A stretch of DNA of 64,000 nt from Nocardioides mesophilus (GTDB lineage: Bacteria > Actinomycetota > Actinomycetes > Propionibacteriales > Nocardioidaceae): NCBI RefSeq assembly GCF_014395785.1, contig NZ_CP060713.1, positions 3,686,501 through 3,750,500 on the forward strand, written 5' to 3'. Positions 1-64,000 of the stretch are shown piece by piece. Below the pieces are notes generated by a model, which was not told the DNA's origin, did no database searches, and saw nothing but the letters and a program-made list of their open reading frames with translations. The position numbers were made by a program, and so were the translations under genes. Position 1 is the first letter of the stretch; each line of letters opens with the position of its first letter.

Positions 1-668
1 TGGAGGTGAACAGGTCGGTGACGCCCGGGGTGGGCAGCCCGCCGGACCAGACGAAGCCGTCGAGCGAGCCGTCCTTCATCCCGTCGATGGTCTTGGTGAG
101 GTCGAGGCGCTGGGCCTTGACGTCGCCCTTCTGCAGGCCGGCGGCCTCGATCAGCCGCCGCGCGATCACCTCGGTGCCGGACTGCGGCGAGCCGGTCGAG
201 ATCCGCTTGCCCTTGAAGTCCGCGACCGAGTCGATGCCGGCGTCGGCCTGCACGACCACCTGGGTGTAGTTGGAGTAGATCCGGCCGATCGTGGAGACGT
301 CCTCCGGCTTCTCGAAGTCGCCCTTGCCCTCGACGGCGTCGGAGGCGGTGTCGGCCAGCGAGAAGCCGATGTCGTAGTCGCCGGCGACCAGCTGCTGGAT
401 GTTCTGCACCGACGCGCCGGTCTCGGCAGCGGTCGCCTGCAGCTCGGTCTTGTCGTTGATCAGCTGGGCCAGGCCGCCGCCGACGACGTAGTAGACGCCG
501 GTGGAGTTGCCGGTGGCGATGTTGACCCGGCCGGTGCCGGCGTCGCAGCTGCTCTCGTCGGCGCCGGCGCCGGCGGCGGCGCGGTCCTGCTGGCCGCCGC
601 AGGCGCTCATCGCCAGGGCGGTGGTGAGGCTCAGGGCGATGCCGGCGAGCTTGGTGGTTCGTCTCATG
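1..668 (-). CDS. TAXI-family TRAP transporter solute-binding lipoprotein (C-terminus outside window)
   Basis: Extracytoplasmic binding protein that would deliver a small organic acid or amino acid to the fused TRAP permease encoded just upstream. The start is the ATG at 668-666. The N-terminus is a lipoprotein signal ending in LAMSACGG, with the lipobox cysteine near residue 23. Typical TAXI stretches follow: VNIATGNSTGVYY, DIGFSLADTASDAV and ISTGSPQSGTEVIARR. About 222 residues are present and the reading frame runs off the left edge, so roughly the last third is missing. The gene lies 67 bp behind the permease on the same strand, so the two are probably one operon. A second TAXI protein with the same signature lies at 4959-5945. 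The family call is firm; the substrate is unknown. Confidence 0.9.
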
Positions 669-735
669 AGGCTGTTCCTTCTGTGGGGGACGGGTCGTGC
701 AGCGGGACGGGGAGGGACAAGGGAGGGACGGGCCG

Positions 736-2859
736 TCAGGCGGGGGCCGCGACCGGGCGGCCGCCGGTGCGCTTGCGGTGCGCGAGGTGGATCCCGACGG
801 CGAGCGCGAGCAGCACCGCGCCGGCGATCATCGCGACCGGCTCCAGGTAGAGCAGCAGCAGCGCCGCGGGCACGCAGAGCACCCGCTCGAGGAGGCCGGT
901 GGGCCCGAACATCCAGCCGGTGGTGACCACGGCGAGTGCCGCGACGGCGAGGCCGCAGACCAGGGCGGCGCCGATCACCTCGAGCAGCGGGCCGCGGGAG
1001 AGCAGCAGCGGCCCGTTGTCGGACACCACGAACGCCATCGGCGCCAGGAACGCCGGCAGCGTGTACTTGCAGGCCTGCATCATCGTCGGGATCACCTTGC
1101 CGCCGGTGATCGCCGCGGAGGCGACCGCGGCCAGGGCGGTCGGCGGCGACACCTCGGAGAGCACCGCGTAGTAGAAGATGAACATCGCGACCTCGGGGGC
1201 CGCGGCGCCGAGCTGGATCAGCGCCGGGCCGATGATCACCCAGCTGAGGATGAACGAGGCGGTGACCGGGACCGCCAGGCCGAGGATCAGGATCGCGATC
1301 GCCGAGAACAGCGCGGACAGGATGATCAGCGCGGTGGGGTTGGGCGCCAGCGCGGCGGCGGCCGAGACCAGCAGGTCGGAGAGGATCTGCCCGAGCCCGG
1401 TCTTGGCGATGGTGGAGGTGATCACGCCGGCGGCGGCGCAGACCGCGATCACCGGCAGGCCGGAGCGGATGCCGCTGGAGAGCGCCTCGTAGAGCCGGAC
1501 GCCGAAGGCGCGCACCGAGTCGCCGAGCTCCATCCGCTCGAGCTCGTAGTCGGGGTCGTCGAAGCCGCTGACCACCGGACGCCGCGAGAGCACCGCCTCG
1601 AGCAGCCCGAACAGCGCGGCCACGCCCGTGGCGTAGACGACCGCCCGGAACGGCGGCACGTCGATGGCGAGGAAGAACACGATCACGCCGAGGCTGATGA
1701 AGTGGTAGCCGGAGCGGGCCAGCAGCCGCAGCGGGCTGCCGATCGCCAGGTCCACGCGGCGGGCGCCGAACCGGCGGGCGTCGATCTCGACGGCCAGGAA
1801 GATGCCGAGGTAGTAGAGCAGCGTCGGGACGACCGCCCACAGCAGCACGGAGATGTAGGAGACCCCGAGGTACTCCGCGATGATGAACGCCGCGGCGCCC
1901 AGGGTCGGCGGCGAGAGGATCGCCCCGATGCCGGAGGCGGCGAGCATCCCGCCGGCGGCCTCCTTGGGGTAGCCGGCCCGCTTCAGGATCGGCCAGGCGA
2001 ACGAGCCCAGGGTGACCGCGGTCGCCGTACCGGAGCCGGAGACGGTGCCGAGCAGAAAGCCCGAGGTGGCCACGGTCCGGCCCGGCGCGGTGCCGGAGCG
2101 GCGGAACAGCGAGAAGCTGAACTCCACGAAGAACCGGCCGGCGCCCATCCGGTCCAGCACGGCGCCGTAGATGGTGAACAGCACGATGTACGTCGCCGCC
2201 ACGTCGAGCGGGACGCCGAAGAAGCCGCTGGCCTCGTTGTAGAGCCCGTTGATGATCTGCTCGAGGTTCAGGCCCATGTGCGAGATCGACCAGGTGACGG
2301 GCAGGTAGCCGCCGTAGTAGGCGTAGGCGAAGAAGAGGACGCAGACCAGGGGGAGGACCATGCCGGTCGTACGGCGAGCCGCCTCGAGCACCAGCACCAG
2401 CAGGATCGTGCCGGCGACCACGTCGAGCAGCAGCAGCGAGCCCTGCCGGTCCAGGAAGGTCTGGTAGCCGCCACCGCCCTGGGCCAGCGCCGGCAGCGGC
2501 AGCACCGGGTAGAGCGCCACCAGCAGCGCGACCGCCGCGAGCACCCAGTCCAGGACGTTCGGGTCGTCGGCACCGGCGCCGGCCACCGCCTCGCGGGACC
2601 TGGCCCGGGCCCGGTAGCAGATGAACACAAGGGGCAGGGTGAGGCCGAGGAACCAGGTCAGGTAGTACTGGCTGCCCTGGTCGAGGGGCTGGAACACCTG
2701 CCGGAGCACGAAGATCGCCACCAGGAAGCACCACAGGCCGACGATGCGGTCGACCCGGGGCGAGAGCCGGCGGGAGGGACGCTCCTCGTCATACTCGGCG
2801 GCGAGGTCGTCGACGTCGATCCGGGACGACGGGTCACGCAAGGCGGTCGAAGGGGGCAT
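736..2859 (-). CDS. TRAP transporter fused permease (4TM/12TM, TAXI type)
   Basis: Membrane component of a TRAP transporter that uses an ion gradient to import the ligand captured by a TAXI binding protein. The protein has 707 residues with many hydrophobic spans. The small-subunit-like first segments lead into a DctM-like large subunit, recognisable from GTVSGSGTATAVTLGSF, AAGGMLAASGIGAILSPPTLG and EVSPPTALAAVASAAITGG. I chose the ATG at 2859. A start 10 codons upstream at 2889 is possible, but it would place a perfect palindrome inside the coding region. The gene is transcribed away from the two-component system and leads into the TAXI gene ending at base 1. Family identity is clear from the whole length; transport direction and substrate are inferred from the family. 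Confidence 0.93.
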   Translation of the reverse strand: MPPSTALRDPSSRIDVDDLAAEYDEERPSRRLSPRVDRIVGLWCFLVAIFVLRQVFQPLDQGSQYYLTWFLGLTLPLVFICYRARARSREAVAGAGADDPNVLDWVLAAVALLVALYPVLPLPALAQGGGGYQTFLDRQGSLLLLDVVAGTILLVLVLEAARRTTGMVLPLVCVLFFAYAYYGGYLPVTWSISHMGLNLEQIINGLYNEASGFFGVPLDVAATYIVLFTIYGAVLDRMGAGRFFVEFSFSLFRRSGTAPGRTVATSGFLLGTVSGSGTATAVTLGSFAWPILKRAGYPKEAAGGMLAASGIGAILSPPTLGAAAFIIAEYLGVSYISVLLWAVVPTLLYYLGIFLAVEIDARRFGARRVDLAIGSPLRLLARSGYHFISLGVIVFFLAIDVPPFRAVVYATGVAALFGLLEAVLSRRPVVSGFDDPDYELERMELGDSVRAFGVRLYEALSSGIRSGLPVIAVCAAAGVITSTIAKTGLGQILSDLLVSAAAALAPNPTALIILSALFSAIAILILGLAVPVTASFILSWVIIGPALIQLGAAAPEVAMFIFYYAVLSEVSPPTALAAVASAAITGGKVIPTMMQACKYTLPAFLAPMAFVVSDNGPLLLSRGPLLEVIGAALVCGLAVAALAVVTTGWMFGPTGLLERVLCVPAALLLLYLEPVAMIAGAVLLALAVGIHLAHRKRTGGRPVAAPA

Positions 2860-2875
2860 GACGGGTAACGTAGGC

Positions 2876-2889
2876 GTGACCGCGGTCAC
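2876..2889. promoter_or_regulatory. 14-bp perfect palindrome between TRAP permease and response regulator
   Basis: GTGACCGCGGTCAC reads the same on both strands. It sits in the 100-bp divergent gap between the permease start (2859) and the response-regulator start (2960), where an operator shared by both promoters would be expected. Binding by the adjacent OmpR-type regulator is a guess; those proteins more often bind direct repeats, so another regulator is possible. Confidence 0.4.
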
Positions 2890-2959
2890 AACCGTCCGTC
2901 GTGGTCCGAGACTTTACAGAGGCTTGAGGTTCGTCGGGGACGGCCAGGGGAGGGTGAGC

Positions 2960-3616
2960 ATGCGCGTCCTGCTCGTGGAGGACGACGACCGGGTGGTGGC
3001 GGCGCTGGTGCCGGCGCTGCAGCGGGCGCACCTGAAGGTGCGGCGGGTGGCCACCGCCGCCGAGGCGGTGCTCGTGCACGCCGAGTCCGACCTGGTGCTG
3101 CTCGACATGGGGCTGCCCGACCAGGACGGGCTGGCGCTGTGCCGGCAGATCCGCGAGGTCAGCCAGGTGCCGATCATCGCGGTCACCGCGCGCCGCGAGG
3201 AGGCGTCGCTGGTGTCCGCGCTGCGGGCCGGCGTGGACGACTACGTCGTGAAGCCCTACAGCCTGGCGGTGCTGATGGCCCGCATCGACGCGGTGATGCG
3301 CCGCTTCGGGCAGAGCCCGGTGGCGCCGGTCTCCGAGCTCGGCGACCTGCGGCTGGACCACGCCTGCTTCGAGGCCTTCCTCGGCGAGCAGGCGCTCTGC
3401 CTGGCCCGCAAGGAGTTCGAGCTGCTCAGCATGCTGGTGCAGGCGCGCGGCGAGGCGGTCACCCGGGAGTCGCTGATGGAGGGGATCTGGGACACCTCGT
3501 GGGTCGGCGCCTCCCGCACCCTGGACGTGCACGTGTCCTCGCTGCGCTCCAAGCTCGGCCGGCCGGGGCTGATCCAGACCGTGCGCGGCGTGGGCTACCG
3601 GATCGCGGTGTCCTGA
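2960..3616 (+). CDS. OmpR/PhoB-family response regulator
   Basis: Two-component response regulator of 218 residues. The receiver domain starts at MRVLLVEDDDR, with the acidic pocket in residues 6-9. The phospho-acceptor is the aspartate of LVLLDMGLPD near residue 50, and the conserved lysine lies in VVKPYS. The C-terminal winged helix is typical (KEFELLSMLVQ, TLDVHVSSLRSKLG, IQTVRGVGYRI). The ATG at 2960 was chosen because the receiver fold begins exactly there and a GGGGAGGG stretch precedes it; the frame stays open upstream but has no domain in it. The histidine kinase starts 3 bp after the stop. Context suggests control of the flanking TRAP-TAXI genes. Confidence 0.95.
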   Translation: MRVLLVEDDDRVVAALVPALQRAHLKVRRVATAAEAVLVHAESDLVLLDMGLPDQDGLALCRQIREVSQVPIIAVTARREEASLVSALRAGVDDYVVKPYSLAVLMARIDAVMRRFGQSPVAPVSELGDLRLDHACFEAFLGEQALCLARKEFELLSMLVQARGEAVTRESLMEGIWDTSWVGASRTLDVHVSSLRSKLGRPGLIQTVRGVGYRIAVS

Positions 3617-3619
3617 GCC

Positions 3620-5020
3620 GTGCGCCGCCGGTTGCTCGCGCTGTCCGTGACCCTGGTGGGTCTGGTCCTGGTGGCGCTGACGGTGCCGCTGGTGACGACG
3701 TACGCCGAGGACCGCACCCAGGACCTGTTCGTGAACCGGCTGGGCCACGTGACCCGCTTCGCGGTGCTCGCCGAGAACGCCCTGGAGGCCGGTGACGCCG
3801 CGGCGCTGGACGCGGACCTCGAGCGCTACGCCGAGGTGTACGGCGGCTCGGTGATCGTCACGAACGCCAACCGGGAGGTGGTGGCCCGCACCGGGCGGGC
3901 CGGCTCGGGGGACCCGGAGGTCGCCGAGGTCGTCGAGGACGCGCTGGCCGGCCGGCCCTCGACGCCGCCGCCGACGGCGTGGCCGTGGTCCACGGGGTCG
4001 GTGGTGATCGGCAGCCCGGTGGGCCGCGACGCCCAGGTGCTGGGCGCGGTGGTGCTGGTCGCGCCCACCGCCTCCGTCCAGGACAGCGTGACCACCTGGC
4101 TGCTGTGGTTGACGATCGGCGGCCTGGCCGTGCTGCTGCTGACCGTCTTCGGGTTGGTGGCGCCGTTCGTCGGCTGGGTGATGCGGCCGGTCCACGACCT
4201 CGACGCCGCGGCCCGCCGGCTGGCCGGCGGCGACCTCGCCTCCCGCGCCCACCAGACCGGGCCGCCGGAGCTGCGGACGCTGGCCGGCTCGTTCAACACG
4301 ATGGCCGACAACGTCGAGGTCTCCCAGCAGCAGCAGCGCGACCTGGTCGCCGACGCCGCGCACCAGCTCGGCAACCCGCTGACCTCGCTGCGGCTGCGGA
4401 TCGAGGGGCTGGGCGCCACCGCGCTGGAGCGCGCCGAGGTGCAGACGGTGCTGGAGGAGGCCGACCGGCTGAGCACGATCGTCGGCTCGCTGCTCGACCT
4501 CAGCCAGGTCGGCGCGCACGTGGTGACGCCGGTGCCGACCGACGTCGCGGCCCAGGCCCGGCACCGGTGCGAGATGTGGGCGCCGGTCTTCACCGAGCTG
4601 CGGGTCGACGCCCCCGGGCAGGTGCTGGCCGCGTCCACCGACGGGCTGGTGGACGTGGTGCTCGACGCGCTGCTCGACAACGCGGCGAAGTTCGCCCCCG
4701 GCGCGCCGGTGCAGGTGGAGGTGGGCGCGGTGGCCGACGAGGTGCTGCTCCGGGTCCGCGACCACGGGCCGGGGCTGGCCGTCGACGACGTCGCCAAGGT
4801 CGGCGACCGGTTCTTCCGCGGCCGCGAGCACCAGAACGTCGCCGGCACCGGGCTGGGCCTGGCGATCGTGCGGGCCCGGGTCCGCGACGCGGGCGGCCGC
4901 GTCGAGGTGGGCCTGGCCGACGGCGGCGGGCTGGCGGTGTCGGTGTGGCTGCCGCGGGTCAGGGCTGGGTCTGGCGGTAGTAGCGCAGCGCCCCCGGATG
5001 CAGGTCGACCGGTGAGGTGA
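3620..5020 (+). CDS. Sensor histidine kinase, HAMP-containing
   Basis: Membrane sensor kinase of 466 residues, partner of the response regulator 3 bp upstream; GTG start. A transmembrane helix at about 6-26 is followed by a 130-residue extracytoplasmic domain, a second helix at about 160-185, and HAMP (PVHDLDAAARRLAGGDL). The phospho-acceptor His248 lies in DAAHQLGNPLTSLRLR. The ATPase boxes are DNAAKFAPG (N), RDHGPGL (G1) and GTGLGLAIV (G2). The H-box reads HQLGNPLT where HELRTPLT or HQLRTPLT is usual, so the arginine and first threonine are replaced. The last 62 bp overlap the 3' end of the convergent TAXI gene. Signal unknown; regulation of dicarboxylate- or amino-acid-type uptake is inferred from the neighbours. 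Confidence 0.93.
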   Translation: MRRRLLALSVTLVGLVLVALTVPLVTTYAEDRTQDLFVNRLGHVTRFAVLAENALEAGDAAALDADLERYAEVYGGSVIVTNANREVVARTGRAGSGDPEVAEVVEDALAGRPSTPPPTAWPWSTGSVVIGSPVGRDAQVLGAVVLVAPTASVQDSVTTWLLWLTIGGLAVLLLTVFGLVAPFVGWVMRPVHDLDAAARRLAGGDLASRAHQTGPPELRTLAGSFNTMADNVEVSQQQQRDLVADAAHQLGNPLTSLRLRIEGLGATALERAEVQTVLEEADRLSTIVGSLLDLSQVGAHVVTPVPTDVAAQARHRCEMWAPVFTELRVDAPGQVLAASTDGLVDVVLDALLDNAAKFAPGAPVQVEVGAVADEVLLRVRDHGPGLAVDDVAKVGDRFFRGREHQNVAGTGLGLAIVRARVRDAGGRVEVGLADGGGLAVSVWLPRVRAGSGGSSAAPPDAGRPVR

Positions 5021-5945
5021 AGATCGCCGCGCCCAGGCTCGGCTGGCGCACCCCGGGAGCGAGCCGGTCGATCTCGTCCTGGGCCGCGAAGATGACCCGG
5101 GTGATGGCGTAGGCGAGGTCGTCGGGCATCGCCGGGTCGGCCAGGATGTAGTTCTTCACGCTCACCGTCTCCACCCCCTCCGGCAGGTCGTACGTCGACG
5201 CCGGGATCGGGCCGGGGACGTACTCGGGGCCGTAGGTGTCGACCATCCCCGGCACCCACCGGTCCAGCGGCAGCAGCCGGATCGAGGTGTCGCCGGCCAG
5301 CGTCGCGACCGCGGAGTTGGGGATGCCGCTGACGAAGAAGAACGCCGCCAGCCGGCCGGCCCGCAGCGCCTGGGCGGAGGCCTCCAGCGTCTCGGAGGCG
5401 ACCTTCACGTCGTCGAGCGAGAGCCCGGCCTGCTCCATGATCCGGCGCGCGATCACCCGCGTCCCCGACCCCGGGGCGCCGAGGCCCACCCGGGTGCCAC
5501 GCAGGTCGCGCAGGTCCTCCAGCCCCGAGTCGGTGCGGACCACCAGCTGCACGAAGCTGTCGTAGGTCCGGGCCAGCGCGCTCAGGTGCTGCGGCCGGTC
5601 GAAGGTGCCCGAGCCGCGCACCGCGTCGGAGGCGGTGTCCGCGAGCGAGAAGCCGAGGTCGCAGGTGCCCGCGGTGATCAGCCGGACGTTCTCGACCGAG
5701 GCGTCGGTGGGCCGGGTGGTCGCGGTGACGCCGGTGAGTCGCCGGCCCAGGACGGTCGCCAGCGCGCCGCCGTACCGGTGGAAGACGCCGCCCCGGTTGC
5801 CGGTGGCGAGGGAGAGCCGGGTCGCCGGCAGCGCGTCCCACTCCGTCCCCAGGCAGCCCGCGGTGCCGGCCAGCGCGGCCGCCAGCGGGAGGGCGAGCAC
5901 CGTCCGCCTGCTCAGACCGGTCCCGGGCGCCACGCAGGCCAGCAT
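4959..5945 (-). CDS. TAXI-family solute-binding lipoprotein, second copy
   Basis: Second TAXI extracytoplasmic binding protein, 328 residues. The N-terminus carries a twin arginine (SRRTVLALP) and a lipobox ending at the cysteine of AGTAGCLG, so it may be a Tat-exported lipoprotein. The core repeats the family motifs LSLATGNRGGVFHRYGG, CDLGFSLADTASDAVRGSG and RVGLGAPGSGTRVIARR. It is convergent with the histidine kinase and overlaps its 3' end. No permease follows it, so it may share the permease at 736-2859 or act as a ligand-presenting co-sensor for the kinase; both ideas are inference. The start is taken at the first ATG (5945); a GTG four codons in is an alternative. Confidence 0.9.
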   Translation of the reverse strand: MLACVAPGTGLSRRTVLALPLAAALAGTAGCLGTEWDALPATRLSLATGNRGGVFHRYGGALATVLGRRLTGVTATTRPTDASVENVRLITAGTCDLGFSLADTASDAVRGSGTFDRPQHLSALARTYDSFVQLVVRTDSGLEDLRDLRGTRVGLGAPGSGTRVIARRIMEQAGLSLDDVKVASETLEASAQALRAGRLAAFFFVSGIPNSAVATLAGDTSIRLLPLDRWVPGMVDTYGPEYVPGPIPASTYDLPEGVETVSVKNYILADPAMPDDLAYAITRVIFAAQDEIDRLAPGVRQPSLGAAIFTSPVDLHPGALRYYRQTQP

Positions 5946-6054
5946 CCCACGCCGATCGTTTGTCCGATATGCGAGCGGCGGGCGGGTTGCCGGAGGAGGA
6001 TCGTCACCCCGGGCGCAGGTCGTCGACCTCGCAGGTTCTCTCGCAGGAGGCGGC

Positions 6055-6423
6055 GTGCGCGGACGCGCTCTCGTCGGGCTGGTGCTGTGGCCGCTGACGA
6101 CCGTGCTGGCGTTCGGGGCCGGCTACCTCGGCCTCTCTGCCGTGGTGACCACGGTGCGCCTCGACGGCCCCGGCCGGCCGGTGGACGCGCTGACCGCGCC
6201 ACGGACCCCGACCGTCGCGGACCGGGCCGCGCTCCGGGTGGACCGGCTCATCGAGCGGCACGGCTGCTGGTCGGGGGAGGCGCCCGCGGACCTGGCCGGC
6301 GGGCTGCCGCTGCACGCGGTGGTCACGCTGCCCGGGAGGCGACCGGCGTTCGTCGACTCCGGGGTCGGCTTCGACCTCTGGACCGGCGTTCGCGCCGGCC
6401 GGCTGCACGCCTTCTGCCGCTGA
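6055..6423 (+). CDS. Small membrane-anchored hypothetical protein
   Basis: 122-residue protein of unknown function. The start is the GTG at 6055, set by a strong AGGAGG ribosome site at 6045-6050 four bases upstream; the frame is open further upstream but overlaps the TAXI promoter. There is one hydrophobic N-terminal helix (ALVGLVLWPLTTVLAFGAGYL), then a polar domain with two cysteines (RHGCWSGE and a C-terminal HAFCR). No family recognised. It stands alone between the divergent TAXI gene and nrdR. Confidence 0.75.
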   Translation: MRGRALVGLVLWPLTTVLAFGAGYLGLSAVVTTVRLDGPGRPVDALTAPRTPTVADRAALRVDRLIERHGCWSGEAPADLAGGLPLHAVVTLPGRRPAFVDSGVGFDLWTGVRAGRLHAFCR

Positions 6424-6793
6424 GGTCGCGGCGCGCCGGCCCGGTCCCTGCGACACGCCGGGGCTCCTCACGCCGCTGAAAATCCCTCGGCCGCGTTGAC
6501 CTGCGGTTTTACCGCCCGGTCCGATCCCGACACGGAGAATCTCCGCGTTCTGGTTGCGACTCCGGGGGCGCCGCCGTACGGTTACCACTACATCTAGTAC
6601 TTACACCGGTGTAGTTCTCCACAGTTAGTGGTCAGTTCCACACAGGTCCGGGCGAGATGTCCCCAGGTTACGCACAGCTTCATCCCCAGGTCGGCCCCCG
6701 GAACGGGGGTCCTGGCCGGGCAGAAACTGTCGGTGCCGGGCGTTGAACTACACGGGTGGACACCACTGAGCGGGCGAAGGGAGCGGCGAGACC
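6424..6793. other. 370-bp regulatory gap upstream of nrdR
   Basis: No convincing gene. It holds the putative NrdR boxes at 6585-6615 and several TCCACA-type motifs, for example TTCTCCACA at 6615-6623, which differs by one base from a classical DnaA box. DnaA control is only a possibility. Confidence 0.6.
6585..6615. promoter_or_regulatory. Putative tandem NrdR boxes
   Basis: CCACTACATCTAGTAC at 6585-6600 resembles the 16-bp NrdR box. It is followed by a second symmetrical element centred on TACACCGGTGTA (6602-6613). The centres are about 15 bp apart. NrdR normally binds paired boxes in front of nrd operons and this pair precedes nrdR itself, so autoregulation of nrdR-nrdJ is expected. The match is by eye. 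Confidence 0.55.
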
Positions 6794-7279
6794 ATGCACT
6801 GTCCGTACTGCCGCAGCACCGACACCCGCGTCCTGGACAGCCGGGTGGCCGAGGACGGCGGCGCGATCCGCCGGCGCCGCACCTGCCCGTCCTGCGAGAA
6901 GCGGTTCACCACCGTCGAGCAGATGCAGCTCACCGTGCTCAAGCGGAGCGGGGCCAGCGAGCCCTTCACCCGCGAGAAGGCGGTCAGCGGTGTCCGCAAG
7001 GCGTGCAAGGGCCGGCCGGTCTCCGAGGACGACCTGGCCTGCCTGGGGCAGCAGGTGGAGGACACCCTGCGCAGCGAGGGCTGGGCCGAGGTGCCCGCCC
7101 ACGAGGTCGGCCTGGCCATCCTCGCCCCGCTGCGCGAGCTCGACGAGGTGGCCTACCTCCGGTTCGCCAGCGTCTACCGGCAGTTCGAGTCCGCGGAGGA
7201 CTTCGAGGCCGAGATCGCCGCGCTGCGCCTCGAGCGCGCCGCGGCGACGCCCCACCCCGCCGCCGTCCCGAGCGGCTGA
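6794..7279 (+). CDS. nrdR: Transcriptional repressor NrdR
   Basis: Nucleotide-sensing repressor of ribonucleotide reductase genes, 161 residues. The N-terminal zinc ribbon is MHCPYCRS with the second pair in CPSCEKRF, joined by the conserved [13 protein letters not shown] loop. The ATP-cone follows at about residues 46-136 ([15 protein letters not shown] and [13 protein letters not shown]). Length and order match the family throughout. It is followed by nrdJ on the same strand after 148 bp, the standard actinobacterial pairing. Expected to bind the boxes upstream when loaded with dATP/ATP. Confidence 0.97.
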
Positions 7280-7325
7280 CCCACAGACTGCCCGGCGCGT
7301 CGTGGGGAAGCGGCGCGTCGGGCAC

Positions 7326-7345
7326 ACCACTTGGCACCACTTGGC
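7326..7345. repeat. Tandem 10-bp repeat in the nrdR-nrdJ gap
   Basis: ACCACTTGGC occurs twice head to tail between nrdR and nrdJ. It may be chance or a small regulatory site; nothing else marks it. Confidence 0.35.
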
Positions 7346-7427
7346 AACACCGCGAGACAGCACAGCCACGAACAGCCAGCTACAGAGCCACCAGTCAACG
7401 AAGACATTTCCAGGGGAAGAGGAGCAC

Positions 7428-10301
7428 ATGACCGAGACCGCGAGCGGGTCCGCACGAGCAGCCCAGCGCAAGGGCGCCAAGGGCATGAAGATCGAGCGTG
7501 TGTTCAGCACCGAGGGTGTGCACCCCTACGACGAGCTCACCTGGGAGCGTCGTGACGTCGTTCAGACCAACTGGAAGACCGGCGAGACCGTCTTCGAGCA
7601 GAAGGGCGTGGAGTTCCCCGACTCCTGGAGCCTGAACGCCTCCACGATCGTGACGACGAAGTACTTCCGCGGCGCGGTCGGCACCGACGTCCGCGAGTGG
7701 AGCCTCAAGCAGCTCATCGACCGCGTCGTGAAGACCTACCGCAAGGGCGGCGAGGACAACGACTACTTCGCCTCGGTCGCGGACGCCGAGATCTTCGAGC
7801 ACGAGCTCACCTGGCTGCTGGTCCACCAGTACTTCTCGTTCAACTCCCCGGTCTGGTTCAACGTCGGTACGCCGTCGCCGCAGCAGGTCTCCGCGTGCTT
7901 CATCCTCTCCGTCGACGACTCGATGGACTCGATCCTGAACTGGTACAAGGAAGAGGGCTTCATCTTCAAGGGCGGCTCCGGCGCCGGCCTGAACCTCTCC
8001 CGGATCCGCTCCTCCAAGGAGCTGCTCTCCTCCGGCGGCACGGCCTCCGGCCCGGTGTCGTTTATGCGCGGCGCCGACGCGTCCGCGGGCACCATCAAGT
8101 CCGGCGGCGCGACCCGCCGCGCGGCCAAGATGGTCGTCCTCGACGTGGACCACCCCGACATCGAGGAGTTCGTCGAGACCAAGGCGCGCGAGGAGGACAA
8201 GATCCGCGCGCTGCGCGACGCCGGCTTCGACATGGACCTCGGCGGCCGCGACATCACCTCCGTGCAGTACCAGAACGCCAACAACTCGGTCCGGGTCACC
8301 GACGAGTTCATGCGCGCGGTCGAGGAGGGCACCGACTTCGGTCTGCGCGCCCGCGGCACCGGCGAGGTCATCGAGACCGTCGACGCCCGCGAGCTCTTCC
8401 GCAAGATCAGCAAGGCCGCCTGGGAGTGCGCCGACCCGGGCCTGCAGTACGACGACACCATCAACGACTGGCACACGAACCCCGAGACCGGCCGGATCAC
8501 CGCGTCCAACCCGTGCTCGGAGTACATGTCGCTCGACAACTCCTCGTGCAACCTGGCCTCGCTGAACCTGATGAAGTTCCTCAAGGACGACGACACCTTC
8601 GACGCCGACCTGTTCGCGCAGGCCGTCGAGGTGATCATCACCGCGATGGACATCTCCATCTGCTTCGCGGACTTCCCGACCGAGTCGATCGGCGCGACCA
8701 CCCGCGACTACCGCCAGCTCGGCATCGGCTACGCCAACCTGGGCGCGCTGCTGATGGCGATGGGCCTGGGCTACGACTCCGATGGCGGACGCGCGATGGC
8801 CGCGACGATCACCTCGCTGATGACCGGCGTCTCCTACCGCCGCTCGGCGGAGCTCGCCGCGGTGGTCGGCCCGTACGCCGGCTACGCCCGCAACGCCGAG
8901 GCCCACAAGCGGGTCATGCGCAAGCACCAGGCCGCCAACGACGCGGTCCGCACCCTGCACATCTCCGACGAGAAGGTCCACAAGCTCGCCGCCAAGGCGT
9001 GGGCCGACGTGGTGAAGCTGGGGGAGAAGAACGGCTTCCGCAACGCGCAGGCCTCGGTGCTCGCGCCGACCGGCACCATCGGCTTCATGATGGACTGCGA
9101 CACCACCGGCATCGAGCCGGACTTCTCGCTGGTGAAGTTCAAGAAGCTCGTCGGCGGCGGCTCGATGCAGATCGTCAACCAGACGATCCCGCGCGCGCTG
9201 CGCAAGCTGGGCTACCAGGAGGAGCAGGTCGAGGCGATCGTCGAGTACATCGCCGAGCACGGCCACGTCATCGACGCCCCGGGCCTGAAGACCGAGCACT
9301 ACGAGATCTTCGACACCGCGATGGGTGCCCGCTCGCTGGCCCCGATGGGTCACGTGCGGATGATGGCGGCCTGCCAGCCGTTCCTCTCCGGCGCGATCAG
9401 CAAGACGGTGAACCTGCCGGAGACGGCCACGGTCGAGGAGATCGAGGACGTCTACATGCAGTCCTGGAAGCTCGGGCTGAAGGCGACCGCGATCTACCGC
9501 GACAACTGCAAGGTCGGGCAGCCGCTCTCCGACGGTGGCGGCAAGGCCAAGAAGGACGCCAAGGACGCGGCCGACGCCGCCGAGGCAGCGGCCGAGGTCA
9601 AGACGGTCGTCGTGGAGCGCCCGGTCCGCAAGCGCCTGCCGAAGTCGCGCCCGTCGCGCACCACCTCGTTCACCGTAGGTGGCGCCGAGGGCTACATGAC
9701 GGCCGGTTCCTACCCCGACGACGGTCTCGGTGAGGTCTTCCTCAAGCTGGGCAAGCAGGGCTCGACCCTGGCCGGCGTGATGGACGCCTTCTCGATGGCG
9801 ATCAGCATCTCGCTGCAGTACGGCGTCCCGCTGGAGACCTACGTCTCGAAGTTCGTGAACATGAAGTTCGAGCCGGCCGGTCTCACCGACGACCCGGACG
9901 TGCGGATGAGCCAGTCGATCATGGACTACGTGTTCCGCCGCTTGGCGCTGGACTACCTGCCGTTCGAGACCCGCTCGGCGATGGGGATCTACTCCGCCGA
10001 CGAGCGCCAGCGTCAGCTCGAGACCGGCTCCTACGAGCCGATCGAGGAGGTCGCCGTCGACCAGGGCTCCGTCGGGGAAGAGACCGCCCACCTGGCCGAG
10101 CCCGCCACGAGCGCGCCGTCGGTCGAGGCGGCCTCGGTGAAGGAGGCGCCCCGGGGCGCCCACACCTCCGCCGAGCTGATGGAGGCCATCACCGGCACCG
10201 CGGTCGACAGCCCGCTCTGCTTCACCTGCGGCACCAAGATGCGCCCCGCCGGCAGCTGCTACGTCTGCGAAGGCTGCGGCAGCACCAGCGGCTGCAGCTA
10301 A
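7428..10301 (+). CDS. nrdJ: Class II (coenzyme B12-dependent) ribonucleoside-diphosphate reductase
   Basis: Makes deoxyribonucleotides from ribonucleotides with adenosylcobalamin, in the cytoplasm and without needing oxygen. 957 residues. The start is the ATG at 7428 behind GGGGAAGAGGAG; the frame is open far upstream but only as a shadow of nrdR. Visible signatures are FNVGTPSPQQVSACFI, the active-site region NPCSEYMSLDNSSCNLASLN, and APTGTIGFMMDCDTTGIEPD. A C-terminal region with a zinc-ribbon tail (CFTCGTKMRPAGSCYVCEGC) probably relays electrons. An Ala/Lys-rich linker near residues 700-730 precedes the C-terminal module. A strong terminator follows. No cobalamin riboswitch was found upstream; control is expected through NrdR. 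Confidence 0.97.
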   Translation: MTETASGSARAAQRKGAKGMKIERVFSTEGVHPYDELTWERRDVVQTNWKTGETVFEQKGVEFPDSWSLNASTIVTTKYFRGAVGTDVREWSLKQLIDRVVKTYRKGGEDNDYFASVADAEIFEHELTWLLVHQYFSFNSPVWFNVGTPSPQQVSACFILSVDDSMDSILNWYKEEGFIFKGGSGAGLNLSRIRSSKELLSSGGTASGPVSFMRGADASAGTIKSGGATRRAAKMVVLDVDHPDIEEFVETKAREEDKIRALRDAGFDMDLGGRDITSVQYQNANNSVRVTDEFMRAVEEGTDFGLRARGTGEVIETVDARELFRKISKAAWECADPGLQYDDTINDWHTNPETGRITASNPCSEYMSLDNSSCNLASLNLMKFLKDDDTFDADLFAQAVEVIITAMDISICFADFPTESIGATTRDYRQLGIGYANLGALLMAMGLGYDSDGGRAMAATITSLMTGVSYRRSAELAAVVGPYAGYARNAEAHKRVMRKHQAANDAVRTLHISDEKVHKLAAKAWADVVKLGEKNGFRNAQASVLAPTGTIGFMMDCDTTGIEPDFSLVKFKKLVGGGSMQIVNQTIPRALRKLGYQEEQVEAIVEYIAEHGHVIDAPGLKTEHYEIFDTAMGARSLAPMGHVRMMAACQPFLSGAISKTVNLPETATVEEIEDVYMQSWKLGLKATAIYRDNCKVGQPLSDGGGKAKKDAKDAADAAEAAAEVKTVVVERPVRKRLPKSRPSRTTSFTVGGAEGYMTAGSYPDDGLGEVFLKLGKQGSTLAGVMDAFSMAISISLQYGVPLETYVSKFVNMKFEPAGLTDDPDVRMSQSIMDYVFRRLALDYLPFETRSAMGIYSADERQRQLETGSYEPIEEVAVDQGSVGEETAHLAEPATSAPSVEAASVKEAPRGAHTSAELMEAITGTAVDSPLCFTCGTKMRPAGSCYVCEGCGSTSGCS

Positions 10302-10330
10302 GACTGACGCCGCCACGCGACGGATGTAGG

Positions 10331-10360
10331 AAGGGCCCCAGCCATCTGACTGGGGCCCTT
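10331..10360 (+). terminator. Rho-independent terminator after nrdJ
   Basis: An 11-bp perfect stem (AAGGGCCCCAG paired with CTGGGGCCCTT) around an 8-base loop, followed by CTCCGTTT. It ends the nrdR-nrdJ unit and marks the left edge of the accessory region. Confidence 0.85.
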
Positions 10361-10564
10361 CTCCGTTTGGTGGTCACCAGGTATGAGAAGTCCGCGACGG
10401 ACGCCGGCTGCTACCGCTGGCTAGGTACGCCCGGCACCTCTTGAGGAAGCTGCATGGTGAGGTGGCGGCGCCGCAACGATGTCAGCGAATCACGCAGGTT
10501 ACAAAGCGCTGTACACCGCCGCAGACTGGTGGCTGGGACGGGACTCGGCAATTGTCACGTCGGC

Positions 10565-11151
10565 TCAAGCTTCGGCTGGATCCTGACTGACTGCGGCGGC
10601 CGCGATGCTGCTGGCGAGTTCGCCATACGTGACTGGCTCGCCGCAGATCCTCGCGAGGGTGGTGAGACCCATCCGAGCGCCCGCCTGAACTTCTATCAGC
10701 GGACGACTCGCCACATAGAACCTCCACTGCTCTACCTGAAGGGGATCGTATTGATCGTGGGATGTCGCGGTGTGCAGGCAGAACACGTAAACGTCTGCGT
10801 TGAAGACCTGACCGAGTGACCGACCGCCGGTCGCGGCGTCCCAACCGTAGGCGGCGGAAACTTGGAAGCTGGGCCTGCTGATGCGCGACTGAGCCCAGGC
10901 TTGCAGGAATCCTGATGACTTCACTTCGATCCGCGTGCCGTCGGGGCAGTCACGTCCCACGGGTCCCATTCGACCCGTGCCGCTTTCGAGCCTACGGCCC
11001 GGGCGACGAGGAATTCTGCGAGGTAGCCGCGAACGTTGTTGGTGCGGAGATCGCTCATCGAGAACCGCCAGAAGTCCGCCACGGAGGCGTCGACGCCGTC
11101 GAACATTTCGGTGCCCAACAAGATTGGTGGTGGAGGTGGTTCGAGACTCAC
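10565..11151 (-). pseudogene. Frameshifted PD-(D/E)xK-like nuclease-fold protein
   Basis: Two overlapping reading frames together encode one protein. The 5' part (GTG at 11151, MSLEPPPPPILLGTEMFDG) contains LRTNNVRGYLAEFLVARAVG and reaches WDPWDVTAP. The 3' part continues DGTRIEVKSSGFLQAW to the stop at 10565. Joined, they give a D-x(n)-E-V-K active-site pattern as in PD-(D/E)xK nuclease folds. The switch lies in a run of four C on the coding strand near 10948; one more C would restore the frame. Either a real disruption or a homopolymer base-call error. The repaired protein would be about 195 residues. Function unknown; possibly a restriction-like nuclease. Confidence 0.65.
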
Positions 11152-11396
11152 ACAGGAACCGAATCAGACGACGAGTTCGAATGTCCGAGAACTCGGCATC
11201 GGGATGTGCGACGGGACAGGTGCAATACCTCGTACCGAGTCGATCGGGGCGCGTCAGGTGCGGCGACGAGACTTGGCGGCTGTGGAAGCTCTGTGGTGGC
11301 GCGCATCCGAAGCTGGTTACCCCGGCTTCTTGACGCGATGGCGAGCTTGCGTATCGTTTTCTGTACTGAACCCCCGAAGTGTCTGCGGGAGCGATC

Positions 11397-11840
11397 ATGC
11401 GAATCAGACTCGCTATCTGCACTGCCGTCGCTGCAGTCTTGACCGTGCCGCTCAGCTCTGTGGATGCGGCCGCCATCTCACCAGTCCGGTTCTCCTACGT
11501 TCAGTACGATTCGCCGGGCACTGATACTGGAAGCAACCGCAGCCTCAACGCCGAGTACGTGGTCGTCAAGAACTTCGGCCAGAAATCGCGCAGCATCACA
11601 GGTTGGACGGTGCGCGACCTCAACGGCCACGTCTACAGGTTCGGCAGATTCACAATCAAGCCGGGCAAGACAGTTCGCCTGCACACCGGTCGGGGCAGCA
11701 ACAGTCGAACCGACGTGTACTGGCGCCGGGACTGGTACGTCTGGAACAACACCGGCGACAAAGCGACCCTGAAGAACAAGAGCGGCACGACCGTTGACAC
11801 CTGCAAGTGGGGCGACGGTGACGGCAACACCGCCTGCTGA
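11397..11840 (+). CDS. Secreted lamin-tail-domain protein
   Basis: 148-residue exported protein. The ATG at 11397 is preceded by GGGAG. A signal peptide (MRIRLAICTAVAAVLTVPL, cut near DAAA) leads directly into one lamin-tail domain: LNAEYVVVKNFGQKSRSITGW, VYRFGRFTIKPGKTVRLHTG, and a closing WNNTGDKATLKNKSGTTVDTCKW with a probable disulfide between the two C-terminal cysteines. Such domains occur in bacterial extracellular proteins and nucleases, but here nothing else is attached. Role unknown. Confidence 0.8.
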   Translation: MRIRLAICTAVAAVLTVPLSSVDAAAISPVRFSYVQYDSPGTDTGSNRSLNAEYVVVKNFGQKSRSITGWTVRDLNGHVYRFGRFTIKPGKTVRLHTGRGSNSRTDVYWRRDWYVWNNTGDKATLKNKSGTTVDTCKWGDGDGNTAC

Positions 11841-11861
11841 TGGCCTCGACTCTCTGCCATT

Positions 11862-12497
11862 TCACCTGGGAAGAACGGGAAGTGCGCGGGCGCGTGCTCG
11901 CTGGTGGGTCCGTGCTTTGCTGAGCTGCTCGTGGAATCCCGAGTGCTTGTTTTGATCGAGGTTGAGCGGGAGCGATAGTTGTTCGATCAGATGCGTCTCC
12001 AACAGCCACGGCGTGGGGCTCGCGGCCCAGCAGACCCTGGCGTGAACAGCCATCCATTCTGAAAGGAGGAACTCGCCATCGCTGAAGGTCAGCCTTTGCC
12101 CCGACCCAACCCGTCGCAGACTGATGCCGAGCTGATCAGCGAGCAGCGATCCCAAGGTCAGCCGCAGTGTCGACCCTGCCGCGTTGCCACGGTAGTGGTA
12201 GCGGATCCGCGTGCGGAGGTTCTGTCGGCTCTGACGCAGCCCATCTCGGCTGGGCGCCTTCGGCGAGATTCCAACGTAGAGCAGACGTCCTGATTCAGTT
12301 GCGTGGCAGTCGTCCAGAGGTACGCCAGGTGGAGCCTCGTCGAAGTACCACGCGTACACACCGGCGGTTGCTGGGACCGGACTGGGACGGCTCAAGACCT
12401 CGTGCCGAGCCATAGTCTCAGCCGGATGCAGTAACTGCTCGGTCGCGTTCCAGCGCTCGCCGCTACTCATCTGGTCATCATCGCTGCAGTTTTGCAT
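11862..12497 (-). CDS. GIY-YIG family nuclease
   Basis: 211-residue putative DNA endonuclease. The GIY-YIG core is AGVYAWYF at about residues 45-52 with the second strand LLYVGIS. The conserved arginine region is NLRTRIRYHYRGN. The catalytic glutamate is probably in WLLETHLIEQL, followed by a terminal LNLDQNKHSGFHEQLS motif seen in small restriction-type GIY-YIG proteins. The ATG at 12497 lies 24 bp after the stop of the large helicase on the same strand, so the two are probably co-transcribed. An internal ATG at 12470 is an alternative start. A role as nuclease partner of the helicase is inference. Confidence 0.82.
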   Translation of the reverse strand: MQNCSDDDQMSSGERWNATEQLLHPAETMARHEVLSRPSPVPATAGVYAWYFDEAPPGVPLDDCHATESGRLLYVGISPKAPSRDGLRQSRQNLRTRIRYHYRGNAAGSTLRLTLGSLLADQLGISLRRVGSGQRLTFSDGEFLLSEWMAVHARVCWAASPTPWLLETHLIEQLSLPLNLDQNKHSGFHEQLSKARTHQRARARALPVLPR

Positions 12498-12521
12498 GGA
12501 CGAATGGGGACATCGCCAAGA

Positions 12522-15500
12522 TCAGCCGGCCGCGACACTTGAGGACGTGAAGAAGTCGGTCGGCATCGCTTGAGCGAGCTCCCAAGTGATCGCTATGGGC
12601 CGGTCTCCCTTGTGCTCGACGTGGCGGACCGGTCCGAGGAACAAGTACGGCGCCGTTCCGAACTCGTCGGTCTTCTTCTCGCGCGCGAACAGAAGGACGC
12701 TGCTCGATCCGGAGAGATACCGCTGCCCGGTCTTCGAGGCGACAGAAGTCGTGGATTGAGACTCCCAATGGAACAGCGTCGGACTGATCGGGTAGTCGCG
12801 ATAGAGGGTGGTGGGCGAGTAGTCGGCCTCGGACTTCGTCAGCGTCACGAAGAAGGCGTCCACATTGAGCTCAGGCACGTAGAGGACGCCCTCGCGGAAC
12901 GAGTTGGGCTTGCGCTGCAGGCTCGCGTAGTCGAGGGCGGCGAGGACCTCCTCGCGCTGATACTGAGCGTGGACCTTGAGCGGGACCTGAGCCAGCGAGC
13001 CGGTCAGGTCGAAGGCGTGGTGCCGCGCGGCGTCGAAGGAGAGGTCCACGACGGAGCGGAGCTCGTCCCGCGTGGCCCGTTCGCGGCGAAGCGCGATCAG
13101 CCCATCGTCGTACGACGCGTGGCCTCCGCCGTCCGGCCACAGTGAGAAGAACAGCATGCGGGCCATCCGCTGTTCGGCGGGGGAGAGGTCGGCGTACGCA
13201 GGTGCGTCGTCGCTCAGCAGATGCTCATAGCTCTCGGCCCGCCGCCTGTCGTCGACATGTGCGAACGCTCGAATCCGCTTGAGGAGGCGCTCCTCTAGGA
13301 CTGAGCCTTCCCGCGTCACGAGGCCAGCGTCGCGACGCAGCCGCGTCCACGAGTGGCTGCCGCGTCGAAGGATGTCGGAGAGCTCGACTCCGGACTCGTC
13401 GAGGAACGAGCCTAGATCTTGGTCTCCGTACGACCGCAGCTCAGCAACCATCTGCTGCCAGCGGTTGGCAATCTGCGAGCGGATGTTCTCCAGCACGAGC
13501 GTCTGCGCCTGCCGGTCCATGACGATCTGGCACCCGGAGGGCAGGAAAGGGAAACCGCGTTCGATCTCCCGCTCGAGCCCTCGACGAGTGTGACCTGTGA
13601 GAGCGCGGAGCTTCGCGTCGAAGCGGAACTCCTTGCGGTGGTAGCCGACGAAGTCCAGCACGGTAAGCACCGGCTTCGTGCGTGTGCGCCGCAGGCCGCG
13701 GCCGAGCTGCTGCAAGAAGACCGTGGCGCTCTCGGTGGGACGGAGGAACAGGACCGTATCGACATCGGGCAGATCGAGCCCTTCGTTGAACAGATCGGCA
13801 GCGAACAAGATGTTGACGCGACGCTCGCGCAGGTCTGTGAGCGCCTGGGCCCGCTCTGCCGGCGGAGTGGTGCCGCTGACCGCTTGGGCGGGGACGCCGG
13901 CCTCCGTGAAGGCCTTGGCCATGAACTCGGCGTGCGCGACGCTCACACAGAAACCAAGGGCGCGCATGCCGCCTGGATCGAGCACCTTGTCTTTGAGCTG
14001 CTTGAGCACGATGGCGGCACGGGCGTGGTTGCCCGTGTAAATCTTCGACAACTCGTCCTCGTCGTACCGACCACGCTTCCAGCTGATGTCACGAAGGTCG
14101 GTGCCATCAGCCACCGCGAAGTAGTGGAACGGGCACAGCAGATCGGCGCCAAGGGCATCCCAGAGTCGCAGCTCGGCGGCCGTGCGTCCGCCGAAGAAGC
14201 TGCGGACGTCGGTACCGTCTGTGCGTTCGGATGTGGCCGTCAGGCCGAGCAGCTCACGCGGTGTCAGGTGGTCGAGGATCCGCCGGTAGGTTCGCGCCTC
14301 GGCGTGGTGGAACTCGTCGATCACCACAATGTCGTAGGCGTCCTGCGGGATATTGGCAACGCCATACGCGGTAAGGGACTGCACGCTGGCGAAGACGTGC
14401 TCCTTCCGCTCAGGTCGCATGCCTCCGACGTGGAGCTCGCCGAAGTTGGCGTCGGAGAGGACCTCGCGGTAGGTCCGAAGGGATTGCTCGAGGATCTCCT
14501 TGCGGTGAGCCACGAACAGCAGGGACGGTCGATCGCCGGTCTCCTCGTTGCAGAGCCCCCGGTAGTCGAGCGCTGCGACGACGGTCTTGCCGGTGCCCGT
14601 AGCGGCCACCAGCAGGTTGCGGTGTCTCCCGTGAACGGTGCGCTCCACGTCGAGCGCCTCGAGCATCTCCTGCTGGTAGGGATAGGGACGCACCTCAAGG
14701 CCGGAGAGCGAGATCGTGACGCGGCTGTGCTGCGAGCGTCCGGAGGCTTCGGCGAGGGCATCATCTAGCCGGTCGCGGTCAACATCCGGGTCGTATGACT
14801 CGAAAGAGCGGTCGTTCCAGTACGTGTTGAAGGTGGCGCTGAACTTCTCAAGCAGCGTCGGGGTGCCGACGTGCGACAGTCGCACGTTCCACTCGACGCC
14901 ATCGAGCAGCGCCGCACGAGAGAGGTTGGAAGAGCCGACGTACGCCGTGTCGAAGCCGGTGTTCCGCCGAAACATCCACGCCTTCGCGTGCAGCCGCGTC
15001 CGCTGGGCGTCGTACTGGATCTTCACCTGCGCATCGAACTCGCGGACGAGGCGATCGAGTGCCGCGCGTTCGGTGGCGCCCATGTAGGTGGTGGTCACGA
15101 CCCTGAACGGAGTGCCACGGCGCTTGATACGTCCGAGCTCCTGCTCGAGCAACCGGATCCCGTGCCACTTCACGAAGGCGCACAGCAGGTCAACCGTGTC
15201 CGAGCTGTCCAGCTCCGCGCGCAACTCGGCTCCCAAGCTGGGCTCGCCGTGAGTGTTCGTGAGAAGGGCCGCATCCGAGAGGGGAGTGCGGGGTCGGATG
15301 GCGCCCGCGGGAGGCTGACCAAACGGCGAATCGTCGACAAGGCGGAGCAGTTGCCTGGGCGGGTCGCTGACTTGGTCGGTGGCTTCGTTGAGGTGATCGA
15401 GAACGCCGTTCACCAAGGCGAGGCGTGCGGCTGGGTCCTTGGTGGCGGTGAGGGCTCGCTCGATGACCGATTGCAGGTGCCGGGAAAGGACATGCGGTTG

Positions 15501-15605
15501 GTCGGCCACGTCGACGGCATCGACTTCTGCACGCAAAGCGTCGTACGACGCCAGTTGGTCCTGCAGCCCGGCCGTCATGAGCGCTTCGTAGAGTCCCCGT
15601 TCCAC
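12522..15605 (-). CDS. PLD-nuclease / superfamily II helicase / DUF3427 protein
   Basis: Large multidomain enzyme, 1027 residues from a GTG at 15605; homologous N-termini begin around the GLYEALMTAGL stretch, and the open frame upstream of it is not protein-like. An N-terminal helical region is followed by a phospholipase-D-type nuclease domain (RLHAKAWMF with His206 and Lys208, then GSSNLSRAAL). The SF2 helicase has Walker A AATGTGKT near 333-341, a DEFH box at 430-433, LTATSERTDG, and arginine-finger motif QQLGRGLRRTRTK near 632. The DUF3427 domain fills the C-terminal third. Only one HxK motif is seen, so a dimer may be needed for nuclease activity. Directly followed by a GIY-YIG gene. A nucleic-acid defence role is likely but unproven. 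Confidence 0.9.
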   Translation of the reverse strand: MERGLYEALMTAGLQDQLASYDALRAEVDAVDVADQPHVLSRHLQSVIERALTATKDPAARLALVNGVLDHLNEATDQVSDPPRQLLRLVDDSPFGQPPAGAIRPRTPLSDAALLTNTHGEPSLGAELRAELDSSDTVDLLCAFVKWHGIRLLEQELGRIKRRGTPFRVVTTTYMGATERAALDRLVREFDAQVKIQYDAQRTRLHAKAWMFRRNTGFDTAYVGSSNLSRAALLDGVEWNVRLSHVGTPTLLEKFSATFNTYWNDRSFESYDPDVDRDRLDDALAEASGRSQHSRVTISLSGLEVRPYPYQQEMLEALDVERTVHGRHRNLLVAATGTGKTVVAALDYRGLCNEETGDRPSLLFVAHRKEILEQSLRTYREVLSDANFGELHVGGMRPERKEHVFASVQSLTAYGVANIPQDAYDIVVIDEFHHAEARTYRRILDHLTPRELLGLTATSERTDGTDVRSFFGGRTAAELRLWDALGADLLCPFHYFAVADGTDLRDISWKRGRYDEDELSKIYTGNHARAAIVLKQLKDKVLDPGGMRALGFCVSVAHAEFMAKAFTEAGVPAQAVSGTTPPAERAQALTDLRERRVNILFAADLFNEGLDLPDVDTVLFLRPTESATVFLQQLGRGLRRTRTKPVLTVLDFVGYHRKEFRFDAKLRALTGHTRRGLEREIERGFPFLPSGCQIVMDRQAQTLVLENIRSQIANRWQQMVAELRSYGDQDLGSFLDESGVELSDILRRGSHSWTRLRRDAGLVTREGSVLEERLLKRIRAFAHVDDRRRAESYEHLLSDDAPAYADLSPAEQRMARMLFFSLWPDGGGHASYDDGLIALRRERATRDELRSVVDLSFDAARHHAFDLTGSLAQVPLKVHAQYQREEVLAALDYASLQRKPNSFREGVLYVPELNVDAFFVTLTKSEADYSPTTLYRDYPISPTLFHWESQSTTSVASKTGQRYLSGSSSVLLFAREKKTDEFGTAPYLFLGPVRHVEHKGDRPIAITWELAQAMPTDFFTSSSVAAG

Positions 15606-15773
15606 GGAGGCAGCTTGCCAGACGAGATGCACGAGTCGTCGGCACGCCGTGCCGAAGCAGCGCTGCCTGACTCCGAGTGGTGCAACCGCTCGAGCCGTCA
15701 CATCCTGCCGCCACCGGCGGTCAGCGTCTACGGTGAGATCGTCGAACGAACAGAAGTCGAACCGGGGGACCAC

Positions 15774-16484
15774 GTGAAGATTGACCGCTTGCTGACAGCG
15801 ATCCTGCTGATCGGTGCCGCCCTCATGCAGATCGTGACTGCGGCGGAGCGATGGTGGCCGACCTGTGTTCCCGGGGCCTACGACACCAAGGCATGCCTGC
15901 TGCTGCAGAGCCATCGCTACGACGTCGACCTGCCCGGGACGCAGTGGGAGCCGATCGGCAACGCCGCAGTGTTGCAGGGCGCGGCGTGGGCGCTGCTCGC
16001 GTTGGCGTTCGTGCTCCTTCCCTCCGCGCTGCTTGGCCTCCGCTCACGCGGGTGGCGTGCCGCCTTCGCGGCTGTAGCAGCAAGCCTGATGGCTCTCGCC
16101 GCAGTGACGACGGCGTCCGGAATCATTGGGCACGTCGTCGAGGTCCCGGGTGTCATTCTCCCCGGCATAGCGTGGCTGCTGGGAGGGCCGGTCTTGCTCG
16201 TCGTGCTCATGGTGATGAGCGCCGTTGACCGCGATACGTCTCGCCTCCCGCTGCGTCTTGTCGTCCTCGGTGGCCTGCTGCTGGCGAGCCCAGTCCCGCA
16301 GATGTTCTTGGCACCGGTGCTGGTCGGCTATGTGTCCTACGACTCCAGTCCCTGGACCGAGGCTGCCCCTGCGCCGTTCCTTTTCGTGGCCGGGCTGGCC
16401 ATGATGCTTGGATCCAGGCGGACAGGTCCTGCCGTGGACAGGTCGGCAGTCGTAGTGCCCGCCTCGCACGAAGCTTCGACATGA
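15774..16484 (+). CDS. Hypothetical multi-pass membrane protein
   Basis: 236 residues from the GTG at 15774, chosen because a GGGGGA ribosome site lies 6-11 bases upstream and the hydrophobic sequence begins there. About five transmembrane spans: LLTAILLIGAALMQIVTA, LLALAFVLLPSALLGL, AAFAAVAASLMALAAV, WLLGGPVLLVVLMVMS and LVVLGGLLLASPVPQMFL. The loop after the first span has two cysteines (TCVPGAYDTKACLL). No family recognised. It is divergent from the helicase with 168 bp between them, so it could share regulation. Confidence 0.7.
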   Translation: MKIDRLLTAILLIGAALMQIVTAAERWWPTCVPGAYDTKACLLLQSHRYDVDLPGTQWEPIGNAAVLQGAAWALLALAFVLLPSALLGLRSRGWRAAFAAVAASLMALAAVTTASGIIGHVVEVPGVILPGIAWLLGGPVLLVVLMVMSAVDRDTSRLPLRLVVLGGLLLASPVPQMFLAPVLVGYVSYDSSPWTEAAPAPFLFVAGLAMMLGSRRTGPAVDRSAVVVPASHEAST

Positions 16485-16551
16485 ACCTCGATGGTCAAGC
16501 GGAAGCAGGTTTCCCTACGCCGCCGATGTCCCGCACCTGAGCCGACCCTGG

Positions 16552-18285
16552 TCAGGCGCCGTCCTCGGTCAGGGTCGTGATCGGCAGCCAGTCGGCCCCG
16601 AGAAGTTCGGCGACATCGACGAGGCCGGTGGTGTCGCCGCCCACAGTGTCGGAGGCGGCGGCGATCCGCTCCACCATCACCTTGCCGACCTGCTCCTCAA
16701 CGGTCCCCTCGGCATACGCGATGTGCCACGGTGAGACTTGGTGGTCGCGGTGAGTGCGACCGGTCACCTGGCGTCCGGCGATGCCCGAGAAGCGGGCTTG
16801 GTGGAAGACACCGACCCGCGGCTCCATGCTCGCGCGCCGGCCGTCGGCGAGGGTCTCGCCGGCGTGCAGGCTGATCGAGGCCACCGTGGTGAAGACGCAG
16901 ACCTTCGCCTGCCCGGTCTGGAACCGGAGCCGTTCGGCCTCTAGATCGAACCGGTCGCGGCCATAGATCGTGGCGACTTCGATGCCGGAGTCACGCAGCT
17001 GGTCGGCAATCGGGTCGGCGGCGGTCGCGACGAACTCGACCGAGCACGCCACCTGTCGCTCGGCTTGGACCTGCTGGGCGATCCAGGCGACCGTCGAGTC
17101 GACGCGGATGAGCCCGGCCTTCTGCCGGAAGCGCAGGAGCGCAGCCCGACCCTTGGCGACGTTGCGCCCGCGCCGGGCGATGTCCATCTCGCGACAGAAC
17201 TCGCCCCACTCGGCCTCGTACGCCGCTCGCTCCGCCGGCGTGAGCGTCACGGGCATGCCCGAGATCGGCACCGGACCCCACGGCGCGGCGCGGTGCAGCA
17301 TCGCCGGGGGCCGTTCCTCTTCGAGCCAGCCGCGCACGAGCTTGAGGTCGGCGGCGCGCCGCGCCGGATCGGCGGTCCACGTCGCGCCGTAGCGTCCTCG
17401 TTCCACCGCGACACCGTGACGCTCCAGCGCGGTGGCGAACGCGTCCCCTGGTTGCGTCGTCGAGGTCCACTCCCGCATCGACTCGCCCAACACCTGCGCA
17501 TATGCCGGAGCAAGGTACGGCAACTCAAGCGGCGTGTGGCCGGGCGTCGCGGTGGTCGCGATGACGAAGGGCGCCTTGTCGTGCGGCCGCCCGTGTCCCG
17601 AGATCCGTGCCCAGAGCTTCCACCGTTTCGTGGTCGTACGCCGCAGGGCGTGGGCCTCGTCCGCGATGATCACATCCCAGTTGTGGTCATTGACCTTCTC
17701 CAGCCGGTCCCACGTGATGACGACCCACTCCAGGCCGCCATGTCCCAGCGCCGTGATCGTGCGGCACCAGTGGCCGATCGTGATCGCGGCGGGCCGGTCG
17801 GCCACGACAAGCACCCGTCGCGCACCGCGGAGGTCGCCCACCGCCGTCGCCCCGAGGACCGCGGCGATCGTCTTGCCTACGCCGGGCTCGTCGGCGAGCA
17901 GGAACAGCCGTCCGCCCGCCGCGGCGCGCGCCGCGATCGCATCGGCTGCTTCGAACTGGATGCGCCGGGGCTCGAGCGCCTCGGTCGGCTCAGGGCTGGG
18001 CGTCGGATGGTCAGAATTGAGGGTGTTCTCGATGAACCGACCGAGCGTGTACGGCCCGGGAGAATAGGGCGCGAGGTGCGCGGGCAAGGCATTACCGACG
18101 TACAGGTGGGTCTTGACGGCAGGGTGCCAGGTGGCGCCGTCGACCTGCGTCCCGTAAGGGACGTCGAGCACCCACAGCCGCTCGCCCGGCCCGGCGGCCG
18201 GCAACGGCCGCTGTGGCTGTCGCGTGCCGCTCCGGCGCGGGGGAGCGCTGCGTCGACGAGCACTGGATCGTCGAGGACTGGCCAC
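16552..18285 (-). CDS. Phage/ICE-type SNF2-like DNA helicase
   Basis: 577-residue superfamily II ATPase of a type carried by actinobacterial phages and integrative elements. A basic, disordered N-terminus (ARRRSAPPRRSG) precedes a domain ending in YSPGPYTLGRFIENTLN. Then come a Q-like region (RIQFEAADAI), Walker A DEPGVGKT, IIADEAHALRR (motif II), and ATTATPGHTP (motif III). The C-terminal RecA-like half has SISLHAGETL and GRQVTGRTHRDHQ (motif VI). GTG start at 18285. No integrase, portal or relaxase is nearby, so it looks like a leftover or captured gene of a mobile element. Confidence 0.82.
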   Translation of the reverse strand: MASPRRSSARRRSAPPRRSGTRQPQRPLPAAGPGERLWVLDVPYGTQVDGATWHPAVKTHLYVGNALPAHLAPYSPGPYTLGRFIENTLNSDHPTPSPEPTEALEPRRIQFEAADAIAARAAAGGRLFLLADEPGVGKTIAAVLGATAVGDLRGARRVLVVADRPAAITIGHWCRTITALGHGGLEWVVITWDRLEKVNDHNWDVIIADEAHALRRTTTKRWKLWARISGHGRPHDKAPFVIATTATPGHTPLELPYLAPAYAQVLGESMREWTSTTQPGDAFATALERHGVAVERGRYGATWTADPARRAADLKLVRGWLEEERPPAMLHRAAPWGPVPISGMPVTLTPAERAAYEAEWGEFCREMDIARRGRNVAKGRAALLRFRQKAGLIRVDSTVAWIAQQVQAERQVACSVEFVATAADPIADQLRDSGIEVATIYGRDRFDLEAERLRFQTGQAKVCVFTTVASISLHAGETLADGRRASMEPRVGVFHQARFSGIAGRQVTGRTHRDHQVSPWHIAYAEGTVEEQVGKVMVERIAAASDTVGGDTTGLVDVAELLGADWLPITTLTEDGA

Positions 18286-18527
18286 CCCTGGACGTTATCG
18301 GGATCTCCTCCACGAACAGAGCGGGCTCGCCCACGTTTGCAGTGCGTTCGAGGCGCACCTGTCCACCCGTGCCGACCGTTGTGGCGCACCGCACCGTGCG
18401 GGCACCGACTTGCGTGGCATTCCCTCCCGCAGTGGCGCCGAAAGGACGCGGGCCGATAACCGGCTCCCCGGCCGATGAGGATTGCGCAGCTACGAAGTCG
18501 TGTGTTGTCCAGCCTCGCTTGGCGCGC

Positions 18528-18791
18528 AGTACGTGCCCTTCGACGGCACGCTCGAGCTGTTGCCGGGGTTGCGGCTCGTCCCAGCGCCGGGGCACACGCG
18601 GGTCGCAGGTGGTCGTCGTCGAGACCGACGGGCGTCGCGTCGTCATCGCCGGCGACACGGCGGTCTTCTTCGCCGAGCTCGACGAGCCGCGCACCGAAGG
18701 CCAGCGGCTCGTCCGCGCGCTCGACGCAGCGGAGGTCTGGCTCTCGCACGAGCACGAGCCGTGGCGGCCGCAGGTCGACCAGAACGACTGA
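18528..18791 (+). pseudogene. Remnant of a metallo-beta-lactamase-fold hydrolase
   Basis: The C-terminal third of an MBL-fold hydrolase survives in two frames. The first reads YVPFDGTLELLPGLRLVPAP then GHT. The second reads SQVVVVETDGRRVVIAGDTA, then a short stretch ending in WLSHEHEPWRPQ. The expected join GHTPGSQ is broken by an apparent 2-bp loss near 18599. The N-terminal half with the HxHxDH zinc motif is absent. The segment is decayed and should make no enzyme. Confidence 0.65.
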
Positions 18792-18929
18792 TAGCTGTGA
18801 GTCCGACAGACGGCGGTTTGCTGCGCTTTCGGTTGTTCCAGCGGCGGCGGTACCCCGATTCGGCGATGTACATCAACCGTTTCGGCTTGTGACTATGGCT
18901 TCTACCGCCTGCCAGGAGGGGAGTCGATC

Positions 18930-19661
18930 ATGGATTTGCGCCGAACCGGCCGTATCTTTGGATGGCTGTTCATTGGGACCTTCGTAACGAGCATTCCCGC
19001 GCGTCTTCTTTTCATCGACGGGGCGGGGGCAAGCTGGACGAACATGCGATTCGTCGCCGCGGACGCCTCCTCCACGAGTCTGAAGTGGGGTGCGCTTCTC
19101 GAGTTCGGCCTGATCGTCACTCAGCTCGGGACCGCTCTCGTGTTGTATCCAATCGCCCGTCGGCAGAGCGAGACGATCGCGCTCAGCTACGTGACCGCCC
19201 GGACCATCGAGTCCGTCTTTGCCGCCATCGGGCTTGTCAGCATGCTCTCGCTGGTATCGGTCATCAGCGCTATGAACGGGGCGAACGGCGTCGAGGCGGT
19301 CGCGCTGCAGGCTCAGGGCGACAGCCTCGCGCACGCCTACGAGTGGGCCTTCGAGTGGGGGCCCGGACTCGTGGCCGGCATCGGCAACGGGATTCTGCTC
19401 GGCTACCTCATGTACACATCAGCCCTCGTGCCCCCGCGGCTGGCGCTATTGGGTCTGATCGGCGGCCCGATCCTGATCCTCTCCTTCCTGATGATCCTGG
19501 CTGGGGTCTACAAGAACGGCGAGGGACCCTCGGGCCTGCTGACGCTCCCGGAAGCCGCGTGGGAACTGTCGCTCGGCATCTACTGCGCCTGGAAGGGATT
19601 CCGTTTGTCGAGCCCACTAGCCGAAACAATCCGCAGAAGCGAGGCGCTCCTACCCAGCTGA
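18930..19661 (+). CDS. DUF4386 domain membrane protein
   Basis: 243-residue integral membrane protein of the DUF4386 family. The ATG at 18930 has an excellent AGGAGGGG ribosome site. Visible family features are the opening RRTGRIFGWLFIGTFVTSIPAR, a second span LLEFGLIVTQLGTALVLYPI, the polar RRQSETIALSYVTARTIES segment, and later spans GIGNGILLGYLMY and LALLGLIGGPILILSFLMIL. Function is unknown for the family. Confidence 0.88.
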   Translation: MDLRRTGRIFGWLFIGTFVTSIPARLLFIDGAGASWTNMRFVAADASSTSLKWGALLEFGLIVTQLGTALVLYPIARRQSETIALSYVTARTIESVFAAIGLVSMLSLVSVISAMNGANGVEAVALQAQGDSLAHAYEWAFEWGPGLVAGIGNGILLGYLMYTSALVPPRLALLGLIGGPILILSFLMILAGVYKNGEGPSGLLTLPEAAWELSLGIYCAWKGFRLSSPLAETIRRSEALLPS

Positions 19662-19843
19662 CGGCACAGCACGACTCACACGTGACGCTTTGACCGGTCT
19701 CACCATCGCGAGCATCACGCGACCGATGCCGTGCCGTTGGCCGGCGCCCATGCGATCGGTGGGGCAGTGGAGCCGCAGACGGACGCGGACACGCGGCGGC
19801 TAGACGCACTCATCGCGGCAAGAAGGGTTTCCCTTGCTCATGG

Positions 19844-20203
19844 TCAACCGATGACGGCGGCGTTGATCCGGTCGACCAGCGCCCGGCCGTCCTCGACCGA
19901 CAGGTACAGCCGCGCGAACGGAGCACTCGGGTCGAGTTCGATGACCACCGTCTGGCCGCCGCGGCAGACGTTCCAGTAGGTCCGTTGCCCGTCACGGAAG
20001 AACGTGCCGACCCACTTCGCATTCGGTAGCGCCAGGCCCGGCGCGCGCAGTCCCTTGCCGGCGTAGAAGGCCTCGGGGTCGTACGTCGCCCCGCGCACCT
20101 GCGCCAGCGGGACCTCGATCTGCCGTCGCAGACCCCACAGCTTGTCGAGGCCACGGGGCTCCACGACCAGTCGGTCGCCGGTAAGGGTCACGTCGTTACG
20201 CAT
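19844..20203 (-). CDS. Hypothetical protein, possible PH-like fold
   Basis: 119 residues. A beta-rich pattern (VTLTGDRLVVEPRG, RQIEVPLAQVRGATYDP, TYWNVCRGGQTVVIELD, and a final helix VEDGRALVDRINAAV) resembles the bacterial PH-like membrane-surface domains; this is a fold guess only. Its start overlaps the last 8 bp of the upstream TetR gene, so translation is probably coupled. It is the likely target or partner of that regulator. Confidence 0.75.
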   Translation of the reverse strand: MRNDVTLTGDRLVVEPRGLDKLWGLRRQIEVPLAQVRGATYDPEAFYAGKGLRAPGLALPNAKWVGTFFRDGQRTYWNVCRGGQTVVIELDPSAPFARLYLSVEDGRALVDRINAAVIG

Positions 20204-20579
20204 CTCCGTCGTCCTTCGTCTCGTCCATCAGTGCCCGGGTCAGCAGGCGTCGGCCCAGGTCGGTCGCGGTGACGCCGCGCCGGTCAAGGTGCTCGCCGAG
20301 CAGGCCACGGACCTCCTCGTCGCGAGGGGCGAGCTCGAGCAGCGCGACCAGCACCAGGTCGGTGGTGTCCTCGCTGCCGGGATGCTCGGACACCTGTCGG
20401 CGCAGGCAGCTGACGAACAGGCCCCGCTTGCTCCCGAACGCCTGGTAGAGGCTCCCGCGGTGCAGGCCCGTGGCCCCCACCAGCTCTTCAATGGAGGTGC
20501 CCTCGTAGCCCGCCCGCAGAAAGGTCGCGGCCGCGCGGTCGAGCACCTCGCCCTCGTCGTAGCCGCGCTGCCGTCCCAT
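20196..20579 (-). CDS. TetR-family transcriptional regulator
   Basis: 127 residues from the ATG at 20579 (MGRQRGYDEGEVLDRAAATF). The helix-turn-helix is clear (TSIEELVGATGLHRGSLYQAFGSKRGLF). At about 127 residues it is much shorter than the usual 190-residue family members, so the ligand domain is abbreviated. It starts 21 bp from a palindrome that probably is its own operator and overlaps the next gene by 8 bp. Confidence 0.88.
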   Translation of the reverse strand: MGRQRGYDEGEVLDRAAATFLRAGYEGTSIEELVGATGLHRGSLYQAFGSKRGLFVSCLRRQVSEHPGSEDTTDLVLVALLELAPRDEEVRGLLGEHLDRRGVTATDLGRRLLTRALMDETKDDGDA

Positions 20580-20970
20580 GCCGCCAGAGTAATTGATAAC
20601 TGACCGTTCGTTCAAGTAATGACCACCGGTGTTGCCGACTCTCGACCCTGGGCAACAAGAACGGGACGCGGACGCGACTCCTTTATCGACTCTGTTCAGT
20701 CCGCGGTCCATCGGCTTCTACGCAGACGTCCTTGGCTTGCTTTGAGCCGGGGCCGCGGCCGCGCCCCCGAAGTCAATGGCAGTGGCCCCTCAGGATCGGG
20801 CGGACATTGTGGTTGGCATGGGTGGCTCTACGGACAAGCGATGCCGACGACGCGAGCGGCGCGCTTGGCCGCTCCTCTGAGCGAGCCTGCAGACACGCCG
20901 ACACGCGGCGGAAGGGTGCGCTCCCAGCCACGCCCCGACCCCTGGGCTCCCGACCCTTAGGCTCGCAGCC
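20580..20970. other. 391-bp intergenic region
   Basis: Holds the TetR operator and promoter at its left end. The rest has no credible gene on either strand. At the right end TAGGCT, about 13 bp before the ATG at 20971, fits a leaderless promoter. Confidence 0.5.
20601..20614. promoter_or_regulatory. Probable TetR operator
   Basis: TGACCGTTCGTTCA is an imperfect palindrome (TGAxxG-TT-CGxxCA) placed 21 bp upstream of the TetR start, overlapping an AT-rich promoter-like TAATTGATAAC. Position and symmetry fit autorepression. Confidence 0.6.
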
Positions 20971-21330
20971 ATGCCCACTCCCGACTGGATAGAGCACCGC
21001 CGCCCCGACGGCGAGCTCCTCGGCTGGATGGTGCCCGCCGGCGACGGATTTCACATCATCGACCTGCTAGGACGCCAACGCACCGAGTCGCCGGCAGACT
21101 GGCCCGATGCCGAGGAAGCGCTCGAGACGCTCGGGATCGGCTACCTCGCCAACCGCTACAGCTTGCGGCTCTCGGATGGCGGGGAGCGTCGCGTGCGCAT
21201 CGGCGAGGTGAACCGATCGAGCATCGTCGTCCTTGCTGATGAGTTCGGCAGCGCCTCAGCGGTCGGGGCGAGACCACAAGTCTTCGAGCTGCCCTTTCCT
21301 GCGCCGGAGACTTTGCGGTCGCTCGACTGA
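20971..21330 (+). CDS. Conserved hypothetical protein
   Basis: 119 residues, soluble, no signal peptide. It opens DWIEHRRPDGELLGWMVPAG, followed by DLLGRQRTESPADWPDAEEALETLGIGYLA. The beta-strand-rich second half ends in SSIVVLADEF. No ribosome site is present and a TAGGCT -10 lies just ahead, so it is probably translated from a leaderless mRNA. Function unknown. Confidence 0.75.
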   Translation: MPTPDWIEHRRPDGELLGWMVPAGDGFHIIDLLGRQRTESPADWPDAEEALETLGIGYLANRYSLRLSDGGERRVRIGEVNRSSIVVLADEFGSASAVGARPQVFELPFPAPETLRSLD

Positions 21331-21717
21331 CGCAAGACGACCAACGGCCCGAGGCCGCGTCGCGATTACCGGCATAACAAGCAGTTGAGCGTGTTTCGAG
21401 GTGCGCCGGCAGGCGGCGGAGTGCCGCATGCCGATCCGACGAGCGCATCAGAGCAGATGAGCTATCCAGAGCTCCTGAACGGCCGCCAGGTTGAGCGCAG
21501 AGCGGACGCCATGTGCATGAGCAGATGACGTCACCAGGTTGGTCGTCGCGTTCTGCGACAACGCGAGTTCCGGGACGATTTGTCCGTTTTGCTGCGGCGC
21601 AACTCCGTCACCCTTTACCTTCCTGGACGTGCATCTGGTTGCGCTCGCCTTACTCGTACGGGCGTCAATGCCAACCGACAAACTCACTCTCAACAAGAAC
21701 CGGAAAGGCTCAACACC
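21331..21717. other. 387-bp intergenic region before the TM2 gene
   Basis: No convincing gene. The frame of the TM2 protein is open through the second half, but that part is not protein-like. A GGAAAGG ribosome site at 21702-21708 serves the TTG start at 21718. Confidence 0.45.
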
Positions 21718-21981
21718 TTGAACACCGTTACAGTCTCGACCCGCCGGGTCAACAAGGTCGTCTTCGTCCTGCTGTGCTTCTTTCTCGGCGGCTTCGGCGT
21801 CGACCGCTTCATGCGCGGCCAGGTCGGGCTCGGCATCTTCAAATTCCTGATCGGCTCGTGGGCCACGCTCGGCATTTGGCCGCTGGTCGACTTCATCGTC
21901 GCGCTCGTCAAGCTCGGGAAGTACCAGGACGAGTTCGTCTTCGACAACGCCGGCAAGTGGGTTGAGCCAGCCGCTCACTGA
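21718..21981 (+). CDS. TM2-domain membrane protein
   Basis: 87 residues from the TTG at 21718, set by GGAAAGG nine bases upstream. A short polar N-terminus (NTVTVSTRRVNKVV) leads into a TM2 pair of helices: FVLLCFFLGGFGVDRFMRGQ with the family's G-x-D-R-F turn, then GLGIFKFLIGSWATLGIWPL ahead of the acidic DFIVAL. The role of TM2 proteins is not established. A strong terminator follows immediately. Confidence 0.82.
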   Translation: MNTVTVSTRRVNKVVFVLLCFFLGGFGVDRFMRGQVGLGIFKFLIGSWATLGIWPLVDFIVALVKLGKYQDEFVFDNAGKWVEPAAH

Positions 21982-21992
21982 ACGCTCTCACG

Positions 21993-22034
21993 CACTGTGC
22001 CTAGGTCGGGCGACCCGCTGACTTAGGCACAGTG
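21993..22034 (+). terminator. Rho-independent terminator after the TM2 gene
   Basis: A 15-bp stem with one G-U type mismatch (CACTGTGCCTAGGTC paired with GACTTAGGCACAGTG), a 12-base loop, and TATTTGT after it. Confidence 0.8.
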
Positions 22035-22121
22035 TATTTGTGGCGTCCTGGCTCAAGCAGATTCAGCGCGGCTTCTGGCGGCGGATTGACGTAGCTCGGT
22101 ACTGCGGAGAGGTTGATGGAC

Positions 22122-22220
22122 TCAGCCTGACCCTGCGGTGGTGAACACAAAGACACAGAGGTCTGCGATTACCAACGCTGAGGCGGAAAGTCCGCTTTTG
22201 GCAAGGTCACCACGAGTCAT
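22122..22220 (-). CDS. Candidate 32-residue small protein
   Basis: The ATG at 22220 is preceded by GAAGGAGGTG with six bases of spacing, one of the best ribosome sites in the window. The product MTRGDLAKSGLSASALVIAD continues with a hydrophobic LCVFVFTTAGSG tail and stops at 22122. It could be a small membrane or secreted peptide, or the start of a gene truncated by the neighbouring IS110 event. The ribosome site is the evidence; no family is known. Confidence 0.4.
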   Translation of the reverse strand: MTRGDLAKSGLSASALVIADLCVFVFTTAGSG

Positions 22221-22441
22221 GTAGACCACCTCCTTCCTCTCATCAGAGCCAATTTCGGCCGGGTTGCTTGAGATGAGGATGTGGAACAGGACTGCTGCGA
22301 ATGCCACCAGCAGAGACAGGACCCGGAGAACCGGGCTCAGCCCACCAACCCCCCAATGATGGCAGACACCACCGACACTCTGGACGAGAATCGCAGCAGT
22401 TACTCAGCCAGCCGCCTGACGCGGCACAGGCCCGGCTAACG

Positions 22442-22671
22442 CGGCTACTAGACGATTCCCCTAGGGCCGGCGTCTGGCCAGACTCGGTCCAGGTGATCGG
22501 CGGGAAGCTCTTCATGCGGCTGCCCACCGAGCTGATCTGGTGTGGCTCACTATCGGTCTGCAGCCCGTCGGTCACCGTGACGAGGCGTGGCTCAAGAAGG
22601 GACTGCCCTGCTCGTAGTAGCAATGCCCACCTCGCCGACCCCATCGGATCGAGCACAGGCGGGAGCAACAT
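22442..22671 (+). ncRNA. Candidate bridge RNA region of the IS110 element
   Basis: The 230 bases upstream of the transposase have no convincing gene and contain several short inverted repeats (GGCC around 22468-22482; CGTC/GACG around GTCACCGTGAC near 22568-22584). In characterised IS110-group elements this left flank encodes a structured RNA whose two loops guide target and donor recognition. Assignment is by position; loops were not matched to flanking DNA. Confidence 0.45.
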
Positions 22672-23850
22672 ATGAGTCAGCAAGTTGAGCAGGTCATCAT
22701 CGGGGTCGATCCCCACAAGCTGTCGGCCACGATCGAGGTCGTCGACGAGCGCGAGCAGCTGCTCGGGTCAGGTCGGTTCACCACCGACCGAGCCGGCTAC
22801 GCAGCGATGCGGACCTACGCGAAGAAGTGGCCCGACCGGGTCTGGGCGGTCGAGGGCAGCAACGGTGCCGGCCGGCCGCTTGCGCAGCGACTCCTCGAAG
22901 ACGGCGAGCAGGTCGTCGACGTCCCCGCCAAGCTCGCTGCTCGGGTCCGGCTCTTCGACACCGGTCACAACCGCAAGACCGACGCCCACGATGCCCACGC
23001 GGTCGCGGTCGTCGCGGTCCGCACCAAGAGCCTGCGGGTGCTGCAACTCGACGGGGAACTCGAAGCCCTGCGGATGCTCACCGACCGCCGCGAAGCACTC
23101 ACCAGACGCCGGGTCCAGACCGTCGACCGACTCCAGGCACTGCTGGCTGAACTCCTGCCAGGGCAGGCGAAACGTGACCTCACCACCGGCCAGGCCAAAG
23201 CGATGCTGGCCACCGTCCGCCCCCGCGACATCGCCGGCAAGACCCGCCGACGCATCGCCGCCGAGGAGTTGGCCGAGCTCATCGCGGTCGAGGCCAAGAT
23301 CAAGAAGGCCACCGCCGAACTCAAGACCATCGTGCTCGCCCGCGGCTCACACCTGATGGACCTCCACGGCGTCGGCCCCGTCGTGGCCGCCCGGGTCCTG
23401 GCCGACGTCGGGGACGTCACCCGCTTCGCCGACCGCAACCGGTTCGCCTCCTGGACCGGCACCGCACCCCTCGATGCCTCCTCCGGTGAGCAGAACCGCC
23501 ACCGGCTCTCCCGCGCCGGGAACCGCCGGATCAACCACATGATCCACATCGCCGCGATTAACCAGCTCCGCCTCGACACCGACGGCCGGGTCTACTACCG
23601 ACGCAAGCGAGCCGAGGGCAAGAAGCCCCTCGAGGCGATCAGGTGCCTCAAGCGCAGGATCTCCGACGCCATTTACCGACAGCTGCTCGAGGACGCCCAA
23701 CTCGATGCCGGACAACACCCAAGCGCGGGCCCGGGAGGGCACTGCGGGGCGACTCAAGAATCCAGCGCGGTCGACCTGCCCCCGCACATCGACACTTCGG
23801 ATCAGCCACTTCCCGGACCCGCAAGGAAGACGCTACGCCTGACCGGTTGA
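22672..23850 (+). CDS. IS110-family transposase (bridge-RNA-guided recombinase type)
   Basis: 392 residues, ATG start at 22672. The N-terminal RuvC-like DEDD domain has Asp in IIGVDPHK (about residue 12), Glu in VWAVEGSNG (about 60) and the paired acids of KTDAHDAHAVA (about 104-107). A coiled middle follows (AEELAELIAVEAKIKKATAEL). The C-terminal Tnp domain has LHGVGPVVAARVLADVGD and RFASWTGTAPLDASSG; Ser260 in FASW is the likely nucleophile, then HRLSRAGNRRINHMIHIAA. Length and both domains look intact, so the element may be active. Confidence 0.93.
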   Translation: MSQQVEQVIIGVDPHKLSATIEVVDEREQLLGSGRFTTDRAGYAAMRTYAKKWPDRVWAVEGSNGAGRPLAQRLLEDGEQVVDVPAKLAARVRLFDTGHNRKTDAHDAHAVAVVAVRTKSLRVLQLDGELEALRMLTDRREALTRRRVQTVDRLQALLAELLPGQAKRDLTTGQAKAMLATVRPRDIAGKTRRRIAAEELAELIAVEAKIKKATAELKTIVLARGSHLMDLHGVGPVVAARVLADVGDVTRFADRNRFASWTGTAPLDASSGEQNRHRLSRAGNRRINHMIHIAAINQLRLDTDGRVYYRRKRAEGKKPLEAIRCLKRRISDAIYRQLLEDAQLDAGQHPSAGPGGHCGATQESSAVDLPPHIDTSDQPLPGPARKTLRLTG

Positions 23851-23875
23851 CAACAGAAGGGAGCCGGTATGACGC

Positions 23876-23892
23876 GCGATCGAAATGATCGC
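23876..23892. repeat. 6-bp inverted repeat downstream of the transposase
   Basis: GCGATC-GAAAT-GATCGC. It may belong to the right end of the IS110 element or act as a weak terminator for the convergent genes; there is no T-run. Confidence 0.35.
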
Positions 23893-23954
23893 AGGAACCG
23901 TACCTCCATGTCGCTGGAGTCAGAGGCTTCGATGCAGGTGTCGCAGGTTGTGGC

Positions 23955-25481
23955 TCAGGCGCTGGAGATGACGGTGAGCTCGCTTTCCGACCGCACGGTG
24001 GCGTCAAGGGCGTTCTGGCTTTGGTGGAACTCAACCGCTTCGGGGAACTCTTCGAACTCGAGGAGTTCGCCGGCCAGTTCGGCGAGTAGATCGCGGGCAT
24101 CAGCCGGAGTGGCGTAGAAGAACTCCCGGCGCAGGTTCACCTTGTTCACTCGCTGGGCTGCGAGTCGTCGATGCATCTCGGACTCAATGCCGACCGCGTC
24201 GTCGGCGAAGAACAACGCGTGGACGTCAAAGTTGAACGGGACGGACGCGTCGCTGAGCTCCCGGATCCGGTCACGCGGCTCCAGACGGCGGGTCATTCCT
24301 ACCTTGATCATTCGCTCTCCGAAGGCTCCGAGGTTAGAAATCACGTAGACGTAGCCGGCACGGGCATTCGCGGCTCGGTAGTCAACGTCGGCGATGGCCT
24401 TCTCGACGTCGTCGAGCTGCGCACGCATCCGCTCCGCACCCTCGGTGTCCCCTTTGTCGAGCAGCGCCTGGATAGCGTTCCTGTAGTGCTGACGCTCCTT
24501 CTCCAGCCGCTCCTTTTCACGAGCAATCTCCTGCTCGACCTTGCGCTGCTCACGGAGCAGTTCGCGCTCCTCCCGCTCTTTCTCCTTTTCCCTGGCCAGC
24601 ATCTCCTGGTAGTCGGCGGCGAGTTCGAGTTCGCGGATACGCAACCGGTGGTACTCCGTAGTGACCTCGATCGACATGGTCTTGCCGAGGTTCTGGATGG
24701 TCTTCACGACCTTGTTCAGCCGATCGACGGCCGATTCCAGCTTGTAGGGCTTCATTCCGCGGACCAGGTTGTCGGCCTCTGCGTTGTAGGCGCGCAGCAT
24801 CAGCTTGGAGAAATCCTTCACCATCTTGCGGCCCTGCGCGGCCGAGCCGTTGACCTGCCATTGAGTGGCGCCACGGATTGCGCCGTTCTCCTGCCTGGCC
24901 AGGGTCTTGATCCGGTCCTGGAGCTGGGACAGTTCGGCCTTGTAAGCGATCGAGTCGGCGAGCGGGTGCCGGTACTCGTAGATGCCGACCTCCTGCAGTA
25001 TCTCCGCCTCCTGGGTCAGTACCACGTTGCGCCTCAACTCGACCAGTTTCGCGTCCAGGGCCGACCGCTCCTGCTCGAACGCGGCGCGTTGTTGCGCGAC
25101 CTGCGTTTGCAGCTCCTCACGCTCCCGACGCAACTCGGCGACGTCGAGGACGCCCAAACGCTCCATCTCCGAGCGCAGCCGCTCCAACTCCTCCGAGGTC
25201 TGCAGCGCATGCTTGCGGGCGCCGAACAGCGGAACCTTGGTCGACGACTTCTCCTGCCACCGCGGCGCGGCAGCCCGGGGCGCACCGGGATCAGACTGCG
25301 TGGCTGGCCGATCTTCACCTAGGTCCGATGCGGCCGCCGGCGTCGCCGAGAGTACTGCCGCGTGAACCGACGGCTGCTGCCTCGCGGAGCGGCGCTCCGT
25401 CCACTGCTGTCCGTCCCAGTAGCGCAATTGGCCGGAGTCCCGCGGGTCCGGGTACCAGTCGGCTGGTGGCATGCTGTTCAT
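23955..25481 (-). CDS. DUF2510 / coiled-coil / DUF4041 / GIY-YIG (Mug113-type) nuclease
   Basis: 508 residues from the ATG at 25481 (MNSMPPADWYPDPRDSGQLR). In order: a DUF2510 motif at about 4-30 (actinobacterial, often on membrane-associated proteins); a low-complexity linker; a coiled coil (EELERLRSEMERLG onward); a DUF4041 region (EILQEVGIYEYRHPLADS through LVRGMKPYKLESAVDRLNK); a long charged coiled coil (EKEKEREERELLREQRKVEQ); and at about 375-475 a GIY-YIG domain (GYVYVISNL, MIKVGMTRR, RIRELSDAS, Glu433/Glu435 in GIESEMHRRL, FFYATPADARDLL). DUF4041 plus Mug113-type GIY-YIG is, as I recall, the architecture of the membrane nuclease SNIPE that cuts incoming phage DNA. Here DUF2510 replaces a membrane helix. 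It lies beside Kiwa-like genes. Confidence 0.9.
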   Translation of the reverse strand: MNSMPPADWYPDPRDSGQLRYWDGQQWTERRSARQQPSVHAAVLSATPAAASDLGEDRPATQSDPGAPRAAAPRWQEKSSTKVPLFGARKHALQTSEELERLRSEMERLGVLDVAELRREREELQTQVAQQRAAFEQERSALDAKLVELRRNVVLTQEAEILQEVGIYEYRHPLADSIAYKAELSQLQDRIKTLARQENGAIRGATQWQVNGSAAQGRKMVKDFSKLMLRAYNAEADNLVRGMKPYKLESAVDRLNKVVKTIQNLGKTMSIEVTTEYHRLRIRELELAADYQEMLAREKEKEREERELLREQRKVEQEIAREKERLEKERQHYRNAIQALLDKGDTEGAERMRAQLDDVEKAIADVDYRAANARAGYVYVISNLGAFGERMIKVGMTRRLEPRDRIRELSDASVPFNFDVHALFFADDAVGIESEMHRRLAAQRVNKVNLRREFFYATPADARDLLAELAGELLEFEEFPEAVEFHQSQNALDATVRSESELTVISSA

Positions 25482-25750
25482 AGTGGTGTCCCCCTGAATG
25501 CGATAAGTCCAACCGGACGCTACCCACACCTTCGATAAGAGGTGGGTATTCGCCTGAATCTTCTCCGCTCCAGCCCGGAGGAGGGATCGGTGGTCCGCCA
25601 ATTCGCGGCGACAAGACGCGACGCGGTTGGAACGCGGCGGTTTGCGTCCGCACCGAGCGCCGCAGTTGGTGTCCGGAACTCAACAGCGAGCAGGTCAGTC
25701 GGTGGCACGGGCAAGGAGATCTGGCAGCGGAGCGGCCGCGAGACAGCAGG

Positions 25751-26611
25751 TCAGCGCGCCGCCTTCTTGTCCGCGCGGAAACCAACGTTCGTGATAGCAC
25801 CGTAGAAGAGGTCCTCGTTCAGGAACTGCAAGACCGTTGGGATGTGCTCGTCTGCGAACTCGAGCTCTCCGGCGTCAGTCAAGAGCACGTCCGGATCAAG
25901 GCCGACCTGAGTCATGGTCTCCCTGATCCTGTCCGACGTGATCCCATCGAGGTGTCCTCGATTAACGATCGTTTCCAAGCGACTAGCTATTCGTCGATCG
26001 CGCAGGGCCTTCGCGGCGAGCCGGTCAAGGCCAGCCTGCGATATGGGTAGGTGTCCAGCGAGGTCACCCGTCCAGGCCGGTACCTGCGCGGTCAACGCCT
26101 CTTGGTCGCGGAACAACGCTCGAAACGTGCTCTGCGAAAGGACATGCACTCGCTCGCCCACGAAGATGAGGTCGATGTTGAGGTCGAACCCGAAGACGGG
26201 CTCGTCGATCCTCGTGAGTGTGTCACTCAGGCTGGTCAACAACCGCCCTGCGCGCAAGCCTCGACGAGGATTGGCTCGTCGAACGAACGCTGCTCGAGAT
26301 CCTGGCGTGTTTCCGATCGTGAGCGCATACAACTCTAGGTTGGCTGCAGGGATGCTTTGAGGCGTTAGGACCGGTAGGCCTTCGGCAGTCAACAGCGCTT
26401 CAGCGAAGGTCGGCTGCGTCAGATCTGAAGCGAGAACCGGCGCCGACCCGAGTAGGTCTTGGTGAAGCGTCAGAAACGTTTCGGACGACTGATCGGCTTC
26501 TGGCGTCCAGGGTTCGTTCTCCCGTTGGGACATGTCGTCCAGAGTGTCGGCGATCACTTCTCGGAAGGTCGCGGCCACCTCGGATCCAAGAAGCACCTGA
26601 CAAAGTCTCAT
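25751..26611 (-). CDS. kwaB: KwaB-like protein (DUF4868), Kiwa anti-phage system
   Basis: 286 residues, ATG at 26611 with AGGA six bases upstream. The C-terminal two thirds follow the DUF4868 pattern: FGFDLNIDLIFVGERVHVLS, QSTFRALFRDQEALTAQV, SRLETIVNRGHLDGIT, then LEFADEHIPTVLQFLNEDLF and a basic end FRADKKAAR. In characterised Kiwa, KwaB is a DNA-binding effector that cooperates with membrane protein KwaA to block phage replication and transcription. A KwaA-like gene lies 96 bp upstream on the same strand in the canonical order. The call rests on motif pattern plus neighbour; no structure or alignment was run. Confidence 0.78.
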   Translation of the reverse strand: MRLCQVLLGSEVAATFREVIADTLDDMSQRENEPWTPEADQSSETFLTLHQDLLGSAPVLASDLTQPTFAEALLTAEGLPVLTPQSIPAANLELYALTIGNTPGSRAAFVRRANPRRGLRAGRLLTSLSDTLTRIDEPVFGFDLNIDLIFVGERVHVLSQSTFRALFRDQEALTAQVPAWTGDLAGHLPISQAGLDRLAAKALRDRRIASRLETIVNRGHLDGITSDRIRETMTQVGLDPDVLLTDAGELEFADEHIPTVLQFLNEDLFYGAITNVGFRADKKAAR

Positions 26612-26707
26612 CTTGGGTCCTGAGCGCCAGCCGACACTCAGGGTGAGATCGTCGCTCGGATCGATCGCTGAGAGGTCCGTTGTCGTATCGGTCGGGATGA
26701 TGGCCCC

Positions 26708-27214
26708 CTATGGCTGGACGATGGTGAGCTTCAGGGCCGTCGCCGAAAGCCGCACCGCATGGATTGTCTGCCCGGCCTGCGGACGGACGGAGGAAAGCAT
26801 TATTCCGCCAAAGCCAGAAGTCGTCTGCACTTTGTACAGGTGGTAACCGGCGGCGAGCAGTACCGGTTGAACGAGGACGAGATCAGTTCGCAGAACAAGC
26901 AGACCGACGAGCACGGCGAACGCCCCATACGCGACGGCGTCTCGCCAGTCCGCCCCCGTGACGAATACGAACGGAAAGACAAACGCCAAAAGATAGGCGG
27001 GTACCTGAGCGCTCTCGTCGTCGACGGCTATGAGCTCGTAGGGCTGTTCATTCGTCGTGCCTCGTGCCCTGAGAAGAAGGATCATGCTGCCGATCGAGGA
27101 CACGCCCGCGCCGACGAGCACGATCGCGACGACAGGCCGACCGTCGCTCAGTCGGAGCGCGGCGAGAAGAACGCCGGGAGCCGCGGCCCCTAGAAGAAGA
27201 CGAAACCTCAGCAC
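26708..27214 (-). CDS. kwaA: KwaA-like membrane protein, Kiwa anti-phage system
   Basis: 168-residue four-helix membrane protein. The spans are LLLGAAAPGVLLAALRL, VVAIVLVGAGVSSIGSMILL, VPAYLLAFVFPFVFVTG and AVAYGAFAVLVGLLVL. Then comes the QPVLLAAGYHLYKVQTTSG segment that resembles the conserved end of KwaA proteins, and a cytoplasmic tail. In Kiwa, KwaA senses infection at the membrane and recruits KwaB. The GTG at 27214 overlaps the stop of a 69-residue upstream frame, suggesting coupled translation. On its own the protein would be a generic membrane protein; kwaB next to it gives the name. Confidence 0.7.
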   Translation of the reverse strand: MLRFRLLLGAAAPGVLLAALRLSDGRPVVAIVLVGAGVSSIGSMILLLRARGTTNEQPYELIAVDDESAQVPAYLLAFVFPFVFVTGADWRDAVAYGAFAVLVGLLVLRTDLVLVQPVLLAAGYHLYKVQTTSGFGGIMLSSVRPQAGQTIHAVRLSATALKLTIVQP

Positions 27215-27417
27215 AGACCAACGCCCGTTTCACTCGCGAGGCGCCTGACTGCTCTGTTGAATGCGTGGCGCGCAGTGAAACCGTGGAACGTGGCTCGAAC
27301 GACCGAGCCCTCGCAGAGGTGTGCGTGTCGGACGACGCCACCAGTCCTACCCGCAACGATTTGAACGAGGTGCCGCGACCCTTCGGATCTGGTCGCCAGA
27401 TCGGGATGAATGGCCAT
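27208..27417 (-). CDS. Small hypothetical protein upstream of kwaA
   Basis: 69 residues (starts MAIHPDLATRSEGSRHLVQI, ends RRLASETGVGLC). The stop overlaps the GTG of kwaA by 7 bases on the same strand, which suggests translational coupling. It is basic with several histidines; no family recognised. The ribosome site is weak, and the frame could be chance in this patchy-composition region. Confidence 0.4.
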   Translation of the reverse strand: MAIHPDLATRSEGSRHLVQIVAGRTGGVVRHAHLCEGSVVRATFHGFTARHAFNRAVRRLASETGVGLC

Positions 27418-27665
27418 AAGCGCAGCCTGCCATCAAGGACCGACGAGCGTCTCGCGATCGGTCCCCTGTGACCGCCGTTGCTTCGCTCGGTGGGACTAAC
27501 CGGGCTGCGGCGTCCACCACGCGGATCCGTGTCAGGCACGCGGCGAAGTGACTCACCCTCTCGAGCACCCGCTGGCCCCTCGGGATGGGAACTACACGCG
27601 CAGCCGGTTACCGCCACTCTGACTTCGACGGGGCTCTCTCGTCGGGCAACGAAGACTTGGCCGAT

Positions 27666-29195
27666 ATGAAGGTCAGTAGTCGCAACGCCGTTCTTGTCGG
27701 CCCTATACGGCACACTGCGAGAGTGAACGTGCCTACGTCTTCCGAGCAGCGGCAGCCTGAGTCGCCATCAAGCACAGGGACGAGTTGGGCGACGGCTCGC
27801 ATCGTCGTCGTGACCGGTTTGACCTCGCTTCTATTGGCCGTAGTCGCTGCCTGGGTCCTAGGTTGGCTGAAGACAGGGAATGCAAGTTGGTTGAGAGACG
27901 AGAAGTTCACAGGTAATGGCGCTGTGTTCGAGATTGTGCGCGCCGCCGTCACTCTTCTCGGCGTGATGGGCATCGCAATCGGCGGCGCGCTCGCGTACCG
28001 TCGTCAACGCTTGGGCGAGGATCAGTTCGATCTCGCCCAGAGACAGCATAAAGACGTCATTGCACGGGACCGGCGCGATCACGAGCGCGAAGTCGTCTCC
28101 CGCCTCCGGGATAGATTCACCATCGCTGCGGGTCAGCTTGGAGACGGGGCGCTAGCTGTAAGGGTTGCTGGCGTTTACGCCATGGCAAATCTTGCCGACG
28201 AATGGCTAATACGCGCTGAAGGCAATGCGCTGGATCGCCACGAAGCGCAGGCGTGCGTGGACGTTCTTTGCGCCTACATGCGACTGCCGGAACTGGGTGG
28301 AGGCGGCCAGCGTGAAGACCCCGGACGAACTGAAGTCGGAGTCGTCCCGCCCGACGGCGAACCTGCAGCACTCGGCTTCGTTCGGGATGCTGAGATCCGG
28401 CGCACGATCATTCGAGTCCTGGTAAGGCACGTCCGACCGGAGGCGCCAATCTCATGGTCGGAGCTCGACTTCGACTTCAGTGGTGTTCATTTCGACGGAT
28501 TCTTCGACTTCAGTGACGCTCGCTTTAGTGGACAGTCCCTGTCTTTCCGGGGGGCAACCTTTGCCGAAGGGCTAGTTACTTTCGACGGAGCCCACTTCGC
28601 TTGTTCGAGTGTCTCATTTCGCGACGCCAGTTTGGCTGCAGGTGACGTTTCGTTTGATCGAGCGGTGTTCTCCAGCGCTCAGGTCGCTTTTATCGGCGCT
28701 GCCTTCGCAGGCGGTCGTGTCTCTTTCAGTGGGGCCATCCTTGATGGCGGTGAATTGACCTTCAGGCGCTCGACGCTCACCGGCGGCGTGGTGTCCCTAA
28801 GCAATGCAAAACTCCGCGGAGGGAAACTATCGTTCAACCGAGCGAAGCTGGCGTCAGGCAGGCTGGTCTTCGTCGGCACCACGTTCGAGGGCGCGCGCGT
28901 CTCATTTAATCGGGCCAGGTTTGAGTGCGGTGAGGTCTCGTTCTCGGACGCGGCGTTCATGGCCGGAAGCGTGACGTTCCACGAAACTGAGATCTCGTTC
29001 TCCATGTGGATCATCTGCAACGGGGCAACCTTCAACGGAGGCACTTTGTCCTTCCTCGGCGCACGATTCGAAGGGGGCGGCGTCACTTTTGCCAAAGCGC
29101 GTGGCCAAGGACCCTGGCCTCAGGGACCATGGCTCGGGGACGTCTTGCCCACGCGATGGCCCCAGTCCGAGCCGCAGCCCTCCGCGCGAGACTAA
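27666..29195 (+). CDS. Membrane-anchored 12-residue-repeat (pentapeptide-like) protein
   Basis: 509 residues from the ATG at 27666; a GTG at 27723 is an alternative. Two transmembrane helices (VVVTGLTSLLLAVVAAWVLG and VRAAVTLLGVMGIAIGGALA) are followed by a charged helix, then a helical domain around RDRFTIAAGQLGDGALAVRV and MANLADEW with CVDVLCAYMRLPE. From about 28540 to 29098 come about 15 tandem copies of a 12-residue unit, F-x-x-A-x-F-x-x-G-x-V-S. Almost all are exactly 12 long (FDGAHFACSSVS, FRDASLAAGDVS, FIGAAFAGGRVS, FNRARFECGEVS). This should fold as a right-handed beta-solenoid. Databases would probably say pentapeptide repeat. It lies divergent from the Kiwa-like genes; function unknown. 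Confidence 0.8.
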   Translation: MKVSSRNAVLVGPIRHTARVNVPTSSEQRQPESPSSTGTSWATARIVVVTGLTSLLLAVVAAWVLGWLKTGNASWLRDEKFTGNGAVFEIVRAAVTLLGVMGIAIGGALAYRRQRLGEDQFDLAQRQHKDVIARDRRDHEREVVSRLRDRFTIAAGQLGDGALAVRVAGVYAMANLADEWLIRAEGNALDRHEAQACVDVLCAYMRLPELGGGGQREDPGRTEVGVVPPDGEPAALGFVRDAEIRRTIIRVLVRHVRPEAPISWSELDFDFSGVHFDGFFDFSDARFSGQSLSFRGATFAEGLVTFDGAHFACSSVSFRDASLAAGDVSFDRAVFSSAQVAFIGAAFAGGRVSFSGAILDGGELTFRRSTLTGGVVSLSNAKLRGGKLSFNRAKLASGRLVFVGTTFEGARVSFNRARFECGEVSFSDAAFMAGSVTFHETEISFSMWIICNGATFNGGTLSFLGARFEGGGVTFAKARGQGPWPQGPWLGDVLPTRWPQSEPQPSARD

Positions 29196-29271
29196 TCAGC
29201 GCGGTGACACAGTCTGGGCTGTTCGGTGCCGCGTCATTCTGGGCGGTGTGCAGCGCCCTGCGGTGCCCTGG

Positions 29272-30192
29272 CTATGCCGTGAGGGCGAGGCCCTTGAAGA
29301 CCTGCGTGGTATGCCAGTGCACGTACTCGGGCTTGGGTAGTGCTGTGCCCGGTCGTGCACGAAGCTCCCGGCCGTGGAGCTCGTAGACGACTTTGCCGGT
29401 GTCGGTGCGCGCGGAGAAAGCGTTGGAGACCTGGATCCGGTAACCGACGTCGAGCCCGAGGGCGCCGCGGTCGAGGAGCTTGTGGTGCAGGGCGCACAAC
29501 GCGAGCCCGTTGTCCGGGACGTCGGGTCCGCCGAGGTTGAACCAGCGGACGTGGGCGGCTTCGATCCCCACGATCGCGCCGCCGAGCTGCCCGTCGTACC
29601 CGCAGAACGCGCACTGGCGGTCCCAGGCGTCCAGGACGGCCTGTCTCCATGCGGAGCTTCGTCGCCGTCGCAGGGCCTGGTCGGTCACGTCCGACGTCAA
29701 ACCGAGGGTGTACTCCGGGTCGAGGCCGACCGCGGAGAGGACGTCGGGGGCGACGGTCATCGGGAACTGCGCCTCGACCAAGCGGCGGGCGGCAGCGGAG
29801 ATCAGCGACGGCCGCTCGCGGAGGGCAGCCTCCAGTTCGCTGCCCAGCCGGCCGGTGACGTCACTGTCCCGCAGCGGACCGAGGTTGTCGTCGGGCACGT
29901 CGCGATCGAGAGTCCAGATGCCGTCGCGACGCAGGCGCGTGAACGGGTACGCCGCCGACTGTGGCCGGCCGGTCCTCGACGGCGGCCCGAACTCCGAGAT
30001 CAGGTCGGCGAGCTGCTGCTCGGCCAACGACCAGGAGATGGCGCTGGTGCCCTCGCGCTCGAGGTGGCCGAGGGCGAGCAGCACGAGCAGCGGCTTGTGC
30101 GGAACGCGCTGCCCGTCGTGGATGTACTGACGAAAGGAGGTCAGCCGGTCCACGACCTCCTGGTCGGTCAGGTTCGTCATGCGACCGATCAT
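29272..30192 (-). CDS. Type IV restriction endonuclease, phosphorothioate-binding SBD plus HNH (ScoMcrA-like)
   Basis: 306 residues. The N-terminal half matches the sulfur-binding domain of enzymes that cut phosphorothioated DNA: RVPHKPLLVLLALGHLE, ISWSLAEQQLADLISEFGPP, AAYPFTRLRRDGIWTLD. The C-terminal HNH nuclease has a zinc-like pair (CAFCG), IEAAHVRWFNLGGPDVPDNG and LCALHHKLLDRGALGL. By family knowledge such proteins recognise sulfur-modified DNA and act as type IV restriction. No dnd or ssp modification genes are in the window. Start taken at 30192; an ATG at 30180 is equally possible. Divergent from the NERD gene. Confidence 0.88.
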   Translation of the reverse strand: MIGRMTNLTDQEVVDRLTSFRQYIHDGQRVPHKPLLVLLALGHLEREGTSAISWSLAEQQLADLISEFGPPSRTGRPQSAAYPFTRLRRDGIWTLDRDVPDDNLGPLRDSDVTGRLGSELEAALRERPSLISAAARRLVEAQFPMTVAPDVLSAVGLDPEYTLGLTSDVTDQALRRRRSSAWRQAVLDAWDRQCAFCGYDGQLGGAIVGIEAAHVRWFNLGGPDVPDNGLALCALHHKLLDRGALGLDVGYRIQVSNAFSARTDTGKVVYELHGRELRARPGTALPKPEYVHWHTTQVFKGLALTA

Positions 30193-30287
30193 TCATCATG
30201 GGGGAGTTGCTTCTCGCGGGGTGCTGCTCGTTCTGCTGACGGTGTCGCGAAGTCCGCCTAGCCTGACCGGCGAACGGGAGGAGAGTC

Positions 30288-31217
30288 ATGGCGGGGGAGT
30301 CAGCGCGCGAGGTGGCGCGCCGTGCACGGGAGAAGGCGGAGCGGCTCAACAAGCGGGCCGAGCTGTTCGAGCAGGGCGCGGACGGTGAGGTTGCGACGGC
30401 CGCCATCCTGGCGACACTGCCTCCGGGCTGGATCTCACTGCACGACGTGCGTTGGCCGGGACGCCGGCTCGCGAATGTCGACCACGTGCTGATCGGTCCT
30501 GGCGGCGTGTTCGTCATCGACTCCAAGAACTGGACCGGCCGGATCAGCCTCGACGGCGGGCACCTCCGCCAGAACGGATACTCGCGGGAGAAGGCCGTGG
30601 CCGGTGCGGCTGACGCCGCACTTGCGGTGTCGGAGCTGATCAGTCCCTACGCGGCCTGGGTGCATCCGGTGCTGTGCTTCGTCGGGCAGGATCACCTCTC
30701 CGGCTGGTGCCGAGAGGTGATGGTGTGCTCGACCGCGAACCTGGTCGGCATGCTGACCAGCCGACCTGTTGTCTTCACTCCCGAGCATGTCAGCTACCTG
30801 CATGGTCAGCTCGACATCGGGCTTCGTCGTACGGCGGCTCGGCCGGCCGGACCGTCGAAGGGCTTCACCTTCCAGGACCGCGTGACGATGTCGAGGCAGT
30901 CGGCGCGACCACGTTCGCGCAGGAGCGGGGGACCGTCGCTCAGCCGCTTCCTTGTCGGCGTTGCGATGCTCATCGCGTTCGTCGGCGTCGGGCCCCAGGT
31001 CGCGACGGGCATCGGCGGCGCCCTGGCCGAGCAGCTCACCAAGAACGTCGGCACGCCGTCGTGCTCAGAGAGCCTCGACCCCCGCGCCCGGTCGGGGGAA
31101 GCAAGTGCTCAGCCAAGGAAGGTGAAGGAGCGGGCGAAGTCGCGTGCCCAGGAGCGCAGGCAGGCGCGTGAGTCCACCACCGCGCCACCTGCGGTCAACG
31201 AATGTGCCACCCCGTAA
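30288..31217 (+). CDS. NERD-domain nuclease-like membrane protein
   Basis: 309 residues, ATG at 30288 behind GGGAGGAG. A charged helix (RRAREKAERLNKRAELFEQG) is followed by a NERD domain with GEVATAAILATLPPG, DHVLIGPGGVFVIDSKNW (the D...D-x-K nuclease-like core) and a later VMVCSTANLVGMLTSRP. A single transmembrane helix (FLVGVAMLIAFVGVGPQVA) and a basic tail close the protein. NERD resembles restriction-type nucleases, but its biochemical role is mostly unknown. A second NERD protein, fused to a helicase, lies at 49993-51669. Confidence 0.85.
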   Translation: MAGESAREVARRAREKAERLNKRAELFEQGADGEVATAAILATLPPGWISLHDVRWPGRRLANVDHVLIGPGGVFVIDSKNWTGRISLDGGHLRQNGYSREKAVAGAADAALAVSELISPYAAWVHPVLCFVGQDHLSGWCREVMVCSTANLVGMLTSRPVVFTPEHVSYLHGQLDIGLRRTAARPAGPSKGFTFQDRVTMSRQSARPRSRRSGGPSLSRFLVGVAMLIAFVGVGPQVATGIGGALAEQLTKNVGTPSCSESLDPRARSGEASAQPRKVKERAKSRAQERRQARESTTAPPAVNECATP

Positions 31218-31309
31218 GGAATCCGTGTAGGTGCCGGCCCGGTGGCCGGTTATCCACAACTGGCGAATTGCCGGTGGCCCGCTGACCTCGGATGAGGTCA
31301 GGTCGACCC

Positions 31310-32581
31310 ATGCCGCAGTCACGCAGCCGTCGCACCCGCAACCAGTCCGCCGCCGCTCGCCGGCATCAACGTCGTCGCCGGTACGACGAGTCACGAGCTC
31401 TCCCACGGGGGACGGTCGCCGGCGCCTTTGCCAGCCTCACACTCACAGACCGCGGCAACATGAGGGCGGCTGCCGACGCGGAGCTGCAGGGCGATCCACA
31501 GACCGCGCTCCGTCACTACGAGTCGATCGCGCGCTTCACCGGCTCGATGCACCACCGCCGGCTCCGGCTGCTGGCGGAGGTCGGAGATGACGCGCCCGGA
31601 TGGCTGTGGGCGCGCTGGCTGACGGTGCAGGCCCGGCGTCCGCTGTGGACCGGCAGCGAGTCGACCGGTCCGGACCCCGCCCTCGAGACCGCGCTGAAGG
31701 TGGCCTACCCCCACGGAATCGACCTGTCGCACAGCGATGTCCTGTCGCTCGACGTGTTCGTGGCCTCGCTCTACGAACGGGACTGGGTGACCCGCCAGCT
31801 CATCGTCTACGAGTCCGGCGGTCTGGGTCACCTGGTCGACGAGCTCGCCGGACCCCGGCTGCTCGAGCACGCCGATCAACCTGCTGCGTGGGTATCTGCG
31901 CCGATGGGCGGCTATCGCCTCGAGTCCGACTCCGCCGGCGGATCGCTGATGCTGACTGACCTCGCCGACGGACAGCCGGTCGAGATCCTCGATCTCGGGC
32001 TTGCCATGGAGCACGCACCGGGCACCCACCTCCTGGGCCGGTTGGTGCCCACGAGGACACCGCCAGGAAGGATGTTCGAGTGGCGGCCGCTCCGGGTCGA
32101 CCCCATGACCGCGCGGAAGGTGGCAGCGAATCCCGCAACCTGGCTGGAGGTCGTTGCTGAGCAGGCGGCAACCGGCGCGTTGCCGATGATGTTCTCCTAC
32201 CTGGACGACGACACCTCGATGGCGTTCGACATCGCCGACCGGTCCTGGCTGGGACTGCTGGAGACCGATGACATCGACCGGATCCCGACGACCGACGGAC
32301 TCATCGACTACGCGGATGTCGCGCTGGCGGTGCTGCCGAGGGTGCTGTGGGTCGCCGAGCACTCGCCGGAGCACCTCGGCGCGGTTCGACACTACGCCGA
32401 GGCATTGCTGCTCGAACCGGGAGTGTGTGAGGAGGCACGTGAACACTTCGGCGGGTTCAGTGACGTCCCGGCCTGGAGGGCACTGGCCGGCGTGCTGCGC
32501 GAACCCGCACGAAGTCGGTGCCTAGAGCTGGCACGATCCCAGCGGGACTGCTCGTCGCCGGAAGGGGTGGAGTCCGCCTGA
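31310..32581 (+). CDS. Conserved hypothetical protein
   Basis: 423 residues from the ATG at 31310; an in-frame ATG at 31292 is also possible and neither has a strong ribosome site. A basic N-terminus (QSRSRRTRNQSAAARRHQRR) precedes helical segments such as AAADAELQGDPQTALRHYES and LRLLAEVGDDAPGWLWARWL, and a second half with DIADRSWLGLLETDD. No catalytic motif or known domain was recognised. The two ends suggest a nucleic-acid-associated regulatory protein, but this is weak. It follows the NERD gene by about 90 bp. Confidence 0.75.
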   Translation: MPQSRSRRTRNQSAAARRHQRRRRYDESRALPRGTVAGAFASLTLTDRGNMRAAADAELQGDPQTALRHYESIARFTGSMHHRRLRLLAEVGDDAPGWLWARWLTVQARRPLWTGSESTGPDPALETALKVAYPHGIDLSHSDVLSLDVFVASLYERDWVTRQLIVYESGGLGHLVDELAGPRLLEHADQPAAWVSAPMGGYRLESDSAGGSLMLTDLADGQPVEILDLGLAMEHAPGTHLLGRLVPTRTPPGRMFEWRPLRVDPMTARKVAANPATWLEVVAEQAATGALPMMFSYLDDDTSMAFDIADRSWLGLLETDDIDRIPTTDGLIDYADVALAVLPRVLWVAEHSPEHLGAVRHYAEALLLEPGVCEEAREHFGGFSDVPAWRALAGVLREPARSRCLELARSQRDCSSPEGVESA

Positions 32582-32669
32582 GGGCGGCCAGAGAACTGGT
32601 GCGCCCGCGCGACGTACTCGATCGTGAGCTCAGCGGGATCGAGCACCCCGTGCCAGGTCGACTCCTCCA

Positions 32670-34148
32670 TCAAGGTCGTTCCCCCTGCGGGTGTCCGGCC
32701 GCGAAGTCCCACAGTCTGCCGTGGCGGCGACTGTGGGGGAGTGCCTCGGCGACCATCCGTCGAGCTTCGGTGTGGGTGGCGCCGCGGCGGATCGCGTAGG
32801 CCACGGCGACGGAGGGTGTGCGCTGCTGCGCCTGCACGCAGTGGACCAGGACCCGGTGTCCCTCGCCGCGCAGCTCGTCTATGACCGCAGCGGTGTCGGC
32901 GAGCGTGAACGCGAGGTTGGGATTCGCCGCCGGGTCCTCGAGGTCCAGGAGCCGGACCTCGATGTGGTTCTCGGCCGCGATGCCCTGGAAAGGTACGTCG
33001 AGCCGGCCGCGCCGGAACAGCGACACGATGGCGGTCGCGTCATGGTCGCTGGTGTGCTCCGTGCCGAGGTAGACCCCGTCGTCGACCGGGTGCGCCACGG
33101 CGGGCCGGGAGGCGTACCCGTACTCGAAGCGTTCGCCCGCTGGCCAGCCGCTGTTGTCGCTGCGACCGCCGGTGGCGGTCAGGACCGAGAGGCGGACCAG
33201 GTCGCGGGCGCGGAGACCGGGCCAGCCGTGGACGCGGCGCACCCAGGAGAGGGGGACTGCGGACTGTCCCCAGTAGGCGCCGAGCAGACCGCCCGCGATC
33301 GCGGCGACGGTGTCGGTGTCGTTGCCGATCCGGACGGCGTTGTGGAGGGCGTGCTGCAGGTGCAGGCAGGAGTACGACGCCCGCTGCGGAGCGTCCTGCG
33401 GAACGGGGGTCTGCGTGATGGCGGCCCAGGCGGCCTGGAGCGCGGTGACCGTGAAGCCGTTCGGGTTGAACGTGCCCATCGGCTGGGTCTCGGCGTCGTC
33501 GATCCAGGTTGCCCACTGGTCGCGTCGTTCCTCGGGGATGAGGTCGAGCCCACCCTTGAGATCCAGGCGCCTCTCGACGACAGCGACGCGGACGGCCTCG
33601 CTCCACAGCAGCGCCGAGTCGCCGGCCAGCGGGTCGGCGTGGGTGAGCTCGGCGACCAGCCGGGCCGCCGTCGCCGTGGCGTCCCGGTCCTGGAGGCGGG
33701 TGAGACCGACGATCGACGTACGCATCAGGGCTCCGCTGCCGGCGCTGCGGGGGTTGCGAGCGGCGTACCCCTGGGCGGCCCGCGCCACCCTCGCCCCCGC
33801 ACCGTCCCTTCCGCCACCGGCCGCGCCGAGGACCGCGCTGGTCTGGATGCCGATGTCGGAGGCTCCCTCCGAGCGCCAGCGGAGGAAACCGCCGGCGACC
33901 TCATCGAGCGCCCCGATGCTGGTCAGGTCGGCACCGGTGGAGCTCACCAGCGCGATGCACGCCGCCATCTGGGTGTCGTCGCTCCACTCGCCGGGGGCGT
34001 AGTCCCCGAGCCCGCCGCCCTTCATCGCCGCGAGCTCCCGGGCGGCCGGGGGAGTGCTGAACTCGTACGGCACTCCGAGGGCGTCTCCGCAGGCCTGTCC
34101 GAGCAGCACCCCGCACGCCCGGTCCATCTGGTCGCTGGTCAGTCTCAT
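32670..34148 (-). CDS. ADP-ribosylglycohydrolase fused to a dual-specificity phosphatase-like domain
   Basis: 492 residues. The first ~330 are a DraG-type ADP-ribosylhydrolase: ACGVLLGQACGDALGVPYEF, the metal-binding EWSDDTQMA, GALMRTSIVGL, and GNDTDTVAAIAGGLLGAYWG. The last ~150 resemble a tyrosine/dual-specificity phosphatase with an HCxxxxxR loop (VLVHCVQAQQRTPSVAVAYA) and a final MVAEALPHSRRHG. The hydrolase removes ADP-ribose from proteins or small molecules; the phosphatase substrate is unknown. It is divergent from an NrtR-type regulator, so it probably belongs to NAD or ADP-ribose turnover. Start taken at the ATG at 34148. Confidence 0.9.
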   Translation of the reverse strand: MRLTSDQMDRACGVLLGQACGDALGVPYEFSTPPAARELAAMKGGGLGDYAPGEWSDDTQMAACIALVSSTGADLTSIGALDEVAGGFLRWRSEGASDIGIQTSAVLGAAGGGRDGAGARVARAAQGYAARNPRSAGSGALMRTSIVGLTRLQDRDATATAARLVAELTHADPLAGDSALLWSEAVRVAVVERRLDLKGGLDLIPEERRDQWATWIDDAETQPMGTFNPNGFTVTALQAAWAAITQTPVPQDAPQRASYSCLHLQHALHNAVRIGNDTDTVAAIAGGLLGAYWGQSAVPLSWVRRVHGWPGLRARDLVRLSVLTATGGRSDNSGWPAGERFEYGYASRPAVAHPVDDGVYLGTEHTSDHDATAIVSLFRRGRLDVPFQGIAAENHIEVRLLDLEDPAANPNLAFTLADTAAVIDELRGEGHRVLVHCVQAQQRTPSVAVAYAIRRGATHTEARRMVAEALPHSRRHGRLWDFAAGHPQGERP

Positions 34149-34205
34149 TCGCGCTACCCCCGTCGACGTCGTTGTGGTCAGAACGACAAGAATACCAGAT
34201 CGGGG

Positions 34206-34234
34206 TTGCTTATGGTCACTTCGACCAATAATCT
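34206..34234 (+). promoter_or_regulatory. Leaderless promoter of the NrtR-like gene
   Basis: TTGCTT (34206-34211), 17-bp spacer, TAATCT (34229-34234), then seven bases to the GTG at 34241. Transcription would start at or next to the start codon. A divergent promoter (TATTCT on the minus strand at 34194-34189) may serve the glycohydrolase gene. Confidence 0.6.
34210..34231. promoter_or_regulatory. Probable NrtR operator
   Basis: TTATGGTC-ACTTC-GACCAATAA is an imperfect inverted repeat with GTC/GAC half-sites. It lies inside the NrtR promoter and upstream of the divergent ADP-ribosylglycohydrolase. NrtR repressors bind AT-flanked GTC..GAC palindromes, so this is the expected shared operator. 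Confidence 0.6.
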
Positions 34235-34240
34235 GACTGC

Positions 34241-34948
34241 GTGGTCTACACCAGCGGGTATCCGATCTTCTCCGTCACCGTGGACGTCGTCTGCCTGACC
34301 GTCCGCGACGGCGAGCTGCAGGTCCTGCTCGTGGAGCGGGGCGGCGAGCCGTTCGAAGGCGAGCTCGCATTCCCGGGCGGCTTCGTCGGGGTCAACGAGG
34401 ACCTCGAGGACGCAGCCCGTCGGGAGCTCCTCGAGGAGACGAACGTCGACGCGCCGCCGTTCCTCGAGCAGCTGAAGACGTACGGGCAACCCGACCGGGA
34501 CCCGCGCGGTCGCACGGTCAGCGTCGCCTACCTGGCCGTGGCGCCGGACATGGGCGACGCCCGCGGCGGCTCCGACGCGGCAGCGGCGGACTGGTACGCC
34601 GTCGCGGACTTCCTGCGTCCCCGACGACCGCGCTCGCTGGCGTTCGACCACCACGAGATCCTCCGCGACGCGGTCCGTCGGACGCGCGGGCGGCTGGAGT
34701 ACTCACCGCTCGCGACGACGTTCTGCCGGCCGGAGTTCACGATCGCCGATCTCCGTGGGGTGTACGAGGCGATCTGGGGCGTGCGGCTCGACCCGGCGAA
34801 CTTCCATCGGAAGGTCACGAAGGCGGAGGGCTTCCTCGTGGAGACGGGGCGTACGTCTGAGGGCGGGCCAGGGCGGCCGGCACAGCTCTACCGACGGGGA
34901 CGGGCTGAGCGGATCTACCCGCCTCTGAACCTCGAGCAGAGCGTCTGA
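34241..34948 (+). CDS. nrtR: NrtR-type Nudix-related transcriptional regulator
   Basis: 235 residues, GTG start, no ribosome site, consistent with the leaderless promoter. The N-terminal Nudix-like fold (VDVVCLTVRDGELQVLLVER, FPGGFVGVNEDLEDAARREL with LLEETNV) serves as ligand sensor in this family. The C-terminal winged helix (FCRPEFTIADLRGVYEAIWG, NFHRKVTKAEGFL, RPAQLYRRGR) binds DNA. NrtR proteins repress NAD-salvage or ADP-ribose genes and are released by ADP-ribose. The divergent ADP-ribosylglycohydrolase is the obvious target. The Nudix box is nearly complete, so residual hydrolase activity cannot be excluded. Confidence 0.88.
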   Translation: MVYTSGYPIFSVTVDVVCLTVRDGELQVLLVERGGEPFEGELAFPGGFVGVNEDLEDAARRELLEETNVDAPPFLEQLKTYGQPDRDPRGRTVSVAYLAVAPDMGDARGGSDAAAADWYAVADFLRPRRPRSLAFDHHEILRDAVRRTRGRLEYSPLATTFCRPEFTIADLRGVYEAIWGVRLDPANFHRKVTKAEGFLVETGRTSEGGPGRPAQLYRRGRAERIYPPLNLEQSV

Positions 34949-35038
34949 GTCCGGGGCGACATGAGGCGCGACCAAGCGATTTCGAGGCGAAAGGAGCGGG
35001 CAGGGAGCGCTGCGTGAGCTCGTCGGACGCGTCCCGAA

Positions 35039-35057
35039 AGTGCGGAAAATGCGCACT
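35039..35057. promoter_or_regulatory. Inverted repeat upstream of the MFS gene
   Basis: AGTGCG-GAAAATG-CGCACT, a perfect 6-bp inverted repeat with a 7-base spacer, 72 bp ahead of the MFS start and just upstream of an AT-rich promoter-like TTTTGAATGTTCA. Possible operator; no regulator gene is adjacent. Confidence 0.35.
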
Positions 35058-35128
35058 CGCAAATTTTGAATGTTCATTACGGACTGTTCTGGGTATCTAC
35101 ACCTCGCGAACGCCTAGAAAGAGGTGCC

Positions 35129-36601
35129 ATGTCCAGTTCAACGGCAGCGCAGGACAAGCCGATCCGGAGCCTGATCCCGGCCCGCATGCACGACATGCCG
35201 TGGTCGCGGTTCCATTGGATGGTCATTTTCGGGCTCGGCACCGCCTGGATCCTGGACGGTCTGGAAGTGCAGATCGTCGCGGCCGGTGGCTTCGAGAAGA
35301 CGCTGGACATGAGCGCAGCCGATGTCGGCCTGGCCGGCACCGTCTACCTCTTGGGTGAGGTGGCCGGAGCGTTGTTGTTCGGTCGGCTCACCGACCACCT
35401 CGGTCGCAAGAAGATGTTCACCCTGACCTTGCTCGTCTACCTGGTGGGCGCGGCGCTCGCGGGGCTGGCCCCCAACATGTGGATCTTCCTGGTGTTCCGC
35501 TTCATCTCCGGGATGGGCATCGGCGGTGAGTACTCCGCGGTCAACTCCGCCATCGACGAGCTGATCCCCGGCAAGCACCGCGGCCGGGTGGACCTGGCCA
35601 TCAACGGTACGTACTGGGCCGGTGCAGCCCTCGGCGCCGTCGCCAGCTCGATCCTCCTGGACACCGACCGCTTCGCGCAGGACATCGGCTGGCGGATCGC
35701 CTTCTTCATCGGGCCCGTGCTCGGTCTCGGGATCATCTACCTGCGTCGGCACATTCCCGAGAGCCCCCGCTGGATGGTCACTCACGGTCGCTCCGACGAG
35801 GCCGAGGAGATCGTGGGCTGGATCGAGGACCAGGTCAAGGACTCCGGACAGCAGCTCCCCGACCACGACGACTCCGAGGCTCGCTGGATCAAGGCCGGCT
35901 CCGGGCTCACGCCCAAGCAGCTGCTCCACGTCTTCTTCAAGCTCTACCCGACGCGGACGGTGCTCGGCCTGACGCTGATGATCACGCAGAGCTTCCTCTA
36001 CAACGCCATCTTCTTCACCTATGCCTTGGTGCTGAAGAACTTCTACGGTCTGAGCTCCGCAGAAGCAGCGCTGTTCTTCTTCCCCTTCGCGATCGGCAAC
36101 CTCCTCGGCCCCCTGCTGCTCGGGCCCTTGTTCGACACCATCGGGCGACGCAAGATGATCGGCGGCTGTTACGCGATCAGCGGGCTCGTGCTGGCCATCT
36201 CGGCGTTCCTGTTCCAGGCCGACGCTCTGACCGCGATCACCCACACCGCCTTCTGGTGTGTCGCGTTCTTCTTCGCCTCCGCCGGGGCCTCCGCGGGCTA
36301 CCTCACCGTCTCGGAGATCTTCCCGCAGGAGGTCCGCGGCCAGGCGATCTCGTACTTCTTCGCCATTGCCCAGGTCTTCGGCGCTGCCGGTCCCGTGCTC
36401 TACGGCGCGCTGATCGGGGACGGCACGGACCGCACCCCGATGCTCTGGGGCTACCTCCTGGCCACGGGCGTGATGCTGCTCGGAGCCGTCGTGGCGGCGG
36501 TCTGGGGCGTCGACGCGGAGGGCAAGTCGTTGGAGGAGATCGCCCCGCCGTTGACCGAGTACGACGAGGATGGCAACCAGAAGGTCCTCCTGCCGGTCTG
36601 A
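35129..36601 (+). CDS. MFS transporter
   Basis: 490-residue major-facilitator proton symporter with 12 predicted helices. The ATG at 35129 has AAAGAGG upstream. Typical motifs are FGRLTDHLGRKKMF in the first cytoplasmic loop, FRFISGMGIGGEYSAVNSAI, and RRHIPESPRWMV after helix 6; the second half has LFDTIGRRKMIGG. The pattern is that of the sugar/aromatic-acid symporter group. Substrate unknown. A universal stress protein follows after 32 bp in the same direction. Confidence 0.92.
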   Translation: MSSSTAAQDKPIRSLIPARMHDMPWSRFHWMVIFGLGTAWILDGLEVQIVAAGGFEKTLDMSAADVGLAGTVYLLGEVAGALLFGRLTDHLGRKKMFTLTLLVYLVGAALAGLAPNMWIFLVFRFISGMGIGGEYSAVNSAIDELIPGKHRGRVDLAINGTYWAGAALGAVASSILLDTDRFAQDIGWRIAFFIGPVLGLGIIYLRRHIPESPRWMVTHGRSDEAEEIVGWIEDQVKDSGQQLPDHDDSEARWIKAGSGLTPKQLLHVFFKLYPTRTVLGLTLMITQSFLYNAIFFTYALVLKNFYGLSSAEAALFFFPFAIGNLLGPLLLGPLFDTIGRRKMIGGCYAISGLVLAISAFLFQADALTAITHTAFWCVAFFFASAGASAGYLTVSEIFPQEVRGQAISYFFAIAQVFGAAGPVLYGALIGDGTDRTPMLWGYLLATGVMLLGAVVAAVWGVDAEGKSLEEIAPPLTEYDEDGNQKVLLPV

Positions 36602-36633
36602 GCTCACGCAACGCACGAGAATCCGAGGACAGC

Positions 36634-37191
36634 ATGACCAACGAAGAAAAGCCCTACACCGTCGTCGTGGGCGTGAGCGCGTCATCGAAGTCACCCGGTG
36701 CCCTCGCCTGGGCGCGCGCCCAGGCAGAGGCCAACGGCGGCCGGACGATCGCCGTGCGCGTCTACCAGGCGCCCCTGGTCCCGTCCGGGCCCACGGGCAG
36801 CTCGTCGTCGCGGATCCCCCAGGACATGGACCGCCTGCACGCGCAGCAGCACGCCCAGCTGGAGCATGACGTCGCCGAGGTGCTGGGTGACGATCACGGG
36901 GTGGAGGTTCGGGTCGTGCACGGCGGCAGGCGTCGTGGTCTTCTGAACGAGGCCCGTGAGGCGGACCTGTTGGTGATCGGCGCGCCGCGGAAGCCGTCGA
37001 TGTCACCGCTGCTGGCCCATCGGATCGTGTACGCCGCCACCTGCCCCGTCGTCGTGATGCCGCCGTCTATCTCCGGTGAACCCGAGGCCGCGCTGTCGCG
37101 GTCTGCCCGCTCGTTCGGACGAGCCGCCCTGCGCTCGGCCGGCACCAGCGGCCGAGCCGGATTCCGGCCACCGGCCGCCCCTACCGACTGA
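36634..37191 (+). CDS. Universal stress protein (UspA family)
   Basis: 185 residues, ATG at 36634 after GAGGA. One Usp domain: TVVVGVSASSKSPGALAWAR, then EVRVVHGGRRRGLLNEAREA, DLLVIGAPRK, and a closing CPVVVMPPS. The usual ATP-binding G-2x-G-9x-G(S/T) loop is modified (GAPRKPSMSPLLAH), so nucleotide binding is uncertain. The extra 35-residue C-terminal tail is rich in Arg, Ser and Ala. Probably co-transcribed with the MFS gene. Confidence 0.88.
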   Translation: MTNEEKPYTVVVGVSASSKSPGALAWARAQAEANGGRTIAVRVYQAPLVPSGPTGSSSSRIPQDMDRLHAQQHAQLEHDVAEVLGDDHGVEVRVVHGGRRRGLLNEAREADLLVIGAPRKPSMSPLLAHRIVYAATCPVVVMPPSISGEPEAALSRSARSFGRAALRSAGTSGRAGFRPPAAPTD

Positions 37192-37223
37192 TCGGACGGA
37201 CGGCGGCGTACGTCGTCGGAGTC

Positions 37224-37859
37224 TCAGCGCCCGACGGTGTAGGCATCGTGGTCCGACAAGGAGCCGGCAGCGTGGCGACGAGCGACGGCGACCCCCAGGT
37301 GCGCGGGCACCGCGATGTGGTCGATGCTGCGATGGCCGTCGATCTGGTGCGACAGCGCGGCGGTCGGGACGTCGAGGTCCAGCCGCCGAATCAGTTCTTG
37401 GAGGGTGGCTCGCCCTGCCGAGCTGCCGGCGTAGTCCCGACCTTCCAGTGACTGGTTGAAGTCACCGCCCCACACTGTGGCCGGCGTCAGGACGGCCGCA
37501 AGGTCCTCCAGGGCACGGCGCATCCGCTCGGCATGAGTGCCCTTGCCCCACGGTTTGTCGCCGCAGGTGTGCCACGGCAGCACGGAGGAGCAGTACGTCG
37601 TGCCGTCGACCACCGCCAGGGCGCTCGCGGCATGCGGGTCTTCCAGCGCCTCCAAAGGGGCGCGCGACCATACGGCCGCCCAGGCGCGCCCACCAGCCAT
37701 GTCCGCCTTGGTGGCGTGCGACGCGTACCCGGAGAGCGAGGCGACCCGAGGAACCTCGGTCAGCAGCAAGACCTCACAGTCGAGCGCGAGCAGGAACGCG
37801 GCGTGCGCCGTGGACCAGCGGCCAGCCAGGTTCCAGGTGCCGACGCGCATGCAGCGCAT
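37224..37859 (-). CDS. Endonuclease/exonuclease/phosphatase (EEP) family protein
   Basis: 211 residues. EEP signatures are MRVGTWNLAGRW at the start, LLLTEVPR for the metal-binding Glu, WGGDFNQSL with the Asp-Asn pair, SIDHIAVP, and the final SDHDAYTV. It is shorter than typical family members (about 250-300), with compact loops. The substrate could be DNA, a phosphoinositide or another phosphodiester. Start at 37859; an ATG at 37850 gives three residues fewer. Convergent with the Usp gene, 32 bp between stops. Confidence 0.85.
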   Translation of the reverse strand: MRCMRVGTWNLAGRWSTAHAAFLLALDCEVLLLTEVPRVASLSGYASHATKADMAGGRAWAAVWSRAPLEALEDPHAASALAVVDGTTYCSSVLPWHTCGDKPWGKGTHAERMRRALEDLAAVLTPATVWGGDFNQSLEGRDYAGSSAGRATLQELIRRLDLDVPTAALSHQIDGHRSIDHIAVPAHLGVAVARRHAAGSLSDHDAYTVGR

Positions 37860-38069
37860 CGTGCCCGATGCCGTGGTCGGAGAGCAGCGACTTGCCCGAT
37901 TCTGCCTTCGACTCAGCCTGGGCTGCGGTCGTCCGGGCGAATGTCCTGGCCCGCTTGGACGATCGGCGCACCGTGTCGTGGACGCGAAAAGAGTGCGCTT
38001 TGAGCCGGAAATGGCGAAGATGTGGGCCTCTCGGGTATCTCGGCCCGGGACGACCTCTCGGGAGATGTC

Positions 38070-39668
38070 TTGTCAAGACTCACCACAGTCGCCATCGGGC
38101 TGACCAGCGCAGCACTCACCGCAACCGGCGCCTTCGCCGCGACCTCCACCGCGCCCACGCAGACTTCTCAGGTCGTGGCCGCCGAAGCGCCGGGTGACCC
38201 GGCGCTGACCTCCGCGATCGACGCGATCCTCGCCGATCCCCGCTTCAAGGGCTCCATGGTCTCCGTGGCGGTGCGCGACGCGGACACGGGGGAGTCGCTC
38301 TACGAGCACGAGGTCGACCAGCGGCTCAACCCGGCGTCGAACATGAAGCTGTTCACCTCGGCTGCCGCCATGGACGCGCTGGGACCGGACTACCGGTTCA
38401 CCACCGACCTGCTCGCCGACGAGGGTCCGCGCGGCGGCAAGCTGAGGTCCGACCTCTACCTCCGCGGCAGCGGTGACCCCACGATGCTGGCCGACGACTA
38501 CCGCGACCTCGCGAAACAGCTCAAGGCGGCCGGCGTCACCCGGGTCGACGGCGACCTCGTCGCGGACGACTCGTACTTCGACGACGTACCGCTGGGCACC
38601 GCGTGGTCCTGGGACGACGAGCCCTACTACTACAGCGCGGTCACCTCGGCGCTGACGGTCGCCCCGGACACCGACTACGACTCCGGCAACGTCATCGTCC
38701 GCACCTCGCCCGGCGCCACGGTCGGCAGCCGCCCGGTGGTGGCGCTGCAGCCGCAGACCGGCGTCGTCGACATCGTCAACCAGGCGACCACCGGCGCGGC
38801 CGGCTCGGGCAACCGGCTGTCGGTCGAGCGGCAGCACGCCTCCGACCGCGTGCTGATCACCGGCACCATCGGCGTGGACGCCTCCACCAACGAGGAGTGG
38901 GTGACCGTCCCGGACCCGACGGCGTACGCCGCCGACGTGCTGGCCCGCGCCCTCGCCGCGGAAGGCATCCGCGTCGACGGGACGGTGCGGGAGGGTGCGG
39001 TGTCGGAGTCCGCACGCGTGCTGGCCCGCCACGACTCGATGACCCTCGAGCAGCTGCTCACGCCGTTCCTGAAGCTGTCGAACAACATGCACGCCGAGGC
39101 CCTCGTCAAGACCATGGGCGCGGAGGCCACCGGCACCGGCAGCTGGGGCGCCGGCCTCGCGGTGGTCCGGGACTACGTCAAGCGCCTAGGCGTGGACACC
39201 TCCACCCTGCGGATCTCCGACGGCTCGGGCCTGTCCCGGTTCGACCTGCTCAGCGCCGACCACGTCGCCGACTTCCTCGTCGCGGTCCGGGCCGAGCCCT
39301 GGTACGACGCCTGGTACGCCGCCCTGCCGATCGCCGGCAACCCCGACCGGTTCACCGGAGGCACCCTCCGCAACCGGATGCGCAACACCGCGGCGGCGAA
39401 CAACCTGCACGGCAAGACCGGGTCGATGACTTCGGTCACCGCGCTGTCGGGCTACGTCACCAACGCCGACGGGCGCGAGCTGGTCTTCTCGATGATCTCC
39501 AACAACTACCTGCTCTCCCCGCGCAGCGCGGAGGACGCCCTCGGCGTCACCCTCGCCTCGTGGAGCGAGGAGCAGGAGGAAGCGCCGACCGTCAGCAGCC
39601 GGAGCCTGCGGCGCAGCACCGACTACGGTCCCGCCGGGATCGAGTGTTCCTGGGCCAAGGCCTGCTGA
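38070..39668 (+). CDS. dacB: D-alanyl-D-alanine carboxypeptidase/endopeptidase (PBP4, S13 family)
   Basis: Exported penicillin-binding protein that trims or opens peptidoglycan cross-links. 532 residues from the TTG at 38070, chosen because GGGAG lies about seven bases upstream and a clean signal peptide follows (LTTVAIGLTSAALTATGAFA). An ATG at 38022 would add 16 polar residues. Catalytic motifs are SNMK (S-x-x-K) after RLNPA, SNN (S-x-N) in FLKLSNNMHAE, and KTG in NLHGKTGSM. The inserted domain between the first two motifs is typical of class C PBP4. A strong hairpin follows the stop. Confidence 0.93.
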   Translation: MSRLTTVAIGLTSAALTATGAFAATSTAPTQTSQVVAAEAPGDPALTSAIDAILADPRFKGSMVSVAVRDADTGESLYEHEVDQRLNPASNMKLFTSAAAMDALGPDYRFTTDLLADEGPRGGKLRSDLYLRGSGDPTMLADDYRDLAKQLKAAGVTRVDGDLVADDSYFDDVPLGTAWSWDDEPYYYSAVTSALTVAPDTDYDSGNVIVRTSPGATVGSRPVVALQPQTGVVDIVNQATTGAAGSGNRLSVERQHASDRVLITGTIGVDASTNEEWVTVPDPTAYAADVLARALAAEGIRVDGTVREGAVSESARVLARHDSMTLEQLLTPFLKLSNNMHAEALVKTMGAEATGTGSWGAGLAVVRDYVKRLGVDTSTLRISDGSGLSRFDLLSADHVADFLVAVRAEPWYDAWYAALPIAGNPDRFTGGTLRNRMRNTAAANNLHGKTGSMTSVTALSGYVTNADGRELVFSMISNNYLLSPRSAEDALGVTLASWSEEQEEAPTVSSRSLRRSTDYGPAGIECSWAKAC

Positions 39669-39684
39669 GGTCACACCCTTCGAC

Positions 39685-39725
39685 AGCCGGGGCCGGTGAC
39701 GCAGCGAGCGTCGCCGGCCCCGGCT
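39685..39725. terminator. Bidirectional hairpin between dacB and the PspC gene
   Basis: AGCCGGGGCCGG pairs perfectly with CCGGCCCCGGCT around a 17-base loop. It lies between two convergent genes; there is no long T-run. Confidence 0.65.
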
Positions 39726-39775
39726 GCATCGGTGACCCCAGCGGCGGTCGGCGGGTGATCCGACGGTCTCTCACC

Positions 39776-40033
39776 TCAGGATGCGTACGGCGTCGCGTGG
39801 TGCTGGGCCGGGTAGGCCACGGTCTCCTCCGAGGGCATCAGGATCCACAGGATCGGGTAGACCAGGATCTGGCTGCCGGGCAGCACCATCAGCAGCAGCA
39901 CGAACAGCAGCCGGGCGGCCCACGGGCCGATGCCGAAGCGGCGACCCAGTCCGGCGCACACACCGCCCAGCACGCGGCCGTCGCGGGGGCGGACGAGACC
40001 CTGACGGGCGAAGCTCTGGTGGACGTCGTTCAT
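39776..40033 (-). CDS. PspC-domain membrane protein
   Basis: 85 residues from the ATG at 40033 (MNDVHQSFARQGLVRPRDGR). A classic PspC domain: RVLGGVCAGLGRRFGIGPWA, then a transmembrane helix LLFVLLLMVLPGSQILVYPI ending WILMPSEE. PspC proteins sit in the membrane and take part in envelope-stress signalling. Alone here. Confidence 0.9.
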   Translation of the reverse strand: MNDVHQSFARQGLVRPRDGRVLGGVCAGLGRRFGIGPWAARLLFVLLLMVLPGSQILVYPILWILMPSEETVAYPAQHHATPYAS

Positions 40034-40357
40034 GGTGGAGACCCTTCCTCTGCTCGGGTGTCGAGGGCGTTTCCCTGACACCTCCACTGTGACCCGCTGC
40101 CGCGGGTTGCGACATCCGGCGTGGCCCTGAGTGCACCCCGGGATCTCCTGGTCGCCGGGTCAGGGTCGGGTGGTCGCGAATGCCGTCGCCCGAGGCGCTC
40201 CGCCGACGCGTCGTCGGGTCGAGCAGATTCTGCAGGTTCCTGCACTTCACAACCCTGAGGGGCCGCGACCGTAGCGCCGGGTCAGCCGCAGACCCTAGGA
40301 AGGAGGGCACGGGCGGCTGGCACCGGCCGCTCCGGTCCCCGAACCCGAGGAGCCGAC
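40034..40357. other. 324-bp divergent intergenic region
   Basis: Contains the promoters of the PspC gene and the M14 peptidase. No gene or clear operator was seen; GAGGAG at 40347-40352 is the ribosome site of the peptidase. Confidence 0.45.
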
Positions 40358-41536
40358 ATGGTCAGCATCGAACGTCGACCCACCACAGACACGCCGCCGT
40401 CGCATCGCCCCCGGCGCCGGTTCGCCGCCGCCGTGGCGGCTGCAGCGCTCCTGCCCGCCGGCCTCGCCGCGACCGCCGCCGCAGACCCGCAAACTGTCCC
40501 GAACGGGCCTTGGACCGGAGAGAACGGCTCCAGCCTGGCCGGGATCCACAGCTACGAGCAGCTGTGGAGCACGCTCGGGCAGATCGAGCAGCGCGCCCAG
40601 GGCTCGTTCGACCTCTCCGCCGCGCCGCTGCAGAGCAACACCGGCCGGGACATCCCGGTGGTCACCATCGGCGACGGGCCGACATCGGTGATGTACATCG
40701 CCAACCAGCACGGCAACGAGTTCGTGGTCTCCGAGGGGATGCTCGACCTCGTCCAAAGCATCAGCGGCAACTCCCAGGCAGCGCAGGAGATCCGCGACCA
40801 GCTCACCGTCACCATCGTGCCGCGCGTGAACGTCGACGGCTTCGATGCCGACGTCACCGATACCGACGGAGACACCACGCCTTGGCGGCAGAACTATGAC
40901 CCCCGCTGCACCCAGGCACCGTGCGACCCGTTCTACGCGATCGGCCGCGGCTACGACATCAACCGCTACCACTCCTACAGTGACAACGCCTACGACCACC
41001 CCTACCTCGAGGGCGACGACAACCTGAACCCGGTGCCCGAAGCGATCGCGATGCGGCTGCTGTGGGACGAGCGCCAGCCGGAGCTCGTGATCGACTTCCA
41101 CCACCAAGGCACGTACGTCGACGAGGACGGCAAGATGATCACCGGCTCCACGATGTGGCCGAACGCCGACGAGGAAGCCGCGAAGCTGGGGATCAGCGAC
41201 GAGTTCGCCGACACCGTCGAGCGTTCGCAGCGGGCGGTCTCGGTGATGCTGACCGAGCTGGAGCAGTACGGCTACGCCAACATCACCCGCTACCCGAGCA
41301 CGTCGACCCCCGGCATCGCGCGCAACGCCTACGGGTTGCTCGGGTCCGCTTCGGTGCTCTTCGAGCTGCGCGGCGGCATCGACGCCAAGTCCAACGGCTA
41401 CATCGCCAAGACGGCCGCGAACGCGGGACAGGCAGTGCTCGAGGCCGTGGCCGACGGGTCGTGGGAGACCGCCAGCCTGGAGCCGGTGAAGAACATCCGC
41501 GAGCGCGGCGACTACGTCAGCGACCCGCACGAGTGA
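40358..41536 (+). CDS. Secreted M14-family zinc carboxypeptidase
   Basis: 392 residues, ATG with GAGGAG upstream. A basic N-terminus and signal peptide (RRRFAAAVAAAALLPAGLAA, cut near TAAA) are followed by the catalytic domain. Zinc ligands are in NQHGNEF (H-x-x-E) and in the histidines of VIDFHHQGTYVD; the catalytic base is probably the Glu of VLFELRGG. The substrate-binding NRYHSY and arginine segments are present. The enzyme should act outside the cell on peptides or peptidoglycan stems. A GC-rich hairpin follows. Confidence 0.9.
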   Translation: MVSIERRPTTDTPPSHRPRRRFAAAVAAAALLPAGLAATAAADPQTVPNGPWTGENGSSLAGIHSYEQLWSTLGQIEQRAQGSFDLSAAPLQSNTGRDIPVVTIGDGPTSVMYIANQHGNEFVVSEGMLDLVQSISGNSQAAQEIRDQLTVTIVPRVNVDGFDADVTDTDGDTTPWRQNYDPRCTQAPCDPFYAIGRGYDINRYHSYSDNAYDHPYLEGDDNLNPVPEAIAMRLLWDERQPELVIDFHHQGTYVDEDGKMITGSTMWPNADEEAAKLGISDEFADTVERSQRAVSVMLTELEQYGYANITRYPSTSTPGIARNAYGLLGSASVLFELRGGIDAKSNGYIAKTAANAGQAVLEAVADGSWETASLEPVKNIRERGDYVSDPHE

Positions 41537-41871
41537 CCCCACGGTAGATCGGCGACGCGCGCCGGGCCGGTACGTCGACGTACCAGCCCGGCGTTGCGTC
41601 CGGGTGGATGCAACGCGGTCAAGCATCCCGCGCCGCCTCCGCCGACGGCGTGACGTTGGGGTAAAGCAGGTCCGTTCGACGTCGAGGTAGGAGCACCGGG
41701 GACAGCGGTGACGCTGCTGAGGGGTGGGTGTCGGCGGACGGGCTGTCCGCGGTTCCTGGTCGCGGCGTGGCTTCGGGCCGGGTTTCGTCCACAGAGCGCA
41801 GCCCGCCTCGCTCGTTCACTGCTCGAAGACTCGTGCGGGGGAAGCGGTTGACCTTCTTCTAGCGTGGGTGC
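41537..41871. other. 335-bp region between the peptidase and the first DUF222/HNH gene
   Basis: Holds the terminator at 41560-41593 and, from about 41770, sequence partly shared with the region in front of the second HNH copy (for example CTTCGGGCCGG and GTCCACAG). TTCTAGCGTGG directly before the ATG is common to both copies and fits a leaderless -10. Confidence 0.5.
41560..41593 (+). terminator. Terminator hairpin after the M14 peptidase
   Basis: CGCCGGGC pairs with GCCCGGCG, with the internal palindrome TACGTCGACGTA in the loop. No T-run beyond GTTG. Confidence 0.6.
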
Positions 41872-43206
41872 ATGACCTCGTTGACCACTGCGCCGCCGCC
41901 TTCCGGGCCGCTGTCTGCTGGGCCGCCGCCGGGCGGGCCGCCGGTGGGTGGGCCGCCGGTGGGTGGGCAGGTGGTGGTGCGGTTCGTGTCGTCGTTGTCG
42001 GGGGCGTTGGATCGGTTGTCGGGTGCGCCGTTGTGGTCGATGACGCCGGAGGAGGAGCGGACTGCTCTGGTGGAGCTGCGGCGGCAGCGGGCGCGGTTGG
42101 AGGAGCTGGAGCTGCGGCTGCTGCTGCAGGCCGACCGCGATGAGGTGGGGGCGGAGTCGGGGGCGGTGAGCACGCCGGCGTGGCTGGCGCACGCGACGAA
42201 GACCACGGCGGCGGCCCGGCACCGGGACCTGCACCTGGCCAGGAAGCTCGACGAGCGGTTCCCGGTGGTGCGGGCGGCGTTCGCGGCGGGGTGGATCGAT
42301 GCGGAGAAGGCCGGCATCGTCGCCGATGCGGTGGATGCGTTGACCGGTGAGTTCGACGAGCTGCCGCCGGGCACGGCGGCGCGGGCCGAGGCGCACCTGG
42401 TGGAGCAGGCGAAGTGCTTCGACGCGCCGCGGTTGCGGCAGCTGGGCAAGCGGTTGTTCGAGGTGGTCTGCCCCGAGGCTGCCGATGCGGCGGAGGGACG
42501 GAAGCTGGCGGCGGAGGAGGCGCGGGCGCGGGCTGCGGCGCGGTTCTCGGTGCGGGACAACGGCGACGGCACCAGCGAGGGCCGGTTCAAGCTGCCCACC
42601 CTGCACGCGGAGCTGTTGCGGAAGGCGTTGGAGGCGTTGACCAGCCCACGGCGGCTCGGGGCGGGCCGGCTGGACCCGGCGACCGGCCGGAAGCTGCCGC
42701 ACGCCACGCTGCTCGGGCAGGGGCTGATCGAGCTGCTGGAGAACCACCTGTGTGATCTGCCGAGCGTGAACGGGTCGCCGTTCACGCTGGTGGTGACGAT
42801 CGGCTACGACACGTTGGTCTCCGGGATCGGGGTCGGCACCCTGGATACCGGGCACCGGATCTCGGCCGGGGAGGCACGGCGGTTGGCGTGCAAGGCCGGG
42901 CTGATCCCGATGGTGCTGGGTGGGGACTCGGTGGTGCTGGACCTGGGTCGGGAGCAGCGGCTGTTCGACCGGTACCAGAAGATCGTCATCAACCACCGCT
43001 ACCAGGGCTGCGCGGCGGAGAACTGTGACCGGCCACCGGCCTGGATGGAGTTCCACCACCAGGACCCCTGGCACCAGGGCGGCGCCACCGACGCCACGAA
43101 AGGCATCTCGTTCTGCGCCCCGCACCACCACATGGCCGACCACCCCCAGACCTACGACCAAACCCGACTCCCCGACGGCAAGGTCCGCTTCACCAGGAGG
43201 ACATAG
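41872..43206 (+). CDS. DUF222/HNH endonuclease repeat protein, copy 1 (13E12-like)
   Basis: 444 residues. A Pro/Gly-rich N-terminus precedes the DUF222 helical domain (LVELRRQRARLEELELRLLL, then TPAWLAHATKTTAAARHRDL, AEKAGIVADAVDALTGEFDE). The C-terminal HNH nuclease has HRYQGCAAENCDRPPAWMEF, the HH of FHHQDPW, and FCAPHHHMADH. Nearly identical to the copy at 52576-53895: I count nine substitutions and one 5-residue insertion. The insertion comes from a 15-bp tandem duplication (GGPPVGG twice) in this copy. Such multicopy genes are the REP13E12 family of actinobacteria; their biological role is unknown. Confidence 0.92.
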   Translation: MTSLTTAPPPSGPLSAGPPPGGPPVGGPPVGGQVVVRFVSSLSGALDRLSGAPLWSMTPEEERTALVELRRQRARLEELELRLLLQADRDEVGAESGAVSTPAWLAHATKTTAAARHRDLHLARKLDERFPVVRAAFAAGWIDAEKAGIVADAVDALTGEFDELPPGTAARAEAHLVEQAKCFDAPRLRQLGKRLFEVVCPEAADAAEGRKLAAEEARARAAARFSVRDNGDGTSEGRFKLPTLHAELLRKALEALTSPRRLGAGRLDPATGRKLPHATLLGQGLIELLENHLCDLPSVNGSPFTLVVTIGYDTLVSGIGVGTLDTGHRISAGEARRLACKAGLIPMVLGGDSVVLDLGREQRLFDRYQKIVINHRYQGCAAENCDRPPAWMEFHHQDPWHQGGATDATKGISFCAPHHHMADHPQTYDQTRLPDGKVRFTRRT

Positions 43207-43259
43207 GCCGTCCCGAGAGATCCCCGATCCCTCCCTGCTCGCCGGCCAGGCCGGCTCGC

Positions 43260-45125
43260 CTACAACGCGTCGAGCGCGCGCGCCACCGGCACCACCGAAG
43301 TGGCGGCCCAGGCCTGCGGGCGACAGGACGCGGGGTAGGGGACCGGCGGCCAGACCTCGTCGGCCGGCTGACCGCCGAACAGCTCGGGCAGCCGGTAGTC
43401 GAAGCCCTCGGCCGCGGACAGCAGCCCCGACGCGACCGTCGCCGCCTCGGCGGTGAACCCGTCGCGCAGCATCCCCTCGATCACCACCGCGGTGTCGTGG
43501 GACCACACCGAGCCGGCGTGGTAGCGCAGCGGCCAGTAGGCGCCGTTGGTGGTCGACAACGTGCGGATGCCGTAGCCGGAGAACATCGTCGGGTCGAGCA
43601 ACCGGTCTACGACGACCCGCTGCTCGTCGGCGTCGAGGAGGCCGGTGCCGAGCAGGTGCCCGATGTTCGAGCTCACCCCGTCGACCGGCCGCTTCTTGGC
43701 ATCGAGTGCCAACGCGGGGTAGCGGCCCTGCGCGTCGGACACCCAGAACGTCTCGCGGAACCGCTCCTTCATCGCCGCCGCCCAGGCGCGCCACGACTCC
43801 CCACCGGAGCGGCCGAAGGCGTCGAGCAGCGCGGCCCCGTCCAGTGCCGCCTCGTAGGCGTAGGCCTGCACCTCGCACAGCGCGATCGGACCCTCGGCGA
43901 TCGTGCCGTCATGCCAGCGGATCGAGTCACCGGAGTCCTTCCAGCCCTGGTTGGCCAGGCCGTGCCCGGTGGTGTCGAGGTACTCCAGGAACCCGTCCCC
44001 GTCGGAGTCGCCGTAGTCGCCCAGCCAGCGCAGCGCCGCCTCCAGGTTGTCCAGCAGCGCCTCGACCTCGCCGGCCGGCATGCCGGCGCGCCAGGTGTCG
44101 TGCAACAGCGTGATCCACAGCGGCGTCGCGTCGATGGTGCCGTAGTAGACCGGCGGCAGGTGGAAGCGTTCGCCCTCGTGCGAGACGTCGGTACGTCGTA
44201 CCTCGTGGAGGATCTTGCCGGGCTGCTCGGCCGTCTCCTCATCGACCTTGGTGCCCTGACGTGCCGCGAGCGCGCGCAGCGTGCCCTCGGCGAGCGACCG
44301 GTCGACCGGCAGCAGCATCCGCGCCGCGATCAACGAGTCCCGACCGAACATCGTGTAGAACCAGGGCGCGCCGGCGGCCAGGAACACGTCGTCCGGCAGC
44401 GACCGGTCCGCGATCCGGAGGCTGTTCAGGTCCGAGAACGCCCGGTCGGCCAGCCGCTGCAGCCGCTGGTCGGTCGTGTCGAGCCGCGGCGTGGGCACCG
44501 GCGGAGCAGGGACCCCCAGGACCGGAGCGGCGACGTCGGACGCGCGGAGCGTCCAGCCGACGACCTGCTCGGAGCCGGGGGAGAGGCGCACCTCCCAGCC
44601 GAGCGCCAGCGTGCCACTGCGCGCGTCCACCGAGCCGCCGGTCACGGTCACCTCCGCGGTGGTGTCCGCGTCCCGCCACGACCAGCGGGGTGCGTCGACG
44701 GCGGGGGCCACCGCGGCGGTGTAGCCGGACTTGATCGCCTCCATCCCCACCGAGTCGAGCCCCAGCACCAGCTCGAGGGAGACCGAGATGTCCTCGTGCA
44801 GCGCCGACGCGACCCGCAGCTCCTCGGTGACCGTGTCGACGTCCGCGCGGCGGGTCCGCTCGATCACCAGCAGCGGGTCCGGCACCTCGGTGGGCGCGGT
44901 GACGACGTACACGAACTTCACCTCGGTGGCAGAGCGCACCTGGGTCGAGACGTGCCGCAGCTCGTGCTGGGCCACCCCGAGCCGCGCGGACGCGACGACC
45001 CGCTCGTCGCCGCAGTAGATGCCCTCGGCGCCTCCGCCGATCGCGCCGTCGGTCTGCGACCACGCTTGGACGGGGGCGCGGAAGACGCCGGTCAGGTGGG
45101 CGAGGTAGGGCTGCGTGGCGGTCAT
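43260..45125 (-). CDS. Amylo-alpha-1,6-glucosidase (glycogen debranching family)
   Basis: 621 residues, ATG at 45125 with AGGAGGCG upstream. An N-terminal glycogen-debranching-type beta domain (TDGAIGGGAEGIYCGDERVV) is followed by a six-hairpin glycosidase domain with APWFYTMFGRDSLIAARMLL, PPVYYGTIDATPLWITLLHD, GHGLANQGWKDSGDSIR, and the last catalytic region GVSSNIGHLLGTGLL. By family it hydrolyses alpha-1,6 or related glucosidic links, in the cytoplasm (no signal peptide). It is divergent from a LacI gene and sugar transporter, with two identical operators between, so the locus probably uses an alpha-glucan or sucrose-like sugar. Confidence 0.9.
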   Translation of the reverse strand: MTATQPYLAHLTGVFRAPVQAWSQTDGAIGGGAEGIYCGDERVVASARLGVAQHELRHVSTQVRSATEVKFVYVVTAPTEVPDPLLVIERTRRADVDTVTEELRVASALHEDISVSLELVLGLDSVGMEAIKSGYTAAVAPAVDAPRWSWRDADTTAEVTVTGGSVDARSGTLALGWEVRLSPGSEQVVGWTLRASDVAAPVLGVPAPPVPTPRLDTTDQRLQRLADRAFSDLNSLRIADRSLPDDVFLAAGAPWFYTMFGRDSLIAARMLLPVDRSLAEGTLRALAARQGTKVDEETAEQPGKILHEVRRTDVSHEGERFHLPPVYYGTIDATPLWITLLHDTWRAGMPAGEVEALLDNLEAALRWLGDYGDSDGDGFLEYLDTTGHGLANQGWKDSGDSIRWHDGTIAEGPIALCEVQAYAYEAALDGAALLDAFGRSGGESWRAWAAAMKERFRETFWVSDAQGRYPALALDAKKRPVDGVSSNIGHLLGTGLLDADEQRVVVDRLLDPTMFSGYGIRTLSTTNGAYWPLRYHAGSVWSHDTAVVIEGMLRDGFTAEAATVASGLLSAAEGFDYRLPELFGGQPADEVWPPVPYPASCRPQAWAATSVVPVARALDAL

Positions 45126-45272
45126 GGGGGCGCCTCCTGGATGGGGGACGGAACGGTGCGTCAGGTCGGCAGTCCGGTCGCCGTCGAGCCCTCGGGCGAG
45201 GGCTCCGGGCCGTCATGTTGCGGCAACGGCTCTTGACACCGCGTGTCCGGGGTCACAGGATGACGCTACAGC

Positions 45273-45284
45273 GTTGAACGTTCA
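45273..45284. promoter_or_regulatory. LacI operator 1 (proximal to the debranching gene)
   Basis: TTGAACGTTCAA, a perfect 12-bp palindrome with the central CG typical of LacI-family operators. An identical site lies 69 bp away. Confidence 0.8.
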
Positions 45285-45341
45285 AAATCCTTTTTCACCG
45301 ATGTGAGCCAGATGACCGGCTCATAAATTCCGGGTGAAGTT

Positions 45342-45353
45342 TTGAACGTTCAA
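45342..45353. promoter_or_regulatory. LacI operator 2 (proximal to the lacI-type gene)
   Basis: A second copy of TTGAACGTTCAA, centre-to-centre 69 bp from the first, between divergent genes. Between the two sites GAGCC...GGCTC (45305-45322) forms another inverted repeat. The spacing could allow looping. Confidence 0.8.
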
Positions 45354-45399
45354 CATCGACCGGGCACCAGATCACGAGCAGAGTCGGAAGGAGCAGACG

Positions 45400-46446
45400 A
45401 TGGCCGAACGACCGACCCTCGTCTCGCTCGCCCGCGACCTCGGGGTCTCACGCCAGACGATCTCCAACGCCCTCAACGCCCCGCAGCGGGTCAACGCCGT
45501 CACCCTCGAGCGGGTCCTCAAGGGAATCGAGGAGTCCGGCTACCGCCCGCACGTGGCCGGCCGGCAGCTGCGGACCCGCAGCTCGCACAACCTCGCGATG
45601 CGGCTCTACCCGTCGACCGACGGCATCAACGGCTCGGTGCTCGACCGGTTCCTGCACGCGCTCACCGAGGCCGCCCAGCGACGCAGCTACCGCCTGACGC
45701 TCTTCACCGCGGCCGACGACGCCGGCGAGATCGACGCGATCGACGACCTGCTCGGCACCGCCGACATCGACGGGTTCGTGCTCACCAGCACCCACCACGA
45801 CGACGCCCGGACCGCCTGGCTGCTCGAGCACGACGTTCCCTTTGTCGCCTTCGGCAGGCCGTGGAGCAGCGCCCCCCACGAGGCGGCGCACTCGTGGGTC
45901 GACGTCGACGGCGGCGCCGGTACGGCGGAGGCCGCCGCGCTCCTGCTGGCAAAGGGCCATCGCCACGTCGGGTTCCTCGGCTGGCCGGGCGGCTCTGGAG
46001 TCGGCGACGACCGACGTGACGGGTGGCGCCGCACCCTCGCCGCCGCCGGCCTCGACGACGTGGCGGCCCGGCTCCACGCCGAGGTCGAGGACAGCGTCCC
46101 GCAGGGCGCCCGCGGCGCGCGGGAGCTGTTCGAGCGCGGCGCGACCGCGCTGGTCTGTGCGAGCGACTCGCTGGCTCTCGGCGCGGTCACCGCCTGGCGC
46201 GAGCTCGAGCCCCATGCCGTCGCCGGGCCGCCCGTCATCGGCTTCGACGACACCCCGGTGGTCTCCGCGCTCGGGCTCTCCAGCGTCCGCCAGCCGATCG
46301 AGCAGGTCGCCCAGCACGTGGTCGACCTGCTGCTGCGACAGCTGCCGAACCGGCCCGACCCGGACCGCACCGCGCGTCACGAGCTGATCCCCGCATCGCT
46401 GGTCGAGCGCGAACCCGATCCGCACCTGTTCGAGCCCACGGACTGA
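45400..46446 (+). CDS. LacI-family transcriptional repressor
   Basis: 348 residues. The N-terminal HTH is TLVSLARDLGVSRQTISNAL with NAPQRVNAVTLERV, and the hinge helix region is ESGYRPHVAGRQLRTR. The periplasmic-binding-like sensor follows (IDGFVLTSTHHDD, HRHVGFLGWPGGS, ALVCASDSLALGAV, VIGFDDTPVVSALGLSSVRQ). It should repress itself, the downstream ABC genes and the divergent glucosidase through the twin TTGAACGTTCAA sites until a sugar binds. Confidence 0.95.
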   Translation: MAERPTLVSLARDLGVSRQTISNALNAPQRVNAVTLERVLKGIEESGYRPHVAGRQLRTRSSHNLAMRLYPSTDGINGSVLDRFLHALTEAAQRRSYRLTLFTAADDAGEIDAIDDLLGTADIDGFVLTSTHHDDARTAWLLEHDVPFVAFGRPWSSAPHEAAHSWVDVDGGAGTAEAAALLLAKGHRHVGFLGWPGGSGVGDDRRDGWRRTLAAAGLDDVAARLHAEVEDSVPQGARGARELFERGATALVCASDSLALGAVTAWRELEPHAVAGPPVIGFDDTPVVSALGLSSVRQPIEQVAQHVVDLLLRQLPNRPDPDRTARHELIPASLVEREPDPHLFEPTD

Positions 46447-46517
46447 CCCGCCCCCGCCGCCGGTCGCGGCCCTCACCCCAGACACCCCACCTCCCCCCAC
46501 GAAGAAGGAGCCAGCAC

Positions 46518-47783
46518 ATGAAGCCCCCCACCTCCGCCGTCCACCGACCGAGAGTCCGCCGCCTGGCCGCCGCCGCGGTCGGAACCTCCGCCGCGATGCT
46601 GCTCGCCGCCTGCGGCGGCTCCGGCTTCCAGGACAGCTCCGGCGCCGAGCAGAAGAGCGACGGTCCGATCACGGTCCTCATCGGCTCCTCCGGTGACGCC
46701 GAGACCAAGGCCGTCACCGAAGCGGTGAAGAAGTGGTCCGACGAGTCCGGCACCAAGGCCGAGGTCCGCGCGGCCTCCGACCTCAACCAGGAGCTCGCGC
46801 AGGGCTTCGCCGGCGGGGAGCCGCCGGACGTCTTCTACCTGTCGACCGACCAGCTCGCCTCGTACGCCTCGAACGGCTCGCTGGAGCCCTACGCGAGTGA
46901 CCTGGAGAACGCCGACGCGTTCTTCCCGTCGCTCAAGGACGCCTTCACCTACGACGACCAGTTCTGGTGCGCGCCGAAGGACTTCTCCACGCTGGCGCTG
47001 GTGATCAACACCAAGATGTGGAAGCAGGCGGGCCTCAGCGAGGCCGACATCCCCACCACCTGGGACGAGCTCTCCGCCGTGGCGCAGAAGCTCACCAAGG
47101 GCAAGCAGAAGGGGCTGGTCTTCAGCCCGGAGTACCAGCGCGTCGGCGTCTTCTTCGAGCAGAACGGCGGTGGCCTGGTCAACGACGAGGGCACCGAGGC
47201 GACGGTGAACAGCCCGGAGAACGTCGAGGCTCTCACCCACGTCAAGAAGATGCTCGCCGACGGCTACGCCGCCTACACCACCGACGTCGGCGCCGGCTGG
47301 GGTGGCGAGGCGTTCGGCAAGGGTCTCGCTGCGATGACGATCGAGGGCAACTGGATCGCCGGAGCCATGGAGAACGACTACCCCGACGTCGACTACCAGG
47401 TGGTGAAGCTGCCCGCCGGCCCCGCGAGTGAGGGCACCCTGCAGTTCACCAACTGCTGGGGGATCGCCTCGGGCAGCGACAACATCAAGGGCTCGGTCGC
47501 CCTCGTCGAGCAGCTCACGTCCGCGGACCAGCAGATGGCCTTCGCCGACGCCTTCGGTGTGATGCCGTCGGTCGTGGAGGTCGCCGACGAGTGGAAGAGC
47601 GCCAACCCGGAGATGGCGGCGTTCATCGAGAGCGCCGACTTCGCCGGCAACCTGCCCACGCAGGAGGGAGCCGCCGACGTGATCGGCGAGCTCAACGCCC
47701 AGCTGGCGACCCTGAAGAACACCGAGCCGCAGCAGATCCTGGACGGTGTCCAGAAGAACATGGAAGCCGTCGTCTCGCCGTAG
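46518..47783 (+). CDS. Sugar ABC transporter substrate-binding lipoprotein
   Basis: 421 residues, ATG after AGAAGGAG. The lipoprotein signal ends in MLLAACGGSG. A mature family-1 binding protein: GPITVLIGSSGDAETKAVTE, PPDVFYLSTDQLASYASNG, AFTYDDQFWCAPKDFSTLAL, VGVFFEQNGGGLVNDEGTEA, AAMTIEGNWIAGAM. It lies between the LacI gene (71 bp) and the permeases (80 bp with a hairpin). Sugar specificity is unknown; an alpha-glucoside is suggested by the debranching enzyme. Confidence 0.93.
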   Translation: MKPPTSAVHRPRVRRLAAAAVGTSAAMLLAACGGSGFQDSSGAEQKSDGPITVLIGSSGDAETKAVTEAVKKWSDESGTKAEVRAASDLNQELAQGFAGGEPPDVFYLSTDQLASYASNGSLEPYASDLENADAFFPSLKDAFTYDDQFWCAPKDFSTLALVINTKMWKQAGLSEADIPTTWDELSAVAQKLTKGKQKGLVFSPEYQRVGVFFEQNGGGLVNDEGTEATVNSPENVEALTHVKKMLADGYAAYTTDVGAGWGGEAFGKGLAAMTIEGNWIAGAMENDYPDVDYQVVKLPAGPASEGTLQFTNCWGIASGSDNIKGSVALVEQLTSADQQMAFADAFGVMPSVVEVADEWKSANPEMAAFIESADFAGNLPTQEGAADVIGELNAQLATLKNTEPQQILDGVQKNMEAVVSP

Positions 47784-47797
47784 TCGGTCCCCCGAAC

Positions 47798-47840
47798 GGT
47801 GGTCCCCGTCCGCCTCCTCCATCGGCAGGCGGGGACCACC
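47798..47840 (+). promoter_or_regulatory. Intercistronic hairpin between binding protein and permease genes
   Basis: GGTGGTCCCC pairs perfectly with GGGGACCACC, with further pairing inside. Such hairpins after the binding-protein gene are common in sugar ABC operons and can raise its mRNA level relative to the permeases. Confidence 0.6.
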
Positions 47841-47863
47841 CACCACCCCCAGGAGGGGTTCAG

Positions 47864-48964
47864 ATGACAACGCGAGGTAGCCGCCCGGCTCGTGCCGGGC
47901 TGGGGAACAAGGCCCGCCAGGAGTTCGCCGGCTGGATCTTCATCTCCCCGGTGGTCCTGCTGCTCGGACTCTTCCTGCTGGTCCCCGTGCTGATGGCGGC
48001 ATGGGTGAGCGTGTCGGACTGGTCCGGCCAGGGAAGCCCGCTGTCGTCGGACGTGTCGTTCGTCGGCGCCGAGAACTACACGCGCATCCTCTTCGGCGGC
48101 GGCCTGGACACCCAGGACTTCGGTACGTCGCTCCGCAACAACCTCTACTACGTGGTGCTCGTCGTGCCGCTGCAGACCGCGCTGGCCCTCGGGCTCGCCG
48201 TGCTGGTCAGCAAGCGGCTCCTCAAGGCCCGCGGCTTCTTCCGCACCGCGTTCTACTTCCCGTCGGTGACCAGCTCGGTCGCGATCACCGCGCTGTGGCT
48301 GTTCCTCTTCAACGCCTCCGGCGTGGTCAACAAGATCCTGTCCTGGGTGAGCATCGACGGACCCAACTGGTTCTCCGACCCCCGCGGCGTGCTCCACCTG
48401 CTCCTCGGCGTCGTCGGCATCGACACCGCGCCCCCGGCGCTGGCGAACGGAGAGTTCCTCGGCATCTCATGGTGGGAGTGGCTGGCCGGGCCTTCGGTCG
48501 CGATGAGCGCCTTCGTGCTCATGGCCATCTTCACGACGTCGGGCACGTTCATGCTGCTCTTCATCGCGGCCCTGCAGAACATCGGCCCCGAGATGGAGGA
48601 GGCCGCGACCATCGACCGGGCGAATGCCTGGCAGCGGTTCCGCTACATCACCCTGCCGATGCTCAAGCCGACGATGTTCACGGTGATCACGCTCGGTCTG
48701 ATCGGCACCTGGCAGGTCTTCGACCAGATCTACACCGGCACCCAGGGCGGTCCGGCGAAGACGACGCTGACGCCGGCCTACCTGTCCTTCAACGCCGCGT
48801 TCAACCAGAACGACTGGGGCGAGGGTGCGGCCATCGCCTTCATCCTCTTCGCGATCATCGTCTTCTTCACGCTGGTGCAGCGGTGGATCCTGCGGGACCG
48901 GGACAAGGTGACCAGCACGCGTGACCCGAGAGCAACGGCAGCAGCGGTGGAGGCGGAGCGATGA
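47864..48964 (+). CDS. Sugar ABC transporter permease (MalF/UgpA type)
   Basis: 366 residues, ATG after AGGAGGGG. Six or more transmembrane spans (WIFISPVVLLLGLFLLVPVL first). The ABC-ATPase docking EAA loop is EMEEAATIDRANAWQRFRYI with the TLPMLKP continuation. A long loop (PNWFSDPRGVLHLLLGVVGI) separates middle helices and makes it longer than usual. The stop overlaps the next start (ATGA). No ATPase gene is in the locus. Confidence 0.93.
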   Translation: MTTRGSRPARAGLGNKARQEFAGWIFISPVVLLLGLFLLVPVLMAAWVSVSDWSGQGSPLSSDVSFVGAENYTRILFGGGLDTQDFGTSLRNNLYYVVLVVPLQTALALGLAVLVSKRLLKARGFFRTAFYFPSVTSSVAITALWLFLFNASGVVNKILSWVSIDGPNWFSDPRGVLHLLLGVVGIDTAPPALANGEFLGISWWEWLAGPSVAMSAFVLMAIFTTSGTFMLLFIAALQNIGPEMEEAATIDRANAWQRFRYITLPMLKPTMFTVITLGLIGTWQVFDQIYTGTQGGPAKTTLTPAYLSFNAAFNQNDWGEGAAIAFILFAIIVFFTLVQRWILRDRDKVTSTRDPRATAAAVEAER

Positions 48965-49863
48965 GCACCACGACAGAGGCGACCCCCCAGGAGACCGTGG
49001 TCGGGGGCCAGGCTCCGACGCAGCGGCGGCGGCGGCGACCGCTCGGATCATCCGGCTGGTCGACGTACCTCGTGCTGGCCCTGCTGGCGCTGATCTACAT
49101 CATGCCGTTCCTGATCCAGGTCGCGACCTCGTTCAAGACCGAGCCGGAGGCAGCGGTCAACCCGATCGGGCTGATCCCCCACAACTGGACCACGGCTGCC
49201 TACGAACGGCTGTTCAAGCACTCCGACTACGCGCTGTGGACGATGAACTCGGCCATCGTGACCGTGTTCGTGACGCTCGGCCGGGTGTTCTTCGACTCGC
49301 TCGCCGGCTACGCGCTGGCGCGGATCCAGTTCCGGGGACGCAGCATGGTCTTCGTGCTGCTCATCGCGGTGATGGCGGTGCCGGGCGTCGTCCTGCTGAT
49401 CCCGAAGTTCCTGGTGATCAGCCAGCTCGGCATCTACGACTCGTACGTCGGGATGATCGTGCCCCTGCTGGCGGACGCGGCCGGGGTCTTCATCATGAAG
49501 AACTTCTTCGAGAGCATCCCGCCCAGCATCGAGGAGCAGGCGCGCATCGACGGTGCGGGCACCTTCCGCACTTTCTGGTCGATCGTGCTGCCGATGGCCG
49601 CGCCGGCCGTCATGACGATCACGATCCTGTCCTTCCAGGGGTCGTGGAACGAGCTGAACCACTTCATCGTCTCGACCCAGAGCCCGAGGTTGACCGTGCT
49701 CACCAAGGGGGTCGCGCAGCTGGTGTCGGGTCAGCTCAGCCAGGGCACGCAGTACCCGCTCAAGCTCGGGGCCGCCGCGCTGATGACGATCCCCGTGGCG
49801 GTGGTGTTCTTCGTCTTCCAGCGCCGGATCATGAACGCCAGCGCGGGTGCGGTGAAGGAGTAG
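48961..49863 (+). CDS. Sugar ABC transporter permease (MalG/UgpE type)
   Basis: 300 residues. The ATG overlaps the preceding stop by 4 bp, so translation is coupled. Six spans; the EAA loop reads SIEEQARIDGAGTFRTFWSI with VLPMAAPA. Together with the preceding permease it forms the membrane channel. The energising ATPase is absent here and is probably a shared MsiK-type subunit encoded elsewhere, as in many actinobacteria. Confidence 0.93.
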   Translation: MSTTTEATPQETVVGGQAPTQRRRRRPLGSSGWSTYLVLALLALIYIMPFLIQVATSFKTEPEAAVNPIGLIPHNWTTAAYERLFKHSDYALWTMNSAIVTVFVTLGRVFFDSLAGYALARIQFRGRSMVFVLLIAVMAVPGVVLLIPKFLVISQLGIYDSYVGMIVPLLADAAGVFIMKNFFESIPPSIEEQARIDGAGTFRTFWSIVLPMAAPAVMTITILSFQGSWNELNHFIVSTQSPRLTVLTKGVAQLVSGQLSQGTQYPLKLGAAALMTIPVAVVFFVFQRRIMNASAGAVKE

Positions 49864-49992
49864 CAGCGACGGCGGCGACCGAGCGAGCGACCGAGGCGCC
49901 GGCCGCCGGTCGTCGGTCGCCGGCTGCCGGCGATGCTCGGCGGGTGCAGCCGAACTCCTGATCGGCTGCCCCCCGCCTGCGAAGATGCCCCC

Positions 49993-51669
49993 ATGAGCGT
50001 CGCTCCTCTCCGCCTCGTGCCCGAGGACCCGCGCTTCACCACCGGGTCCGAACGCCAGGTGTGGACCCGGCTGCGCAACTCGCTGCCCTCAGGCGCCGTC
50101 CTGCTCGCCAACTTCCGGATCACCGACGAGGCGAAGGACCACGAGTGCGACCTCGTGGTCCTCATGCCCGAGGTCGGCGTCGTGGTGATCGAGGTCAAGG
50201 GCGGCAGCGTGTGGTGCGACGAGGAGGGGTGGCACCAGACGCTGACCTCCGGCCACGTACGACGCATCGACCCGGTCAGCCAGGCGCGGGACAGCAAGTA
50301 CGCCCTCCGCACGTACGTCGAGGCCGACCCGCGCTGGAAGCACAGCAGCCGCAGCCGGGTCGTGTGGGCCCACGCCCTGGTGGCTCCGTTCTCGGACTTC
50401 GCCGACGACTTCGAGACCCCCGACTGCCCCCGCTGGACGGTGCACGGGCGTGGCGACCTCGAGGACCTCGCCGGCCGGCTGTGGGACACGGCCCGGATGC
50501 AGGTCACCAACAACCGCGCGCCGACGTACGACGACGTACAGCTGATCGCGGAGATCCTTGCCGGCCGCAGCTTCGGGGCCCGCGACGTGAACGCCGAGGC
50601 GGAGGACCGTGCGGTCCAGGCGGACCGGCTGACCGAGGAGCAGGCCCTGATCCTCGGCGTCACCCGGCTGCTGCACCGGGTGGAGGTCCGCGGCGGGGCC
50701 GGCTCCGGCAAGACCGTCCTCGCGCTCGCCCAGGCCCGCGAGCTCAGCCGGGGGCGAGGGGAGCGCAAGCCGCAGCGGGTCGCGCTGCTCTGCTACTCGA
50801 TCGGTCTCGCGGAGTACTTCAAGCGCGTCGTGGACAACTGGCCACGCAAGCACCGGCCGGCGTTCGTCGGCACCTTCGCCGAGCTCGGTCGGTCCTGGGG
50901 CGCCCCTGACGGGGACCGCACCGACAGCGACTTCTGGGAGGTCGAGCTGCCCGCGACGATGGCCGAGCTCGCCGATCACCTCGAGGCGAAGGACCGCTTC
51001 GACTCCATCGTGGTCGACGAGGCCCAGGACTTCGCGGTCTCCTGGTGGTCGCCCCTGCTCGGAGCGCTCTACGACGACGAGGAGGGCGGGCTCTACATCT
51101 ACTCCGACGAGAACCAGCGCATCTTCGCCCGCTTCGGTCGCCCCCCGGTGCCCTTGGTTCCCCTCGTCCTCGACCACAACCTGCGCAACACCAAGCAGAT
51201 CCACGCCGCGTTCGGGCCGCTGGCGCCGAGCCGGATGTACGCCCGCGGCTCCGACGGCCCCGCCGTCCGCTTCGTGGCCGCCTCTGCCGACGCGGCCCTC
51301 GGGGTCGCCGACGACGAGGTCGAGCGGCTCCTCGACGACGGCTGGCGACCAGAGAACGTCATGCTGCTCACCACCGGTCACCGGCACCCGGTGCAGATCG
51401 AGAGGACCGGACCCGACGACGACCAGAAGGCGTACTGGCGCACCTACTGGGCGAACGACGACGTCTTCTACGGCCACGTGCTCGGCTGCAAGGGCCTGGA
51501 GCGGCGCGCCGTCGTCCTGTGCGTCAACAAGTCCACGCCGATGGAGCGCGGACGGGAGCGGCTGTACGTCGGGATGTCCCGCGCCACGGACGTGCTCGTC
51601 GTCGTCGGCGACCCGGACATGATCCGGGAGATGGGCGGCGACGCGGTCGCCAAGCAGCTCGGGATCTGA
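49993..51669 (+). CDS. NERD-domain / UvrD-like superfamily I helicase fusion
   Basis: 558 residues. An N-terminal NERD nuclease-like domain at about 10-130 (GSERQVWTRLRNSLPSG, DHECDLVVLMPEVGVVVIEV with the E-x-K active-site pattern) is fused to a superfamily I helicase: Walker A RGGAGSGKTVLALA, a DEAQDF box in IVVDEAQDFAVSW, and the C-terminal GCKGLERRAVVLC with LYVGMSRATDVLVVVGDP. The fusion implies a nucleic-acid processing enzyme in repair or defence. No methylase or other partner adjoins it. Confidence 0.88.
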   Translation: MSVAPLRLVPEDPRFTTGSERQVWTRLRNSLPSGAVLLANFRITDEAKDHECDLVVLMPEVGVVVIEVKGGSVWCDEEGWHQTLTSGHVRRIDPVSQARDSKYALRTYVEADPRWKHSSRSRVVWAHALVAPFSDFADDFETPDCPRWTVHGRGDLEDLAGRLWDTARMQVTNNRAPTYDDVQLIAEILAGRSFGARDVNAEAEDRAVQADRLTEEQALILGVTRLLHRVEVRGGAGSGKTVLALAQARELSRGRGERKPQRVALLCYSIGLAEYFKRVVDNWPRKHRPAFVGTFAELGRSWGAPDGDRTDSDFWEVELPATMAELADHLEAKDRFDSIVVDEAQDFAVSWWSPLLGALYDDEEGGLYIYSDENQRIFARFGRPPVPLVPLVLDHNLRNTKQIHAAFGPLAPSRMYARGSDGPAVRFVAASADAALGVADDEVERLLDDGWRPENVMLLTTGHRHPVQIERTGPDDDQKAYWRTYWANDDVFYGHVLGCKGLERRAVVLCVNKSTPMERGRERLYVGMSRATDVLVVVGDPDMIREMGGDAVAKQLGI

Positions 51670-51781
51670 ACGCGTCCGGCCGACCTGGGGAGCCGGTGCT
51701 GTCTGCGGGCGGAACTTGTCGGTGGTCACCCCTAGGGTCGGTATCGCTGGAGCGGCGGGGGCCGGACTCGAGGAGACCCCC

Positions 51782-52306
51782 ATGCCCAGCAAAGCAACGA
51801 GAGCACGGATGCTCGCCGACGTGCGTCGAAGGATCGACGAGCACGGGTGGACGGTCCAGGCGGTCGGGGCCCAGTGCTCTGTCCCGGGCTGCTGCTCGTC
51901 CTACCTCAGCCCCGCGAGCGACGATGCGGACTTCGGCTACACCATCGGCCTCTCGCGCTACCGCGGCCATCCGGAGTTGATCGTCACCGGCATTCCACAA
52001 CTGGAGACCACCCATCCGCTCAACCTGATGGGGGAGCGGGTGCGCGACGGCGAGCGCTTCGCCGGCGGTGACCTCGTCGATGACCTCTGCCCGTGCACGT
52101 CGCTCGTCGCCCTCATCGAGGTGGATCCACGTAAGAGCGTGGAGTACCTGCTGGTCGCGAACCAGGTGTACCGCAACCCCGGCGGACCTCCGGTGCGGGC
52201 CCTCCAGATGGTGTGGCCCGACCAGCGAGGCCGGTTCCCCTGGGACTGGGGCTACTCCCTGCCGGCATCGGCCCAGCCGTTGCTCGGCCCGGTCCCGGAG
52301 GTGTGA
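51782..52306 (+). CDS. DUF4262 domain protein
   Basis: 174 residues, ATG after GAGGAG. The family pattern is RIDEHGWTVQAVGAQCSVPG, FGYTIGLSRYRGHPELIVTG, MGERVRDGERFAG, and a C-terminal QMVWPDQRGRFPWDWGY. Function unknown for DUF4262. An inserted CSVPGCC cysteine cluster near residue 32 is unusual and may bind a metal. Confidence 0.85.
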   Translation: MPSKATRARMLADVRRRIDEHGWTVQAVGAQCSVPGCCSSYLSPASDDADFGYTIGLSRYRGHPELIVTGIPQLETTHPLNLMGERVRDGERFAGGDLVDDLCPCTSLVALIEVDPRKSVEYLLVANQVYRNPGGPPVRALQMVWPDQRGRFPWDWGYSLPASAQPLLGPVPEV

Positions 52307-52575
52307 ACCGTGGATCCGTTGAGCTGGACCCTGCCGTCCGACCGGCTGCCGGGTCACGCACCGAGCAGGGTCTGCGCCAGCGAGAGGCCTGCTGTCGGCG
52401 GCGTCCGACCGCCCGAAAGCCGCGTCCCAGGGGATCGACCTCCTGGTGCGGTCGGGGGTTGTGTGGGCAGCGTGACTTCGGGCCGGTTTCCGTCCACAGC
52501 GGCGTGGTGTCGCCCGCTGTCCACCGCTCGAAAGTCTGTTCTGCGCTGGGCTCCCTACGTTTCTAGCGTGGCTGC

Positions 52576-53895
52576 ATGACCTCGTTGACCATCGCGCCGC
52601 CGCCTTCCGGGCCGCTGTCTGCTGGGCCGCCGCCGGGCGGGCCGCCGGTGGGTGGGCATGTGGTGGTGCGGTTCGTGTCGTCGTTGTCGGGGGCGTTGGA
52701 TCGGTTGTCGGGTGCGCCGTTGTGGTCGATGACGCCGGAGGAGGAGCGGACTGCTCTGGTGGAGCTGCGGCGGCAGCGGGCGCGGTTGGAGGAGCTGGAG
52801 CTGCGGCTGCTGCTGCAGGCCGACCGTGATGAGGTGGGGGCGGAGTCGGGGGCGGTGAGCACGCCGGCGTGGCTGGCGCACGCGACGAAGACCACGGCGG
52901 CCGCCCGGCACCGGGACCTGCACCTGGCCAGGAAGCTCGATGAGCGGTTCCCGGTGGTGCGGGCGGCGTTCGCGGCGGGGTGGATCGATGCGGAGAAGGC
53001 CGGCATCGTCGCCGATGCGGTGGATGGGTTGACCGATGAGTTCGACGAGCTGCCGCCGGGCACGGCGGCGCGGGCCGAGGCGCATCTGGTGGAGCAGGCG
53101 AAGGTCTTCGACGCGCCGCGGTTGCGGCAGCTGGGCAAGCGGTTGTTCGAGGTGGTCTGCCCCGAGGCGGCCGATGCCGCGGAGGGTCGGAAGCTGGCGG
53201 CGGAGGAGGCCCGGGCGAGGGCGGCGGCGCGGTTCTCGGTGCGGGACAACGGCGACGGCACCAGCGAGGGCCGGTTCAAGCTGCCCACCCTGCACGCGGA
53301 GCTGTTGCGGAAGGCGTTGGAGGCGCTGACCAGCCCCCGGCGGCTCGGGGAGGGCCGGCTGGACCCGGCGACCGGCCGGAAGCTTCCGCACGCCACGCTG
53401 CTGGGGCAGGGGCTGATCGAGCTGCTGGAGAACCACCTGTGTGATCTGCCGAGCGTGAACGGGTCGCCGTTCACGTTGGTGGTGACGATCGGCTATGACG
53501 CGTTGGTTGCCGGGATCGGGGTGGGGACCCTGGACACCGGGCACCGGATCTCGGCCGGGGAGGCGCGGCGGTTGGCGTGCAAGGCCGGGTTGATCCCGAT
53601 GGTGCTGGGTGGGGACTCGGTGGTGTTGGACCTGGGTCGGGAGCAGCGGCTCTTCGACCGGTACCAGAAGATCGTCATCAACCACCGCTACCAGGGCTGC
53701 GCGGCGGAGAACTGTGACCGGCCACCGGCCTGGATGGAGTTCCACCACGAAGACCCCTGGCACCAGGGCGGCGGCACCGACGCCACGAAAGGCATCTCGT
53801 TCTGCGCCCCGCACCACCACATGGCCGACCACCCCCAAACCTACGACCAGACCCGACTCCCCGACGGCAAGGTCCGCTTCACCAGGAGGACGTGA
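52576..53895 (+). CDS. DUF222/HNH endonuclease repeat protein, copy 2 (13E12-like)
   Basis: 439 residues, nearly identical to copy 1 at 41872-43206. It has a single PPVGG unit where copy 1 has two, and substitutions such as Cys/Val in EQAKxFDAP, Gln/Glu in FHHxDPW and Ala/Glu in RRLGxGRL. DUF222 and HNH domains are complete. Both copies share the TTCTAGCGTGG promoter-like element directly before the ATG. The identity implies recent duplication or gene conversion. Confidence 0.92.
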   Translation: MTSLTIAPPPSGPLSAGPPPGGPPVGGHVVVRFVSSLSGALDRLSGAPLWSMTPEEERTALVELRRQRARLEELELRLLLQADRDEVGAESGAVSTPAWLAHATKTTAAARHRDLHLARKLDERFPVVRAAFAAGWIDAEKAGIVADAVDGLTDEFDELPPGTAARAEAHLVEQAKVFDAPRLRQLGKRLFEVVCPEAADAAEGRKLAAEEARARAAARFSVRDNGDGTSEGRFKLPTLHAELLRKALEALTSPRRLGEGRLDPATGRKLPHATLLGQGLIELLENHLCDLPSVNGSPFTLVVTIGYDALVAGIGVGTLDTGHRISAGEARRLACKAGLIPMVLGGDSVVLDLGREQRLFDRYQKIVINHRYQGCAAENCDRPPAWMEFHHEDPWHQGGGTDATKGISFCAPHHHMADHPQTYDQTRLPDGKVRFTRRT

Positions 53896-53946
53896 CAGGC
53901 AGTCCGAACCCGGTCCAAAAAGCAGGTGACGGTCGAGCGCGGTCGT

Positions 53947-53962
53947 TGTACCGTTTGGTACA
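53947..53962. promoter_or_regulatory. Probable TetR operator overlapping the SRPBCC start
   Basis: TGTACC-GTTT-GGTACA, a perfect inverted repeat ending on the A of the ATG at 53962. No ribosome site is present, so the mRNA is probably leaderless and the operator covers the transcription start. The TetR gene downstream is the likely ligand. Confidence 0.7.
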
Positions 53963-54429
53963 TGAGCAGACTCTTCGAGACCAGCAGGCGGATCGAGGCG
54001 CCGACGGCACCGGTGTGGGAGGTGCTGTTCGACGTCGCCCGGTGGCCGGATTGGACGCCGACGATCGACAGCGTGCAGCGACTCGACGACGGTCCCTTCG
54101 GCGTCGGCTCGCGGGCGAAGGTGCGCCAGCCGAAGCTCCCGCAGGCCGAGTGGGAGGTGACCGAGGTGGTCGCCGGCAGGAGCTTCACGTGGGAGGCCCG
54201 CGGACCGGGGATGAAGACGATCGCCCGGCACGAGGTGGTCCCCGACAGCGGTGACGAGGGCGACGGCGGGGACGGCGGGGGTTCCGGTTCCCGGGTGACG
54301 CTGAGCATCGAGCAGACCGGCCCGATGGGTGCCGTGGCGGCGCTGGTGTGGCGCCGGCTCACCCAGCGCTACATCGAGCTCGAGGCGGAGAGCCTGGACG
54401 CGCGGGTCACCGGCACGTCGTCCACGTGA
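53962..54429 (+). CDS. SRPBCC (polyketide-cyclase/START-like) protein
   Basis: 155 residues. The SRPBCC fold is recognisable from SRRIEAPTAPVWEVLFDVAR with WPDWTP, GSRAKVRQPKLPQAEWEVTE, and FTWEARGPGMKTIARHEVVP. A Gly/Asp-rich loop (GDEGDGGDGGGSGS) interrupts the sheet before VTLSIEQTGPMG. Binds a small hydrophobic ligand by family. Its stop overlaps the TetR start (GTGA). Confidence 0.88.
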   Translation: MSRLFETSRRIEAPTAPVWEVLFDVARWPDWTPTIDSVQRLDDGPFGVGSRAKVRQPKLPQAEWEVTEVVAGRSFTWEARGPGMKTIARHEVVPDSGDEGDGGDGGGSGSRVTLSIEQTGPMGAVAALVWRRLTQRYIELEAESLDARVTGTSST

Positions 54430-55022
54430 GCGCGGGCGCCGGCGTACCCACCGCCACGTCCTCGCGCGACCGCCTTCTCGACGCCGCGATCGAGCACTTC
54501 GGTCGCCACGGCGTGGGGGACACCAGCCTGCGCGGGATCGCCGCCGCGGTCGGCACCAGCCACCGGATGCTGGTCTACCACTTCGGCTCGCGCGAGGGCC
54601 TGCTGACGGAGGTGACGCGCGCCGTCGAGGCGCGGCAGCGCGAGGTGATGACGGCGACCTACGACGCGGACCTGCCGCCGCTCGAGGCGGCCGCGAAGTA
54701 CTGGGCCGAGACCGTCGAGGCGACACTGCGCTACGGACCGCTCTTCTTCGAGCTCGCCGCACACGCCATGCAGGGCAAGGAGCACGCCGCGATCCTGCGC
54801 GAGGAGCTGATCGCCTCGTGGCTGCCGCAGGTCACCGAGCTGTGCCGTGCGCTGGGCATCCCGGAGGACCAGGTGGAGACGCACGCGCGGCTGGCCCTCG
54901 GGGCGGCGCGCGGGCTGCTGCTCGACCTCCTCGTGAGCGGCGAACGTGCCGAGGTGGCCCAGGCGGCCGACCTGCTCAACCGACTGCTGCTGATGTCCGC
55001 GCGGGCCGGCGGGGCGGGCTGA
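54426..55022 (+). CDS. TetR-family transcriptional regulator
   Basis: 198 residues from the GTG at 54426 that overlaps the preceding stop. The HTH is RLLDAAIEHFGRHGVGDTSL then RGIAAAVGTSHRMLVYHFGS. The C-terminal ligand domain includes FFELAAHAMQGKEHAAILRE. Coupled with the SRPBCC gene; the two are probably controlled by the TGTACC/GGTACA operator. Confidence 0.92.
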   Translation: MSAGAGVPTATSSRDRLLDAAIEHFGRHGVGDTSLRGIAAAVGTSHRMLVYHFGSREGLLTEVTRAVEARQREVMTATYDADLPPLEAAAKYWAETVEATLRYGPLFFELAAHAMQGKEHAAILREELIASWLPQVTELCRALGIPEDQVETHARLALGAARGLLLDLLVSGERAEVAQAADLLNRLLLMSARAGGAG

Positions 55023-55049
55023 GTCCCGGGTGCCCCGGCGACGACGCGC

Positions 55050-55301
55050 TCAGCGCTGCGGGTGGATGACCTCTTCGCCGATGGTCGGCGAACCGGCGGG
55101 GTGCTCGACGAGCGCCAGGATCCGGTTCGCCATGAAGCGGGCGGTCCGGACCGGCGTGCCGCCGCGCGTCACCTCGGTGACCTCGACGACGCCGCGACCG
55201 GTGGTGATCTCGACGCGTCGGCCGGCGCGGGTCGCCACCACGTCGTACGTGCGGATCTCGCCGCCCGCATCGATCACGATCTCCACCCGGTCCCCGCGCA
55301 C
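55050..55301 (-). CDS. Small conserved hypothetical protein
   Basis: 83 residues from a GTG at 55301. The beta-rich sequence VEIVIDAGGEIRTYDVVATR, VEITTGRGVVEVTEVTRGG, VRTARFMANRILALVEHPA is protein-like. The frame remains open upstream only as shadow. Lies 50 bp downstream of the DUF2237 gene on the same strand. No family known to me. Confidence 0.65.
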   Translation of the reverse strand: MRGDRVEIVIDAGGEIRTYDVVATRAGRRVEITTGRGVVEVTEVTRGGTPVRTARFMANRILALVEHPAGSPTIGEEVIHPQR

Positions 55302-55350
55302 GGACCCACGGTAACCGCGCGCCCGGGCCGGGCGACGGCGTTCCGGTGAG

Positions 55351-55740
55351 CTACTCCAGCGAGCTGGGGTCCGCCGGTACGTCGACGGCGTGGGCGCGCA
55401 GCACCTCCAGCGGCACGATCTCCAGCGCCCGCTCGTTCGTGGCGGCCAGCACCACCGGCGCGGCGACACCGGCCTCGTGGGCCTGCGCCCACCGGGCCGC
55501 GACCACGCACCAGCGGTCACCGGGCTGCAGCCCCGTGAACCCGTACTCCGGCCGCGGCGTGGACAGGTCGTTGCCGACCGAGCGCTGGTGCTCGAGGAAC
55601 TCCACGGTCATCACCGCGCAGATCGCGTGCAGGCCGACGTCCTCGGGGCCGCAGGTGCAGACGCCGTCCCGGTAGAAGCCGGTCACCGGGTCGGTGCCGC
55701 AGGACTCGAGGTCGCCGCCGAGTACGTTGCGTTCGCTCAC
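55351..55740 (-). CDS. DUF2237 family protein
   Basis: 129 residues. Family signatures are NVLGGDLESCGTDPVTGFYR, DGVCTCGPEDVGLHAICAVM, TVEFLEHQRSVGNDLSTPRP, and GFTGLQPGDRWCVVAARWAQ. The conserved cysteines suggest a metal or redox function, which is not established. Confidence 0.92.
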   Translation of the reverse strand: MSERNVLGGDLESCGTDPVTGFYRDGVCTCGPEDVGLHAICAVMTVEFLEHQRSVGNDLSTPRPEYGFTGLQPGDRWCVVAARWAQAHEAGVAAPVVLAATNERALEIVPLEVLRAHAVDVPADPSSLE

Positions 55741-55868
55741 CCGGTCAGGGTGTCGTCTTCCAGCTGGTCAGGCAAGCCGGGCGGCGCCGTACGACGGGCC
55801 GCTGGGTCACCAGCCGCCACCGGCGTCAGCCGGCCGTCACCGGCCGCCAACCAGCCGCCAACCGGGCG

Positions 55869-56596
55869 TCAACCGGGGCCGGGCACCCGCCGCCGCGGGG
55901 TGGTCGACTGCAGCGACACCAACCGGATGAACAGCCACACCATGCCCACCTGCCAGCCGACGGCCAGCACCACGAGCAGCGGCCACCAGTCCGAGGCGAA
56001 CGCGTCCGTGGCGCTGCGCGGGAGCAGGGCCAGCGAGTAGGCCAGCGCCAGGAAGAACACCCCGAGCCAGGCGGCGGTCGCCCGGTACCCCCGGCTCCAG
56101 TCGCGGGGCGGCTCGATGCCGAGGTCGCGGAGGTCGTCCGGGGGTGGTCGCGCAGCATCCGCCGCGCCGAGCTGTAGACGAGCGTGTCCGGGTACTTCGA
56201 GGCCAGCATCCGCCGGGCCCGGGACGCCGCCACCGGCGTCCAGCGGAGCCCCGCCGGCAGCGCCACCGCCTCGATCCGGGCCGCCGCCGCGCGGAAGCCG
56301 CGGTCAGCGAGGATGCACCGGCCCTGCACCGTGACCACCGCGCTGACCGGGCCGATTGCGACCGTGGCGCTGCCGGGGGTGTACCAGCCGTACAGCCCGC
56401 AGCGGCAGTCCGCCGCCGGAGCCTCGTGGCTGCCACCGGTGGCGCAGCGCGCCCGCTGCAGCTGGCCGCTCCACGGTCCGAGCTCGTCGTGCACCAGCGG
56501 GTACAACCCGTCCGAACGCAGGTAGAACTGCCGGAAGCCGCGCAGCTCGCCGGGCACCAGCGGCGGCCCCTCCCCAGTCGGCCGGCCCTCGGTCAT
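55869..56596 (-). pseudogene. Frameshifted hypothetical membrane protein (possible base-call error)
   Basis: The 5' frame from the ATG at 56596 reads through RARRMLASKYPDTLVYSSAR and RMLRDHP. The protein then continues in another frame with DDLRDLGIEPPRDWSRGY and two hydrophobic helices (LGVFFLALAYSLALL and WWPLLVVLAVGWQVGMVWLF), ending at 55869. The switch is at a run of five G on the plus strand (56140-56144); one extra base would give RDHPPDDL and a 242-residue protein. The N-terminal domain has four cysteines (ARCATGG, DCRCGLYGW). The start overlaps the preceding small gene by 4 bp. Probably intact in reality; function unknown. Confidence 0.7.
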
Positions 56597-56721
56597 GTCC
56601 GTTCCGGAACAGGAGCAGCCGGGGCCGGCTCCCGCTCAGGCGTCGGCTCGGGGACCCGGAGAGGCTCCCGCGGGAGCGGCTCGAACTCCACCTCACGCCG
56701 CTCGATGCCGATGTTCCCCAT
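56593..56721 (-). CDS. 42-residue conserved small protein
   Basis: MGNIGIERREVEFEPLPREP followed by a Pro/Glu-rich tail. The ATG at 56721 has a near-perfect AGGAGGTG six bases upstream, and its TGA overlaps the ATG of the next gene (ATGA). I believe similar MGNIG-type small proteins occur in other actinobacteria; function unknown. Confidence 0.75.
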   Translation of the reverse strand: MGNIGIERREVEFEPLPREPLRVPEPTPEREPAPAAPVPERT

Positions 56722-56971
56722 GTCGCACCTCCTGCTCGCGATGCGGCGGCACCCGTGCGGACTGCGCTCGTCGAGCGGATGCCGTCTCCCTTCCCGCCAT
56801 CGTCCGACTGCCACCGGCAGTTGTCGATACCCCAACCGGGCAAGGGACAAGAGGACCTCCGTCCCTGGCGGGAGAGGGCCAACAGCGGTCCTGCACGGAT
56901 CCGGATCGAACGGGTGATCGCGCGCGCGGAGACGTCACGGCGCACCGAGGTAGCGCCGCCCCTTGGTGCGG

Positions 56972-59116
56972 TCAGCGGCGGCCGGCGGGGGTGTCGGCCG
57001 GTGCCTGCTCCGGCGCCGGCGTCCCGAGCCGGTGACTCGGGCCGGCGCGGTCGAGCGCGCTGGGCCACCAGATCCTGCTGCCGAGGTCGAGGTTGAGCGC
57101 GGTGACGAGCACTGACCGGACGACCATCGTGTCGAGCATGACGCCGAGCGCGACCGCCGTACCCAGCTCGGCGAGGAAGACCAGCGGCAGGGTGGCGAGC
57201 ACCGCGAACGTGGAGGCGAGCACCAGGCCGGCGGAGGTGATCACCCCGCCGGTCGCGGACAGCGCCACCAGGGACCCCTCGCGGGTGCCGCGGGTGTGCG
57301 TCTCCTCGCGCACCCGGGTCATCAGGAAGATGTTGTAGTCGATGCCCAGGGCGACCAGGAAGACGAACACGAACAGCGGGAACGACGCGTCCGCGTGGTC
57401 GAAGCCCTGTCCCTGCGGGAACACGCGCGTGAACACCGTCCGGAACAGCACCGTGGACAGCCCGAGCGCGGCGCCGAAGGACAGGATCACGGTGCCGATC
57501 AGCAGCACCGGGGAGACCAGCGCGCGCAGCAGGACCATCAGGATCAGCATGACCACCACCAGCACCACCGGGATGATCACCAGGTTGTCTCGGCTGGAGG
57601 CGTGCTCGATGTCGAGGAAGATCGCCGAGCTGCCGCCGACCAGGGCGTCGGCGCCGTCGACCCGGTGCACCGCGTCCCGGACCGCTGCGACCTGGTCGAA
57701 GGCCTGCTGGGAGGCGACGTCGCCGGGCACGGTCGCCTTCACCAAGGCGACTCCGCCGACCGGTGGCACCGAGGTGTCGGGCCTGCCGATGCCCGGCACC
57801 GACCTCATCGCGTCCGCGACCTGCTGCTGGGAGCCGGCGTTGGAGACCACCATGATCGGGTTGGAGCTGTCGACCAGGCCGTGCTCCAGGAGGACCTGCT
57901 GGCCGGTGACGGAGTCGAACTTCTTGGTGTACTGATCCTCGGTGGACAGGCCGTTGGCATCGAGCAGCAGCAGCCCCAGACCGGCGACGGCGAGCGCGGC
58001 GGCGGTCCCGACCCACACCGCGCGCGGGCGGACCGCGATCCTCCTACCGACCCGGGCCCACACCCCGGCGGCGGTCGGCTCCGGGGAGCCGAAGGTGGGT
58101 CGCTTGGGCCAGAACAGCCAGCGGCCGAAGATGACCAGCAGCGCGGGCAGCAGCGTGACCATCACCAGCAGCGTGATGGTCACCCCGATCGCGTTGACCG
58201 GGCCGAGCCCGGCGGTGGAGTTCATCTCCGCCAGCATCAGGCAGAGCATCCCGGCCACCACCGTGCCGGCGCTGGCGAAGATCGCCGGGGCCGCGCGGTG
58301 CAGCGCGAAGGCCATCGCCTCGTGGCGGTCCTCGTGGCGGCGCAGCTCCTCCCGGTAGCGCGCCACCAGCAGCAGCGCGTAGTCGGTGCCGGCGCCGATC
58401 ACCAGCACGGTGAGGATGCCCTGGCTCTGCCCGTTGACGGTGAGGTCGGCGTACTTGGCGAGGAAGTAGATCACCGCCTCGCTGGTGAACAGCGCGAACA
58501 CCGCCGAGACGATCGGCAGCACCCAGAGCACCGGGCTCCGGTAGGTGAGCAGCAGGATCACGATCACCACGCTGAGGCTGGCCAGCAGCAGGGTGCCGTC
58601 GATCCCGGCGAACGCCTCGGCGGAGTCGGCCGCCTGGCCGCCGGCGCCGGTGATGTGCACGGTGACGCCGTCGATCGCGGTGATCTTGCGGATCTGGTCC
58701 GCGGTGTCGGGCAGCGAGTTCCAACCGTTCTTGCCGAAGTTGTAGGTGACGATGCTCTGGGCGACCTCACCGTCCGGGGACGTGATCGGTCCGACCACCT
58801 TGCCGACGACACCGTCCATGCTCTGGAGGTCCGCGACCTGGCCGCGGATCTGGGAGAGGTCGGCGGGGGAGAGGCCGCCGCTGCGGACGTAGACCACCAC
58901 CGTGGGGATGTCGTTCTGGTCCTGGAACGGCGCCAGCTTCTCCAGGGCCTGCGTCGACTCCGCGCTGGCCGGCAGCCAGGACGACGCCTCGTTGTTCTGT
59001 ACGTCGGTCAGCTTGCTCGCGTAGCCGGAGGCCACCGCGAGCACCACCACCCAGAAGGCGAGGACGAACCACTTCGTGACGCGGCCGGTCAGCTTGCCGG
59101 CGATCTGTCGGTGCAT
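56972..59116 (-). CDS. MMPL-family RND transporter
   Basis: 714 residues from the ATG at 59116 (GGAGTG upstream); 18 more codons are open upstream. Two six-helix halves, each led by one transmembrane helix: VTKWFVLAFWVVVLAVASGY first, and a central helix VWVGTAAALAVAGLGLLLLD. The proton-relay type residues lie in GAGTDYALLLVARYREE and in ALGIDYNIFLMTRVREE (Asp-Tyr pairs). Large extracytoplasmic domains separate them. By family it exports lipids, siderophores or drugs. No regulator adjoins it. Confidence 0.93.
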   Translation of the reverse strand: MHRQIAGKLTGRVTKWFVLAFWVVVLAVASGYASKLTDVQNNEASSWLPASAESTQALEKLAPFQDQNDIPTVVVYVRSGGLSPADLSQIRGQVADLQSMDGVVGKVVGPITSPDGEVAQSIVTYNFGKNGWNSLPDTADQIRKITAIDGVTVHITGAGGQAADSAEAFAGIDGTLLLASLSVVIVILLLTYRSPVLWVLPIVSAVFALFTSEAVIYFLAKYADLTVNGQSQGILTVLVIGAGTDYALLLVARYREELRRHEDRHEAMAFALHRAAPAIFASAGTVVAGMLCLMLAEMNSTAGLGPVNAIGVTITLLVMVTLLPALLVIFGRWLFWPKRPTFGSPEPTAAGVWARVGRRIAVRPRAVWVGTAAALAVAGLGLLLLDANGLSTEDQYTKKFDSVTGQQVLLEHGLVDSSNPIMVVSNAGSQQQVADAMRSVPGIGRPDTSVPPVGGVALVKATVPGDVASQQAFDQVAAVRDAVHRVDGADALVGGSSAIFLDIEHASSRDNLVIIPVVLVVVMLILMVLLRALVSPVLLIGTVILSFGAALGLSTVLFRTVFTRVFPQGQGFDHADASFPLFVFVFLVALGIDYNIFLMTRVREETHTRGTREGSLVALSATGGVITSAGLVLASTFAVLATLPLVFLAELGTAVALGVMLDTMVVRSVLVTALNLDLGSRIWWPSALDRAGPSHRLGTPAPEQAPADTPAGRR

Positions 59117-59259
59117 GCGGAGCACTCCAACCCGGACCGGGGATCGAGCATCGGGACCTGCTCCGATCACACCGCCGGGCAGTGGCCGGCGTCAACGCGT
59201 TTACGGGCCACCCTCGGTGGCCGGTTGGGGCCAGGCCGCGGGGAGCGCAGACGGGTCGT

Positions 59260-60723
59260 TCAGGTGCCGCAGAACGTCCGATAGCTGCCGAAGTCGTCGG
59301 GCGCGGCCGCGGCGTACCGCTCCAGACCAGGGCGCTCGTCGAAGGGGAAGGTGACCGCCTCCAGCAGCCGCTGCAGCGGCGCGAGGTCACCGGCGGTGGC
59401 GGCGTCCAGCGACTCCTCGACGAGGTGGTTGCGGGGGACGTAGACCGGGTTGACCCGGTCCATCGCGACGGCGTCCGGCCCGGCGGCGCGCCAGCGCAGC
59501 GCCCAGGCGTCGAACCCGGCGAGGTCGAGGAAGAGACCGCGGACCGGCTCGAGGTCACCCCGCGCCGCGATCCCCAGCGCCCGGAAGAAGCCGGTGTGGT
59601 CCACGCGGCCCTCCTGCAGCAGCGGGAACAGGTCGCCGACCAGCTCGGTGGCCACCGCGTCGTCGAAGCCCTCGGGCAGCCCGAGCTTGGCCCGCATCCC
59701 GGCGGACCAGGCGGCGCTGTAGCGGAGCCGGAACGCGCCGAGGGCCTCCACCGCCAGCGCGACCGCCTGCTCCTGGTCCTCGTGGATCAGCGGCAGCAGT
59801 GCCTCGGCCAGCCGGGCCAGGTTCCACTCCGCGGCCACCGGCTGGTTGCCGTAGGAGTAGCGGCCGCCCTCGTCGATGGAGCTGAACACCGTCGCCGGGT
59901 CGAACGCCTCCATGAACGCGCACGGCCCGTAGTCGATGGTCTCGCCGGAGATCGTCATGTTGTCGGTGTTCATCACGCCGTGGACGAAGCCGACGAGCAT
60001 CCACCGGGCGACCAGCGACGCCTGGGCGGCCACCACCGCGTCGAACAGCGCCAGAGCGGGGTTGTCCGCCTCCGCAGCCGTCGGGTGGTGACGCTGCGCC
60101 GCGTGCTCGGTCAGCCGGCGCAGCAGGTCGAGGTCCCCGGTGGCCCGGGCGTACTGAAAGCTCCCGACCCGCAGGTGGCTGGCGGCCACCCGGGTCAGCA
60201 CCGCGCCGGGCAGCACGCCCTCGCGGCGCACCGGCCGCCCGGTGGCCACCACGGCGAGCGACCGGGTGGTGGGGACGCCGAGGGCGTGCATCGCCTCGCT
60301 GACGACGTACTCCCGCAGCATCGGCCCGACCGCGGCGAGCCCGTCACCGCCGCGGGCGAACGGGTTGCGGCCCGAGCCCTTGAGGTGCAGGTCGCGCAGC
60401 CGGCCGGCAGAGTCGCTCAGCTCGCCGAGCAGCAGCGCGCGGCCGTCGCCCAGCCGCGGCACAAAGCCCCCGAACTGGTGGCCGGCATAGGCCTGGGCCA
60501 CGGGCGCGGCGCCGGCGGGGACCTCGTTGCCGACCAGGAAGCGCACCCCGTCGTCGCCGCGGAGGGCGTCGGCGTCGAGGCCCAGCTCGGCGGCCAGCGG
60601 CTCGTTCAGCACCAGCAGGCGAGGGTCGGGGACCGCCTCGGCCTGCCAGGGCACGGCCAGCTCGGCGAGCTCGTCGGAGAACCGGTGCTCGAGGACAGGG
60701 GTGCTGGGGGGTGCGACGCTCAC
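59260..60723 (-). CDS. selO: Protein adenylyltransferase SelO (YdiU/UPF0061)
   Basis: 487-residue pseudokinase-fold enzyme that transfers AMP to protein side chains. It starts at the GTG at 60723, which overlaps the preceding stop (GTGA). Motifs: [77 protein letters not shown], and DYGPCAFME. The usual C-terminal selenocysteine or CxxC of many homologs is reduced to a lone cysteine in YRTFCGT. Translationally coupled to the potassium-channel gene. Confidence 0.95.
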
Positions 60724-62543
60724 CCGTTCAACGGTACGTGCCGGTCGTCGTCGTGACGCGAGAGCCGGCGCCACAGCCAGCCGGACGGCACGAAACGCCC
60801 CTCGATGACGTACGCCGCGGTCGGCTCGTGGCTCAGGGTGATGTCGAGGGATCGCCGGGCGGCGGAGTGACCGGCGAGCAACAGCTCATCGCCGCCACGC
60901 AGCACCTGGTCGTCGGTCGGCCCGACCACCGTGTCCCCGTCCCGCACCAACGCGATCGGTACGGCGTCGAGCAGGGTCTCGCGACCGTCCGGGCTGCTCA
61001 GCAGGTCGCCGAGCCGCAGGTCGCCGTCGGCCAGCCACGACGAGAGGGCGGGCGCCTCCTCCGCGTCCAGCCGGACCTGCCAGATGTCCGGCGTACCGGC
61101 CCCGCATCTGTCCCCGAGCCGCGCCAGCAGGTCGGCCGCCCACTCCTCGCCCTGCCGGGGCACCTGCCGGAGGAAGCTGATCAGCAGCGGGTTCGCCAGC
61201 CGCGCCAGCACCTCGTGCGCCAGCACCTCGGCCGGCTGCATCCCGAAGTCCAGGCCGACCGCCTCGAACAGCGGTGCGTTCGCCGCCCGGTTCTGCAGCG
61301 CGACGGTGAAGATCTCCGGGTTGCTGCGCCGGGCCGCCTCGATCAGCCACAGGTTGGTGGTGTCGCTCTCGGTCGCCGCGACGAAGGCGACCGCCGGGGC
61401 GAGCTCCACCGATCCCACGACCGCGGCCTCGATCGCGCGCATGTCCTGCTCGATGGTTTGCCTCTCCTCGATCACCGCGACCTGCAGGCCCTCGGCGCGA
61501 AGGTCGCTGGCGAGCTCCTGGCCGAACCGGCCGTAGCCGAAGACCACCCAGCGGCCACGCGGCAGCGGCGCGTGGCGGCGCGGGAGCGGGGTGCCCGGCG
61601 TGCTCGTGAGCCACATCATCAACTGGTACTCCGAGGGGGAGCGGTGCAGGATCCGCAGGTGGTCCCCGAAGCGGTCGAACGGGTTCACGACCTGGGGCTC
61701 GCCGAAGGTGGCCATCCGCTGGGCGGCGTCGCGCGAGTTCGCCCGGGCGATCACCGGCAGGTCCGGGCGGAGCAGCGCGGTGGTCATCGTGACGTCGAGG
61801 TTCGTGTCGTCGTCGGGGGTCAGGGTGACCACGCCCTCGCAGTACCCGCTGCCGATCCCCGCCATGGCGAGGTTGCCGGTGTCACGGGCGTCGCCGAGCA
61901 GCGCCGGGATGTCGGCCCGGTAGGAGTCCAGGTCGACCCGGGCCACCCGGCTCTCGTCCGACTCGACGATCACCAACCGCCGGCCCATCGCGTCCAGCGA
62001 CCGGGCGAGCCGCTTCGTGGCGTTGCCGTAGCCCACCAGGACGAGGAACGGCTCCCGCAGGTGCCGGACCTGTCGGACGAACCGGCGCCGCGCGAGGGTC
62101 CGGCGGAACGCACGGTCCTGCATCAGCGCGAGCAGCGACCCGACGGCGTACGCCCATCCGATGACGGACAGGAAGATGGAGAACGTCACCCACATCCGCT
62201 GCGCCGCGGTGAACGCGTGCGGCAGCTCGCCGAAGCCGATCGTGGTGGCGGTGTAGCTCATGAAGTAGAACGCGTCGAACATGCTCATGTGGTGCGGTCG
62301 GCCCTGCGGGTCCTCGCCGGGCACCAGCGTCAGGCCCAGGACGCTCACCGCGAACACGACGATCAGCACGATCAGCGGCGCCCGCATCCGCCGCAGCACC
62401 AGGAAGATCCCCGCGGAGGACTGCGGCCCGTCCAGGTCCGGCAGCGACACCGCCTCGGTCTGCTTGCCGGCCGCGGCCGACGGCTCGTCCTGCCGGTCGG
62501 AGAAGACCCGGACGACGAAGGCGAGAAGCGGGTTCGCCACCAC
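60720..62543 (-). CDS. Potassium channel with two RCK (TrkA-N) domains
   Basis: 607 residues from tandem GTG codons at 62543/62540 with AGGAG upstream. A transmembrane helix ([19 protein letters not shown]), the selectivity filter in [11 protein letters not shown], and an inner helix ([20 protein letters not shown]) form the pore. The first Rossmann domain is [19 protein letters not shown], the second [20 protein letters not shown], followed by TrkA-C-like ends ([18 protein letters not shown]). A ligand-gated K+ channel with tandem RCK domains, gating ligand unknown. Five bases after the DUF6394 gene. Confidence 0.92.
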
Positions 62544-62548
62544 GGCTC

Positions 62549-62935
62549 CTAGCGACGTCGGAACGAGACGGTCTCGACCACGAGCAGGACGACGGAGACG
62601 ATGTTCGCGAGCAGCGCCCCGCCGGAGAGCGACACCACGCTCGCGGTCATCTCGTGGTTGAGCCCGCTCTCGGGCACGTTCGTGGCGTAGGCCAGGACGA
62701 CCGTCGCGGCGATCAGCTGGAGGCTCGCCACCAGGCTGGTCGCCAGCTGCACCGCACCGATCTGGGTCCGGTCGCCGAACTTCAGGACGGTCGCGATCAG
62801 GTTGACCACGACGGCGGCGAAGAGCTCGTACTGGTTGTGCAGCCGGGGGTCGCCGAGGTCGCCGATGAAGAAGCCGAAGTTCAAGGTCGCGGCGAGCACC
62901 ACGAAGAAGCCGAAGATGACCTTCTCCAGGTTCAC
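62549..62935 (-). CDS. DUF6394 family membrane protein
   Basis: 128 residues, four transmembrane helices (VIFGFFVVLAATLNFGFFIG, ELFAAVVVNLIATVLKFG, LVASLQLIAATVVLAYATN, LLANIVSVVLLVVETVSF). Located immediately upstream of the RCK channel, to which it may be an accessory subunit; that role is inferred from position. Confidence 0.88.
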   Translation of the reverse strand: MNLEKVIFGFFVVLAATLNFGFFIGDLGDPRLHNQYELFAAVVVNLIATVLKFGDRTQIGAVQLATSLVASLQLIAATVVLAYATNVPESGLNHEMTASVVSLSGGALLANIVSVVLLVVETVSFRRR

Positions 62936-63012
62936 TCAGGTCTCCTGTCGTAGGGACGAGTGCATCGTACGGCGGGCGAGCCGCCCGGATCGCGCTTCGC
63001 CGAAGGTCGCTG

Positions 63013-63957
63013 CTACCGGTCCTCCGGGTACGGCGGCACGCTGTCCGCGACCACGGCCCCACGTTCGCCCACCGGCCGGTCCGGACCGACGGTGGTGTCG
63101 TGGAAGGTCTGCCGCTCGGCCTCGGCGTTGACCGCGGCCCCGATGAGGACGAGCAGCACCGTGAGCCAGAGCCAGAACATGCTGATCGCCACCCCGGCGA
63201 GGGAGCCGTACGTCGCCTCGTACGTGCCCAGCCGCTGCACGTAGGCGAACAGGACCACCGAAGCCGCCAGCCACACGACGGTGGCACCGGTCGCGCCCCA
63301 GCTGGTCCACTGCCAACGCGCGCTCTTGCGGTCCGGGCCCAGCCGGTAGAGCACGGCCAGCACGGCCGACATCAGCGCGGCGAGCAGGATCCACGTCATC
63401 ACCGGTACGGCGGCATGCACCACTCCCGATGCACCGGCCAGCGCGTCGGCGCCCGCTCCCGCCCCCGCGATCACCGCCCCCAGCAGCAGCGCACCCAGCA
63501 GGACGAAGGCGAGGGCGACCGCCGTACGCCGCAGGAGGCCGCGCGTCTCGCTCTCGTGGTAGACGACTGTCAACGCGTCCATGAGCGAGACCATCGCCGT
63601 GGTCGCCGTCCAGAGCGCGATGGCCAGCGCCGTGATGCCACGCACCGTCTCCACGTGGGTCGACGCGGCGGCGATCGACGTGAGCTGGTCGGCGACCACC
63701 GGCTCCACCTGCTCCGGCAGCATCCGCGCCAGGCCCGTGAGCTGCTCCGACGCCTGCTCCGGGGTGTTCACGGCGCCGTACACCGACAGCGCGGTCACGA
63801 GCACCGGGGCGATGGACAAGATGGCGAAGAAGGCGATGCCCGCGCTGAGCAGCGGGAGCTTGTTGAGCCCGACCTGGCCGCCGACCCGTCGCAGGATCAG
63901 CCACCAGTCGGACCAGGGCAGCCGGTGAGGAGCGGTGGCACGGGCCTTCTCCGTCAT
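63013..63957 (-). CDS. YihY/BrkB-family membrane protein
   Basis: 314 residues. Family pattern: LPLLSAGIAFFAILSIAPVL early, VRGITALAIALWTATTAMVS with MDALTVVYHESETRGLLRR, then WGATGATVVWLAASVVLFAY and YGSLAGVAISMFWLWLTVLL. Six helices. Often mis-annotated as ribonuclease BN. Separated by 77 bp from DUF6394 on the same strand, so it may be the first gene of the YihY-DUF6394-channel-SelO run. Confidence 0.93.
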   Translation of the reverse strand: MTEKARATAPHRLPWSDWWLILRRVGGQVGLNKLPLLSAGIAFFAILSIAPVLVTALSVYGAVNTPEQASEQLTGLARMLPEQVEPVVADQLTSIAAASTHVETVRGITALAIALWTATTAMVSLMDALTVVYHESETRGLLRRTAVALAFVLLGALLLGAVIAGAGAGADALAGASGVVHAAVPVMTWILLAALMSAVLAVLYRLGPDRKSARWQWTSWGATGATVVWLAASVVLFAYVQRLGTYEATYGSLAGVAISMFWLWLTVLLVLIGAAVNAEAERQTFHDTTVGPDRPVGERGAVVADSVPPYPEDR

Positions 63958-64000
63958 GCAGATGTTCTACCCCCCGGAGCGCTCTGCCTCGTCGGCCGAC

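What the first reader, a model, noticed from the sequence alone, without database searches (positions are those of the whole stretch)
23955..25481. DUF2510-coiled coil-DUF4041-GIY-YIG protein: possible actinobacterial SNIPE variant
DUF4041 followed by a Mug113-type GIY-YIG nuclease is, to my recollection, the core of SNIPE, a membrane nuclease that cuts injected phage DNA. Here the membrane helix is replaced by DUF2510, a motif common on actinobacterial envelope-associated proteins, which could provide a different way of reaching the membrane. It lies next to Kiwa, whose KwaA also acts at the membrane.
Basis: partly seen in the sequence, partly recalled or inferred. Interest (0 to 1): 0.75.

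Follow-up and report, generated by a model that had tools for sequence, protein, structure and literature searches.

The report
SNIPE-type phage nuclease with DUF2510
This actinobacterial gene encodes a relative of SNIPE, a bacterial enzyme that cuts phage DNA as it enters the cell, in which the usual membrane helix is replaced by a small tryptophan-rich module that recurs in related proteins and may hold the enzyme at the membrane in another way.

Summary
The gene lies on the minus strand (25481-23955, 508 aa) with DUF2510, a long coiled coil, DUF4041 and a T5orf172/MUG113 GIY-YIG nuclease, all domains above Pfam cut-offs, and matches PADLOC's PD-Lambda-1 (SNIPE) profile at 351 bits. Glu433 aligns with catalytic Glu414 of E. 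coli SNIPE. It has no transmembrane helix. So it is a SNIPE-family protein; actinobacterial PD-Lambda-1 is already reported in silico. What I did not find described is its N-terminus: among the 80 nearest GTDB loci, 20 carry DUF2510, 37 a second Trp/Pro-rich module and 23 neither, by pattern and with the starts I chose. On a core-only tree these labels changed repeatedly. In related genomes both modules often sit on proteins with a putative membrane helix. DUF2510-SNIPE genes also occur in phage immunity/integration cassettes. Best reading: an entry-site anti-phage nuclease addressed to the membrane by a module instead of its own helix; the tether is inferred. The Kiwa neighbour is not conserved (0 of 28 and 0 of 80 other loci). 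New variant of a known kind; moderate interest.

The parts
23955..25481 (-). SNIPE/PD-Lambda-1 homologue, 508 aa: DUF2510 - linker - coiled coil - DUF4041 - helices - GIY-YIG
25490..25495 (-). likely ribosome-binding site AGGGGG before the ATG at 25481
   Evidence: read from the sequence
25368..25457 (-). DUF2510 (residues 9-38), three-stranded sheet in the model; W9 Y10 R20 W22 G24 W27 T28 invariant in 22 sequences
24990..25220 (-). long helix / coiled coil (residues 88-164), overlapping the PLFGARK motif (residues 84-90) at its start
24639..24806 (-). DUF4041 Pfam match (residues 226-281); positions that are Lys/Arg in at least 52 of 57 rows: 192, 218, 226, 230, 244, 254, 257, 264 (Asn here), 281
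24081..24356 (-). GIY-YIG nuclease domain (T5orf172/MUG113, residues 376-467)
24183..24185 (-). codon of Glu433, aligned with catalytic Glu414 of E. coli SNIPE
25751..26611 (-). KwaB-like neighbour (context, not shown to be part of the system)
26708..27214 (-). KwaA-like neighbour (context)
22672..23850 (+). IS110-family transposase, downstream and convergent (context)

Best explanation
A single-gene anti-phage nuclease of the SNIPE (PD-Lambda-1) family. By homology, DUF4041 with its conserved basic positions contacts the incoming DNA and the phage tape measure/injection apparatus, and the C-terminal GIY-YIG domain (Glu433) cuts the DNA as it enters. In place of SNIPE's own transmembrane helix an N-terminal DUF2510 module on a flexible linker addresses the protein to the cytosolic side of the membrane, most likely by binding a partner shared with the membrane proteins that carry DUF2510. 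Shown here: the domains, the conserved residues, absence of a transmembrane helix, recurrence and exchange of the N-terminal modules, and the same architecture in phages. Inferred: anti-phage activity, DNA cleavage, membrane tethering and tape-measure binding.
For: PD-Lambda-1 profile match, E 2.5e-105 over residues 90-496. Ec E414 aligns with E433; G376, Y379, G395, R398, R399, R405, H421, H437, N446, N449, E453 invariant in 57 of 57 and E433 in 56 of 57. Nine DUF4041-region positions are Lys/Arg in at least 52 of 57 rows, in line with the conserved basic surface reported in PMC13190303. DUF2510-SNIPE genes in phages: Mask gp44 near integrase and immunity repressor; viral contig L150 between a Cro/C1-type regulator and an integrase. 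DUF2510 at the same place in 20 of 80 near loci, with repeated label changes on the core tree (7 for DUF2510, at least 4 forced by starred branches). DUF2510 and Trp/Pro-module proteins are enriched in putative membrane proteins: 17 of 27 and 14 of 20 against 368 of 1419. In 14 of 14 of the latter the Trp/Pro module lies on the Lys/Arg-rich side of the first helix.
Against: No experiment. 23 of the 80 near relatives carry neither module (22 if L095, whose frame holds a module-like stretch upstream of the start I chose, is counted with the others), and apart from L145 none of them shows a hydrophobic helix even upstream of the chosen start; 12 of them are in a starred clade of 13 proteobacterial and viral rows. 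So a membrane address may not be needed. Helix orientation is unclear for DUF2510 (more Lys/Arg before the first helix in 7 of 17, after it in 5, equal in 5). One homologue carries DUF2510 at its C-terminus (L045). The fold of DUF2510 gave no meaningful PDB match. The membrane-helix call is a plain hydropathy threshold, three of the 10 helix-less DUF2510 proteins were cut by the locus end, the genomes compared are related, and the background genes come from other neighbourhoods, not from the 39 genomes as a whole.
Confidence: 0.6

Rival explanations
1. A SNIPE-family nuclease that works without any membrane address: it stays in the cytosol in an auto-inhibited state and is released only by contact with phage injection proteins or special DNA. 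DUF2510 then serves oligomerisation, inhibition or partner binding.
For: 22-23 of 80 near relatives carry neither module and, except perhaps L145, no membrane helix; DUF2510 is on a long low-confidence linker and can sit at the C-terminus (L045); 10 of 27 DUF2510 proteins from relatives showed no putative helix. PMC13190303 proposes that membrane-bound SNIPE is auto-inhibited (passage).
Against: Removing the helix from E. coli SNIPE made it toxic, which its nuclease mutation abolished (PMC13190303 passage); both recurring modules are frequent on putative membrane proteins.
Confidence: 0.2
2. KwaA, KwaB and the nuclease form one three-gene unit: the Kiwa membrane assembly senses injection and this protein supplies the nuclease that Kiwa lacks.
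For: Same strand and order, 269 bp between kwaB and the nuclease gene; both systems act at the membrane (PMC12904381 passages); no promoter-like and no minus-strand terminator-like site was found in 23800-27500 (a simple consensus scan).
Against: KwaA/KwaB were detected beside none of 28 class and 80 GTDB SNIPE loci. KwaB was found in only 3 of 394 class genomes, the window's included; the one other genome with both, G250, has them about 434 kb apart.
Confidence: 0.06
3. Not a defence gene: a GIY-YIG protein of a mobile element or one with a housekeeping role.
For: An IS110 transposase lies beside it; I know of no activity measured for a DUF2510-bearing member (none found).
Against: Match over most of its length to the profile of an experimentally established defence protein; patchy, in 29 of 394 class genomes with one match each; relatives in temperate-phage immunity/integration cassettes.
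Confidence: 0.08

Closest known systems
SNIPE / PD-Lambda-1 of E. coli (PMC13190303; sequence used here: the PD-lambda-1 gene of phage PhiR26_1, L060)
   Same: DUF4041 plus GIY-YIG in the same order, catalytic Glu (E414 = E433), conserved basic DUF4041 positions
   Different: E. coli protein has an N-terminal transmembrane helix (hydropathy 3.37) and no DUF2510; 28% identity overall
DUF2510-DUF4041-GIY-YIG proteins of other actinobacteria, e.g. Janibacter sp. Soil728 (L066) and Mycobacterium phage Mask gp44 (L061)
   Same: full architecture including DUF2510
   Different: 65% identity in the best segment for L066, 48% for Mask; no Kiwa genes detected beside L066 or annotated beside Mask gp44
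Actinobacterial SNIPE homologues with the Trp/Pro-rich module (e.g. L072, L043)
   Same: core, no transmembrane helix, PLFGAR motif before the coiled coil
   Different: module FNxPPxWPxPPxGW...GWxPDPxWGPxPxGWxxW instead of DUF2510; no Pfam family for it among the members scanned
Kiwa (KwaA-KwaB)
   Same: acts at the membrane at injection (PMC12904381 passages); adjacent here
   Different: different proteins; adjacency not seen in other loci

Membership tests
SNIPE / PD-Lambda-1 | DUF4041 domain | tested here: met
   PF13250 E 6.6e-18, over cut-off
SNIPE / PD-Lambda-1 | C-terminal GIY-YIG nuclease with catalytic Glu | tested here: met
   T5orf172/MUG113; E433 = Ec E414; conserved in 56 of 57
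SNIPE / PD-Lambda-1 | whole-protein profile match | tested here: met
   PADLOC PDLC03976, 351 bits, residues 90-496
SNIPE / PD-Lambda-1 | N-terminal transmembrane helix (true of the E. coli protein; absent in 34% of the published homologues, so not treated as defining the family) | tested here: not met
   highest 19-residue hydropathy 0.96; no helix before residue 88 in the model; PMC13190303 section 9
SNIPE / PD-Lambda-1 | cuts phage DNA during injection and protects cells | not testable with these tools
   needs experiment
SNIPE / PD-Lambda-1 | binds phage tape measure protein | not testable with these tools
   needs experiment; no complex was modelled
DUF2510 (PF10708) | profile match and signature residues | tested here: met
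   E 8.4e-10; W9, W22, W27 invariant in 22
Kiwa (as a joint system with this gene) | nuclease gene conserved with kwaAB | tested here: not met
   0 of 28 class and 0 of 80 GTDB loci

The most novel reading that the evidence does not exclude
DUF2510 and the Trp/Pro-rich module are two interchangeable cytosolic 'address tags' of the actinobacterial membrane (possibly ligand and receptor of one another), and SNIPE-family nucleases borrow either one, instead of a transmembrane helix, to wait at the place where phage DNA enters. The Micromonospora operons in which a Trp/Pro-tagged SNIPE is followed at once by a DUF2510-tagged DEDDh exonuclease would then be a two-nuclease entry barrier held together by these tags.
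Probability: 0.22. Interest if true: 0.65.

Novelty: new variant of a known kind. Interest (0 to 1): 0.45.

Why it matters
If DUF2510 does bring SNIPE to the membrane, it gives a function to a domain of unknown role that is frequent in actinobacteria (27 of 39 related genomes here; no paper of the searched library mentions DUF2510), and shows that the entry-site strategy of SNIPE can be kept in other bacteria by swapping the address and not the blade. The swap predicts a simple test: move DUF2510 or the Trp/Pro module onto a helix-less, nuclease-dead SNIPE-GFP and ask where it goes.

Tried and rejected
Kiwa linkage: looked with the window's KwaA and KwaB (phmmer on genes picked by a simple ORF heuristic) beside SNIPE in 28 class regions and 80 GTDB loci, and for KwaB in 29 DUF4041 genomes with one PADLOC model and in 394 class genomes; not conserved. 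A very divergent pair could be missed. The two sets of loci overlap (four pairs of identical cores between them), and several loci end at contig ends, so the independent neighbourhoods are fewer than 108.

PLFGAR motif as an amphipathic membrane anchor: a loose pattern finds it before the coiled coil in 26 of 32 DUF2510, 38 of 47 Trp/Pro, 22 of 42 'neither' and 11 of 13 proteobacterial-clade rows, but the helical moment is modest except in part of the proteobacterial clade (medians 0.29, 0.21, 0.26 and 0.44). The pattern also caught wrong places in some rows, so I do not claim an anchor.

Fold of DUF2510: Foldseek gave no match below E 1.3 (parts of KatG and others); VIA-align best Z 2.4 to human chitotriosidase. 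Inconclusive. Whole model: nothing below E 0.16; among the weak rows are GIY-YIG chains of Slx1 (7cq2, 7cq4, 4xm5; E 1.2-1.8, prob 0.41-0.63); the VIA rows are long-helix matches.

Same-genus comparison: pieces of 16300-36200 hit six same-genus genomes at scattered places, and within the SNIPE and Kiwa genes only a 35-base match appeared (40 candidates per genome were scored; two of the six genomes are under 90% complete). This suggests an accessory region; I did not define its borders.

N-terminal labels depend on the start codon chosen by script. In L143 and L145 a hydrophobic stretch begins 24 and 27 residues upstream of the chosen start in the same frame, and in L095 a module-like stretch lies upstream; L145 may really have a helix and L095 a module. 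Some 'neither' rows (L084, L100, L104) may be truncated at their start. In the class survey (29 of 394 genomes) the 26 other rows labelled were 10 Trp/Pro, 6 DUF2510, 1 C-terminal DUF2510, 6 neither, 2 transmembrane, 1 left unlabelled (L052, which keeps a remnant of the module); two regions gave no row (L036, L057). Labels were corrected by hand for L098, L080, L091, L092, L118 and L037, L052; nine identical cores were dropped and the C-terminal DUF2510 was counted as DUF2510 in the tree.

Full report
WHAT IS THERE. On the minus strand at 25481-23955 lies an intact 508-residue gene with a likely ribosome-binding site. Pfam places DUF2510 at 9-38, DUF4041 at 226-281 and a T5orf172/MUG113 GIY-YIG domain at 376-467, all above the curated cut-offs. 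PADLOC's PD-Lambda-1 profile matches residues 90-496 at E 2.5e-105; PD-lambda-1 is the earlier name of SNIPE (its plasmid in PMC13190303 is called pKVS45-PD-lambda-1, passage). It is the only DUF4041 match in the 4.49 Mb genome. An AlphaFold2 model made from a 57-sequence alignment has mean pLDDT 85.8: a confident three-stranded DUF2510, a low-confidence linker (39-80), a 77-residue helix (88-164), the DUF4041 region, further long helices, and the GIY-YIG domain. By hydropathy there is no transmembrane helix: the highest 19-residue mean is 0.96, against 3.37 in E. coli PD-lambda-1.

FUNCTIONAL RESIDUES. Aligned to the PD-lambda-1 of phage PhiR26_1 (L060), catalytic Glu414 falls on Glu433. In the 57-row alignment G376, Y379, G395, R398, R399, R405, H421, H437, N446, N449 and E453 are invariant and E433 is kept in 56. 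Nine positions between 192 and 281 are Lys/Arg in at least 52 of 57 rows (the window itself has Asn at one of them, 264), which fits the conserved basic surface that the SNIPE paper reports for DUF4041 (PMC13190303; I saw the outline with abstract, passages and section 9). So the cutting and DNA-contacting parts look intact. Of the seven positions whose point mutants that paper made after selecting for better defence against one phage (E223, L253, W257, E264, K305, I308, T319), two have the same residue here (E264, I308) and five differ, as expected if phage specificity differs.

THE N-TERMINUS. From 581 confirmed relatives in GTDB genomes the 80 nearest were kept. By pattern 20 carry DUF2510, 37 a different Trp/Pro-rich module (FNxPPxWPxPPxGWxPPxGWxPDPxWGPxPxGWxxW) and 23 neither; with the starts I chose none has a stretch of transmembrane hydropathy. 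A recheck upstream of the chosen starts found a hydrophobic stretch in L143 and L145 and a module-like stretch in L095, so these three labels are unsure. Pfam finds DUF2510 in 22 of the 57 members of alignment A3, the number labelled so. In a separate survey 29 of 394 genomes of the class have DUF4041; there both modules recur, two homologues have a putative transmembrane helix and one has DUF2510 at its C-terminus. On a tree of 140 rows built from the core alone (window residues 160-470) DUF2510 needs 7 changes (at least 4 forced by starred branches), the Trp/Pro module 12 (at least 9), and with only these two labels 4 changes. Thus the N-terminus is exchanged while the core is kept. Twelve proteobacterial rows and one viral one form a starred clade among the actinobacterial rows and have no module, as if the module is of use only in actinobacteria; the tree's root is not inferred.

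WHAT THE MODULES MAY DO. Of 31 DUF2510 loci fetched from the best matches in 39 related genomes, the window's own included, 28 fitted my pattern; without the window's own gene 17 of 27 have a putative transmembrane helix. Of 20 non-SNIPE proteins with the Trp/Pro module 14 have one. The background is 368 of 1419 genes of at least 100 aa from the SNIPE neighbourhoods, SNIPE genes included. Fisher p is 7e-5 and 5e-5, to be read with care because the genomes are related and the helix call is crude. In 14 of 14 the Trp/Pro module is on the Lys/Arg-rich side of the first helix, which by the positive-inside rule is the cytosolic side; for DUF2510 it is 7 for, 5 against, 5 equal. This supports, but does not show, that the modules mark the cytosolic face of the membrane. 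The SNIPE paper found that 34% of homologues lack a transmembrane helix and proposed other membrane addresses (DivIVA-like, type III secretion ATPase-like, PH domains; section 9; DUF4428 in a figure legend). The term DUF2510 is absent from its main text and from every paper of the library searched.

PHAGE LINKS. DUF2510-DUF4041-GIY-YIG proteins are found in Mycobacterium phage Mask (gp44, near the integrase, the immunity repressor and a RelB-like antitoxin; Pfam) and in viral contigs L147, L148 (same core) and L150; L150 has it between a Cro/C1-type regulator and an integrase. A module-free relative sits beside the integrase of Corynebacterium phage Poushou. Such places are where temperate phages often keep genes that exclude other phages (general knowledge, no call), which supports a defence role.

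KIWA. KwaB-like and KwaA-like genes lie upstream on the same strand, with 269 bp between kwaB and the nuclease gene. No such pair was detected beside the SNIPE homologue in 28 class regions or 80 GTDB loci. KwaB is rare in the class sample (3 of 394 genomes, the window's included). The neighbourhood is best read as two defence systems side by side.

MECHANISM AND NOVELTY. Most likely the protein cuts phage DNA on entry like SNIPE, with DUF2510 taking over the role of the helix. Family membership rests on tested features (domains, catalytic residue, profile match over most of the protein); action and localisation are inferred. PD-Lambda-1 in actinobacteria is already in print from in silico surveys (Clavibacter, 95 of 114 genomes; passages of PMC11856565). 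The part that I did not find in print (searches and passages) is the exchange of two Trp-rich actinobacterial modules at the N-terminus. I rate it a new variant of a known kind, interest 0.45.

Noticed in passing
L030 7027-8385, L031 9720-11426, L032 6826-8259, L034 7366-8595, L037 9641-10915, L039 6761-8023, L040 7338-8603: In 7 of the 28 other class regions a coiled-coil-like protein of about 410-570 aa (as picked by script) lies immediately upstream of, or overlaps, the SNIPE homologue; the three scanned match up to about position 380 of 544 of PADLOC's mREase_IV model and not its C-terminal part. It may be the partner of a two-gene SNIPE system.
   Followed up: partly
L043 9829-11832, L075 9341-11281, L076 4481-6373, L081 9490-11382: Exonuclease (RNase_T/DEDDh; L043 matches PADLOC PDC-S48) carrying DUF2510 directly downstream of a Trp/Pro-tagged SNIPE homologue; the only 4 of 1453 neighbour genes with DUF2510 by pattern.
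   Followed up: partly
L097, L102, L108, L113, L124, L134, L137: In seven Nocardia loci a gene of one family lies beside the DUF2510-SNIPE gene; the one scanned (L137) is a caspase-TPR protein. Orientation differs among the loci.
   Followed up: partly
L087, L103, L105, L107, L109, L111, L114, L120, L130, L133, L135, L145, L146: A clade of 12 proteobacterial and one viral SNIPE homologue nested among actinobacterial ones, without module and mostly without transmembrane helix (L145 and viral L146 have a hydrophobic stretch): a likely transfer between phyla.
   Followed up: partly
L045 5482-7182: SNIPE homologue with DUF2510 at its extreme C-terminus (residues 540-565 of 566).
   Followed up: no
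L062 3815-5107 and L061 5704-7380: Corynebacterium phage gene 33 is annotated as 'ATPase' or 'AAA-ATPase' in some records but is a SNIPE homologue; the annotated start of Mask gp44 is probably about 96 codons too early.
   Followed up: no
window 16552-18285, 27585-29195, 29272-30192, 30288-31217, 32670-34148: Helicase-like ResIII protein, pentapeptide-repeat protein, HNH_2 nuclease, NERD-domain protein, and an ADP-ribosylglycohydrolase with a weak match to a dual-specificity phosphatase domain: further candidate defence or island genes around the locus.
   Followed up: no
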